A stretch of 45,249 bases of DNA from Rubrivivax sp. GTDB taxonomy: Bacteria; Pseudomonadota; Gammaproteobacteria; Burkholderiales; Burkholderiaceae_C. Below the pieces are notes generated by a model, which saw nothing but the letters and a program-made list of their open reading frames with translations, searched no databases and was not told the DNA's origin. A program made the translations under genes and the position numbers. The DNA lies in contig JAHCKS010000036.1 of assembly GCA_026125665.1 (NCBI GenBank), forward strand, positions 1 through 45,249. Direction: 5' to 3'. Of this stretch, positions 1 to 45,249 are shown in pieces; positions within the stretch are counted from its first letter, which is position 1; every line of letters begins with the position of its first letter.

Positions 1-2351
1 CCGGGCGCCGCCGCCGCGGGCGCGTCGCCGCTGGTGGCGAGCAACGGCTGCAGCCAGGCGAGCGCTTCGGCGGGCGCACCGCGCCGCAGCGCCGCCGCGG
101 CCAGGCGCACGCGCAGTTCCCGGGCCTGGCCGAAGAGGTCGGCGTGTTCTTCGTCCGCCAGCGCCGCCTGCCAATGCCTTTCGGCCTCGTCGTGCCGGCC
201 GTCGAGCCAGTCCAGCGTGCCGCGCAGGCCGAGCGTGGGTGCGTCCTGCTCGGGCGTCATCTCGGGCAGCGTCGGCGTGATCGCCTGCAGCCGCTGCAGC
301 CAGCCGCGCAGCGCTTCCGCGTCCCCGGCGAGCGCGGCGATGCGGCAGGCGAAGTGCAGCATCTGCCACAGGCCCCAGTCGCCGTAGGTGCCGGGAAAGC
401 CGTCGATGCGCTCGCGCGCCAGCGCCACGGCGGCACCGCGTTCGCCACGCAGCGCCTGCATCAGCGCGCGCAGCGCCAGCGCATGCGTGCGCGCGATGAC
501 GTGCGCGCCGGTCCACGAGGCCTCGGCGTCGGCGCGCCGCAGCTGCACCGCCGCCTCCTGCAGGCGGCCCTGCCACAACGCCTGCCAGCCGCGCGCCAGC
601 AGCGCCAGCGTGTGCAGCGGCAGCGGCTGTTCGCCGGTGGCGGCCGCCGCCCCGTCGGCCCAGCGGCCGAGCAGCGGCACCATGCCGCGGCAGGCGGCCA
701 TGCGCGGCGAGGGGATGACGAGCCACCAGTACTCCAGCCGCTGCTCGGCTTCCAGCATGGGCAGCAGGCGTGCGAAGTGCGGTGCCACGGCGTCGAAGCG
801 GCCGCTTTCCACCGCGCCCCACCACGCGGCGAGCAGCGCGGCCACGCGTGCGTCGGCGGCCGGCACGCCGCCCGGCAGCGCGGCCGGGCCGCCGCGCTCG
901 AGCATCGCCAGGCCCGCCTCGACGAGGGGGCGGGCGCTCTGCACGCGCCCCTGCAGCGCCAGCGTCACGGCGCGATAGCCGCGCATCGCCGCGTGGCCGG
1001 CGGCGTCGCCGCGCTGCGCGTACAGCGCCTCGGCGCGCGCGAAGTGCCGCTCCGCGACACGCGCTTCCCACTGGTGCCAGCGCGCCAGCCCGAGCACGCC
1101 TTGCACCTCGGCGCTGCCCTCGGCGGCGGCGGCAGGGAACTGCTCCACCAGCCGCAGCAGCGTGGGCACGCCGCCCTGGAACAGCAGCTCCCAGCCGAGC
1201 GTGCGCAGCTGCACCGCGGCGGCGTCGTGCCGGCCGGCGCGCAGCAGCAGCGCCAGGCGGCGCACCGCGTCGGGCTCGCTCGCCGCGGCACGCTCCAGCA
1301 GCTGCGTCACCGCGTCGGCGCCGCGTTCGACCCTCAGGCGGTGCAGCAGCGCATCGCGGAACAGGTCGTGCAGCCGCAGCGTCGGCGTCGGCTGGCCCTC
1401 CACGAAGGTGGCGAAGAGCCCGCGGCGCTCGATCTCGTCCAGCCAGGCGGCGGCACGCGGGTCGCCGGTCAGCGCGCGGCAGCGCGCCTCGTCCAGCTCG
1501 TGCAGCACGCTCGTCGTGACGAGGAACTCGCGCAGATCGGCCGGGATGCGCGCCAGCACCTCCTCGGCGAGGTAGTCGAACGCCTGGCGATCGATCGCGC
1601 TGCCGGCGGCGGCGACCGCCGTGCCCCGCGCGCCGTTCAAGGCCAGGCGCAGGCCCGCCGCCCAGCCGCCCGTGCGCGCGTGCAGCGCCGCCACGGTCGC
1701 TTCGTCGAGGGCCGGAGCACCGGGCTCGGCCACCTGCGCGAAGAGCGTGCGTATCTCGTCGGGCGTGAACTGCAGGTCGGCCTGGCGCAGCTCGGCCAGC
1801 TCGCCGGCGGCGGCGATGCGCGCCAGGCTGAACGGCGGTTCGTGCCGGCTCGCCAGCACCAGCGTCCAGCGGCGGCCGAGCCGCTCGACGAGGCGCAGCA
1901 GGAAGTGGTCCGCATCGTCGTCGCCCAGGTGGTGCAGGTCGTCGATGACGATCGCACCATGCGCGAGCTCGCAGGCCTCGAGCGCGTTGACGAGGTCGTC
2001 GACCGCCTGCTGGCGGCCGCGCGGGCCGCCCTGCGCGGCAGTGGCGAGGATGGCCTCGGGTGCCACCCGCCACGGCGGGTCGAAGGCCTCGAGCGCCGCA
2101 AGCAGGCACTCCAGCAGGCGGTGCAGGTCGTCGCCGGGGTCGAGCGACACCCACGCGGCACCGCGCCCGGCGGGCAGCTGCGCCAGCGCTCGGACCAGCA
2201 GCGCCGTCTTGCCGTAGCCGGCCGGCGCCTGCACGAAGACGACCCGCCGGTCGAGCAACGCATCGAGCAACCGCCGCTCGAGCGCCGGCCGGGCGAGCAG
2301 CGTGCCGCGGCGCGGCCCCGGCGGCTGGATCTTGCTGAGCGCGAAACTCAC
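1..2351 (-). CDS. MalT-like LuxR-family ATP-dependent transcriptional regulator (3' end outside window)
   Basis: Read on the minus strand from a GTG at 2351; open to the left edge (about 783 codons), so the C-terminal LuxR-type helix-turn-helix expected for this family lies outside and was not seen. Seen: an N-terminal start typical of the family (FALSKIQPPGPRRGTLLARP), a Walker A loop APAGYGKT near residue 45, a Walker B stretch GAIVIDDLHHLGDDDA near residue 135, then a long alpha-helical, repeat-rich region resembling the MalT/TPR sensor domain. The family consists of STAND ATPases that bind an inducer and ATP, oligomerise and activate promoters. An ATG at 2362 in another frame stops after four codons, which supports the GTG. 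It follows the sugar ABC operon on the same strand after 125 bp, so control of that operon is possible but not shown. Confidence 0.85.
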   Translation of the reverse strand, partial: MSFALSKIQPPGPRRGTLLARPALERRLLDALLDRRVVFVQAPAGYGKTALLVRALAQLPAGRGAAWVSLDPGDDLHRLLECLLAALEAFDPPWRVAPEAILATAAQGGPRGRQQAVDDLVNALEACELAHGAIVIDDLHHLGDDDADHFLLRLVERLGRRWTLVLASRHEPPFSLARIAAAGELAELRQADLQFTPDEIRTLFAQVAEPGAPALDEATVAALHARTGGWAAGLRLALNGARGTAVAAAGSAIDRQAFDYLAEEVLARIPADLREFLVTTSVLHELDEARCRALTGDPRAAAWLDEIERRGLFATFVEGQPTPTLRLHDLFRDALLHRLRVERGADAVTQLLERAAASEPDAVRRLALLLRAGRHDAAAVQLRTLGWELLFQGGVPTLLRLVEQFPAAAAEGSAEVQGVLGLARWHQWEARVAERHFARAEALYAQRGDAAGHAAMRGYRAVTLALQGRVQSARPLVEAGLAMLERGGPAALPGGVPAADARVAALLAAWWGAVESGRFDAVAPHFARLLPMLEAEQRLEYWWLVIPSPRMAACRGMVPLLGRWADGAAAATGEQPLPLHTLALLARGWQALWQGRLQEAAVQLRRADAEASWTGAHVIARTHALALRALMQALRGERGAAVALARERIDGFPGTYGDWGLWQMLHFACRIAALAGDAEALRGWLQRLQAITPTLPEMTPEQDAPTLGLRGTLDWLDGRHDEAERHWQAALADEEHADLFGQARELRVRLAAAALRRGAPAEALAWLQPLLATSGDAPAAAAP

Positions 2352-2476
2352 CGCGTGATCATAGGCAGCGACCGTCGCCCCATGGCACCACGCCGGCCGT
2401 GCGCGCCGCCGGCAGCTGCCAGCGCCGTGGCGCCCTGCAGCGCGCTCTTCCGGATGCCGGACCGAGCCGAGGACGC

Positions 2477-3622
<1,146 letters not shown>

Positions 3623-3659
3623 CGCGCTTCCCGGGCGGCCCGCATGCCGGGGTTGCGCT

Positions 3660-4505
3660 TCATCCCTTCACCGCGCCGGCCGACAGCCCGTCGACGATGC
3701 GGCGCTGGAACACCACGACCAGCACCACCAGCGGCAGCGTCACCAGCACCGACGCGGCCATGATGCGGCCCCACGGCAGCTCGAAGCCGCCGGGTGCGCT
3801 GATGAGCGCGATGGCCACCGGCACCGTGCGCTGCTCGTCCGACAGCGTCAGCGTCAGCGCGAACAGGAACTCGTTCCACGCCGCGATGAAGGCGAGCAGC
3901 CCGGTGGCCACCATCGCCGGCGCGAGCAGCGGCATGTAGACGCGGAAGACGAGCGTCGGCAGGCCGACGCCGTCCACCAGCGCCGCTTCCTCCAGCTCGG
4001 GCGGCAGCTGGCGCACGAAGGTCATCAGCACCCACGCGGTGAACGGCAGCGTCAGCACGAGGTCGGCGAGCACCAGCGCGGCGCGCGTGTCGTACAGGCC
4101 GAGCGCGCGCACGAGCTCGAACATGCCCGACAGCACCGCCACTTGCGGCAGCATCGAGCCGGCGAGGATCAGCATCAGCAGCGCCGCGCGGCCGCGGAAG
4201 CGCACGCGCCCGAGCGCCCACGCCGCCGTGAGGCCGAGCGCCAGCGACAGCGCGACGACACCCGCGGCGACGAGCGCCGAGTTCAGCAGGTTCAGCGCGA
4301 ACGGCTGCTCGGTGAAGACGGCGCGGTAGTGCTCCGACGTGGGCGACCCGGGCCAGAGCGCGAAGGCGAGCAGCTCGCTGCCGGGAGTCACGGAAGTCGC
4401 GAGCGCGACGGCGAGCGGGAACAGCGCGAGCGCCATGAACAGCAGCGCCGCCGCGGCGCGTGCGAGGCGCTCGCCCTTCATTGCGCCGCCACTCGTCCTC
4501 GTCAC
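3660..4505 (-). CDS. Carbohydrate ABC transporter permease (MalG type)
   Basis: Inner-membrane permease of the importer. About six hydrophobic segments are visible, starting with LLFMALALFPLAVALATS. The cytoplasmic EAA loop that contacts the ATPase is present (ELEEAALVDGVGLPTLVFR followed by MPLLAP). The length of 273 to 281 residues is normal for MalG-like proteins. Two starts are possible: GTG at 4505, which overlaps the upstream permease stop as GTGA and has a GAGAGG about 8 nt upstream, or ATG at 4481 (MKGERLARAAAALL). The GTG is preferred because the operon shows the same coupled arrangement at its other junction. A much longer reading of this frame up to 5474 runs antiparallel to good coding evidence in the upstream permease and is not believed. 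Confidence 0.93.
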   Translation of the reverse strand: MTRTSGGAMKGERLARAAAALLFMALALFPLAVALATSVTPGSELLAFALWPGSPTSEHYRAVFTEQPFALNLLNSALVAAGVVALSLALGLTAAWALGRVRFRGRAALLMLILAGSMLPQVAVLSGMFELVRALGLYDTRAALVLADLVLTLPFTAWVLMTFVRQLPPELEEAALVDGVGLPTLVFRVYMPLLAPAMVATGLLAFIAAWNEFLFALTLTLSDEQRTVPVAIALISAPGGFELPWGRIMAASVLVTLPLVVLVVVFQRRIVDGLSAGAVKG

Positions 4506-5454
4506 GCCGCCGCCCTCTCGAACGGCCGCCGCATCAGCGCCAGCGCGACGATGCTGAGCAGCGCGACGCCGAAGAACAGGCAACCCGCCGCCGCCGAGCC
4601 GTAGCCGACGAGGCCGAAGTCGATCAGCTGCTCGCGCACGAAGACCGACATGCTCTGCGTGTCGCGGCTGTTGGAGGTCATCACGTAGATCAGGTCGAAG
4701 ACGCGCAGCGCATCCAGCGTGCGGAAGGTCATCGCCACCAGCAGCCCGGGCAGGATCAGCGGCAGCGTGACGTGGCGGAACACGGTGCGGCGCGGCACGC
4801 CGTCCACGCGCGCCGCCTCCAGGCAGTCGCCGGGCACCATCTGCAGCGCCGCCAGGATCAGCAGCGCCATGTACGGCGTCGCCTTCCACACGTCGACGAG
4901 CACCAGCGTGGCCAGCGAGAGCCGCGGGTCGGCGGTGAAGGCGAGCGGCGCGTCCACCATGCCCAGCGCGAGCAGCGCCCGGTTCACCACGCCGGCCGGG
5001 TCGTGCAGCATCCAGCTCCACATCTTGGCCGACACGACGGTGGGGATGGCCCATGGCACCAGCAGCGCGGCGCGCAGCGCCGTGCGCAGGCGCGACGGGT
5101 GGTTCAGCAGCAGCGCGATGGCCAGGCCCAGCAGCGTCTCCAGCGTCACCGAGGCGACCGTGAAGACGAGCGTGTTGGCCGCCGCGTTCCACCAGTCGGG
5201 GCTGGCGAGCACGCCGAGCTCGCCGACGTAGTTCTCGAGGCCGACGAAGGCGCCCGCGCCGGGCTCGGCGAGCTCGGCATCGGTGAGGCTCAAGCCCAGC
5301 GTGCGCACGAGCGGCCAGCCGCCGACGAGCGCCAGCACGCCGAGCATCGGCACGAGCATCCACCAGGCGCGGCGCACGCGGCGTGCCGCCAGTGGTGCCG
5401 GCCTGGCTCTCCCGGGGCCCGGCGCACGCGCCGGCGTGTCGCTCGTTCGTGCCG

Positions 5455-5458
<4 letters not shown>
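4502..5458 (-). CDS. Carbohydrate ABC transporter permease (MalF/UgpA type)
   Basis: First permease of the importer, about 318 residues with six predicted membrane helices, beginning with MLVPMLGVLALVGGWPLV. The EAA motif is CLEAARVDGVPRRTVFRHVT followed by LPLILPG, which is diagnostic for binding-protein-dependent permeases. The start is either GTG at 5458 (GTGA overlap with the stop of the binding-protein gene) or GTG at 5464; the protein differs by two residues. It lacks the extra periplasmic P2 loop of E. coli MalF, so it is closer to the UgpA/ThuF subgroup. The short overlaps on both sides indicate translational coupling in a single operon. Confidence 0.93.
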
Positions 5459-6750
<1,292 letters not shown>

Positions 6751-6816
6751 GGGCTCGGGTCCTCCGCGTATCGCACCAGGGCGGACGCGTCCGAGTGTAG
6801 GCCGGGGCGTCGCCCT

Positions 6817-6836
6817 CGCATCTTCCTGGGACCCGC
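6817..6836 (+). promoter_or_regulatory. Box A: copy of the recurrent TTCCTGGGA motif
   Basis: Sequence CGCATCTTCCTGGGACCCGC. It shares the 10-bp core CTTCCTGGGA with boxes C and D but is the most divergent copy (13 of 20 identical to box C). It lies in the 119-bp divergent gap between the sugar ABC operon and the response regulator gene, so it could act on either. On the minus strand a TACACT stretch lies just downstream (6795-6800) and could be a weak -10 for the transport operon. Confidence 0.4.
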
Positions 6837-6869
6837 CGTGGCTTGCGCCGCGGCGGGGCAGCGAGCAAC

Positions 6870-7547
6870 ATGCGGCGGGACATGCACCGCGTGCTGCTGC
6901 TCGAGGACGACCCCGCCACGCGCGAGCGGCTGGCCGGCATCGTCACCGCCAGCCCCGGCCTCGCGCTGGCTGGCGCCTTCGGCGACCTGAAGAGCGCGCT
7001 CGCGTGGCTCGCCGCACACGAGCCGCCGCAGGTGCTGCTGGTGGACCTGCAGCTGCCCGACGGCAGCGGCATCGACCTCATCCGCGCCGCGCGCCGCATC
7101 GCCCCCGAGGCCGAGGCGATGGTCATCAGCGTCTTCGGCGACGAGGCGCATGTCGTTGCCGCCATCGAGGCCGGCGCCACCGGCTACCTGCTGAAGGACG
7201 CCGGCGCCGACGAGATCGCGCTGGCCATCGCGCGGCTGCTGGCCGGCGAGTCGCCGATCAGCTCGGCCATCGCGCGACACCTGCTGCGGCGCTTCCGCGC
7301 CACGCCGGCGGCGGCCGCCGCGGCGCCCGCCGTGCCCTCGCCGCTGACGCCGCGCGAAGGCGAGGTGCTGCAGCTCATCGCCAAGGGGCTGAGCTACCAG
7401 CGCATCGCCGAGGCGCTGGCGATGTCGCCGAACACGGTGACGACGCACATCAAGCAGATCTACCGCAAGCTGGCCGTCAACTCGCGCGGCGAAGCGGTGT
7501 TCGAGGCGCAGCAGATGGGCCTGCTGCGGCCGGCCGGCCCGTCGTGA
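6870..7547 (+). CDS. NarL/FixJ-type response regulator
   Basis: DNA-binding response regulator of 225 residues from ATG 6870 (TTG 6843 and ATG 6882 are in frame; 6882 starts nearest to the conserved receiver, MHRVLLLEDD). The receiver domain has the acidic pair in LLLEDD, the phospho-acceptor Asp at about residue 59 in LLVDLQLPDGSG, the conserved Ser in MVISVFGDEAHV, and Lys in GYLLKDAGADE. A linker rich in Ala and Pro leads to a LuxR-type helix-turn-helix (LTPREGEVLQLIAKGLSYQR, then SPNTVTTHIKQIYRKL, about residues 158-200). Its stop overlaps the histidine kinase start (GTGA), so the two form a cognate pair. Box A lies 34 bp upstream of the chosen start. Confidence 0.95.
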   Translation: MRRDMHRVLLLEDDPATRERLAGIVTASPGLALAGAFGDLKSALAWLAAHEPPQVLLVDLQLPDGSGIDLIRAARRIAPEAEAMVISVFGDEAHVVAAIEAGATGYLLKDAGADEIALAIARLLAGESPISSAIARHLLRRFRATPAAAAAAPAVPSPLTPREGEVLQLIAKGLSYQRIAEALAMSPNTVTTHIKQIYRKLAVNSRGEAVFEAQQMGLLRPAGPS

Positions 7548-9514
7548 CGGTCGGCGCGGCGGCGCGCCGTGCGCGCTGGGTGGCGCTGGCCACGGCGCTG
7601 GTGCTGGCGTGCCTGCCGCTGGCGCTCGAGCGGGCCGCCGCGCCGGCCGAGGCGTGGCGCCTGCGGGTGGCCGCGGTCGGCGAGACGGTCGACGACGAAC
7701 GGGCGCGCGCCGTGGTGCTGCCGCACCGCTGGGCCGACGACTGTGCCGGCTGCCGCGCGCTGTGGTACCGCATCGACCACCCGATGCCCGACCTGCCGGG
7801 CGAGGCGCAGGCGGTGGTCCTGCCGCAGCTGGCCGACAACGCGGCCGTCTACCTCAACGGGCGCCTGCTCGGCCAGGGCGGCCGCTTCGCCGACCCGGTG
7901 GCGCGCCTGGGCATGCGGCCGCTGTGGCTGCCGGCGCCGGCCGCGCTGTGGCAGGCCGGGGACAACCGCCTGTACGTGCTGGTGAAGGCGGCGCGGCCCG
8001 GGGCCGGGCACATGCCGGCGCCGGCCATCGGGCCCGAGGCCGAGCTGGCCGGCGCGTGGTGGGTGCGCGAGGCGCTCGCCGTGACGCTGCCGCAGGTGCT
8101 GGCCACCGCGGCCATCGTGCTGGCGCTGATGATGGGCGCGATGGCGTGGTACCGCCGGCGCGAGCCGGGTTACCGCGAGCTCGCCGTGGCCGCGGCGCTG
8201 TTCGGGGCGGACACGCACGCCCGGCTCTTCGTCGAGGTGCCGTTCGCGGCCGAGACCTGGGATGCCGTGCTGCTGGGCCAACGCGGCGTGCTCGTGGTGG
8301 CGGTGCTCTGGCTCGTGCGCTCGCTCGCCCGGGCTGCGCGCGACGACGTCGCGCCCGAAGGCGCCCGGATCGCCGATGGGACCGGGCGCGTGCCGCGCCG
8401 CGCCCTCTGCGGCCCGCTGGCCGCCACCGGCTCGGCCGCCGTCGCCGCCGTGCTGCTCGCCAGTGCTTCCTTCGTTCCCGCGGCGAGCGCCGTCGATGTC
8501 GCCGAGGCCCTGGCACGTCTGGTGCTCGGCGCGGCGGCGATGGTCCTGGCGCGAGACGGCTGGCGGCGCGCCGAGCCGCGGCTGCTGGCCAGCGGCGCGT
8601 TGCTGGCGCTGGCCTGTGGTATCGACCTGCTGCGCCTGCCGCCGCTGGCGCTGCCCAATGCGCTGCCGGCCGGCCTGCTGCCCGAGCCGCTGCCGCTCGT
8701 GCCGTGGGCGCTGGCGGCCATGGCCGCGGCCGCCGGCTGGCTGCTGCTCGTGCGCTTCGTCGAGACGCTGAACGCGGCCGAGCTGCTCAACATCGACCTC
8801 GAGGCGCTGGTGCACGAGCGCACCGCCGAGCTGCAGGCGCAGTTCGGCCGCGTGCGCGAGCTCGAGCGCCAGCAGGTCGTCGCCGCCGAGCGCGAGCGGC
8901 TGATGCGCGACATGCACGACGGCGTCGGCGGCCACCTCGTCTCGATCCTGGCGATGATCGAGGCCGACCGGCGGCGCCCCGGCGAGCTGGCCACGGCGGT
9001 GCGCGAGGCGCTGACGGACATGCGGCTCATGGTCGATTCGCTCGAGCCGGTGGACGACGACCTGAACGCTGTGCTGGCGATGTTCCACGACCGCCTCGCG
9101 CCGCGGCTGCGGGCGAGCGGCGTGACGCTGCACTGGGACGTGGCGCTGCTGCCCGCGGTGCCCGGCCTGACGCCGGCGCGTGTGCTGCACGTGCTGCGCA
9201 TCCTGCAGGAGGCGGTGAGCAACGCCCTGCGGCACGGCGGCGCGCGCACGCTGTGGATGCGCGCGGCGGCCGGGCCCGACGGCGTCGAGATCGAGCTGCG
9301 CGACGATGGCACGGGTTTCGCGCCCGACGGCGTTGCCGGCGGGCGCGGGCTGAAGAACATGCAGCGTCGCGCGCAGGAGGCCGGCGCCGCGGTGCACATC
9401 GCCAGCCGGCCGGGCGACGGATGTCGCGTGTCGCTGCGGCTGCCGCTCGTTGGCTCGGCCGGGGAGGGTGGCCCGCCGCCTCCGGGTGCCCACCCGGCGG
9501 CCGGGCCTGCCTGA
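7544..9514 (+). CDS. Membrane sensor histidine kinase, HisKA_3 (NarX/DesK-type) with extracytoplasmic jelly-roll-like domain
   Basis: Sensor kinase of 656 residues starting at GTG 7544, which overlaps the response regulator stop. Seen in order: an N-terminal hydrophobic segment (WVALATALVLACLPLAL); an exported region about residues 30-170 that resembles the galactose-binding-like sensor folds of 7TM-type kinases (AVVLPQLADNAAVYLNGRLL, then NRLYVLVKA); roughly seven hydrophobic helices to about residue 410; a coiled coil (LVHERTAELQAQFGRVRELE). The dimerisation/phosphotransfer box RERLMRDMHDGVGGHLVSIL has His458, and the ATPase has an N-box around Asn560 (QEAVSNALRHGG) and a G-box DDGTGF near 587. 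The NarX-like kinase fits the NarL-like partner. The ligand is unknown; the sensor fold and the neighbouring importer suggest a sugar or envelope cue, which is inference. Confidence 0.93.
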   Translation: MTVGAAARRARWVALATALVLACLPLALERAAAPAEAWRLRVAAVGETVDDERARAVVLPHRWADDCAGCRALWYRIDHPMPDLPGEAQAVVLPQLADNAAVYLNGRLLGQGGRFADPVARLGMRPLWLPAPAALWQAGDNRLYVLVKAARPGAGHMPAPAIGPEAELAGAWWVREALAVTLPQVLATAAIVLALMMGAMAWYRRREPGYRELAVAAALFGADTHARLFVEVPFAAETWDAVLLGQRGVLVVAVLWLVRSLARAARDDVAPEGARIADGTGRVPRRALCGPLAATGSAAVAAVLLASASFVPAASAVDVAEALARLVLGAAAMVLARDGWRRAEPRLLASGALLALACGIDLLRLPPLALPNALPAGLLPEPLPLVPWALAAMAAAAGWLLLVRFVETLNAAELLNIDLEALVHERTAELQAQFGRVRELERQQVVAAERERLMRDMHDGVGGHLVSILAMIEADRRRPGELATAVREALTDMRLMVDSLEPVDDDLNAVLAMFHDRLAPRLRASGVTLHWDVALLPAVPGLTPARVLHVLRILQEAVSNALRHGGARTLWMRAAAGPDGVEIELRDDGTGFAPDGVAGGRGLKNMQRRAQEAGAAVHIASRPGDGCRVSLRLPLVGSAGEGGPPPPGAHPAAGPA

Positions 9515-9541
9515 AGCGGGCCCGCCGCCAAGTCATCGGGA

Positions 9542-9970
9542 TCAGTTCGGGATGATGACCGGCGGCACCTGCGTCGTGCCGTTGGCGCGGCACAGGTCGC
9601 GCGCGCCGGGGCCGGCGTCGGTGACGCGGTTCATGCCGGGCGGGCACGCGACGGGAGCCACCTGGCTGGGCGCCGGCATGATGATGTTGCCGGGCCGGCA
9701 GAAGTCGGTGTTGGCTCCGAACGGCGGGCTCGGCACGGCCGGCTGGCCCACCTGCACCGGCATCACCACGTACACCGGGTGGCTGGGCGGGCAGGCCGTC
9801 GGCGCCTGGGCGCGCGCGATGCACCGCAGCGTGTTGTTCGAGAACTGCGTCGTGACGTCGAGAGCGGCGTTGTCGGTGGGGCAGCGGGCGCCCACGGCGA
9901 AGGCGGGCAGCGAGACGGCGCCGAGGCCGAAGACGAAGGCGGTGGCGGCGAGGCGGCGGAACGTGGTCAT
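9542..9970 (-). CDS. Small secreted protein with six mature cysteines, function unknown
   Basis: 142 residues from ATG 9970, which has AGAGGA about 9 nt upstream; a longer reading to 10000 is less likely. A signal peptide is visible (TTFRRLAATAFVFGLGAVSL, probable cleavage after PAFA). The mature part has six cysteines (in ARC, LRC, TAC, DFC, VAC, DLC) and is rich in Pro, Val and Asn, which suggests a small disulfide-stabilised periplasmic or extracellular protein. I do not recognise a family. It ends 27 bp from the end of the histidine kinase gene (convergent). Two tandem copies of the TTCCTGGGA box lie in its 264-bp upstream gap in the same orientation, so it is a good candidate for a target of the neighbouring two-component system. 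Confidence 0.8.
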   Translation of the reverse strand: MTTFRRLAATAFVFGLGAVSLPAFAVGARCPTDNAALDVTTQFSNNTLRCIARAQAPTACPPSHPVYVVMPVQVGQPAVPSPPFGANTDFCRPGNIIMPAPSQVAPVACPPGMNRVTDAGPGARDLCRANGTTQVPPVIIPN

Positions 9971-10113
9971 GATGGCGTTTCCTCTGGCGTAGCGGGACAC
10001 TGGGTTGCGCGGCCAGGCGCCGCGCCTCGGCCCGGGCTGCGAGTGCGGTGCGGCAGGAGCCGCGCCGGGGTCGCATTCAGGGTGCAGTCAGTGTCCGAAG
10101 CGGCCGCACGGGC

Positions 10114-10155
10114 GCCCATACCGGGAAGGCGGCAGGGCGCTCCCAGGAATGCGGC
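10114..10155 (-). promoter_or_regulatory. Boxes B1 and B2: two tandem copies of the TTCCTGGGA motif
   Basis: On the minus strand B1 (10155-10136) reads GCCGCATTCCTGGGAGCGCC and B2 (10133-10114) reads GCCGCCTTCCCGGTATGGGC. B2 matches box C at 18 of 20 positions and B1 at 16 of 20. Their TTCC cores are 22 bp apart, about two helical turns, so a protein could bind both on the same face. They lie 144-185 bp upstream of the small secreted protein gene. An ACACTG occurs 33 nt downstream of the B2 core and at nearly the same distance (34 nt) downstream of box C. Confidence 0.45.
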
Positions 10156-10234
10156 AGGGCGCCGCCGCGGCATCCGCAGGGCGGGGGAGAAGCGAGCGGC
10201 GACCGTGGCCGCAGGCGCGGGGCGCACGCGCCGC

Positions 10235-11983
10235 TCAGCGGCACGCCCACGCGCCGCCGGCCTGCCGCTCGCAGAGGTCAGGTGCACCGCGCGTCGCCCA
10301 CAGCGCGGCGAGGCCGCTGCGCTCGGCGGCGTCGGCGAAGCCGGCATGCCGGCGCACGCCGGCGAGCTCGGGCCACCAGAGGTCCTCGACCCAGCGCGCG
10401 ATCGGCCGCGCGGAGATGGCGCGCAGCGACGCGGCGGCGCGGCCGGTTTCGCCGAGCAGCGCCCACTCGAGGAGCAGCTCGGCGCGCATCGCGCGCTCGT
10501 TGTCGTCCATGGCCAGCAGCGCCGAGACGGCGGCCGGCCGCGCCGCCGGGTCGAGCACGCCGCGCACCCACGGCGTGGCCCAGCTGCCGGGCTTCGCCGT
10601 CGAGCCGGCGAAGGCGCCGGCGGCGGCCTCGAAGCCGGCGGCGTCGCCGCGGCGCAGCGCCAGCAACGCCTCGGCGAGCTCGATGCGCCGGTGGCCCATC
10701 TGCCGCGCCAGCGCCAGCGTCTCGGCGAAGTCGTCGGCTTCGCCCAGCGCCGCATGCGCCAGCGCCAGCACCTCGTAGGCCTCGGCGTCGAGCGCGTTCA
10801 GCCGTGCCGCGTCCAGCGCCAGCGCCTTCGCCTGCCGCAGGTAGCCGGCCGACAGATGCAGCCGCGCCGCGATGCGCAGCACGCCCGGATGCCGCGCGGT
10901 GTGGCGGCTGGTCAGCGCGCCGGCGTGCTCCAGCGCCTCGGCCCACCGCGCGTGCGCGAACGCGTCGTTGAGCAGCAGGATGCGGCCGCGCCAGCTGGCC
11001 GGGTCGCGCGCGACGAGCCGCTGCCCGAGCGCGCGGATCTGCTCGTTGAGGCGGCGGTGCGAAGCCTCCACCTCCTCGCGGCTGCCCTGGTTGGCCGGCC
11101 CGGTGGCCGAGGCGCTGAGCACGCTCGTCAGGCCCAGGCGCATGTACAGCGCCGGCTCGTAGTCGGGCGCGGCGGCCAGCACCTGCTCGTTCAGGCGGTA
11201 GGCCTCGCGCTTGTCGGCCACCGTCGGGCGCCGCGCCAGCTGCGCGGCGCGCAGGAAGTCCAGGTAGGCCTGCTCCGGGATCGCGGTCTCCTCCGGCGCC
11301 GCTTCGCCGGTGCCGAGCAGGCGGCCGACGGCCTGGGCCACGCGGCCCGGCAGCGCCTGCACCTGCGCGGCGCGCAGTTCCTCGTCGAGCACCCAGGCCG
11401 CCGGCGGCGCCGGCGCGGCTTGCGTCGTCGGTGCCGGTGCTTGCGAACCGCGTCGTGCGGCCGGCGACGCCGCATCGCGCAGCTCGAGCCTCAGGTGCAC
11501 GAGGTCGCCTTGCGTGGCGCGCAGGCTGCCGGCGAGCACGTAGCGCGCACCCAGCAGGCGGGCCAGCCCGGCATCGTCGAGCGCGGCGGCCACCGCGGCG
11601 CGCGTGGCAGCGCAGGGCACGACGCGCACGTTGCCGGCGCGCGCCAGGCGCGAGCCGAGTGCGTCGCAGAGGCTCTCGGCGAGAGCCCCCGGCGCGATGC
11701 CGCCCGCGCCGGCCGACGAGGCGCCGCCGCCGGCCGCACCTTCGACCACCAGGTCGCGCAGCGCGATGCCGGGCGTGGCGTCGTGGCCGCGCTGCAGGCG
11801 GCGGTCCAGCACACCGGCGAGGTCGGCCGGCGCTGCACCGGTGGCGGCCGGGCGAGGCGCGATCACGAGCCAGGCACCGACCATCACCGCGGCCAGCGCG
11901 AACGCGCCGAGCAGCGCGGCCAGCGCCCAGTGCCGGCGGCGCGGCAGGGCCGTCGCCGGTGCAGAGGAGGCGTCGCGGATCAC
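10235..11983 (-). CDS. Membrane-anchored protein with TolB-N/FlgO-like domain and TPR-like repeats (paralog A)
   Basis: 582 residues from GTG 11983 (VIRDASSAPATALPRRRHWA). A short cytoplasmic tail precedes one membrane helix (about 19-41, LAALLGAFALAAVMVGAWLV). Next comes a domain like the TolB-N/FlgO-like module found in CadC- and cyclase-type regulators (AESLCDALGSRLARAGNVRV, then DDAGLARLLGARYVLAGSLR). The remainder is helical and TPR-like (AYLDFLRAAQLARRPTVADK, EQVLAAAPDYEPALYMRLGL) and ends LWATRGAPDLCERQ. It is a clear paralog of the gene at 12692-14458 and is divergent from the CARDB-like gene. Relatives known to me usually carry a DNA-binding or enzymatic domain in front; here only about 18 residues precede the helix. 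Its role is unknown. A partner or sensor for envelope signalling is inference. Confidence 0.82.
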   Translation of the reverse strand: MIRDASSAPATALPRRRHWALAALLGAFALAAVMVGAWLVIAPRPAATGAAPADLAGVLDRRLQRGHDATPGIALRDLVVEGAAGGGASSAGAGGIAPGALAESLCDALGSRLARAGNVRVVPCAATRAAVAAALDDAGLARLLGARYVLAGSLRATQGDLVHLRLELRDAASPAARRGSQAPAPTTQAAPAPPAAWVLDEELRAAQVQALPGRVAQAVGRLLGTGEAAPEETAIPEQAYLDFLRAAQLARRPTVADKREAYRLNEQVLAAAPDYEPALYMRLGLTSVLSASATGPANQGSREEVEASHRRLNEQIRALGQRLVARDPASWRGRILLLNDAFAHARWAEALEHAGALTSRHTARHPGVLRIAARLHLSAGYLRQAKALALDAARLNALDAEAYEVLALAHAALGEADDFAETLALARQMGHRRIELAEALLALRRGDAAGFEAAAGAFAGSTAKPGSWATPWVRGVLDPAARPAAVSALLAMDDNERAMRAELLLEWALLGETGRAAASLRAISARPIARWVEDLWWPELAGVRRHAGFADAAERSGLAALWATRGAPDLCERQAGGAWACR

Positions 11984-12071
11984 GGCGTGGCGATGTTCGT
12001 GTGGCAGGTCGTGCGGGCGGGCACCCCCTGCATTGTGGGCACCGAGGCCGGGTGAAGAAGCCCGCGCGAGT

Positions 12072-12091
12072 GCCGCCTTCCTGGGATGGGC
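12072..12091 (+). promoter_or_regulatory. Box C: copy of the TTCCTGGGA motif
   Basis: Sequence GCCGCCTTCCTGGGATGGGC, 19 of 20 identical to box D. It lies in the 167-bp divergent gap between paralog A (minus strand) and the CARDB-like gene (plus strand), 59 bp before the start of the latter. A weak -10-like CACACT lies at 12111-12116. Confidence 0.5.
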
Positions 12092-12150
12092 ACCGCCGCG
12101 CGGCGGCCGCCACACTGCGGCGGCGGTGCCCGGTGGGCGGGCCCGGGAGC

Positions 12151-12639
12151 ATGGACATGCCGTGCCGGCGCGCGTGGTGGATGGCAGGAAGCGTGTGGCT
12201 GGCCACCGCGGCGGGCACGCCGGTGGCCCTCGCCGCGCCTGCCGCGCCCGCTGCACCGGCCGCGCGAAGGGCGCTGCCGGACCTCGTCGTCGTGCACGTG
12301 CGCGCGATGCCCGGCGGCGTGCGCGTGGGCCGCTGCAACACCTTCGAAGTGGTGCTGCGCAATGCCGGCGCCAGCCCGGCCGCGGCCACGCAGGTGCGGC
12401 TGGCCGTGGCACGGCCGGGGCCGGGCGCGGCGGTCGTGGACAGCCGCACCGTGGCCGTCGCGGCGCTGGGGCCGGGCCAGCAGGCCTCGCTGACCGTGGC
12501 CGGCGTGCTGGTGCCCGAGCCGGGGCCCTGGCGCATCGCCGCCGGCCTGGATGCAGCGCGCACGCTGGCCGAAGCGGACGAACACAACAACGAGCGCACG
12601 ATCGAGGTCACCAGCGCACCGGCGCTGTGCCTGCGCTGA
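12151..12639 (+). CDS. Exported CARDB-like protein
   Basis: 162 residues from ATG 12151, preceded by GGGAG at a good distance; an in-frame ATG at 12157 is also possible. The N-terminus is a signal peptide (AWWMAGSVWLATAAGTPVAL, then an Ala/Pro stretch). The mature part reads as one immunoglobulin-like CARDB domain: LPDLVVVHVR, NTFEVVLRNAGASPAAATQV, then ALGPGQQASLTVAG and a closing DEHNNERTIEV. Such domains usually mediate adhesion or protein contacts at the cell surface; there is no enzymatic motif. It is the first gene of a plus-strand run with paralog B (53-bp gap). Box C lies upstream, which suggests joint control with the other envelope genes. Confidence 0.85.
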   Translation: MDMPCRRAWWMAGSVWLATAAGTPVALAAPAAPAAPAARRALPDLVVVHVRAMPGGVRVGRCNTFEVVLRNAGASPAAATQVRLAVARPGPGAAVVDSRTVAVAALGPGQQASLTVAGVLVPEPGPWRIAAGLDAARTLAEADEHNNERTIEVTSAPALCLR

Positions 12640-12691
12640 GTTGCCGCGGCCGGCCCGGGCGCCGCATCATCGCGAAGTGCATCCCTGGCGC

Positions 12692-14458
12692 ATGCGCGAC
12701 ACGATCCCCCGCGTGAGCCGTGCGGCCCCGAGCACCGGCGTGCACCCCGGCGCGAGCGGCGAGACGAGCGGCAATGCGAGCGGCGATGCGAGCGGCGTGG
12801 CCAACGCCGCGGCCCGGTCCGCCCCGGCGCGAGTCCGCGCACCGCGCTGGCAACCCTGGCTGGCGCTCGCCTTGCTGCTGGCGGTGCTGACCCTGGCCGC
12901 CGTGCTGGTCACGTCGCAGTGGCCGCGGCGAGCCGGTACCTCGGGCGGTGCAGGCGCCGTCGACACCGCCGAGGCGCTGGCGCTGACGCTCGATCGCACG
13001 CTGGCACGCGGCGGGCGGCCGCTGCCGCCCGGACTGGCGGTGCGGCCGCTGAGCGCACCCGAAGGCGACGGCGAGGCCGCGGCCATCGGCGCCACGATGT
13101 GCGAAGCCATCGGCACACGCCTCGCGCGGCTGCCGCAACTGCGCGTGACCCCCTGCTCCTCCACCCGCGCCGCGGTGGCCGCGCGCCTGGACGATGCGGC
13201 GCTGGCGCGCCTGGTCGTGGCGCAATGGGTGCTGCGCGGCGAGATCGCGTCGCGCCCCGCCGGGCGCGTGGCGCTGCGCCTGGCGCTGCACGAGCCGGCG
13301 GCGCGCGCCGCCCCGGTGTGGCAGATGGACGAGGAGGTCGAGGTGGGGCAACTCCAGGCGCTGCCGCAGCGCCTGGCGCAGGCGGCCTCGGTGGCGCTCG
13401 GCCGGCCGGCACCGGGGCCCGACGCCCCGGCCATCGCCGCGGCGCTCTATGTGCGCTACCTGCGCGCCGTGCAGCTGGCGCGTGTGCCCGACGCCGCTTC
13501 GCGCCAGCAGGCGCTGGCCATCGTCGACGAGGTGCTCGCCGCCGAGCCCGGGTACGGGCCGGCGCTGTACGTGCGGCTGGCGCTGCGCATCCTGGGCGCC
13601 GGCGCGCCCGCGGGCCCGCCCTCCGAACGCCGCGCGCACGAGGAAGCCATCACCGCGGAGCTCGAGTCGCTCGGCGCGCGCCTGCTGCGCGCCGACCCGG
13701 CGAACGTGCGTGCGCACGTGCTGCTGCTCAGCCACGCGTTCAAGCAGCGCCGCTGGGTCGACATGTTCGCGCATGCCGACGCGATGCTGCCGCACGCGCC
13801 GCAGGTGCCCTTCGTGCTGCGCATCGCCGCGCGCGTGCACCTGTATGCGGGCTATGTGCGGCGCGCCGGCGAGCTGGCGCTGCAGGCGGTGCAGCTGGAC
13901 GCACTCGATGCCGACTCGATGGAGGCGCTGGCGCTGGTGCACGGCGTGCTCGGCGACGACGCGCGCATGGCCGAGTTCGCGGCGCTGGCGCGGCAGCTCG
14001 GCCATCGCGGCACCGGCCTGCAGGAGATGGTGCTGGCGCGCCGCCGTGGCGACGCCGTGGCGGCGGCACGGGCGGCGCACGACTGGGCCGCCTACACCGG
14101 GCACCCGGCCGGCTGGGTGGAGCCGTTCGCGCGTGCCCTGGCCGATGCCCGGGCGCGGCCCGCGGCGCGCGCCGCCTTCGACGGCATGGGCGACGCGGCG
14201 CGCTTCGGCATGGCCGACTACTTCGTCGAACGTGGCCTCGTCGGCGACCATGCCGGCAGCCTGCGCGCGTTGCAGCAGCAGGCGCGCGAGGCGCCGGCTC
14301 GCTGGGTGGAGCAGCTGTGGTGGCCCGAGCTGGCCCCCGTGCGAGGCGATGCGGCGTTCACGGCCATCGTCGAGGCGCTGAACCTGCCGCCGCTGTGGGC
14401 GCAGCGCGGCGCACCCGACCTCTGCTCGCGGCAGCAAGACCGCTGGACCTGCCGCTGA
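12692..14458 (+). CDS. Membrane-anchored protein with TolB-N/FlgO-like domain and TPR-like repeats (paralog B)
   Basis: 588 residues from ATG 12692 (MRDTIPRVSRAAPSTGVHPG). The cytoplasmic tail of about 50 residues contains a low-complexity stretch of Gly/Ala/Ser with Asn, Asp or Thr, from imperfect repeats of GCGAGCGGCGAT around 12752-12799. One membrane helix follows (about 54-74). Then come the TolB-N/FlgO-like part (GATMCEAIGTRLARLPQLRV, DDAALARLVVAQWVLRGEIA) and TPR-like helices (IVDEVLAAEPGYGPALYVRL), ending LWAQRGAPDLCSRQQDRWTC. It aligns along its length with paralog A, including the terminal motif. It lies between the CARDB-like gene and the outer-membrane protein gene on the same strand. 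The function is unknown. Confidence 0.85.
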   Translation: MRDTIPRVSRAAPSTGVHPGASGETSGNASGDASGVANAAARSAPARVRAPRWQPWLALALLLAVLTLAAVLVTSQWPRRAGTSGGAGAVDTAEALALTLDRTLARGGRPLPPGLAVRPLSAPEGDGEAAAIGATMCEAIGTRLARLPQLRVTPCSSTRAAVAARLDDAALARLVVAQWVLRGEIASRPAGRVALRLALHEPAARAAPVWQMDEEVEVGQLQALPQRLAQAASVALGRPAPGPDAPAIAAALYVRYLRAVQLARVPDAASRQQALAIVDEVLAAEPGYGPALYVRLALRILGAGAPAGPPSERRAHEEAITAELESLGARLLRADPANVRAHVLLLSHAFKQRRWVDMFAHADAMLPHAPQVPFVLRIAARVHLYAGYVRRAGELALQAVQLDALDADSMEALALVHGVLGDDARMAEFAALARQLGHRGTGLQEMVLARRRGDAVAAARAAHDWAAYTGHPAGWVEPFARALADARARPAARAAFDGMGDAARFGMADYFVERGLVGDHAGSLRALQQQAREAPARWVEQLWWPELAPVRGDAAFTAIVEALNLPPLWAQRGAPDLCSRQQDRWTCR

Positions 14459-14527
14459 GGCGCGGGGCTCGCCGGGTCGCTCGATGCATCGCGCACGGCC
14501 CGGCGCGCGGGTGTGCACAAGCGCGCT

Positions 14528-14547
14528 ACCGCCTTCCTGGGATGGGC
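14528..14547 (+). promoter_or_regulatory. Box D: copy of the TTCCTGGGA motif
   Basis: Sequence ACCGCCTTCCTGGGATGGGC, one mismatch from box C. It lies in the 111-bp gap after paralog B, ending 22 bp before the chosen start of the outer-membrane protein gene. The frame of that gene is open through the box, but the box similarity to four other non-coding copies suggests it is not coding and that translation begins at 14570. Confidence 0.5.
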
Positions 14548-14569
14548 GCGTCAGGCACACGACCGGACG

Positions 14570-16729
14570 ATGCAGCGCATGGCCCGCCTCGCCTTGCCCA
14601 CCGCATGCAGTGCGCTCGCCGCCGTTCCGGCCGCGTGCCTGCTGCTGCTGGCCGGCCCGGCGGTGCTGGCGCAGCCCGGGGCCTCGAGCACGTCGTTCGC
14701 CGACCGCTGGGTGGCCGCCGACGCGCCGCTGGTGCTGCACTTCGAGCCCGACGCGTGGCGCGAGCTGCTGGCCGCGCGGGACCGCCTGCGCCTGTTCGTC
14801 GGCAAGCACGACCTGAGTGCGCTCGTGCGCGTGCCGGCGCCGGGCCGCCTGGAAGTCGGCGGCAACGTCGCCTGGCCGAGCGGCGAGAGCGAGGTCGTGC
14901 TCTACCTCGTGCAGGCCGACATGTGGCAGGAGCTCGGCCGCTGGCCGCTGCGCGTGCGCACGCCGGCGGGGTTCGAGTCGAGCAGCTTCGAGCCGCGGCT
15001 CGAGCTGCGCTTCGGCGGCCGCGCCGCCGAGCGCCGCAGCGACGGCCAGCCCGTCACGCCGCGCGGCACCCACGGCGACGCCAGCGCGCGCGGCGGCGTC
15101 GCCTTCACGGGCCAACGCGACGGCTGGCAGCTCGACGCGGCTGCGCAGGGGCAGGCCGCGAGCTTCCGCGGCGAGGCGCTGCGCTTTGCCACGCTCGGGC
15201 TCGCGGCACCGCGCGCCGACCTCGCCGAGTACCGCCTTGCGGCCACACACGGCCGCTTCGGCGCGCGCGTCGGCCACGCCGAGTTCGGCCGCCATCCGCT
15301 GCTGATGAACGCCTTCGCAGCGCGCGGCCTCGGCGTCAGCGCGCCACTTGGCGCGCGCTTCGACCTCGCGCTGCACGCCGCGAGCGGCAGCCAGATCGTC
15401 GGCACCGACAACCTCAGCGGCGTCGAGGAGCGCGAGCACCGCATCCAGGGCGCCAGCGTCGGCGCCGAGCTCGGCCGCGGCTGGCGGCTGGAGGTGAGCG
15501 GCCTCGAGGCGCGGCAGGCGCCGATCACCGACTTCGCCGCCGGCAGCGTGGCCGACGCCGAGCGCAGCCGCGGCCTCGGCTGGCGGCTGCATCGCGCCGC
15601 GGGGCGCCTGCGGGTCGACGCGGCGTGGGCCCGTTCGCGCCACGAGCACCCGTTCGACACCGCGCTGGCGCAAGGTGGCCCGCTGGTGGCCGTGGCGCCG
15701 GCGACGCGCGATGCGCACCGCGTCGAGGTGCAGGCCGACGTGCTGGCACCGCGCGAGGCGGCTGGTGCGGCCGCCGAGGGCCCTGCGGCCGCCGCGGGCG
15801 GCGGCACGGGCGCGCCGGCCGATGCCGCGCATGCGCCGCCGACACTCACGCTCACCGCGCTGCACGAGCGCAGCGCGCCGCTTTATCGCAGCCTGGCCGC
15901 GGTCATCTCCGGCGACCAGCTGCATGGCCGCGTCGGCGCCACGGCCGCGTGGCGAGGCGCGAGCTTGACGCTGGCGGCCGGGCGGCGCGAGGACAACCTG
16001 GCGCGCATCGCCACGCTGCTGGCCACGCGCACCGAGGAGCGCACGGCGAGCCTCGCGCTGCCGCTGCCGCGCTGGCTGGGCGAAAGTGGCGCGGGCGGCG
16101 AGGGCGGCACGGGAGGTGCCTGGCCGCAGGTTTCGCTGTCGGCCCAACGCGCGCACCAGTTCGCGTTGAACACGCCGCTCGCCGACGACTCGGGCTTCGC
16201 CGAGACGCACCGGCCCGACCAGGTGACGGCGCAGGCGCAGGGCCAGCTCGTGTGGTCGTTCGCCGGCGGCGCGGCGCTGAGCACGGGCGCGACGCTGTCG
16301 CGCGTCGACAACCGGCAGGTCGGCCGCGAGAACGCCGACTTCGACACGCTCGCGCACCAGGCCTCGCTCGGCCTGCCGCTTGCGCCCACGCTGCGCGCCC
16401 GGCTCGCCGGGCAGCGCTCGCGCCAGCTGGCGCGCGAGATCGGCCTTGCCAACGTCGGCGAAGCGGCGAGCCTCGGCCTGGACTGGCAACCGACGCCCAA
16501 GTGGACGCTCGGCGCGCAGGCCAGTGGCGAGCGCAACGACGCGGCGCGGCAGGAGATCGTGCAGGTGCACGTGGCGCGCGCCTTCGAGGTGCCGAACGGC
16601 ACGACGAAGCTGGCGGGCCAGGTCTCGCTGCGTGCAACGGCGCAGCAGAGCCGGCCGCTGGACCCCGCCGCCGGCGCGCGGCTGCGCCAGGGCTGGGTCG
16701 ACCTGGCGCTGACGATCCAGCTGCCGTGA
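14570..16729 (+). CDS. Predicted outer-membrane beta-barrel protein, function unknown
   Basis: 719 residues from ATG 14570 (MQRMARLALPTACSALAAVP); an earlier ATG at 14513 would place box D inside the gene and spoil the signal peptide. Signal peptide to about residue 37 (cleavage near VLAQ). An N-terminal beta-rich domain (residues about 45-150: APLVLHFEPDAWRELLAARD, VVLYLVQADMWQELGRWPLR) is followed by some 500 residues with alternating polar/hydrophobic strands and aromatic girdle residues (DGWQLDAAAQGQAASFRGEA, GASLTLAAGRREDNLARIAT). The end is QGWVDLALTIQLP, weakly like a barrel terminus. No TonB box or plug was seen. I do not recognise a named family. The position between paralog B and another exported protein suggests one envelope assembly. 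Confidence 0.75.
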   Translation: MQRMARLALPTACSALAAVPAACLLLLAGPAVLAQPGASSTSFADRWVAADAPLVLHFEPDAWRELLAARDRLRLFVGKHDLSALVRVPAPGRLEVGGNVAWPSGESEVVLYLVQADMWQELGRWPLRVRTPAGFESSSFEPRLELRFGGRAAERRSDGQPVTPRGTHGDASARGGVAFTGQRDGWQLDAAAQGQAASFRGEALRFATLGLAAPRADLAEYRLAATHGRFGARVGHAEFGRHPLLMNAFAARGLGVSAPLGARFDLALHAASGSQIVGTDNLSGVEEREHRIQGASVGAELGRGWRLEVSGLEARQAPITDFAAGSVADAERSRGLGWRLHRAAGRLRVDAAWARSRHEHPFDTALAQGGPLVAVAPATRDAHRVEVQADVLAPREAAGAAAEGPAAAAGGGTGAPADAAHAPPTLTLTALHERSAPLYRSLAAVISGDQLHGRVGATAAWRGASLTLAAGRREDNLARIATLLATRTEERTASLALPLPRWLGESGAGGEGGTGGAWPQVSLSAQRAHQFALNTPLADDSGFAETHRPDQVTAQAQGQLVWSFAGGAALSTGATLSRVDNRQVGRENADFDTLAHQASLGLPLAPTLRARLAGQRSRQLAREIGLANVGEAASLGLDWQPTPKWTLGAQASGERNDAARQEIVQVHVARAFEVPNGTTKLAGQVSLRATAQQSRPLDPAAGARLRQGWVDLALTIQLP

Positions 16730-16884
16730 AGCACGTCGAATCGCGAGCGACGCACGATGCACGCCCGATGCACACCACGATGGACGCCCGCCGGACGCCC
16801 GATGGACCCACGACTGGAACGCCTCGAGCGGGCGCGCGAGCGGGCCAGCGCGCGGCGAATGAGGCACGTGGAGGAGTTGCAGCG

Positions 16885-18198
16885 ATGAAGGCTCGATGGC
16901 GCGCGCTCCTCGCGGGTTTGGTCGGCGCGCTGGCCGCGTCGTCGTTCGTGCCGCCGGCGCACGCGGTGAGCGGCGTGCATCCCTTCGGCGTCAACGTGCG
17001 CAGCAACGGCGCGACGTCTGTCTTCCTCACCTTCCAGGGCCTCGACGCCGGCGAGGCGCCGGTGGAGGCCTACTGGTGCGGCGAGCTGCAGCCGGCGCTG
17101 ATGGCCGCCAACCCGGGCCTGCAGCTGCCGGTGCCGGTGCAGGCCACCGACCCCTGCGTGCCGGGCACGGTCTATGGCCGGCTGCCGCTGGCGCTGCAGC
17201 GCGCGCGGCCTTCGGGTACCGGCGGCCTCGCCAACCTCACCGACGTGATGACGATCCCCGCGTCGGTGGCACGGCGCGCCTACCAGGACGCGGCGGCCGG
17301 CGCGAACTCGACCTTCTTCTACGTGCGCCGCTTCACCGGCCCGGCCGGCGACCGATTCGTCGTCGTCACCTGCCGCATGGGCGGCGGCGGCGCGCGCACG
17401 GCACTGGCGCTGCTGGACGTGCGCGTGGACTTCCGCGCCGGCGGCGCGGCGGGCCGGCGCGTCGAGCTGGCGCTGGCGCGCGGCGACGTGCCGCCGCCGC
17501 TGGCCGCGCGCGTGCTCTACAACGGCAGCGGCACGCTGCGCGGGCGCTGGGAGCTGGTGCAGCCCGGCGACCCGCTGCCCACCGACGACGACCTGCTGAC
17601 CGAAGCGTCGCTGCCGCTGGAACAGCGGCTGCGCCAGCGGCGCTGGCGGCTGCTCGAGCGCTTCGAGGTCTTCCTGCCGCCCGGCGGCGCCGAGGTGCAG
17701 GTGCCCGGCCCCGATCCGCGGCGGCTCGAGACCGCGGTCGACGGCGCCTACCAGGTACTGCTGCGCGTGGAAGCGAGCGACGACAAGGAGGCGACGAGCC
17801 AGATCGGCGGCGGCGCGGTGGCCGTGGCCGGCGGCGTGGCCGGCTTTCCGATGCCGGTGCTGCGTTATCACGTCGGCGCGCCCGGCGCGGCGCAGGGCCT
17901 GCGTGAAGGCGCCGCCGTGCCGATCGCACCGGTGCCCGATGCCGCCGTCGAAGGCACACCGAGCTTCGCGTGGATCGACCCCGCAGCGGCAGCGCTGCTG
18001 CGCCTGCGCGTGCGCGAGCAGCCCGACGGCGAGGATCTGCTCGTCGCCTTCGTGCGCCCGGGCACCTCGCGCTACGACGCGCCGCCGTGGTTTGCCGAGG
18101 CGCAGCGCGGCAAGGCGCTGGTGTGGCGCATCGAGTCGCTGGGCGAACGCGGTGAACTGCTCGGCACGAGCGGCTGGCGGGCGCTGCAGCTGCGCTAG
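16885..18198 (+). CDS. Exported protein of unknown function
   Basis: 437 residues from ATG 16885, with a strong GGAGGAG 7 nt upstream, so the start is secure although the frame is open far upstream. Signal peptide MKARWRALLAGLVGALAASS, cleavage near AHA. The mature protein begins HPFGVNVRSNGATSVFLTFQ and is beta-rich. It carries cysteines in YWCGEL, DPCVPG and VTCRMGG. The second half (about residues 200-437) contains a region resembling fibronectin or immunoglobulin-like folds (AVEGTPSFAWIDPAAAALLR, WRIESLGERGELLG). It follows the predicted barrel after 155 bp. That gap has reiterated ACGCCCGATG-like words but no TTCCTGGGA box. A periplasmic or surface partner of the barrel is a guess from context. 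Confidence 0.8.
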   Translation: MKARWRALLAGLVGALAASSFVPPAHAVSGVHPFGVNVRSNGATSVFLTFQGLDAGEAPVEAYWCGELQPALMAANPGLQLPVPVQATDPCVPGTVYGRLPLALQRARPSGTGGLANLTDVMTIPASVARRAYQDAAAGANSTFFYVRRFTGPAGDRFVVVTCRMGGGGARTALALLDVRVDFRAGGAAGRRVELALARGDVPPPLAARVLYNGSGTLRGRWELVQPGDPLPTDDDLLTEASLPLEQRLRQRRWRLLERFEVFLPPGGAEVQVPGPDPRRLETAVDGAYQVLLRVEASDDKEATSQIGGGAVAVAGGVAGFPMPVLRYHVGAPGAAQGLREGAAVPIAPVPDAAVEGTPSFAWIDPAAAALLRLRVREQPDGEDLLVAFVRPGTSRYDAPPWFAEAQRGKALVWRIESLGERGELLGTSGWRALQLR

Positions 18199-18233
18199 TC
18201 CCCGGCTCCCGCCGCCGGCGCGGCCGCGGCGCG

Positions 18234-18938
18234 TCAGCGCCGCTCGTACTTCCAGTTGCGCCGCTTGCCCTCGGCCAGCCACGCCACCGCCTGCGCGACG
18301 CGGCGGGCGCGTGTGTCGCTGCGCTTGGCTTGCGTGATCCACTCGATGTAGTCGCGACGGTGGCTTGGCGCGAGCGTCGTGAAGAAGCGCTTGGCCGCGG
18401 CGTGGCGGGCCAATGCCTCGGCCAGCGCTGCGGGCAGCTCCGACGCCGGCAACGCGTTGGGCAACGGCAGCGCAGCGGCGGGCTTCGGTGCCGCCGCGCC
18501 GCTGCCGTTCGCCACACGGGTGCGCGCCGCCGCGGGGCGCGACCCGACGCGCATGCCGGCCTTCGGCGCGCGCGGCGGCTTCTCGCCCGCGTCGATCAGG
18601 GCCATCGCCTTCTTCACCCAGCGGCGCACGTCGGCGCTGGAGGGCAGGTCGTCGAGCTTCGTGATGCGGCCGAACTGTCCCATCGCCTGCGCCTCGCGGC
18701 CCAGGTCCACGACGGCGCGGCCGTGCTCGAAGCCGAAGGCGCAGTGGGCCTTGAAGGCCGCCATGTGTGCGAGGTTGCGCCCGGCGTGCATGAAGAACGG
18801 CATGCCCCACTTGATGGCTTCCTCGGCGTCGGGGCAGGCGGCATGCACGTCGGCGCGCAGGCGTTCGAGGATCGGCTGCGCGAACGGCGCCGCGTGCGCG
18901 ACATAGGCGTCCACGCGCGGATCGATGAGCCTGGCCAT
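18234..18938 (-). CDS. DUF1801 / YdeI (OmpD-associated) family protein
   Basis: 234 residues from ATG 18938, which has an excellent GAGGAGGAA about 8 nt upstream; the longer reading to 19217 has no such site. The N-terminal half is DUF1801-like (MARLIDPRVDAYVAHAAPFA, AEEAIKWGMPFFMHAGRN), a small cytoplasmic fold. The C-terminal part is the YdeI/OmpD-associated motif (AAAKRFFTTLAPSHRRDYIE, WITQAKRSDTRARRVAQAV, WLAEGKRRNWKYERR). The two are joined by an Ala/Pro/Lys linker. Members have been linked to peptide or stress resistance, but the biochemical role is not known. It stands alone, convergent with the preceding exported-protein gene (35-bp gap). Confidence 0.88.
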   Translation of the reverse strand: MARLIDPRVDAYVAHAAPFAQPILERLRADVHAACPDAEEAIKWGMPFFMHAGRNLAHMAAFKAHCAFGFEHGRAVVDLGREAQAMGQFGRITKLDDLPSSADVRRWVKKAMALIDAGEKPPRAPKAGMRVGSRPAAARTRVANGSGAAAPKPAAALPLPNALPASELPAALAEALARHAAAKRFFTTLAPSHRRDYIEWITQAKRSDTRARRVAQAVAWLAEGKRRNWKYERR

Positions 18939-19264
18939 CGTCGTGCTTCCTCCTCGGGCGCAGCGCTTGCGCGACGCCCTTGTTCCCGCCACCCTCGCCC
19001 TGCGGTTCTGTCTCTTCTTGCCGAACGCGACCGTCTTGCCCCACGACGGGGCGGCGCAGTGTCGGCGCGTTCCGCCGCGCCCGGCATTGCGGTTAACGCC
19101 AACCCGCGGCCGTCTCGGCGGGCGTCGTTCCACATCGTGCGCGGGCCGGCCTGCGCCACGCGGCTCGGTGACACGGCCAGGCACAAAGCATGGTGCATGC
19201 CAGCCGGTGCGGTTCATGCGGCGACGTGGCCCGGCCGCCAGCGCGGCAGGGCACAGGGCGCGGC
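18939..19264. other. Intergenic region, no gene recognised
   Basis: 326 bp between the YdeI-like gene start and the recD stop (both minus strand). It should hold the promoter of the YdeI-like gene. Short open frames here show no convincing start, family or codon pattern. A GTTAAC palindrome lies near 19090, and no clear -35/-10 pair was identified. Confidence 0.6.
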
Positions 19265-21412
19265 TCAGCGCACCGCGCCCGGCGGGGCGAGCAGCTCGCG
19301 CAGGCCGCTGCCGCGCCGCGTCAGCCGCCGCACCGCCGTTTCCACCAGCGCCGGCTCGGCTGCGGCGAGCGTGAAGGCGGCCTTCGCACGCGTGACGGCC
19401 GTGTACATCAGTTCACGCGTCAGCACCGGCACGTCCTCGCCGGGCAGCAGCAGCGCGACGTGTTCGAACTCCGAGCCCTGGCTCTTGTGCACCGTCAGCG
19501 CGAAGGCGGTCTCGACGTCGGCCAGGCGGCTGCAGGCCACCGAGCGCAGCGTGCCCGTGTCGAGGAAGTAGACGCGCGGCGCCGGCTCGCCCGCCGCCAT
19601 GGCGCCGGGCGGTCTGAGCGCGAGGCCGATGTCGCCGTTGAAGACGCCGAGCCCGGGATCGTTGCGCGTCACCATCACCGGGCGGCCCTCGTACCACTCG
19701 GTGCGCCGCGCGGGCAGCAGCCGGGCTTCGGCCAGCGCCTGCTCGATCGCATCGTTGACCGCGGCCACGCCCTGCGGGCCTTCGCGCACCGCGCACAGCA
19801 CGCGGAAGCGGTCGAAGGCCGTGAGCACGTCGCGCGCCCAGGCATCGAACGCGGTGGCGGCGCCCGGGCGCCTGCTCAGCAGCTCGTAGCAGGTGCGGTA
19901 GCCAGCGGCCTCGATCTCGCGGGTGCCTCGGGCACCGCGGCCTTCGATGGCCAGCGTGCGCAGGGCCGCACCTTCGTGTGCCCCGGGCCAGCACACCACG
20001 GCTTCCCCGCCGCCGGACGGCGCGAGGCACTGCCGAACCGCGGCCACGTCGCCGCGGTTCACCGCCGCCGCGAGCTCGCCGATGGCGCCGCTGAAGCGGT
20101 GGCTCGTGCGCAGCATCGCGGTGCGCTGCGCCAGCGCAGCATCATCCCCCTCCTTGGCGAGAAGCCGTGCCGGCACGGCGATGCCGGCCAGCGCCCGCAC
20201 GCGTTGCTGTGTCCGGGCGTCGTAGCCACCGGCCTCGGCGCCGGCGCACAGGTCACCGAGCACCGCGCCGGCCTCGACGGACGCGAGCTGGTCCTTGTCG
20301 CCCAGCAGCACCAGGTGCGCATGTGCAGGCAGCGCGTCGAGCAGCGCGTCCATCATCTCCAGGTGCACCATCGACGCTTCGTCGACGAACAGCACGTCCA
20401 CCTCGAGCGGCTCGCTCGCGTCGTGGCGGAAGCGGCGCGTGCCGGGGCGTGCGCCGAGCAGCGCATGCAGCGTGCGTGCGGCGCCGGGTGGTGCGGTGGG
20501 GTCGTGCTCGAAGAGATCGCGCTCGATCGTCGGCCGCAGACCGGCCAGTGCCGCGTCGATGGCCTGGCGCAGCCGCGCCGCCGCCTTGCCGGTGGGCGCC
20601 GCCAGCGCCACGCGCAGCGGATGCCTGCCGCGATGCAGCGCCTGCAGCAGCACGAGCAGGCGCGCGGCGGTCGTCGTCTTGCCGGTGCCCGGGCCGCCGG
20701 TGACGATGGTGAAGCGGCCCAGCAGCGCCAGCGCGCAGGCGAGCTTCTGCCAGTCGACGGGCGGCTCGGCTTCGTCGGCGGCGCGAGCCTTCGCACGCCT
20801 CGTCGATGCGGCCGGTGGAAAGAGCCGGTCGAGCCAGCGCCTGGCGGCCTGGGTGTCGATTTCGGGCGCGCCGGCATCGGCCCGCGTGCGCGCAAGCACC
20901 TGCGCGGCCACGCGCGACTCCCAGGTCCAGTAGCGGCGCAGGTACAGCCGGCCGCCGTGCAGCACGAGCGGGGAGAGCCGGTCGAGCCGGAGGCGCGCCG
21001 AGTGCGCCGGGACCGCTGGGTCCGGCGCTTCCGCCGCCTCGGGCGCGAAGGGCGATCGCGGCCCCGGCACGGCCGGCCCGGGCGGGTCGAGCTCGATCAG
21101 TGGCGAGGCCGCCCACGCGGCCCGTTCGGTGTTCCACGCCGGCAGCAGCGCGCGCAGCTCCTCCGACCACGGCGCGGCCCACCCCAGCGCATCGGCCGCC
21201 TGCGCCGGCGTCAGCTGCGCGAGCTCGATGCAGTCATGGCCGCGCCCTTCCATCCGTGCCGCCAACGCGCCGGCCAGCAGCAGGCTCGCCGGCGCGCCGG
21301 CATCCAGCTCGTGCAGCAGCCGCGCAAAGGCCACGTCGAGCGCGCGCAGCTGGCCGGCCAGACGCCAGCGTTGCAGCGTCTCGAGCATCGGCGCGCTCGC
21401 CGTCCCGGTCAT
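19265..21412 (-). CDS. recD: Exodeoxyribonuclease V subunit alpha (RecD helicase)
   Basis: 5'-3' helicase subunit of RecBCD, 715 residues; the longer frame to 22192 is antisense-like noise over recB. The start ATG 21412 overlaps the recB stop (ATGA). Seen: the N-terminal RecD domain (WRLAGQLRALDVAFARLLHE), Walker A TGGPGTGKTTTAARLLVLL at about residue 240, motif Ia in ALAAPTGKAAARLRQAI, Walker B VDVLFVDEASMVHLEMMDAL, motif III LVLLGDKDQLASVEAG, and the C-terminal motif in FALTVHKSQGSEFEHVALLL with ELMYTAVTRAK. The size is near the E. coli protein (608) plus extensions. It is the last gene of recC-recB-recD; RecD supplies the fast motor and Chi-regulated nuclease control in double-strand break repair and degradation of foreign DNA. 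Confidence 0.97.
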   Translation of the reverse strand: MTGTASAPMLETLQRWRLAGQLRALDVAFARLLHELDAGAPASLLLAGALAARMEGRGHDCIELAQLTPAQAADALGWAAPWSEELRALLPAWNTERAAWAASPLIELDPPGPAVPGPRSPFAPEAAEAPDPAVPAHSARLRLDRLSPLVLHGGRLYLRRYWTWESRVAAQVLARTRADAGAPEIDTQAARRWLDRLFPPAASTRRAKARAADEAEPPVDWQKLACALALLGRFTIVTGGPGTGKTTTAARLLVLLQALHRGRHPLRVALAAPTGKAAARLRQAIDAALAGLRPTIERDLFEHDPTAPPGAARTLHALLGARPGTRRFRHDASEPLEVDVLFVDEASMVHLEMMDALLDALPAHAHLVLLGDKDQLASVEAGAVLGDLCAGAEAGGYDARTQQRVRALAGIAVPARLLAKEGDDAALAQRTAMLRTSHRFSGAIGELAAAVNRGDVAAVRQCLAPSGGGEAVVCWPGAHEGAALRTLAIEGRGARGTREIEAAGYRTCYELLSRRPGAATAFDAWARDVLTAFDRFRVLCAVREGPQGVAAVNDAIEQALAEARLLPARRTEWYEGRPVMVTRNDPGLGVFNGDIGLALRPPGAMAAGEPAPRVYFLDTGTLRSVACSRLADVETAFALTVHKSQGSEFEHVALLLPGEDVPVLTRELMYTAVTRAKAAFTLAAAEPALVETAVRRLTRRGSGLRELLAPPGAVR

Positions 21413-24400
21413 TCCGCGACCTCCACGCGGCGCGCGGCCGGCAGCATCGCCTCCAGGGCGTGCAGCAGTGGCGGGGGTGCCACGACGTGCACGCAGCCCC
21501 CGCCCGCATGCCCCACGCCGCGCAGGAAGAGGTAGATCGCGCCACCGAGGTCGCGGCCCGGCTCGTGGCGCTCGCCCAGGCGGCGGCGCAGCAGGCGGTG
21601 CAGCGCCAGCAGGTACAGCGCCGCCTGCACGTCGTAGCGGTGGCGCAGCATGGCAGTGCGCATCGCGTCGTCGGTGTAGTCCGCGTCGCCGGCACCGAGC
21701 GCGTTCGACTTGTAGTCGAGCACCCAGTGGCGCACCGCGCTCGTGCCGTCCGGGCCGTCCGGGCCGTCCGGGCCGTGTACCGGGCTCGCGTGCTCGAACA
21801 CGAGGTCCGCGAAGCCCATCAGCAGCCCGCGAAGCACGCGCGGCGTCAGCGCCGGCCGTGGCTCGCCGGCGAACAGGTGTTCGCGGCACAGTGCATCCAG
21901 CCGCTCGACGTCCAGGCCGTCGGCGGGCAGCCAGAACTCCATCTCGGGCAGCACGCGGCCGGGAAGGCCGTCCAGCGCCACGCCGAGTGGCGGCAGCGGC
22001 TGCGACACCACGCGCTGCAGCCACTGCACGACGTCGGCCGCGCGGTGGCCCCAGCCCTGTCGCTCGCAGCGCCGCACGAGCGCCTCGCGCAGCGCCGGCG
22101 AACCGGCGAGCGCGAAGCCTTCGCCGGCCAGCCACTCGAGCTGGTCGTGCAGGAAGTTGCCGGCGAAGGCGCCGCGCGGGAAGCGATGCCACGGGCCGCT
22201 TCGCCCGGCAGCGCCGCCGCCCTCGCCGTGGTCGCTGCGTTCGGCCGGCAAGTCCGTCGCGGCCGGGGCGAGCGCCTCTTCGTCATCGTCGGCGTCGCGC
22301 TGCACGCGCGTGGGCAGCGGCTCCATCGGGCCGGTGGGCTCAACCGGAACCACCGCGCCGTGCACCTGCGCGGCGCCATGCGCCGCGTCGCGCACGAGGG
22401 CGCTGTAGCTGGCGAGTGCCCAGCGGCGGTCGAAGTCGCCGTCGTAGGTGCGCAGCGGCGGCAGCGCGGCCTCGGCTGCGGGCGGCTGCCATCGCGTGGC
22501 CGGCACATGGGCGCCGCCGGCATGGGCGCCGCGCTCGAGCACCTCCAGCTCGATCGAAGGGGTCGCCTCGGCCAGCACGTGCAGGTCCAGGGCGATCTGG
22601 CTCGGGTCGCACGGCGCTTCGCCCGACACGAGGTGCCCGAGTGCGCTGCGATGCCACTGGCACTCCTTGCTGCTGCCGATGCGCAGTGCCGCCGCGCCCA
22701 CCCACAGCGCGTGCCGCGCGCGCGTGAGCGCCACGTACAGCAGGCGCAGGTCCTCCTGCAGCCGCTCGTCGTCGTGCGCCTGCAGCGCGGCCTTGCCCGG
22801 TGCCAGGTCGAGGCGGGGCGCGCCGCTGGCGGCGTCGCGCTCGACGACCCAGTCGTCCAGCTGCGCCGCGTCGCGGTAGCCCGAGGCGAACGGCACGAAC
22901 ACCACCGGGTACTCCAGCCCCTTGGCCTTGTGCACGGTGACCACCTGCACCAGCCTGGCATCGCTTTCCAGGCGCAGCACCAGCTCCTCGGCCGGCGTGA
23001 AGTCGCCGCGCGCCGCCTCGATCTGCCCGGCCAGCCAGCGCACGAGCGCCGGTTCGCCTTCGACGGTGCGGCTGGCGGCCTGCAGCAGCTCGGCCAGGTG
23101 CAGCACGTTGGTGAGGCGCCGCTCGCCTTCGCCGTCGTCGTCGGCGCGCGCCTCGCCGTGGTCACCGGAGCCGGCCAGCAGCCGCGCCGGGATGTCGAAC
23201 AGGTGCAACGCGCGGCGCAGCATCGCCAGCACGCCCTGCGTCTGCCACACGCCGTGCAGCGTGCGCAGGTGCTCGCACAGCGTGTCGAAGGCCAGGTCGT
23301 CGGCGGCCAAGTGCAGCAGCTCGGGCAGCGTGCGGCCGAGCAGGCGGGTGGCGAAGGCGGCGCGCGCCAGGCGCACGTGCCGCGGTTGCGCCACCGCCTC
23401 GAGCAGCCGCAGCAGCTCGGCCGCTTCGAGCCGCTGGTACACGCTGTCCTTGTCCGACAGGTAGACCGACGGCACGCCGCGCCTGCGCAGCGCGCGCTGC
23501 ACCGCCTCGGCCTCGGTGCCGGTGCGCACGAGCACCGCGAGGTCGCCGGGCTCGACGCGCCGCGGCCCGTCGTCGCCGCCGGTGAACGTGGCCGATGCAT
23601 CGCTCAGCAGCGCGACGATGCGCTCGGCGCACAGCGCCGCGAACTGCGCGCGGTGCTCGGCCAGGCCGCGCAGCTCGGTGTCGATGCAGAAGGTCAGCGC
23701 GGGCACCTCGCCGCCGGCGGTCGCGTCGGGCGTCCCGCCCGCCCGCTCTCGCCGCCCCCGCCGCAGCGCTTCGCCGCGGCCTGCGGCCTCGACCGCCTCG
23801 AACGGCAACCCTTCGCTGCCCGGGTGCGCCACGTCGCGGAAGAAGAACGCTCCGCGGCCGGCGCGCGCCTCGGCGCCGGCGAAGAGCGCATTGACCGAGC
23901 GCACCAGCGCCCTCGTCGAGCGGCGGTTGACGGCGAGCGCATGGTGGCGCCCGGCGGTGGCCGCGCGCGCCCGCAGGTAGCTGTGGATGTCGGCGCCGCG
24001 GAAGGCGTAGATCGACTGCTTCGGGTCGCCGATCAGCAGCAGCACGCGCGCCGGGTCGTCGTCGGCGATGCGGTAGACGCGGTCGAAGATGCTGAGCTGG
24101 CGCGGCGAGGTGTCCTGGAACTCGTCGATCAGCGCGGCGGGGTACTGCGCGACGATGCGATCGCGCAGCTGCCGCGCGTGTTCGCCGCGGCGGGTTTCGT
24201 CGAGCGCGTCGTCCAGGCGCTGCAGCATGTCGGCGTAGCCGTAGCGGCCGGCCTGCTCCTTCAGGTGCTGCATGCGCTGGCGCACGCGCGCCACGGCGTG
24301 GGCGCGCAGCAGCGGTGGCAGCCTTGGCAGCGCCTGCAGCGCGGCGCGCAGGGGGCCCATCGCGTCGAAGCCTTCGGGCATGTCCGCCGGCAACGGGCCC

Positions 24401-25380
24401 TTGGCGCGCTCGGCCAGGTCCGCGCGGGTCAGACGTTCCCAGGCGGTCTCGCTGAGCGCGGGCACTTCGGCGCCGGGGTCGTCGACCCAGGCCTGCAGCG
24501 CATCGAGCCAGTCCTCGACATGGCGCGCCTGCAGGTTCACCACCTTGGGCTTCCTCGCGAGCTCGCGGTCGAGCCACGTGCGCATGTGCCGCACGCGCTC
24601 TGCCCAGCCGGCCTTCAGCTCGGCGCAGCGCGCCGCGATCGCTCGAGCCTGCGCCGCCAGCACATCGACGAGGTCGCCCTCGCCAGCGCCCGGCGGCAGC
24701 GGCTGCTCGACGAGCGAACGCACGTCCTCGATCAGCGCCGCCACGTTGCGCCACTGCGCCAGCACCGCGCCAAGCGCGTCGCCCCGCAGCGGGTACACCT
24801 GCTGGCGCCAGTAGTCCTGCGCCGCCTGGCGCAGCATCTGCGTCTCGTTGGGCTGCAGCTCCTCGTCGAAGAGGCAGCCGCTGTCGAACGCGTGTTCGCG
24901 CAGCATGCGTTGGCACCAGGCGTCGATGGTGTGCACCGACGCGTCGTCCATCGCCTCGGCGGCGGCGGCCAGCCGCCACGCCGCTTCGTGGCGCGGCTTG
25001 CCCGCCGCGAAGCTCTCGCGCAGCGCGTGCAGGAACGGGTCGCGGGTTCCTGCGCCTCTCGCGCCGTCGTCGCCTTCACTCTGGCGGAAGAAGGCCGCGG
25101 CCTGCACGAGCCGGCGGCGGATGCGGTCCGACAGCTCGCGCGTCGCCGCCTTGGTGAAGGTCATCACCAGGATCTCGCCCGGCAGCAGCGCGCGGCCGAG
25201 GCCTTCGCCGTGGCCGAGCACGAGGCGCACGTACAGCGCCGCGATCGTCCACGTCTTGCCGGTGCCGGCACTGGCCTCGACGAGGCGGCTGCCCCTGAGC
25301 GGCAGGTTCAGCGGCAGGTCCAGCGGCAGGTCCGGCGGCAGGCCCGGCGGCGGCGCAGTCGCGTCCGGCGGCTCAGCCAT
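21409..25380 (-). CDS. recB: Exodeoxyribonuclease V subunit beta (RecB helicase-nuclease)
   Basis: 3'-5' helicase and nuclease subunit of RecBCD, 1323 residues (E. coli 1180). The start ATG 25380 overlaps the recC stop by 8 nt. UvrD-like motor motifs are complete: Walker A EASAGTGKTWTIAALYVRL near residue 36, ILVMTFTKAATRELSDRIRR, LIDEFQDTSPRQLSIFDRVY, LLLIGDPKQSIYAFRGADIH, and VVTVHKAKGLEYPVVFVPF. The C-terminal nuclease domain begins around GNFLHDQLEWLAGEGFALAG and has the catalytic Asp/Lys signature in RHWVLDYKSNALG. Two in-frame tandem repeats are odd: a Pro-Leu-Asp series right before Walker A, and a Gly-Pro-Asp series just before the nuclease motif. Both may vary in length between strains without breaking the frame. 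Confidence 0.97.
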   Translation of the reverse strand: MAEPPDATAPPPGLPPDLPLDLPLNLPLRGSRLVEASAGTGKTWTIAALYVRLVLGHGEGLGRALLPGEILVMTFTKAATRELSDRIRRRLVQAAAFFRQSEGDDGARGAGTRDPFLHALRESFAAGKPRHEAAWRLAAAAEAMDDASVHTIDAWCQRMLREHAFDSGCLFDEELQPNETQMLRQAAQDYWRQQVYPLRGDALGAVLAQWRNVAALIEDVRSLVEQPLPPGAGEGDLVDVLAAQARAIAARCAELKAGWAERVRHMRTWLDRELARKPKVVNLQARHVEDWLDALQAWVDDPGAEVPALSETAWERLTRADLAERAKGPLPADMPEGFDAMGPLRAALQALPRLPPLLRAHAVARVRQRMQHLKEQAGRYGYADMLQRLDDALDETRRGEHARQLRDRIVAQYPAALIDEFQDTSPRQLSIFDRVYRIADDDPARVLLLIGDPKQSIYAFRGADIHSYLRARAATAGRHHALAVNRRSTRALVRSVNALFAGAEARAGRGAFFFRDVAHPGSEGLPFEAVEAAGRGEALRRGRRERAGGTPDATAGGEVPALTFCIDTELRGLAEHRAQFAALCAERIVALLSDASATFTGGDDGPRRVEPGDLAVLVRTGTEAEAVQRALRRRGVPSVYLSDKDSVYQRLEAAELLRLLEAVAQPRHVRLARAAFATRLLGRTLPELLHLAADDLAFDTLCEHLRTLHGVWQTQGVLAMLRRALHLFDIPARLLAGSGDHGEARADDDGEGERRLTNVLHLAELLQAASRTVEGEPALVRWLAGQIEAARGDFTPAEELVLRLESDARLVQVVTVHKAKGLEYPVVFVPFASGYRDAAQLDDWVVERDAASGAPRLDLAPGKAALQAHDDERLQEDLRLLYVALTRARHALWVGAAALRIGSSKECQWHRSALGHLVSGEAPCDPSQIALDLHVLAEATPSIELEVLERGAHAGGAHVPATRWQPPAAEAALPPLRTYDGDFDRRWALASYSALVRDAAHGAAQVHGAVVPVEPTGPMEPLPTRVQRDADDDEEALAPAATDLPAERSDHGEGGGAAGRSGPWHRFPRGAFAGNFLHDQLEWLAGEGFALAGSPALREALVRRCERQGWGHRAADVVQWLQRVVSQPLPPLGVALDGLPGRVLPEMEFWLPADGLDVERLDALCREHLFAGEPRPALTPRVLRGLLMGFADLVFEHASPVHGPDGPDGPDGTSAVRHWVLDYKSNALGAGDADYTDDAMRTAMLRHRYDVQAALYLLALHRLLRRRLGERHEPGRDLGGAIYLFLRGVGHAGGGCVHVVAPPPLLHALEAMLPAARRVEVAE
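21745..21776. repeat. 9-bp tandem repeat inside recB
   Basis: GCCGTCCGG occurs three times head to tail with a partial fourth copy. On the coding strand it encodes three Gly-Pro-Asp triplets in a loop of the RecB nuclease domain, just ahead of the DYKS motif. Because the unit is a multiple of three, slippage changes length without a frameshift. Confidence 0.85.
25299..25346. repeat. 12-bp tandem repeat at the recB 5' end
   Basis: Four near-identical 12-bp units starting GCGGCAGG (GCGGCAGGTTCA, GCGGCAGGTCCA, GCGGCAGGTCCG, GCGGCAGGCCCG). They encode a Leu-Pro rich series (LPPDLPLDLPLNLPL) between the start of RecB and its Walker A loop. Typical RecB proteins lack this; length polymorphism is likely. 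Confidence 0.85.
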
Positions 25381-28300
25381 CGGCGCCCCCTTCGCCCCCT
25401 TCGCCCTCTTCGCCTTCTGCGGCGGGCGCGGCGCCGGGCAGCGGCTCGATGCGGAGGGCGTCGCTGCGCAGCCAGCCCGCGAAGCCTTCGTACAGGCACC
25501 GCGTCGCCGCCTCGAAGGCCGGCGGCGCCGACAGCGCTTCGTAGTCCGGGAACAGGCGCGCCAGGCACGGCTCGCGCCGTTCGCCCGGGCGCTCGAACGA
25601 ACCGTCGTAGGCGGGCGCGGCCTTGTCCGGGTCGCCGAGCCACCGCAGCCCCGTGCGCAGCGCCGTGCGCAGCGGCGCATCCGCGTCGTCCTGGGCCGCG
25701 AAGGCTTCCATCAGGTCCTGCAGCGTGCGCCGCGACGCCTCGCGCTCGGCCAGCGGCGCGAGCGTGACGACGACGTCGGTGCCGATCAGCACAGCCGCCA
25801 GCGGCACGTCGCAGGCGCCGGCGGCCAGCAGGCGCAGCCAGGCCGGAAGCAGCTTGTGCTCCTGCAGGCTCCTGCCGTGTTTGCCGGCGAGCGGCCCGGC
25901 CATCAGGTCGATCCACGCCGGCACGGCGCCGCTGCCCGTGCGCACACCGACGAGCCAGTCCTCCAGCCGCACGCCGGCGCGCGGGCCGAAGTGCAGCGGC
26001 TGCTTCTCCAGCCGATGCGGCCGCGTGGCGAGCTCGCGACGCCACTGCGCGAGCATCGGCTGCAGGGTCTGCTGGAGCGCCACCCGCGCCTGGCGGCCGG
26101 GGCCGGCGAGCGGCAGGTTGCCGGCGCGCTGCAGGCGGGCGAGCTGCGCCTGCACCAGCCTCGACAGTCGCTCGTCGTCGTCGTGGCCGTCGCCGGCACC
26201 GCCGCCCTCGCCGAGCTGCCGCCGCGCTTCGCGCAGCACCTCTTCGATCTGCCGCCAGCGGTCGAGCCCGCTGCTGTCGAACGGCTCGTCGTCCCCGGCT
26301 GCGCTGTCGGCCTCGTCGAAGACGACGCCCAGGCGCCGGCGGAAGAAGCTCCTTGCCGGATTGCGCAGGAAGCTTGCGAGTTCGTTCAGCGTCAGCGCCG
26401 CTGCGGGCTCGTCGCGGGGCGTGGCCGGGGGCGCGGCCATCGTCGCGTCGCCGGCCGCCGCCCGTGCCGTGGCGTCGAACGCCGCGCGCCACTCGGTGGC
26501 GTAGGTGAACAGGCCGCCGCGTTCCTCGAAGTACGCCCGGCTGAACGGCTGCAGCGGGTGCTGCGTCGTGCGCGAGCGCACCATCTCTTCGCCCCAGCCG
26601 GCCGCGAGGTAGTCGCGCAGCTGCGCCACCAGCACCGAAGGCGGCTGCGGCTGGTTGTCGCGCGGGCTGCGGCCGCACCAGCTCAGGTACAGGACGCGGC
26701 GCGCCGACAGCAGCGCGTCGAGCATCAGCTGGCGGTCGTCGTCGCGGCGCGAGCGGTCGCCCGGGCGGGCCTGGCCGGGCAGGGCCATCAGGTCGAAGTC
26801 GCTGCGCGGGCTGCGGCGCGGGTAGTCGCCGTCGTTCATGCCGAGCAGGCACACCACCTCGAACGGGATGGCGCGCAGCGGCAGCAGCGTGCAGAAGGTG
26901 ACGCCGCCGGCCTTGAAGCGCTGGCCGAGGCCGGGTTCGTCCACCGCGTCGAGCCACGCCTCGCGCGCCACGGCCAGGCCGACGGGCTCGTCGAACCGCG
27001 CCGCGTCACAGGCCTGCAGCCACGCGGCGAGGGCGTCGTTCAGCGCCGCGAGGGTGGCGCGCTCGGTCGTGTCGCCGGGTTGCAGCAGCGCACCCACCAG
27101 CGCACGCAGCCGCTCGCCCCAGGCGGCAGGGGTGCGCGGCGTGGCTGCGTCGCGCCACCACGTCTGCAGCAGCGCCAGCAGCTCGGCGAGCGTGCCGGCC
27201 AGCCCGGCCGAGAGCCCGGCCACCTCGGCGCAGGGTTCGATGGCGGCAAGGCGGCCGCCGCTGCCGGCATCGCCGTCGACCGCGTCAAGGTCACTCGCGC
27301 CGGCGCCGCCCGCATCGGCATCGCCCGGCAGATCACCCACCGGCTCGCCCACGGCATAGCCCATCAGCATGCGGCGCAGCCCGAAGGCCCAGGTGTTGGT
27401 CTCGCCGCACGCCGCCAGGCCGAGCGATGCGCGCTGGCTGGCGTCCAGCCCCCAGCGCACGCCGGCCGAGGCGATCCAGCCCTGCAGCAAGGGCAGGTCG
27501 CCTTCGGCCAGGCCGAAGCGGCGCGCCACCGCGGGCACCTCGAGCAGGCCCAGCAGCTCGGTGGCGGTGAAGCGCTGCTGCGGCGCGCGCAGCACCCACT
27601 CCAGCGCCGCCAGCAGCGGGTTGTGCGCGCGCTCGCGCTGGTCGGCGATGCCCCAGGGGATGAAACGCGCGTCGCCGCGTGCATGCTGGCCGAACACCGA
27701 GCGGATGGCCGGCGCGAAGGCGTCGATGTCGGGGACCATCACGACGATGTCGCGCGGGGCCAGCGGCCCACGCTCATCGGCCTGCGGCGGCTTCGCCAGC
27801 AGCGCCAGCAGCTGGTCGTGCAACACCTCCACCTCGCGCTGCGCGCTGTGCGCGGAGTGGAAGACGATCGAACGGTCGGCCGGCGACACGGGCGTGGCGC
27901 GGTCGTGCTCGGCCAGCGGCACGAGGTCGCGGATGCGCGAATGCACCTGCTGCAGCAGCGTGGTGCCCGGGCCTTCGTCGAACAGGTCGATGCGCGGCAG
28001 CGCGAAGCGCTCGCGCGCCACCTCGGCGTCGTCGTGGGCGTCGAGCTGGCGGATGAAGTCGCGGCTCTGCCGGCCCCACGCGGCCAGCAGCGGGTGGCCG
28101 TGCGCGTGCAGCGCCTCGGGCGCGCTCGCCGCGAGCGCGGCGAGGTCGACGCCGCCGCGGTGTGCGTGGCGTCGCCGCGCGGCCTGCAGCAGCTCGCGGC
28201 CTTCGATGAGGTCGGCCCAGTGGTGGCGGCACGGGTTGGGCACCGCCAGCAGCACCTGGCTGACGCGCGAAAGCGCGGCCACCGCCTCGAGCGTCTGCAC

Positions 28301-29068
28301 CGGCACGTGCGTGGTGCCGAAGACCACCACGCGGCGCGGCACGCCGGCCGGCGGTGGTGCGTCGCCCGGCGGCCCTGCCGCCGGTGCATCGAGCGCGTCG
28401 AGTGCATCAAGGAAGTGCCGGTGCAGCGCCGGCCGCGTGGCCTGGCGTTCGGTGGCGCCCAGCGTCGCGACGATGGCTCGCCACAGCGCCGGCTGCCAGC
28501 GCTGCGCTTCGTCCATCGGCGCGGCGGTGCCCAGTGGCGTGCGCAGCGTGTCGCGGCCCTGTTCCCAGTCGCGCAGCCAGTCGCTTCGATAGACCTGGTA
28601 CTGGTCGAACAGGTCGGCCAGGCGCTGCGCGAGCTGCAACTGGCGTGTCGTCTGGTCGTGTTCGGCCTGGCGGCCGCTCGGGCCGCGCAGGAAGCCGGCC
28701 ACCGGCGCGAACACCGGCTCGTGCACGAGCCGGGGCAGCAGGTGCATCAGCCGCCACGTGAGCGGCAGCTTGTCCACCGGCGAGACGGCCGGCACCGCTT
28801 CGCGCCCGAGCACCGCCCGCCAGGTGCGCCAGACGAAGCGCGCCGGCAGCTCCACGCGCGCCGCGGCGCACACGCCGTGGGCCGCCGCCAGCTCCATCTT
28901 CAGCCACTCGGCCATGCCGTTGCTCTGCACGAGCAGCGTCTCTTCCTCCAGCGGCGCGAGCGGGTGGCGGGCGAGGAAGTCGAACACCACGGCGGCCAGG
29001 TCCTCGAGCCGGTTGCCGTGCAGGACCAGCAGGCCGGGGGTGAGGGCGGCGGAGGGGGCGGGGCTCAT
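25373..29068 (-). CDS. recC: Exodeoxyribonuclease V subunit gamma (RecC)
   Basis: Chi-recognition and scaffold subunit of RecBCD, 1231 residues from ATG 29068 (MSPAPSAALTPGLLVLHGNR); E. coli RecC is 1122. The frame stays open to 29413, but homology-like sequence begins at LLVLHGNRLEDLAAVVFDFL. Typical RecC segments: EETLLVQSNGMAEWLKMELA, PLTWRLMHLLPRLV, ADLFDQYQVYRSDWLRDWEQ, DIVVMVPDIDAFAPAIRSVF, IPWGIADQRERAHNPLLAAL, and VCLLGMNDGDYPRRSPRSDF. RecC is an inactivated helicase/nuclease fold, so the missing catalytic motifs are expected. No good ribosome binding site was seen before 29068. It is the first gene of the recC-recB-recD operon. Repair of double-strand breaks and degradation of phage DNA are the known roles. 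Confidence 0.96.
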   Translation of the reverse strand: MSPAPSAALTPGLLVLHGNRLEDLAAVVFDFLARHPLAPLEEETLLVQSNGMAEWLKMELAAAHGVCAAARVELPARFVWRTWRAVLGREAVPAVSPVDKLPLTWRLMHLLPRLVHEPVFAPVAGFLRGPSGRQAEHDQTTRQLQLAQRLADLFDQYQVYRSDWLRDWEQGRDTLRTPLGTAAPMDEAQRWQPALWRAIVATLGATERQATRPALHRHFLDALDALDAPAAGPPGDAPPPAGVPRRVVVFGTTHVPVQTLEAVAALSRVSQVLLAVPNPCRHHWADLIEGRELLQAARRRHAHRGGVDLAALAASAPEALHAHGHPLLAAWGRQSRDFIRQLDAHDDAEVARERFALPRIDLFDEGPGTTLLQQVHSRIRDLVPLAEHDRATPVSPADRSIVFHSAHSAQREVEVLHDQLLALLAKPPQADERGPLAPRDIVVMVPDIDAFAPAIRSVFGQHARGDARFIPWGIADQRERAHNPLLAALEWVLRAPQQRFTATELLGLLEVPAVARRFGLAEGDLPLLQGWIASAGVRWGLDASQRASLGLAACGETNTWAFGLRRMLMGYAVGEPVGDLPGDADAGGAGASDLDAVDGDAGSGGRLAAIEPCAEVAGLSAGLAGTLAELLALLQTWWRDAATPRTPAAWGERLRALVGALLQPGDTTERATLAALNDALAAWLQACDAARFDEPVGLAVAREAWLDAVDEPGLGQRFKAGGVTFCTLLPLRAIPFEVVCLLGMNDGDYPRRSPRSDFDLMALPGQARPGDRSRRDDDRQLMLDALLSARRVLYLSWCGRSPRDNQPQPPSVLVAQLRDYLAAGWGEEMVRSRTTQHPLQPFSRAYFEERGGLFTYATEWRAAFDATARAAAGDATMAAPPATPRDEPAAALTLNELASFLRNPARSFFRRRLGVVFDEADSAAGDDEPFDSSGLDRWRQIEEVLREARRQLGEGGGAGDGHDDDERLSRLVQAQLARLQRAGNLPLAGPGRQARVALQQTLQPMLAQWRRELATRPHRLEKQPLHFGPRAGVRLEDWLVGVRTGSGAVPAWIDLMAGPLAGKHGRSLQEHKLLPAWLRLLAAGACDVPLAAVLIGTDVVVTLAPLAEREASRRTLQDLMEAFAAQDDADAPLRTALRTGLRWLGDPDKAAPAYDGSFERPGERREPCLARLFPDYEALSAPPAFEAATRCLYEGFAGWLRSDALRIEPLPGAAPAAEGEEGEGGEGGADG

Positions 29069-29327
29069 GCGGGGGCGGCGGCGGGAGGCGCTTGCGCGGC
29101 GAGCATGCCCGGTGGCTGGCTCGCCGGGTGATCCATCGGGCCCGCTCGACCCGTCCTCTCCGTCTGCGGGGAGTGTAGGCAAGCGCCCGCGGGGCGCCGC
29201 CGCGCCGGAAAGGAGCCGCATCCTGATCCGCGTCAACCCCTGTTTCGCCGTTCGCGCTCTCATCGCCATGGCACGCGGCGCACGGCCGGGGGAAGGTTCC
29301 CGGCGTGCCGCCCGGCGAGGAGGAACA

Positions 29328-30002
29328 ATGCTTCGACGGACCGTGACCCCGCTGCTGCTGGCGCTCGGGGCAGGCCTGGCGGCGGGCCAGCCCGCCCTTC
29401 CAGACGCCTTCACGGCGCGGCTGCGGCGCTATCGCCTTCACTTCACCCGGCCCGGACCCTGCTTCGCGCCGGTGCCGGTCGAGCCGAGCGATCGCATGCC
29501 GTACCAGTTCGCGTTGCGCTGCGACGAGGCCGACCTCGAGGTCCGCTACGCCATCCACGAAGCGGCATCGACGAGCGCGAGGAAGGCGTTCACGATGAGG
29601 TTCCTCGAGGTGGCGCAGGACCCCAGCCCCAGGATCATCCCCTTCGAGCCTGGGATGAAGATCCCGGAAGACGCGGTCGCCGTCACCGGCACCGTCCAGC
29701 CCGGCACCCAGTCGAACCTGCCGCCGGGCTCTCGCTACGTCAGGGGTTTCGTCGACCCCGCGTTCGAACCCTTCCAGCCGATGCGGGACGAGGACGTGCG
29801 GCGGTTCCGCGCCGAGTGGGGGGCGGTGAGTGTCGCCTTCGTGCCGCGCCCGGACGTCTCGACGCGCTACCGGCGCGGCATGATGCTGATGCTTCGTGTG
29901 GAAGGCCGCGCGGATGCGCTCGTGCACTTCCTGTTCAACGGCACGGGCGAGAGAACGCGGCAGGCGATGGCCGAAGCGTTCGGCACCCTGAAGTTCGACT
30001 AG
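29328..30002 (+). CDS. Secreted protein of unknown function next to the TIR-WD40 gene
   Basis: 224 residues from ATG 29328, with a strong GAGGAGGAA about 4 nt upstream. Signal peptide MLRRTVTPLLLALGAGLAAG, cleavage before QPALP. The mature part contains two cysteines (GPCFAP and LRCDEAD), probably one disulfide, and mixed beta/alpha sequence (MPYQFALRCDEADLEVRYAI, VSVAFVPRPDVSTRYRRGMM, LVHFLFNGTGERTRQAM). I do not recognise a family. It is divergent from recC (259-bp gap) and 36 bp ahead of the TIR gene on the same strand, so the two are probably cotranscribed. Its exported location is unusual for a partner of a TIR protein unless it senses envelope damage or is an unrelated neighbour. Confidence 0.82.
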   Translation: MLRRTVTPLLLALGAGLAAGQPALPDAFTARLRRYRLHFTRPGPCFAPVPVEPSDRMPYQFALRCDEADLEVRYAIHEAASTSARKAFTMRFLEVAQDPSPRIIPFEPGMKIPEDAVAVTGTVQPGTQSNLPPGSRYVRGFVDPAFEPFQPMRDEDVRRFRAEWGAVSVAFVPRPDVSTRYRRGMMLMLRVEGRADALVHFLFNGTGERTRQAMAEAFGTLKFD

Positions 30003-30038
30003 CGGCCATCCGGCCCTCGAGGCGGCCAGGGATCGACG

Positions 30039-33000
30039 GTGCAACGCAGGACCGGTCGCGGGTTCGACGCCTTCATCTCCTACAAGCGCGAGACCGAACG
30101 CGACATCGCGGCCGCGTTGAGCCATGCCGTGCGCCGCATCGGCGTGCCGTTCTACCGGCGAAGCCCGCTGCGCATCTTCCGCGACGACGAGATCCTCCAG
30201 GCCGGGACGTCGCTGCCGCGGTTTCTCGAGGAGGCCATCGAAGCGTCCCGGTTCCTGATCGTGCTCTGCTCCCCCGCCGCGGCGACGTCCCCCTGGGTCG
30301 ACCGGGAGGTCAGGCACTTCCTCGCCGGCGCGCCCGACGCTGCAGCCCGCATCCTGCCGGTCATCGCCGCCGGCGACTGGCGCTGGGACGCCGCGGCGAA
30401 CGACTTCGATCGTTCAGGCAATGCCATTCCGCCGGCGCTCGCCGGCGTCTTTCCCGAGGAGCCGTTTGTCATCGACCTGCGGTTCGTTCGGCAGCGCAGC
30501 GATGCATCCCTCGGCAAACCGGAGTTCCGGATCGCCGTCGCGGCACTCGCCGCCCCGATCCGCGGCGTCACCCGGGAGGCGCTCGACGGAGCGGAGCAGC
30601 GGCAGGCCCGGCAACTGCGCGTGGCGATGGCGGCGGCGGTGGTGCTGACGATCGGCGCCGCGGTGGCCGGTGTGCAGCTCGCGCGCGAGCTCGAGCGCCA
30701 GCGCGTGTCGGCCCGGTCGCGACAACTTGCCGACCTGTCCGCGGAGGCGATGCGGCAAGGCGCGTATCCGCGCGCCTTCGCGTTGGCGCGCCGGGCTTGG
30801 GAGCTCGAGCGCTCGGGGGCGAGTGGCGAGGCGCTGCTGGCCTTCTGGGCGCGTTCCCGGATCGCGCGGCTGGATGCCCCAGGCTCGGGGGTCGGTGCGT
30901 TCTCCCATGCCGGCGAGCGGGTGGCCACCGGTCCGTCGTCGTTGATCTGGCCCGCCCCTGGCGGGGTGCAGGTGTGGGACATCCGTGGCCAGTCCGTCGG
31001 CACGCCGCTGCCGGCGGGCTACGAGTTCGTGGCCTTCACGAAGGACGACTCGCGTCTGGTCGTCAGGTGGTCGCTCGACAGCCGGGCCGCGGAGACGGTC
31101 CTGTCGGCTGGCCACGACCGCCAAGCCTACCGCTCGCGGCTGGAACTTCGCGAGGCGGGGGGGCGCAAGCTCGCCGACGTCGTGCTGCGCGGGCGGTGGC
31201 CGACGCGCGCTGCCGCCGACGCCCGGGAGTACGCGGAGGTGCCCTGGGAGTCCGAGGCGATCGCCACGTCGCGCAGCGGCGACACGATCGCCATCGTGAC
31301 GCCCGAGGGTCACGGGGTGGTGTGGACGCGCGACGGGGACGCGCTCGTCGAGAGGCTTCGCCGGCCTTCGACGGTGCAGGTCGACGTCGCCGCCGCCGGC
31401 GACCGGGTCCTGCTGACCGGCACCGACGGCGCGCTCGTGCTCTGGGAAACTGCAGGCCGACCGGCCCGCGCGATCGAGACACCCGAGCCGGTGCTGCAGA
31501 GCCGGTTCCTGCCGGGCGAGCGCGCGCTCCTGGCCCTCTCGAAGAGCACGGCGCGGGTCGTGGGCCTGGACGGCACGATCGTGGCGTCGTTCCCCGTGCC
31601 GGGCCAGGTGCAGTTCGTCGAGTCCTCGCGCGACGGCAGCCGCTTGCTGCTGGAGAGCGCGGACGGCACGTTCGCGCTTCACGACACCGCGACCTGGCGG
31701 CGCCTCATGCCCGGTTCGCCGCCGTCGAGCGAGCTGCTCGATGCGCAGCGGGCCTGCAGGCGCGGCGGCGGCGAGGAGGGCCGCGTCGCGGGCCGGGCCG
31801 TGCGGACGGCCCTGCGCGTGACGCCGAGGCCGGCGCTCTCGGCGGATGGCTCGCGGGTCATGCGACTGTGCGGTGGCTCCATCGAGGCGTGGGGCCTGCA
31901 CTCGGATGTCCCGGTCAGGCTCGGCCTCGGCAGTGCACCGGCGTTCGCGGCACTCTCCCCCGACGGCACCGTGCTGCTGCGCTTCGAACCGGGCGAGGTC
32001 CCGCGTCCCGAGCTCCAGTTCGTGCAGCCGCTGCTGCCGATCTCGGTGGGCCACTCGCGCCTGGTCAACGCCGTCGTGCCCGGCCTCCCGCAGGACTCGT
32101 TCATGACGACGTCGCAGGACGCCACGGCCCGCATCTGGAGCACGCGGGGCCATCTCGTCGCCACGCTCCCGCACGACGGGGCGGTGACGTCGGCGACGGT
32201 CTCGCGCGACCGTCGTCGCGTCCTGACGACCTCGGACGACGGCAAGGCACGTCTGTGGAGCGCGGACGGCGGGCTCGAGCGGACCTTCGAGCTGGGCGAG
32301 CCACTCGTCGCCGGCTTGCTGCCGCCCGATGCCGACCTGGTGGTCGCGGTGGGCCGGGCCTCGGTGCAGGGCTGGTCGGTCGGCGGCGCGCCGCGCTTCG
32401 CCTGGCGCGAGGACGCCGCCATCAACGCGGCGACCAGCAACGCGCAGGGGGAGTTCGTCCTGGCGTCCACGAGCGGCGAAGCGAAGGTCCGATCCGCCGA
32501 CGGTGCCCTCCGGTGTCGGCTCCGGCATCCCGCCTCGGTGCTGTCGAGCGCGTTCTCTCCCGACGGGCGGAGGGTGCTGACGATCGCCGGCGACAACCAG
32601 GTCCGCGTGTTCGACCTGTGCCAGGACAAGCCGCTCGCCCGCTTCGAGCACGCCAGCATGGTCCTCGGCGCCGCCTGGCTGGATGACTCGACGATCCTCA
32701 CCGGGGCGCGCCACGGACCGGTCCGCCTCTGGCGCCTGGGGCTGGGGGGACCGTTCAAGACGTTGCCGGGCCGGCGGGTCGAGGGCGAGGCGACGGCCAC
32801 CTACGCCAGCGTGAAGGTCGCAGCGGATCGCCAGGCTTTCGTCACGGCGACGGCGCACGGATTGGTCGAGGTGTGGAGCCGGGACGGCCGCCTGCGCTAC
32901 GACTTCACCGTGTCCGATCTCGACGAAGCGGTGCCTGCCGACGACGGGCGCGTGCTCGTGCGCTCCAACCGCCACGTGGAGGTCTTCGGCTTGCCTTCGC

Positions 33001-33053
33001 CCGACGACGTGGTGCGCTGGTTCGCGGGTCGGATGCCGGATGTGCCTGACTAG
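30039..33053 (+). CDS. TIR domain - transmembrane - WD40 beta-propeller protein
   Basis: 1004 residues from GTG 30039, with AGGGATC upstream. Residues 1-95 form a TIR domain: FDAFISYKRETERDIAAAL, FYRRSPLRIFRDDEILQAG, PRFLEEAIEASRFLIVLCSP, SPWVDREV. Glu64/Glu65 lie where NADase TIRs have a helix-borne Glu, but assignment as catalytic is uncertain. A conserved companion stretch follows (RILPVIAAGDWRWD, PPALAGVFPEEPFVIDLRFV), a membrane helix at about 195-213 (VAMAAAVVLTIGAAVAGVQL), then a juxtamembrane helix (ARSRQLADLSAEAMRQGAYP). The last 650 residues read as WD40-like blades (VTSATVSRDRRRVLTTSDDG, VLSSAFSPDGRRVLTIAGDN). Bacterial TIR-WD40 proteins of this design exist in other phyla; anti-phage or stress signalling is inferred, not shown. 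Local A+T looks higher than in neighbours. Confidence 0.88.
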   Translation: MQRRTGRGFDAFISYKRETERDIAAALSHAVRRIGVPFYRRSPLRIFRDDEILQAGTSLPRFLEEAIEASRFLIVLCSPAAATSPWVDREVRHFLAGAPDAAARILPVIAAGDWRWDAAANDFDRSGNAIPPALAGVFPEEPFVIDLRFVRQRSDASLGKPEFRIAVAALAAPIRGVTREALDGAEQRQARQLRVAMAAAVVLTIGAAVAGVQLARELERQRVSARSRQLADLSAEAMRQGAYPRAFALARRAWELERSGASGEALLAFWARSRIARLDAPGSGVGAFSHAGERVATGPSSLIWPAPGGVQVWDIRGQSVGTPLPAGYEFVAFTKDDSRLVVRWSLDSRAAETVLSAGHDRQAYRSRLELREAGGRKLADVVLRGRWPTRAAADAREYAEVPWESEAIATSRSGDTIAIVTPEGHGVVWTRDGDALVERLRRPSTVQVDVAAAGDRVLLTGTDGALVLWETAGRPARAIETPEPVLQSRFLPGERALLALSKSTARVVGLDGTIVASFPVPGQVQFVESSRDGSRLLLESADGTFALHDTATWRRLMPGSPPSSELLDAQRACRRGGGEEGRVAGRAVRTALRVTPRPALSADGSRVMRLCGGSIEAWGLHSDVPVRLGLGSAPAFAALSPDGTVLLRFEPGEVPRPELQFVQPLLPISVGHSRLVNAVVPGLPQDSFMTTSQDATARIWSTRGHLVATLPHDGAVTSATVSRDRRRVLTTSDDGKARLWSADGGLERTFELGEPLVAGLLPPDADLVVAVGRASVQGWSVGGAPRFAWREDAAINAATSNAQGEFVLASTSGEAKVRSADGALRCRLRHPASVLSSAFSPDGRRVLTIAGDNQVRVFDLCQDKPLARFEHASMVLGAAWLDDSTILTGARHGPVRLWRLGLGGPFKTLPGRRVEGEATATYASVKVAADRQAFVTATAHGLVEVWSRDGRLRYDFTVSDLDEAVPADDGRVLVRSNRHVEVFGLPSPDDVVRWFAGRMPDVPD

Positions 33054-33347
33054 GTCGTCCCGGGGCGGCGAGTGCATGAGTCCCGGCGATCGGCGCGCGC
33101 CGCGAGCGAACTCGGCTGCGACCAGGTGCTGCTCGGCGGCGACCCGCACCCCGCCTCACCGGGCGGCTGTTCGGGCTCGCGCAGCAGCTGCGTCAGGCGA
33201 TCGTCGAAACGGGTGGCCGTTGCCAGCCGATCGGCGCCTGAGGTGTCTGGGCGCGGGTCGCGGCCCGCGCGTCGGCCCCGCGTGGGCGGGGGTGCGGGGA
33301 CGGGCGCGCGGGTCGGGCGGCCGCGCGGCAAGGCCCGGCGCGCCGGC
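33054..33347. other. Intergenic region, no gene recognised
   Basis: About 294 bp between the convergent TIR-WD40 and GFA genes. Open frames exist on the minus strand but none has a recognisable domain or start. No strong hairpin with a T tract was found, so the terminators of the two convergent genes are not identified. Confidence 0.5.
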
Positions 33348-33821
33348 CTACCGTGCCTGTCCGTGCTTGCGGTGCCACTGCGCCAGCGACAGCTTCGGGT
33401 ACCCGTCGAACACGCTGTCGCCGCGCCGCCGCTGCACCGCCGCCCAGTTCGCCTTCGAGCCGAGCATGATGTGCGTCACCGCCGGCGGCTCGGGCAGCGG
33501 CGTGTCGATGGCGCCGGCGTGCGGGTGCACGAGCTCGGGCCAGCGCGGGTCCCACACCCACAGCGGGCTGCCGCACTCCTTGCAGAAGTGGCGCTCGGCC
33601 GGGCTGCGCGTGCCGCGGGCGAGCTTCGCGCGATAGACGGCGAGGTGCTCGCGCCCCTTCACCTTCAGTGTCCTGAAGTCGGCGCCCAGGTTGATGGCGA
33701 AGCCGCCGCTGCCCGCCGTCTTGCGGCAGATCGAGCAGTAGCAGCGCATGTACGGCACCGGCTCGTGCGATTGCACGCTGAAGCGCACGGCGCGGCAGTG
33801 GCACGAGCCTTTGAGCAACAT
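33348..33821 (-). CDS. GFA family protein (glutathione-dependent formaldehyde-activating enzyme-like, zinc-binding)
   Basis: 157 residues from ATG 33821, with AGGAGA about 9 nt upstream; the longer frame to 34769 lies over the next gene. The CENP-V/GFA zinc ligands are complete: GSCHCRAVRFSV (CxC), RCYCSICRKTAGSGGFAINL (CxxC), and FCKECGSPLWVWDPRWPELV. The family includes a glutathione-dependent formaldehyde-activating enzyme, but most members have no proven substrate, so detoxification of an aldehyde-glutathione adduct is a suggestion. It is divergent from the large BTAD regulator across 322 bp. Confidence 0.92.
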   Translation of the reverse strand: MLLKGSCHCRAVRFSVQSHEPVPYMRCYCSICRKTAGSGGFAINLGADFRTLKVKGREHLAVYRAKLARGTRSPAERHFCKECGSPLWVWDPRWPELVHPHAGAIDTPLPEPPAVTHIMLGSKANWAAVQRRRGDSVFDGYPKLSLAQWHRKHGQAR

Positions 33822-34143
33822 CGTCGGGTCTCCTGCATCCTCCGCACTCTGGGTGCCGATTGAACCGTCGCCCGCGCCGCCGCGGGGCCCCGCTCGCGCA
33901 GCGGGGGCGGCCGCCGAAAGGCCCAGCAGCTTGCCACTCCTGGGCGGGTGCTGCCTGGTGCGCGCGCGCGTTGCGCCGCGCCCGCCGGCCATCGCAGAAT
34001 CGCGCCGCGGGCCGCAGGGCCGCATGTCCACGTGGCGTGCGGGCCGTCCGTGGCCACCTGTCGGCGCCGGACTGTCGGTGAAGTGAGGAGCGCTCTCTGG
34101 CACGGCGGCGGTACCCGGCCCGCGTGCCGCGGGTGACGTGTGC
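33822..34143. promoter_or_regulatory. Divergent intergenic region with a weak sigma70-like promoter
   Basis: 322 bp between the GFA gene (minus) and the BTAD regulator gene (plus). A TTGCGC at 33971-33976 and CAGAAT at 33995-34000, spaced 18 bp, is the best sigma70-like pair on the plus strand, about 144 nt before the regulator start. It is a weak match. Nothing else was recognised. Confidence 0.25.
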
Positions 34144-37100
34144 ATGCGGGGATTGAGGATCTCGTTGCTCGGCCCGGGCCGCATCGAGCTCGACGGCCAG
34201 GCGTTGACGCGGCTGATCGCGCCCAAGCACCAGGCACTGGTGTTCGTGCTGGCCGCCGAAGGCCGGCCGCTGCCGCGCCAGCGGCTGGCCACGTTGCTGT
34301 GGGGTGAGCTGGACGAGGCCGCGGCGCGCGGCAACCTGCGCGGCGCGCTGACCCGTCTGCGGCGCTGGCTTCCCGACGTGCTGGCCGTCGACGCGCAACA
34401 GGTCGGTTTCGCGGACGCCGCCGCGGTGGCGGTGGACTGGCTGGCGCTGCAGCGCGCGTTTGCCGATGCGGCGATGCCGCAAACCGAGCGCGTGGCCGCC
34501 GCCGACGCGTGGCGCGGGCCGCTGCTGGAAGGCTTCGACGCCGGCGGCGCCGAAGCCTTCGAGGAGTGGCTGGCCTCAGCCCGCCGCCGCGCCGCGACGG
34601 CCGTCGTCGCGCTGCGCCACGACCTGCTGGCGCGCGCCGAGGCGGCCGGCCGGCCGGACGAAGCCGTCGCGCACGCACGCGCGCTGCTGGACATCGACGA
34701 CGCCGACGAGAACGCGCACATGGCACTGATGCGGCTGCTGGCCGCCGCCGGCCGGCGCACCGCGGCCATCGCGCAGTACGAAGCCTGCCGGGCCGCGCTG
34801 GCGCAGCGCCTGGGCGCGCGCCCCTCGGCAGGGTGCTACGCGCTGTACACGCGCATCCATGCCGACGCCGCGCCGGCGACGATGCTCGCTGCTGCACGCG
34901 GCGCCGGGGTCGCCGCTGCGACGGACGGCGCGGGGGTCGCCGAGCCGGCTGGCGCGGACCGCGAGGCCGTTGCGGGCGCGCGCCTTGCCGAAGTCGTGCC
35001 CGAAGCGGACGGCGAGGAGGCCCGGGTGCCCGCCGCCGGCGCCGTGGCCGAACGTCCTGTCCGGCCCGATGACGACGGCGCCGCTTCACCGGCGGCCTGC
35101 GCCGGGGCCGAACCCGCCCCGAGCCCGCGGGCCCCGCCGATGCCGCCGCTCATCGGCCGCGAGCGCGAACTGGCGCTGATTGCCGAGCGCCTGGCCGAGC
35201 CGACCTGCCGCTGGCTCACGCTGGTGGGCCCGGGCGGCGTGGGCAAGACGCGGCTGGCGCTGGTCGCCGCGGCGGCGCACGCCGGCTCGCAGCGGCATGG
35301 CGTGCTCGTGCTCGATGGTCGCGAAGGCGGCGCCGGCGGCGTGCTGCGCGACGCGCAGACGCTGCTGCAGGCGGTGCTGGCGCGCGTGGGCACCGACCGG
35401 CATGCACCCGGTGCGCTGCTTCTCGTGCTCGACAACCTCGAGACGGCGCCTGCCGCGCCGCGCTTCGAGCCGCTGCTGCGCGAGCGCGCGCCGGGTGTCG
35501 CGGTGCTGGCCACCTCGCGCATGCGCGTGGGCGGTGGGCGCGAGTGGCTGCTCGAGATCGAAGGCCTCGCGCTCGCGCGCGCGGCCCCCGGGCAGCCGGC
35601 CTCGTCGCCCGCTGCGCGACTGCTGCAGGCGGCCACGCGCCGGCTGGCGCCGCAGTTCGACGCCGCCGCCGAAGCCGACGCGGTGGAGCGCATCTGCGCG
35701 CTCGTGGGCGGGCTGCCGCTGGCGCTGGAGATGGCGGCGCGCGGCGTGCACGCCATCGGCGCCGCGGCGGTCGCCGAACGCATCGCCGCCGGCGCGCCGC
35801 TGGTCGACGCCGACCGCGACGGCAGCGACCACCACCACAGCATCGAGGCCGTGATGCGCGACGCCTGGGCGCTGCTCGATGCGCCCGCGCAGGCCGCGGC
35901 GCTGCGGCTGGCGCAGCTGCCGGCTGCGTTCGACGCCACGATCGCCCGGGCGGTGGGGGTCGAGGTCGACATGCTGGCCGTGCTGCGCGAGCGGGCCTGG
36001 ATGTTCCGCGCCGAGGCGCCGCAGCCCGCCGTCGCCGCGGCCGATGCGAACGTGGGCCGCGCGGCCGTCGATGCAGGCATCGCGGTCGGCGCGGTCGATG
36101 CGGGCGCTGCGGACGGTGCGGGCGCTGTCGGCTGGCTCGCGCTGCACCCGCTGCAGCAGGCGTGGCTGGTGCGCCGCGCCGGCCCGGCGCTGGCCACGGA
36201 GGTGATTGCGGCGCTGGTGCGCGCGCTCTCGGCCGCGCTGCCTGCCGTGCCACCCTGGGCCGACCTCGAGCCGGGCACGCCCTTGTCTGCGCTGGCCGCG
36301 CGCGCTGCCGCCTCGCCGCCGCTGCTGGCCGCGGCCACACGCCATGCCTGCGCGCACGAGGACGTGGACGCGCTGGCGCGCTGGATCGACGGTGCCACGG
36401 CCCTGCTGCGCGAGCGCGGCCGCCAGGCGGAGGCGGCGGCGCTCATCGCCGAGGCGCTGAGCCGGGCCGACCTGCCGCGCTGGCGCCACGCCGGCTGGAT
36501 GCTGCGCCGCGCCGAGCTTCTCGACGGCGACGGCCAGGCCAGTGCCGCGCAGCGCCAGCGGCGCGCGGCGATGGTGGCCTTCGGCCTGCCCGACGTGGCC
36601 GCGGAGGACGCCGGCTGGCCCGAGGTGCTGCGTGCGCGCGCCGTGCTGCGGGCGCGGCGCGACTGGCCGCCGCCCGGGCCCGAGCGCGTGGCCTTCGGCG
36701 CGCTGCTGGTGCGGCAAAGCATCACCAACGCCAACGTGATGTCGTTCCTGCCCGACCCCGGGCCGGTGATGCGGGCGGGTGCCGTGGCGGACGCTGCCTG
36801 CACGGCCGCCGAGGCGCCCCGGCCGATGCGCTACGTCGGCATGGCCTGGGGCTGTGCCAGCCTGGGGTACCCGCGCCTGGCCCGCTTCTTCGCACACAGG
36901 GCGCGCAAGCCCCGCGCGCCGCCACTGCCCCCGCGCAACGCCGCGCTGCTGGGCACCGGCCGGCTGGCGTTGCGGATGATCTGCGGCGACTGGGCGGGGC
37001 TGACCGGCGAGTTCGATGCGGCCGCCGCGCGCTGGCGGCAACTGGGCGCCGGCCGGCAGGAGATGGAGCTGCGCTCGCTCGGCGCCAAGCTCGCTTTCCA

Positions 37101-37842
37101 CGAGGGGCGGCTGGCCGAGGCCTGGCAGCGCTTCGCGCAGATGAGCGAGCTCGCGCTGCAGCGCCCGGGCGAGTCGTGGCGCGCCTGGGGGCCGCTCGGC
37201 CAGTGCGAGGTGGGCCTGTGCCTGGCCGGTGCCGACGAGCGCCAGCTGCAGCAACTGCTCGAACGCGCGACGCAGCTGCTCAGCGAGATGGAGAACGTCG
37301 ACGCGGCCTACGTGCTGCGCCGGCACGGCGTGGCAGCGCGGCTGGCGTGGCGGCGAGGGGACATCGATGCGGCCCGCGAGGCGGTGCGGGCCGGCGCCGC
37401 GGCAGCGGCGCGCACGCGGCTTTGCGGCTTCTGGGTGCACGAGGGCCTGGCGGGCCTGGGCGAGGTGCTGGCCGCGTTGCGGCTGCGTCGTGCGGGGGCG
37501 GGCGCGAGCGGGGGTCGGGGTGAACTGGCGCCGCTCGCCGCCGAGTGGGCAGCGCTGGCGCCGATGCTGGCCGCGCACCGGCGGCGTTTTCCGCCGGCGG
37601 CCTCCCTCGTGGCGCGCCTGCGTGGCTTGCATGCCGTGGCCGAAGGGCGCACCGGCGAAGGTCGGCACCTGCTCGAGCGCGCCGTCGCACTGGCCGAGCG
37701 CCAGGGCGCGCGCGTGGACCTGGCGCGCGCGCTCGAGGCCATGGAGGCGCTGCAGCCGGCACCGGCATCGGGCGCCATCGGGCGATCGGCGCAGTTGTGG
37801 CAGGCCATGAGGGCCGGCGCGCCAACCGCGCCGGCGGATTGA
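34144..37842 (+). CDS. Large AfsR/BTAD-type transcriptional regulator with NTPase domain
   Basis: 1232 residues from ATG 34144, preceded by GGGTGAC at about 6 nt; GTG 34138 is an alternative two codons upstream. Residues 1-90 look like an OmpR-type winged helix (LRISLLGPGRIELDGQALTR, LLWGELDEAAARGNLRGAL). Residues about 95-245 form a bacterial transcriptional activation domain (EAFEEWLASARRRAATAVVA, ALRLLAAAGRRTAAIAQYEA in outline). An Ala-rich linker leads to a STAND-type NTPase: Walker A TLVGPGGVGKTRLALVAAAA near residue 365, Walker B LLLVLDNLETAP near 428, and VAVLATSRMRVGGGREWLLE. The C-terminal 500 residues are helical repeats. Such proteins couple an intracellular signal to activation of nearby genes; the target is unknown, and GFA or the epoxidase-like cassette are candidates. 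Small Ala/Gly/Asp repeats occur near 36070-36130. Confidence 0.9.
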   Translation: MRGLRISLLGPGRIELDGQALTRLIAPKHQALVFVLAAEGRPLPRQRLATLLWGELDEAAARGNLRGALTRLRRWLPDVLAVDAQQVGFADAAAVAVDWLALQRAFADAAMPQTERVAAADAWRGPLLEGFDAGGAEAFEEWLASARRRAATAVVALRHDLLARAEAAGRPDEAVAHARALLDIDDADENAHMALMRLLAAAGRRTAAIAQYEACRAALAQRLGARPSAGCYALYTRIHADAAPATMLAAARGAGVAAATDGAGVAEPAGADREAVAGARLAEVVPEADGEEARVPAAGAVAERPVRPDDDGAASPAACAGAEPAPSPRAPPMPPLIGRERELALIAERLAEPTCRWLTLVGPGGVGKTRLALVAAAAHAGSQRHGVLVLDGREGGAGGVLRDAQTLLQAVLARVGTDRHAPGALLLVLDNLETAPAAPRFEPLLRERAPGVAVLATSRMRVGGGREWLLEIEGLALARAAPGQPASSPAARLLQAATRRLAPQFDAAAEADAVERICALVGGLPLALEMAARGVHAIGAAAVAERIAAGAPLVDADRDGSDHHHSIEAVMRDAWALLDAPAQAAALRLAQLPAAFDATIARAVGVEVDMLAVLRERAWMFRAEAPQPAVAAADANVGRAAVDAGIAVGAVDAGAADGAGAVGWLALHPLQQAWLVRRAGPALATEVIAALVRALSAALPAVPPWADLEPGTPLSALAARAAASPPLLAAATRHACAHEDVDALARWIDGATALLRERGRQAEAAALIAEALSRADLPRWRHAGWMLRRAELLDGDGQASAAQRQRRAAMVAFGLPDVAAEDAGWPEVLRARAVLRARRDWPPPGPERVAFGALLVRQSITNANVMSFLPDPGPVMRAGAVADAACTAAEAPRPMRYVGMAWGCASLGYPRLARFFAHRARKPRAPPLPPRNAALLGTGRLALRMICGDWAGLTGEFDAAAARWRQLGAGRQEMELRSLGAKLAFHEGRLAEAWQRFAQMSELALQRPGESWRAWGPLGQCEVGLCLAGADERQLQQLLERATQLLSEMENVDAAYVLRRHGVAARLAWRRGDIDAAREAVRAGAAAAARTRLCGFWVHEGLAGLGEVLAALRLRRAGAGASGGRGELAPLAAEWAALAPMLAAHRRRFPPAASLVARLRGLHAVAEGRTGEGRHLLERAVALAERQGARVDLARALEAMEALQPAPASGAIGRSAQLWQAMRAGAPTAPAD

Positions 37843-37867
37843 CCCCGGTTCCCAGGGCGACCTGGGC

Positions 37868-38222
37868 TCCACGAGAAGCTGAACCCTTGCTTCATGCGGA
37901 ATCGTGGCGCGCAAGTCCGAGGCCGCGGGGGGCCGCTCAGGGCTTGGCACCCGAACACACGGACTAACGCCGCCGGCGCTCGAAGGTCGGTGGCCGCGCC
38001 TCGGGTGCCAAGCCCTGAGCGGCCCCCCACGACCTCGGACTTGCTCGAAGCGCTCGTGGTCTTCGCGCGCCAACATTCGAACGGCGGCACGGCGCTGCGA
38101 GTCCCCGCCCGCCCGCGCGCCACCAGGTACGTCGAGGGCCGATGCCCTGAGTGTGGCCCCACGGCAGCGGCCCGGCGCGCCGTGATCGTGCGACGCCCAA
38201 GGCCTGGGATGCGCTCAGGCCG
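37868..38222. repeat. Hairpin-rich repeat element, copy 1
   Basis: About 355 bp of non-coding DNA closely similar to 41059-41530, in the same orientation. Matching landmarks include AGAAGCTGAACC near the left end, GGCGCGCAAGTCCGA, TCGGGTGCCAAGCCCTG, CAGGTACGTCGAGGGCCGAT, GGCCCGGCGCGCCGTGATCG and GGCCTGGGATGC at the right end. It contains one very long inverted repeat: arms 37913-37954 and 38001-38042, 40 of 42 positions paired, with a 46-nt loop. Compared with copy 2 it lacks a second hairpin. No convincing protein is encoded; overlapping open frames arise from base composition. Confidence 0.85.
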
Positions 38223-38243
38223 TTGGAAACAGGCGCCCGCCTG

Positions 38244-39182
38244 TCAGGCCGCGGCCTGTGGGCATTGGAACGTGCGCGCCTCGCGCGCCACCTGCCGGCG
38301 CAGGAAGGGCAGCACGTGCGCGGCGACGATCACCGGGTTGTCGGCGAACGGCCAGTGGCCGCTGTCGTCGAGCACCACGACGCGCTCGACGGCGAAGGTC
38401 TGGCGCTGCAGCTCGGCCTGCGCGGCGGGGATGTAGGGATCGTTCTGCCCCCACAGCACGAGCGCCGGCAAGTGCAGCGGCGCCAGTGCCCGGTGCAGTT
38501 CCTCGGCCGCGAGATCGGGGCGGCCAGTGGCGCGGTACAGCTTCAGCACCGCACGGCGCGTGCCCCAGTCGTAGTCGTCGTACAGGCGGTCGAGGAAGTC
38601 CGCCGGCAGGCCGCGCGGGTTGCCGTGGCCGAGCAGCCCCTTGAACGCCGGCCGCGTGGCGGTGGCCTGGAAGACGTCGCCCACGAGCGGTGTGCGCCAG
38701 ATCTTCGCCAGGTAGTGCCAGCGGTACCCGAGCAGCACGCCCGTGTTGACGAGCGTGACGCTGGCCACCCGGTGCGGATGTGCCGCCGCCCAGGTCAGCG
38801 CCCAGGGGCCGCCGAAGTCGTGCAGCACGAGGTGCGCACGCTCGACGCGCTGGTCGTCGAGCAGCGCGCCGAGGTGGCGGGCGTAGCCCTCGACGGTGTA
38901 GTCGAAGCCGCGTGGCTTGTCGGCGCCACCGTAGCCGGGCATGTCGGGCGCCAGCGCGCGGGCGAAGCTGCCGGCGCCGCCGACGAGCGCGCGCCAGTCC
39001 TCGCCGGCACCGGGGTTGCCGTGCACGAAGACGACGGCCTCGGTGGCGCGCGCATCGCCGGCGCAGAGCAGCGGCGTGCGCACGCCGGCGATGCGGCGCT
39101 CGGTGCGGTTCACCTCGGCGCTGCGGGCGGGGCGCGCTTCGTGCAGCGCCAGCGCCCTGGGCAGGGTGGTGAGGGTGTTCAT
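38244..39182 (-). CDS. Alpha/beta-hydrolase, epoxide hydrolase/haloalkane dehalogenase type
   Basis: 312 residues from ATG 39182, with AGGAG 7 nt upstream. The fold is clear: oxyanion region VVFVHGNPGAGEDWRAL, nucleophile elbow LVLHDFGGPWALTWAAA, acid in LVLWGQNDPYIPAAQ, and base in VLDDSGHWPFADNPVIV. The nucleophile position is Asp, not Ser, as in epoxide hydrolases and haloalkane dehalogenases, and HGNP is shared with the latter. It lies 43 bp downstream of a FAD epoxidase-like gene on the same strand, so hydrolysis of an epoxide formed by that enzyme is the simplest model (inference). Cytoplasmic; no signal peptide. The pair is bracketed by two copies of a hairpin repeat. Confidence 0.9.
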   Translation of the reverse strand: MNTLTTLPRALALHEARPARSAEVNRTERRIAGVRTPLLCAGDARATEAVVFVHGNPGAGEDWRALVGGAGSFARALAPDMPGYGGADKPRGFDYTVEGYARHLGALLDDQRVERAHLVLHDFGGPWALTWAAAHPHRVASVTLVNTGVLLGYRWHYLAKIWRTPLVGDVFQATATRPAFKGLLGHGNPRGLPADFLDRLYDDYDWGTRRAVLKLYRATGRPDLAAEELHRALAPLHLPALVLWGQNDPYIPAAQAELQRQTFAVERVVVLDDSGHWPFADNPVIVAAHVLPFLRRQVAREARTFQCPQAAA

Positions 39183-39225
39183 CGCGTTCTCCTGGGTGGG
39201 GTGTTCGGCCCTGGAGCCACTGCGC

Positions 39226-40602
39226 TCAGGCGGTGGCAGGCTGCGGTGCCGCATGGGCGGCCTGCGGCCGCCCGCCGCGCCAGACGCGCCAGACGATGCC
39301 GGGTGCGAACAGGCTCTCGGGCCTGGCGAGCAGGTGCACCACGCGCAGGAAGGCGCCGGCGACGACGGCGTCGTGCACCGCCACGCGCTGCACGCGGCCG
39401 ACGTAGGCGTTGATCAGCTTCACGGGGAAGGGGCGCGGGCCCGGCACCATCGGCAGCGCCAGGTCGCCGCCGACGGCGAGCTGCCACGGGGTGTCGATCA
39501 CGCGTGCAGCCGCCTTGAAGAAGCGGCGCGCCAGCCCGCGCGTGCCGTGTCGCAGCGCGGCGCGCAGCGCGAGCGCCTCGCACGCGGCCACCGTCATGCC
39601 CTGGCCGTAGATCGGGTTGAAGCTCGCCAGCGCGTCGCCCATCGCCAGGTAACCCTCCGGGAAGCGGGCGAGGCGCTCGAAGTGCCGGCGCTGGCTGTAC
39701 GGCATGCCGTAGCGCATCACCTCGCCGATCAGCTCGCCGTGCTCGGCCAGCTCGGCGATCTCGTGCTGGCCGGTGGCGCGGGCGCGCTCGGCCATCGCCT
39801 CGCGCGTGGGGGCCACGTGGTCGCCGGCATAGCCGCCCACGCCCACCACCCAGCGCGCGCGGCCTTCGGCATCGGGCTCCTGCGCGATCAGCACCGAAGG
39901 CCGCGGCTGCGCGGGCGTGGCCGCGCCGATCACCACCGCCAGCGGCGGGCGCTCGGCGCCCTCGCGGCGGAAGTAGGCGTTCGTGTAGGCCAGGCCGATC
40001 GTCACCCGCTCCTCGGGCGGCGGCTCGTAGCCCCACTCGCGCAGCCAGGCCGGGCTGCGCGAGCCGCGGCCGGTGCAGTCCACGACCAGCGCCGCGGCCA
40101 GGGTCTGGGCCGCGTCGGCGACGCCATGCGGCTGCCAGCGCACGCCGGTGACTCGGCCGGCCTCGTGCACCGGGGCGAGCACGTCCACGCCGGTGTGCAA
40201 GCGCACGTTCGGCAGCGCGCGCACCTGGCGGCGGATCTCGGCCTCGATCGCCAGCCGGCTGGCGAGCAGGCCCGTGGTGCCGAGCGGGCTGCGCACCAGA
40301 CGCTGGCCGCTGGCGTCGAAGGCGGCGTCCTGGCCGATGTCGCCGACCAGGGCGCCGCGGGCGACCAGTGCGTCGGTGAAGCCGGGCAGCAGGGTCTCGA
40401 TCACCTGCTGCCCGCGCGCCAGCAGCGCGTGCGGCTGCACCGCGTGCGGCGTGCCCTTGCGCGGCGCGGCGTGCTCGGGCAGCTCGTCGCGCTCGAGCAG
40501 CACGACTTCGTCGAAGCGCTCGGCCAGCACGCGGGCGGCGAGCAGGCCGGCCATGCTGGCGCCGATGACGACGGCGCGGCGGGGGGTGGGGGTCGAAGCC
40601 AT
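39226..40602 (-). CDS. FAD-dependent monooxygenase, epoxidase-like
   Basis: 458 residues from ATG 40602, which has GAGGAGAGA about 6 nt upstream; the longer frame to 40971 includes an unrelated chemoreceptor remnant. Residues 8-40 form a Rossmann FAD site (RRAVVIGASMAGLLAARVLA, VVLLERDELPEHAAPRKGTP). The group-A monooxygenase pattern continues with VVDCTGRGSRSPAWLREWGY and the second FAD motif YLAMGDALASFNPIYGQGMT. The N-terminal segment with PRKGTPHAVQPHALLARG recalls the LasC/Lsd18-type epoxidases as I remember them; assignment to epoxidation rather than hydroxylation is inference. It needs FADH2 or NAD(P)H, and no reductase is encoded nearby. First gene of a two-gene unit with the alpha/beta-hydrolase. 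Confidence 0.88.
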   Translation of the reverse strand: MASTPTPRRAVVIGASMAGLLAARVLAERFDEVVLLERDELPEHAAPRKGTPHAVQPHALLARGQQVIETLLPGFTDALVARGALVGDIGQDAAFDASGQRLVRSPLGTTGLLASRLAIEAEIRRQVRALPNVRLHTGVDVLAPVHEAGRVTGVRWQPHGVADAAQTLAAALVVDCTGRGSRSPAWLREWGYEPPPEERVTIGLAYTNAYFRREGAERPPLAVVIGAATPAQPRPSVLIAQEPDAEGRARWVVGVGGYAGDHVAPTREAMAERARATGQHEIAELAEHGELIGEVMRYGMPYSQRRHFERLARFPEGYLAMGDALASFNPIYGQGMTVAACEALALRAALRHGTRGLARRFFKAAARVIDTPWQLAVGGDLALPMVPGPRPFPVKLINAYVGRVQRVAVHDAVVAGAFLRVVHLLARPESLFAPGIVWRVWRGGRPQAAHAAPQPATA

Positions 40603-40730
40603 TGCGGGTCTCTCCTCTGCCAGGGTGGGTTGCCGGGGCCGGCGGGGCAGGGGTGCCACGGAGGCGCCCCGCCGGCGGCCGCCGCGGGACACCACAGGTG
40701 CGGCGGGCCTGGCAGGCAGGATCGGCCGCA

Positions 40731-40839
40731 GCCGTGTGCGGGCCGTGTGTGCGGCGTGTGCGGGGCGCGCGCGGGGGTGTGGGGGCACGTGCCGGGCGCG
40801 CGCCACCGTGTTCGGGCCGTGTTCGGGTCGTGTTCGGCC
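40731..40839. repeat. G/T-rich simple repeats upstream of the epoxidase-like gene
   Basis: Reiterated GTGTGCGG-type words (40731-40765) and three tandem 11-bp units starting CGTGTTCGG (about 40806-40838). They separate the epoxidase-like gene from the chemoreceptor remnant. No coding sense was found. Confidence 0.6.
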
Positions 40840-40842
40840 GGG

Positions 40843-40968
40843 GTGTTCCCTGGTGGCCGCATCGATCGCGCCGATCAGGTCGGCCACCCGTTTCACCTGG
40901 GCCACGATGTCGCCCATCGTCGTGCCGGCATCACGGTTGCCGAAGCGTGCGCCAGAACCGGAACCGAG
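40843..40968 (-). pseudogene. Remnant of a methyl-accepting chemotaxis protein
   Basis: On the minus strand about 42 codons read as the conserved signalling domain of chemoreceptors: AGTTMGDIVAQVKRVADLIG followed by AIDAATREH. Intact receptors continue with Gln-rich hairpin-tip sequence; here the reading passes directly into repeat DNA with no further similarity. No methylation, HAMP or membrane region is present upstream, where the frame runs into the right-hand hairpin repeat. It is therefore a fragment, probably left when DNA was inserted or deleted around the repeats. Confidence 0.7.
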
Positions 40969-41058
40969 CATCGACTCGGCGCCACTCCAGCACGACTCGC
41001 GCTGATCGGCCGGCGCGCGGGCGCAGCGCGCCGCTCTACGCGGGCGCGGCGTACCGGG

Positions 41059-41530
41059 CTCTCAAGAAGCTGAACCTTCCTTTATGCGGAGTCGCGGCGC
41101 GCAAGTCCGACGCCGCGGGGGGCCGCTCAGGGCTCGGCACCCGAACACACGGCTCACCGCCGTCTTGCACTCCAAGGTCGGCCGCCGCGCCTCGGGTGCC
41201 AAGCCCTGCGCGGCCCCCCACGACCTCGGACTTGCTCGAGGCGCTCGTGGTCCTCGCGCGCGAACACGCGTACCGCGGCACGGCGCTGCGAATCCCTGCC
41301 CGCCCGTGCGCCACCCAGGTACGTCGAGGGCCGATGCCGTGGGGCCGCTCAGGGCATGGCATCCGAGGCGCGGCGGCGACGGTGACGTTCGCTCGGCCTC
41401 TCGTCGTGTGTTCGGGTGCCATGCCCTGAGCGGCCCCACGGTGTCGGCCCGGCGCGCCGTGATCGTCGGCCGCCCACAGCTTCTTCGCGAACGCCAAGCG
41501 CAGTGACGGGCCTGGGATGCTCTCGAGCCG
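41059..41530. repeat. Hairpin-rich repeat element, copy 2
   Basis: About 470 bp, a diverged direct copy of 37868-38222. It has two inverted repeats: hairpin 1 with arms 41103-41144 and 41192-41233 (37 of 42 paired), and hairpin 2 with arms 41341-41366 and 41412-41437 (25 of 26 paired). The arms of all hairpins share the word CCGCTCAGGGC, so the element is modular. Copy 1 lacks hairpin 2 except for its last part (CCCTGAGTGTGGCCCC). The element ends near the 3' end of uraH. No protein is believed to be encoded. Confidence 0.85.
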
Positions 41531-41598
41531 ATCCGGCTTTGCCGGGCAACTTGAACCCCGCGGGGGGCAGGCCGGGCTGGCCCGGTCCCGGGGGGCGC

Positions 41599-41958
41599 TC
41601 AGGAGCCGCGGTAGGTGCTGTAGCCGTAGGGGCTGACGAGCAGCGGCACGTGGTAGTGGCCGGCGGCGTCGGCGATGCCGAAGTCGAGTTGCACGGTGTC
41701 GATGAACGGCGTCTCGGGCAGCGTCACGCCGCGGCCGCGGAAGTACGGCGCCACGTCGAACAGCAGCCGCCAGCGGCCGGCCGCCATCGCGGCGGCGTCG
41801 AGCAGCGGGCCGCCGTCGCTGCGCCCGTCGGAGTTCAGTCGCAGCGTCTTCACCGTCTGCACGCGACCGTCGGCGTGCACGCGCTGCAGCGTCACCTGCA
41901 TCCCCGCGGCCGGGCAGCCGTGCGCGGTGTCCAGCACGTGCGTGCTGAGGTGTCCCAT
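41599..41958 (-). CDS. uraH: 5-Hydroxyisourate hydrolase (transthyretin-like)
   Basis: 119 residues from ATG 41958, the standard size. It hydrolyses 5-hydroxyisourate, the product of urate oxidation, to OHCU on the way to allantoin. The family signatures are present: STHVLDTAHGCPAAGMQVTL at the N-terminus with the first active-site His (His7), the Arg-containing LNSDGRSDGGPLL, the His motif in AAGHYHVPLLVSPYGYSTY and the C-terminal YRGS. There is no signal peptide, so it acts in the cytoplasm. It follows gcl after 61 bp on the same strand, which suggests one transcript. The other urate-pathway genes are not in the window. Confidence 0.96.
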   Translation of the reverse strand: MGHLSTHVLDTAHGCPAAGMQVTLQRVHADGRVQTVKTLRLNSDGRSDGGPLLDAAAMAAGRWRLLFDVAPYFRGRGVTLPETPFIDTVQLDFGIADAAGHYHVPLLVSPYGYSTYRGS

Positions 41959-42019
41959 CGTTGTCCTCCGTCGGTTGTCGGGGCATCGTATGCGAGCCGC
42001 CGCCGCGCCGGCTTTGGCG

Positions 42020-43810
42020 TCAGTCGAGCAGCGCCACGGCGGTGGGCACGTCGGCCTTGCCGGCGGCGAGCTCCTCGAACTCGACGACGTTGTCGATCTC
42101 GGTGCCCATGGCGATGTTGGTGACGCGCTCGAGGATGACCTCGATCACCACCGGCACCCGGAACTCGGCCATCCAGGCCTCGGCCTGGCGGATGGCCGGC
42201 GCGATCTCCTCCTGCCGGTGCACGCGCAGCGCCTTGCAGCCCAGGCCCTCGACCACCTTGACGTGGTCGACGCCGTAGCCGCGCGAGGCCTCGCCTTCGG
42301 GCATGTTGATGTTGTCGAACGCGAGCTGCACGCAGTAGTCCATCGAGAAGCCGCGCTGGCTCTGGCGGATGAGGCCGAGGTAGCTGTTGTTGACGACGAT
42401 GTGGAGGTAGGGCAGCTTGAACTGCGCGCCCACCGCCAGCTCCTCGAGCATGAACTGGAAGTCGTAGTCGCCCGACAGCGCCACCAGCTTCCTCTGCGGG
42501 TCGGCGGCGCGCACGCCCAGCGCCGCCGGCACCGTCCAGCCGAGCGGGCCGGCCTGGCCGCAGTTGATCCAGCGGCGCGGGCCGTAGACGTGCAGGAACT
42601 GCGCCGCGGCGATCTGGCTCAGGCCGATCGTCGAGACGTAGGTGACGTCCTTGCCGAAGGCGTTGTTCATGCACTGGTACACGCGCTGCGGCTTCATCGG
42701 CACGTTGTCGTAGTTCGTCTTGCGCAGGTAGGCGAGGTCGCGCTTGCGGCCCTGGCACTCGGCCGCCCAGGCGGCGCGGTCGCGCAGCTTGCCCGCGGCC
42801 TTCCACTCGCGCGCCACCTCGACGAAGAGGGCGAGCGCGGCCTTCGCGTCGCTGACGATGCCGTAGTCGGGCGCGAAGACGCGGCCGATCTGCGTCGGCT
42901 CGATGTCGACGTGGATGAACTTGCGCCCCTTGCAGTAGACCTCGGGGCTGCCGGTGTGGCGGTTGGCCCAGCGGTTGCCGATGCCGAGCACGAAGTCGCT
43001 GGCCAGCATGTTCGCGTTGCCGTAGCGGTGCGAGGTCTGCAGGCCGCACATGCCGGCCATCAGCGGGTGGTCGTCGGGGATCGCGCCCCAGCCCATCAGC
43101 GTGGGGATGACCGGGATGCCGGTGAGCTCGGCGAACTCGACCAGCAGGTCCGAACCGTCGGCGTTGATGACGCCGCCGCCGGCGACGATCAGCGGCCGCT
43201 CGGCCTCGTCCAGCATCGCCAGCGCCTTCTCGACCTGCTTCCTCGTCGCCGCCGGCTTGTAGACCGGCAGCGGCTCGTAGGTGTCGATGTCGAACTCGAT
43301 CTCGGCCATCATGACGTCGAACGGCAGGTCGATCAGCACCGGGCCCGGGCGGCCGCTCCTCATCAGGTGGAAGGCCTGCTGGAAGGCACGCGGCACCTGC
43401 GCCGGCTCGAGCACGGTGGTGGCCCACTTCGTCACCGGCTTGGCGATGGCGGCGATGTCCACCGCCTGGAAGTCCTCCTTGTGCAGCCGCGCGCGCGGCG
43501 CCTGGCCGGTGATGCACAGGATCGGGATCGAGTCGGCGCCGGCCGAATAGAGGCCCGTGATCATGTCGGTGCCCGCCGGCCCGCTGGTGCCGATGCACAC
43601 GCCGATGTTGCCGGCCCTGGCGCGCGTGTAGCCCTCGGCCATGTGCGAGGCGCCTTCGACGTGCCGGGCCAGCACGTGGGCGATCGTCTGGCGCTCGCGC
43701 AGCTGGGCATAGAGCGGGTTGATCGCCGCGCCGGGCACGCCGAAGGCCTGCGTCACGCCCTCCTTCTCCAGCACCAGCACCGCGGCCATCGCCGCCTTCA
43801 TGCGCGCCAT
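42020..43810 (-). CDS. gcl: Glyoxylate carboligase (tartronate-semialdehyde synthase)
   Basis: ThDP- and FAD-dependent enzyme joining two glyoxylate molecules into tartronate semialdehyde with CO2 release; 596 residues, near the E. coli size. It matches the E. coli protein closely as I remember it ([78 protein letters not shown]). Residue 51 in ARHVEGASH is Val where other ThDP enzymes have the catalytic Glu, the hallmark of true carboligase. The ThDP/Mg motif is [20 protein letters not shown] onward. It is divergent from lysR with a palindrome in between. Glyoxylate from allantoin or glycolate is the probable substrate source. Hydroxypyruvate isomerase and tartronate reductase genes are not next to it. 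Confidence 0.97.
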
Positions 43811-43890
43811 CGTCGTCTCCTCGGTTGCGAGCGTGGCCGATCATCGGTCGCGCGGCCTCGCGCGGGAAGGCGCGCCGGCGGATATGAGTT

Positions 43891-43905
43891 ATTCCACGCT
43901 GGAAT
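43891..43905. promoter_or_regulatory. LysR-type operator (T-N11-A palindrome)
   Basis: ATTCCACGCTGGAAT is a perfect 6-bp inverted repeat with a 3-bp spacer and fits T-N11-A, the LysR-type consensus. It lies in the 126-bp gap between gcl (minus) and lysR (plus), 32 bp before the lysR start. A -10-like TAGACT at 43924-43929 precedes lysR. It probably serves both autoregulation and control of gcl. Confidence 0.65.
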
Positions 43906-43936
43906 GCGACAGCCCATCCGCCCTAGACTGCCCGGC

Positions 43937-44845
43937 ATGGACAGCCTCGCCGGCATGCAGGTCTTCATCCGCGTCGTCGAGACCGGCAGCTTCAGCCGCG
44001 CCGCCGCTGCGCTCGGCACGACCCAGCCCACGGCCACGAAGGCCGTGGCGGCGGCGGAGAAGCGGCTCGGGGCGCGGCTGCTGCACCGCACGACCCGCGG
44101 CGTCACGCCCACCGAGGTGGGCGCGCTGTACTACGAGCGCTGCAAGCTCATCGTGCACGAGTTCGAGGCGGCCGAGAACCTGGCCATGCTCCGGCAGGGC
44201 GGCCTCGGCGGCAGGCTGCGCATCAGCACCAGCGTCGCCTTCGGCCGCCGGGTGATGGTGCCGCTGGTGCTGCACTACATGCGCGAGCACCCGCACCTGG
44301 CCGTGGACCTGAGCTTCGACGACCGCTACGTCAACCTGGTGGAGCAGGGCGTCGACGTGGCCATGCGCATGGGGCGGCTGGCGGACTCGTCGCTCGGTGC
44401 GCGCTACCTCGGCACGAACCCGTGGGTGATGGTCGCCGCCGAAAGCCACCTGCGCGACAAGGGCGTGCCGAGGCGGCCACGCGACCTGGCGCGCCACACC
44501 TGCCTCGTCTACAGCAGCGTGCAAGGCGACGACCGGTGGATGTTGACCGGCCCCGACGGCCACGAGCAGGCGGTGCCGGTGCGCGGCCCGCTGCGCAGCA
44601 ACAACCTGAGCGCCATCCTCGCCGCGGCGCGCGCCGGCATGGGGCTGGCCATCCTGCCTCGCTACGTCGCGCGCGAGTCGCTCGCCGAAGGCGCGGTGCA
44701 GGAGGTGATGCCTGACCACCGGCTGCCGGCGCAGGACCTGCACGCCGTGTTCCCTTCGCCCAAGCTCGTGCCGCACAAGGTGAGCCACTTCATCGACTGG
44801 CTGAAGTCGGAGCTGCGCGGCGCCTGGTGGGAGCGGGCGCCTTGA
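43937..44845 (+). CDS. LysR-family transcriptional regulator, probable regulator of gcl-uraH
   Basis: 302 residues from ATG 43937 (MDSLAGMQVFIRVVETGSFS), the usual length. The winged helix-turn-helix occupies residues 1-60 (GSFSRAAAALGTTQPTATKA, VAAAEKRLGARLLHRTTRG). A periplasmic-binding-protein-like effector domain follows (GGRLRISTSVAFGRRVMVPL, VDVAMRMGRLADSSLGARYL, AARAGMGLAILPRYVARE). The divergent arrangement with gcl and the T-N11-A palindrome between them are typical of a LysR regulator and its target. The inducer is unknown; glyoxylate or an allantoin product is a guess. The stop codon overlaps the start of the next gene. Confidence 0.93.
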   Translation: MDSLAGMQVFIRVVETGSFSRAAAALGTTQPTATKAVAAAEKRLGARLLHRTTRGVTPTEVGALYYERCKLIVHEFEAAENLAMLRQGGLGGRLRISTSVAFGRRVMVPLVLHYMREHPHLAVDLSFDDRYVNLVEQGVDVAMRMGRLADSSLGARYLGTNPWVMVAAESHLRDKGVPRRPRDLARHTCLVYSSVQGDDRWMLTGPDGHEQAVPVRGPLRSNNLSAILAAARAGMGLAILPRYVARESLAEGAVQEVMPDHRLPAQDLHAVFPSPKLVPHKVSHFIDWLKSELRGAWWERAP

Positions 44846-45249
44846 GCCGCCGATGCCGCTTCGCGGCGTTCGCGCGGATCGGCTGGCTCGCACGGCGGGG
44901 CGGCGCCGTGGCCGCCGCGGCGGTGCTCGGCGCCTGTGCGTTGCCGCCCGGCGTCGAGGCCGACCGCGTCGTCGACGTGGCCACCGGGCAAGCCTTGACG
45001 CGTGCGCAGGTCATGCAGCGCGTGCGCGCCGCCGATGTCGTGCTGCTGGGCGAGCTGCACGACAACGCCCACCACCATGCGCGCCGCGCAACCCTGCTCG
45101 GTGGGCTGCCCGGGCCGGCGGTGGTCGTGGCGGAGCACCTCGTCCGCGGCGCCGCGCCGGCGCTGCCGCGCACGGCGTCGGGCGAGACGTTGCGCCAGGC
45201 CCTCGTGGCGGCCGGCTTCGACGCGCGCGGCTGGCGCTGGCCGCTGCAC
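44842..45249 (+). CDS. ChaN-like (haem-binding) lipoprotein, 5' part only
   Basis: 136 codons from TTG 44842, which overlaps the lysR stop (TTGA); the gene runs off the right edge. The TTG start is favoured because it gives a full lipoprotein signal (ARRGGAVAAAAVLGAC, lipobox LGAC). A later GTG at 44908 would cut most of it. The mature part reads VVDVATGQALTRAQVMQRVR, then DVVLLGELHDNAHHHARRAT and VVVAEHLVRG, the ChaN/Cofac_haem_bdg pattern, where the His-rich GELHDN segment binds haem or a metal. The role in bacteria is poorly defined; iron acquisition is usually proposed. Cotranscription with lysR is possible. Confidence 0.8.
   Translation, partial: MSRRCRFAAFARIGWLARRGGAVAAAAVLGACALPPGVEADRVVDVATGQALTRAQVMQRVRAADVVLLGELHDNAHHHARRATLLGGLPGPAVVVAEHLVRGAAPALPRTASGETLRQALVAAGFDARGWRWPLH

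Follow-up and report, generated by a model that had tools for sequence, protein, structure and literature searches.

In the account of PMC4549865, the NarL operators of Escherichia coli (the narG palindrome at -89, napF, yeaR and ogt) consist of two 7-bp inverted elements set 2 bp apart, with sites at -40 to -49 in napF and -38 to -47 in yeaR; PMC7419079 places an ogt site at -44.5. For BvgA of Bordetella, a member of the NarL family, dimers are described as lying 22 bp apart on one face of the helix, the last one abutting the -35 element or, at the fim promoters, being co-centric with it (PMC7250471). The proximal site of DevR/DosR, of the same family, is reported to overlap the -35 element, with adjacent sites bound cooperatively (PMC3029386). 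Two-component control of PEP-CTERM genes through PrsK/PrsR and RpoN has been proposed in Aquincola (PMC9850573).

A repeated box in a 45,249-nt stretch of Rubrivivax DNA (hereinafter the window) resembles these systems to differing degrees. The TACC-N8-GGTA arrangement of NarL operators fits the T.CC-N8-GG.A of the box, but the half-sites of the box are asymmetric and flank a TT spacer. The helix that we take to make the DNA contacts reads TVKVHVK in NarL and, in alignment, TVTTHIK in the regulator found here; the tandem spacing is 22 bp as against 33 bp between the two ogt centers, and no link to nitrate is known for the present system. The boxes share with BvgA the 22-bp spacing of (here presumed) dimers and the placement of the last dimer at the -35 element, while BvgA recognizes inverted heptads of another sequence (TAAGAAATTTCCTA) and stacks several dimers. 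They are comparable to DevR/DosR sites in layout, with a proximal site over -35 and adjacent sites; DevR/DosR belongs to a different group of organisms and has a larger regulon. Aquincola is a relative of Rubrivivax, but PrsK/PrsR-RpoN control involves sigma54 promoters of the -24/-12 type and a Fis-type response regulator, whereas here a regulator with REC and GerE domains, hence of the NarL type, adjoins promoters with a sigma70-type -10.

The box, its dyad and the surrounding cluster

Re-checking the sequence bore out the five copies of the box (A, B1, B2, C and D) that an earlier note had reported, both in coordinates and strands and in their location outside called genes (5/5). Recounting also reproduced the mismatches per 20 positions (one between C and D, two between C and B2, four between C and B1), the 22 bp between B1 and B2, and the 10-bp core CTTCCTGGGA that A has in common with the other copies. 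The motif scan accompanying the gene calls listed B1, B2, C and D but not A. A chance repeat is ruled out as the origin of the copies by the counts in the window: TTCCTGGGA occurs exactly four times against 0.05 expected, a number (four or more) reached in none of 100 dinucleotide shuffles, and the 20-mer with up to three mismatches occurs three times against 0.03 expected. The repeat described as a 20-bp box is thus real; its conserved unit, however, measures 22 bp, begins 2 bp further upstream (CTRCCGNNTTCCTGGGATGSSC) and is followed at a fixed distance by a -10-like hexamer. A keeps the core and, with one change, the dyad, but is not equivalent to the other copies: it has neither the T-G that should follow the dyad nor a -10. 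The boxes, predicted promoter elements and genes of the cluster are as follows.

6816..6831, + strand: dyad of box A, TCGCATC-TT-CCTGGGA, beginning 66 bp ahead of the regulator ATG at 6882, without a -10 at the fixed distance; possibly an autoregulatory or vestigial site
6882..7547, + strand: NarL-type response regulator (REC plus GerE/LuxR domain), the proposed binder of the boxes
7544..9514, + strand: histidine kinase (HisKA_3 plus HATPase_c), overlapping the end of the regulator gene
9542..9970, - strand: predicted target of B1/B2, a small protein containing several Cys and beginning like a signal peptide
10090..10095, - strand: predicted -10 of the B2 promoter, GACACT, with a predicted start at ~10083
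10114..10135, - strand: box B2, promoter-proximal, dyad TGCCGCCTTCCCGGTA at 10119-10134
10136..10157, - strand: box B1, 22 bp upstream of B2, dyad TGCCGCATTCCTGGGA at 10141-10156, with G replacing T after the dyad and without its own -10
10235..11983, - strand: TPR1 (working label), paralogue of TPR2, divergent from box C
12070..12091, + strand: box C, dyad TGCCGCCTTCCTGGGA at 12071-12086, plus T-G
12111..12116, + strand: predicted -10 of the C promoter, CACACT, with a predicted start at ~12123
12151..12639, + strand: predicted target of C, a protein that has a CARDB domain and a signal-peptide-like start
12692..14458, + strand: TPR2 (working label), paralogue of TPR1, presumed to lie in the C operon
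14526..14547, + strand: box D, dyad TACCGCCTTCCTGGGA at 14527-14542, plus T-G
14566..14571, + strand: GACGAT, predicted as -10 of the D promoter and a weaker hexamer than usual, with a predicted start at ~14578
14579..16729, + strand: predicted outer-membrane-type protein ("barrel", working label), predicted target of D
16885..18198, + strand: conserved protein with a signal-peptide-like start, presumed to lie in the D operon

The core of the box is a 16-bp dyad of 7-2-7 geometry, TNCCGNN-TT-CCTGGNA, followed by T-G; in sequence it has the inverted heptamers 2 bp apart, with ends T.CC and GG.A, of a NarL-type operator. For the -10 counts we used a list of 33 sites fixed from the motif scan before the -10 was noticed, with box A, unlisted by the scan, added; three coding matches (L012:6885, L080:2278, L082:8488), two intergenic ones with four mismatches (L083:3983, L078:7726) and one with two mismatches (L084:7792, the G008 site) were left out. 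With the dyad centered at 8.5, T1-A16 and C4-G13 are kept in 33/33 sites of the symmetry analysis and C3-G14 in 24/33, the T1/A16 invariance being partly circular because sites were chosen by likeness to the consensus. The same frame is that of an engineered E. coli NarL site, TACCCCTAAAGGGGTA, given in PMC4549865. Symmetry alone leaves the center ambiguous, since three positions (8.5, 12.0 and 12.5) have similar scores; we chose 8.5 because of the stretch that B1 retains, the geometry of NarL sites and the dyads found ahead of related regulators. Beyond TNCCR the two half-sites are unlike each other.

Association of the box with a NarL-type regulator

The adjacent response regulator, for which orthologue alignment suggests a start at ATG 6882 instead of the 6870 assumed earlier, has the domains of the NarL/FixJ type (Pfam PF00072, 2.6e-18; PF00196, 8.4e-18), and its best sequence match in the PDB is NarL (1a04, 1e-26). 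Orthologues of at least 78% identity are present in 8 of 81 genomes of the genus, mostly drafts, and the box pattern occurs in 8/8 genomes with the orthologue versus 1/73 without it (Fisher 3e-10, a value that overstates independence because the genomes are related); two genomes, G471 and G464, played no part in deriving the pattern. G008 has a one-mismatch match without a good -10 and no regulator above 39% identity. Across 399 genomes of the family, one exact match turned up in another genus (G106), which we counted as chance because it lies inside a called gene and is without a -10. The claim of a local regulon, which was to fall if the motif were absent ahead of orthologous genes, gains support from the box being present upstream of such genes in seven other genomes.

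Among 54 related regulator genes (47-58% identical), 20 also have a dyad of the form T.CC-N8-GG.A within -160..-50, as do 14/40 in a fresh-test subset, against a mean of 1.9 and a maximum of 6 in 300 shuffles and 0-4 for other spacings; the exact dyad is absent from that interval in the remaining 34/54, and some of the 20 positives come from one genus. The 54 comprise five regulators from the genus and 49 from outside the own genome, the latter being the best 51 of 83 listed places by E-value minus two near a contig end. A dyad with a -10 occurs at near-equal rates on the sense (7/54) and the other strand (5/54), so the related regulators support the dyad and not the position of the -10.

We put at roughly 85% the probability that the box serves the adjacent NarL-type regulator (6882-7547) as its operator, set within sigma70-type promoters with a poor -35. 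This interpretation, the first of two offered by the earlier note, draws good support from the dyad, the tandem B1/B2 and the dyads of related regulators, and rests on the conserved sequence, its geometry, its joint occurrence with the regulator and the dyad class ahead of the regulator's relatives; what we infer from these is that the regulator physically binds the box and that it activates instead of repressing, as well as where transcription starts and which sigma factor takes part. It is improbable that the dyad is instead a repressor site or the operator of another transcription factor, with the regulator gene a mere neighbor: box A, which has no core promoter, would fit such a role, but the 8/8 versus 1/73 co-occurrence is with this very regulator, dyads of the box class recur ahead of related regulators in other genera, and a position near -43.5 suits an activator.

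Promoter layout and the tandem copies

With the four B1 copies set aside, 29 promoter-proximal boxes remained for the -10 count. Counted from the start of the box, 24 of them have an xAxAxT hexamer at offset 40 or 41 (2/4292 at background offsets) and three more have GACGAT at offset 40, bringing those with a -10 to 27/29. The element, [GC]ACA[CG]T, lies 18-19 bp beyond the 22-bp box in a promoter common to eight genomes of one genus, two of which match named Rubrivivax MAGs. As a control, 34 core 11-mer matches were taken from genomes without the regulator; among the 22 with loci examined, a -10 followed in one, with offsets 39-42 allowed. A matrix of 27 sites, which is tuned to the -10 that it finds since A and L015:18619 were omitted for missing one, recovered 27/27 sites when each genome was left out in turn, and B2, C and D are the sole sites of the window that score above 15. 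Unlisted matches in the leave-one-out scans at a threshold of 15 were L014:12873 (31.9), L073:8777 (29.0), L015:11343 (16.6, a B1) and L015:6610 (15.0). The earlier note had also staked its proposal on the motif not recurring at random frequency elsewhere in coding DNA, and the box passes a scan of its own genome: the 16-mer with up to one mismatch gives 11 matches, four in the cluster and seven elsewhere, close to the five for a reversed-pattern control, and none of those seven loci scores as a box with a -10 (maximum 7.4 versus 29.6-44.9 for the training sites).

By sequence, this is the layout of a class II-like sigma70 promoter, in which an activator site overlaps or abuts a poor -35 and a -10 follows at a set distance; here the box looks to overlap the -35 region. 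Because a poor -35 is reported to be the norm in Betaproteobacteria (PMC8407463), it is by itself no sign of activator dependence. Complete promoters seem to be present at C, D and B2. For the analysis of symmetry and leaderless messages, 29 promoters were again used, with L014:12873 and L073:8777 in and A and L015:18619 out; 5/29 have an ATG 6-8 nt downstream of the -10, which suggests leaderless messages. The predicted D start (~14578) adjoins ATG 14579, and its message is possibly one of these. Box A read in reverse was rejected as a promoter of the gene at 5455-6750: AGTGTA at 6794-6799 (- strand) is -10-like, but its offset is wrong for the 7-2-7 center.

The tandem pair, at 21-22 bp, is found in four genomes (our own, L015, L016 and L073), and its distal member, two turns of the helix upstream of B2, looks like an accessory site: a -10 follows 0/4 B1 copies, and 4/4 have G where 27/27 matrix sites have T. 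The pair thus sets apart what the regulator apparently needs (the dyad) from what RNA polymerase apparently needs (the T-G and the -10), and it bears on the other interpretation in the earlier note, an alternative promoter. That proposal holds insofar as the box overlaps the -35 region of an apparent promoter, but the promoter looks to be of the sigma70 type. A promoter for an alternative (e.g., ECF) sigma factor, with box and -10 as its paired elements, would account for their nearly fixed spacing and for the box pointing at the gene; we nevertheless consider this reading very improbable. An ECF regulon would have a -10 behind each upstream element, whereas the B1 copies, 21-22 bp from B2, and A have none; the -10 fits a degenerate TATAAT; and in the subset of cluster proteins scanned, the only sigma-type matches (Sigma70_r4 and r4_2) fall on the regulator's own helix-turn-helix. 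We favor the regulator over an alternative sigma because of the 7-2-7 dyad, the restriction of the -10 to the proximal tandem copy and the recurrence of the dyad class ahead of related regulators. Functionless spread by duplication of flanking DNA is hardly credible: TPR1 and TPR2 are inverted paralogues with B and D downstream, and in each of five relatives both match one and the same TPR gene, but the eight-genome comparison confines conservation to the box and the -10 (flanks at most 0.25 bits) and finds boxes ahead of unrelated genes too, among them PEP-CTERM genes located ~400 kb away (L076) or on a different contig (L075).

Predicted mechanism and targets

If the box is the regulator's operator, a phosphorylated dimer would bind the 16-bp 7-2-7 dyad centered at ~-43.5, adjoining or covering the -35 region with the T-G at ~-35/-34, and would aid RNA polymerase onto the GC-rich -10 beyond the box. 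For the gene of the small secreted protein, a further dimer on B1 might assist the one on the proximal site B2, which has a differing right half. The regulon would then consist mainly of the regulator's own cluster, that is, the kinase and envelope or secreted proteins; the predicted targets are mostly of the latter kind and include PEP-CTERM proteins in relatives. An uncharacterized two-component system, in organisms represented in this analysis mostly by draft genomes, thereby gains a likely set of targets, operator and promoter layout from sequence alone, and PEP-CTERM genes, if controlled by a sigma70-like promoter of NarL type, would have a further route of regulation in addition to PrsR/RpoN.

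More tentatively, at somewhat less than even odds, these sites may belong to an undescribed regulon of a family-wide NarL-type sub-family, whose operator (TNCCR half-sites, 7-2-7) diverged by clade with the recognition helix and here became fixed in an asymmetric form fused to the core promoter, leaderless at several targets and driving fast-changing surface proteins, some of them PEP-CTERM. If so, it would offer a natural series for regulator-operator co-evolution, in which B1 versus B2 separates activator from sigma contacts; the dyads of related regulators form a ready data set on the evolution of NarL-type specificity.

Family searches gave no match for the barrel protein or the 16885..18198 protein, profile searches of the PDB with either protein returned no match with E below 0.4, and their structure models are too weak to use (mean pLDDT 47.2 and 45.8, respectively). 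Orthologues of the small protein at 9542..9970, all with a box ahead of them, were matched in L015, L016, L073 and L074 and made out by eye in L013, and the gene of the 16885..18198 protein comes next after the barrel gene in 8/8 loci.

Recurrence of the box and its placement ahead of cluster genes

The window, with a G+C content of 70-79% (2-kb steps), is one contig of a 6.3-Mb draft genome, and its genes were called with a purpose-written codon-usage caller, with starts uncertain by some codons. The cluster codes for a NarL-type response regulator, a HisKA_3 kinase, a small secreted protein, a CARDB protein, two TPR-like paralogues on opposite strands, a predicted outer-membrane-type protein (hereinafter the barrel) and a conserved protein whose start resembles a signal peptide; neither of the last two has a Pfam or NCBIfam match. 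The features discussed here, including two from related loci (L-numbers), are:

6882-7547 (+), the regulator, proposed binder of the boxes
10235-11983 (-) and 12692-14458 (+), TPR-like paralogues, an inverted pair; the five relatives compared have one each
14579-16729 (+), the barrel gene, predicted target of box D
L075:951-2162 and L076:8114-9253, HAF-repeat PEP-CTERM genes with an identical 22-bp box and a similar -10 upstream

The earlier note claimed five copies of the box in this cluster (A, C and D on the forward strand, B1 and B2 in tandem on the reverse), and their positions and stated differences are all exact. The window has four occurrences of TTCCTGGGA (0.05 expected), and it contains the 20-mer at up to three mismatches three times (0.03 expected). 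In the whole genome, the exact 14-mer TTCCTGGGATGGGC is confined to C and D; a different contig has one match at a single mismatch. The check for random frequency elsewhere did not speak against a local regulon: the 16-mer at up to one mismatch has 11 matches and the reversed control 5; four of the 11 are in the cluster, and none of the seven loci outside it holds a promoter-scoring sequence.

The regulator is found at a minimum of 78% identity in eight of 81 genus genomes, with no other regulator above 58% among 399 genomes drawn from the family; six of 61 near genomes, counting the window's own, encode the barrel protein. We read all eight regulator-bearing loci, and in every one a box precedes the barrel gene or its operon, so that the other adverse outcome foreseen, absence upstream of orthologous genes, was not observed. 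The L014 box was found by the box-plus-(-10) scoring matrix alone, and in L012 and L013 the box falls within the barrel gene as called, whose start is placed too far upstream. Boxes also precede the small secreted-protein gene in six loci (the window, L013, L015, L016, L073 and L074). A TPR gene follows a box in L012 and L074, and the regulator or its operon does so in L012, L013, L015 and L073. Outside the cluster, a HAF-repeat PEP-CTERM gene follows one in two genomes (L075, L076); these last genes are likely distal members of the regulon. Wherever the following gene is identifiable, the box is on its strand.

The pattern CTNCCNNNTTCCTGGGATGSS, derived from six of the eight regulator genomes, occurs at up to one mismatch in nine of the 81 genus genomes, namely those eight and one other (G008); the two genomes serving as new tests (G471, G464) both carry it. 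Its exact form is present in two of the 399 family genomes, the window's own (box D) and G106, where the match lies inside a called gene and was rejected. The bare core TTCCTGGGATG has 53 matches in 33 of the 81 genus genomes: the eight regulator genomes account for 19 and the other 73 for 34. The excess is mainly in the cluster, since 13 of the 19 fall there and two at distal PEP-CTERM genes, the four others having low promoter scores.

Promoter anatomy and the nature of the box

Alignment of the flanks of 33 sites revealed a second conserved element. Counted from the box start, a hexamer xAxAxT begins at offset 40 (19 boxes) or 41 (five boxes) in 24 of the 29 promoter-proximal copies; three more (D, L015:12074 and L073:14854) have GACGAT at offset 40. 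The hexamer is lacking at box A and at L015:18619, a weak match and perhaps no site at all. Its rate is 2/4292 at background offsets and, with offsets 39-42 allowed, 1/22 at core matches in genomes without the regulator. In a leave-one-genome-out procedure the matrix recovered 27 of 27 sites, with four unlisted places also passing a score of 15; across the window, B2, C and D alone do so, and the best score in 0.88 Mb strand-bases of unrelated loci, pre-filtered on three box letters, was 8.4. Six base pairs from -10 to start site is the commonest distance across species including Burkholderia cenocepacia, according to PMC8407463; if the hexamer spans -12 to -7, the 22-bp box would occupy -52 to -31. 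As the same paper describes Betaproteobacteria promoters without the TTG of the -35, there is nothing unusual in the poor -35 seen here.

Three symmetry centres, 8.5, 12.0 and 12.5, score about equally. Centre 8.5 gives the dyad TNCCGNN-TT-CCTGGNA in a 7-2-7 arrangement, with T1-A16 and C4-G13 paired in 33 of 33 sites, an invariance partly built in because resemblance to the consensus guided the choice of sites, and C3-G14 in 24 of 33. An engineered Escherichia coli NarL site, TACCCCTAAAGGGGTA, fits the T.CC-N8-GG.A frame of the box (PMC4549865). On the 7-2-7 reading the dyad would be centred at -43.5, comparable to E. coli NarL sites at napF (-40 to -49), yeaR (-38 to -47) and ogt (-44.5) (PMC4549865 and PMC7419079).

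Tandem B1/B2 boxes, 21-22 bp apart, precede the small secreted-protein gene in four genomes, and the -10 follows B2, not B1. Position 17 is G in all four B1 copies versus T in 27 of 27 matrix sites; position 12 is C in all four B2 copies, as in the single L014:12873 box outside the matrix set, and T in the other 23 matrix sites. We read positions 1-16 as the putative regulator site and T17-G18 as a remnant of a -35 element. Recognition of the box by a sigma factor fits less well than an activator, given that division and the B1 copies with G17 and no -10. With an activator, B1 would help a presumably weaker proximal site, B2.

Box A keeps T1, C4 and T8-A16; position 3 is G, C-C replaces the T-G that follows the dyad, and a -10 is missing. 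The distance from its dyad start to the probable regulator ATG at 6882 is 66 bp, within the range of the related regulators' dyads, and box A is probably a binding site without a core promoter; full promoters precede the regulator operon in L012, L013, L015 and L073. An ATG stands 6-8 nt past the -10 at 5 of 29 promoters (1.3 expected), all five, D included, in frame with the following gene as read from coordinates, which suggests that these messages are leaderless; such transcripts are known in B. cenocepacia (PMC4603805).

Dyads upstream of related regulators

We searched for T.CC-N8-GG.A ahead of 54 regulators that share 47-58% identity with the present one (five from the genus and 49 from the rest of the family), counting positions from the protein-match start or, for the genus five, the called start. 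It occurs at -160 to -50 in 20 of 54 regions, some not independent because they come from one genus, leaving 34 without the exact dyad there, and in three at -600 to -161; 300 shuffles averaged 1.9, with 6 the highest count. Fourteen of the 40 regions fetched after the idea formed carry it, as do six of 14 loci partly seen before. Other spacings (5, 6, 7, 9, 10, 11) yielded 0 to 4 and altered end letters 1 to 5. Among the dyads found are TACCGCGATCGCGGTA (L079), TCCCATATTCATGGGA (L136) and TACCATGAAAGCGGTA (L140), and the half-sites TNCCG and TCCCA of the present box each belong to this dyad class. For the -10 position these regions give no confirmation, since dyad plus -10 occurs in 7/54 on the sense strand and 5/54 on the other. 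The recognition helix is TVT[TS]HIKQIYRKL in the eight box-associated regulators and TVVTHVK[KR]IYRKL in three of the five related genus regulators.

Novelty and neighbouring genes

Searches of open-licence PMC papers returned no account of this operator, its regulon or the cluster. Action of NarL-family regulators from next to or over the -35, and tandem dimers spaced 22 bp, are already known (BvgA, PMC7250471; DevR, PMC3029386); thus, the operator and regulon are probably new, and their kind is known.

The small secreted-protein gene has a predicted 5' leader of ~113 nt (9971-10083, -), roughly 65-110 nt in orthologues by arithmetic on called starts, which could harbor an RNA element. The TPR-like protein at 12692-14458 weakly matches PrsT of the XrtA/PEP-CTERM system, far under the cut-off. 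Elsewhere, 30039-33053 (+) codes for a TIR-domain protein with a C-terminal WD40 propeller, beside two long genes (21409-29068, -) and a RecD-like gene (19265-21412), and 34165-37842 (+) for a protein of 1225 aa whose BTAD domain and weak AAA match give it a SARP-like layout. The genes for a fascin/FRG1-like protein and a DUF4953 met-zincin in a relative's neighborhood (L016, 12098-13603 (-) and 15254-17998 (-)) are variable cargo.
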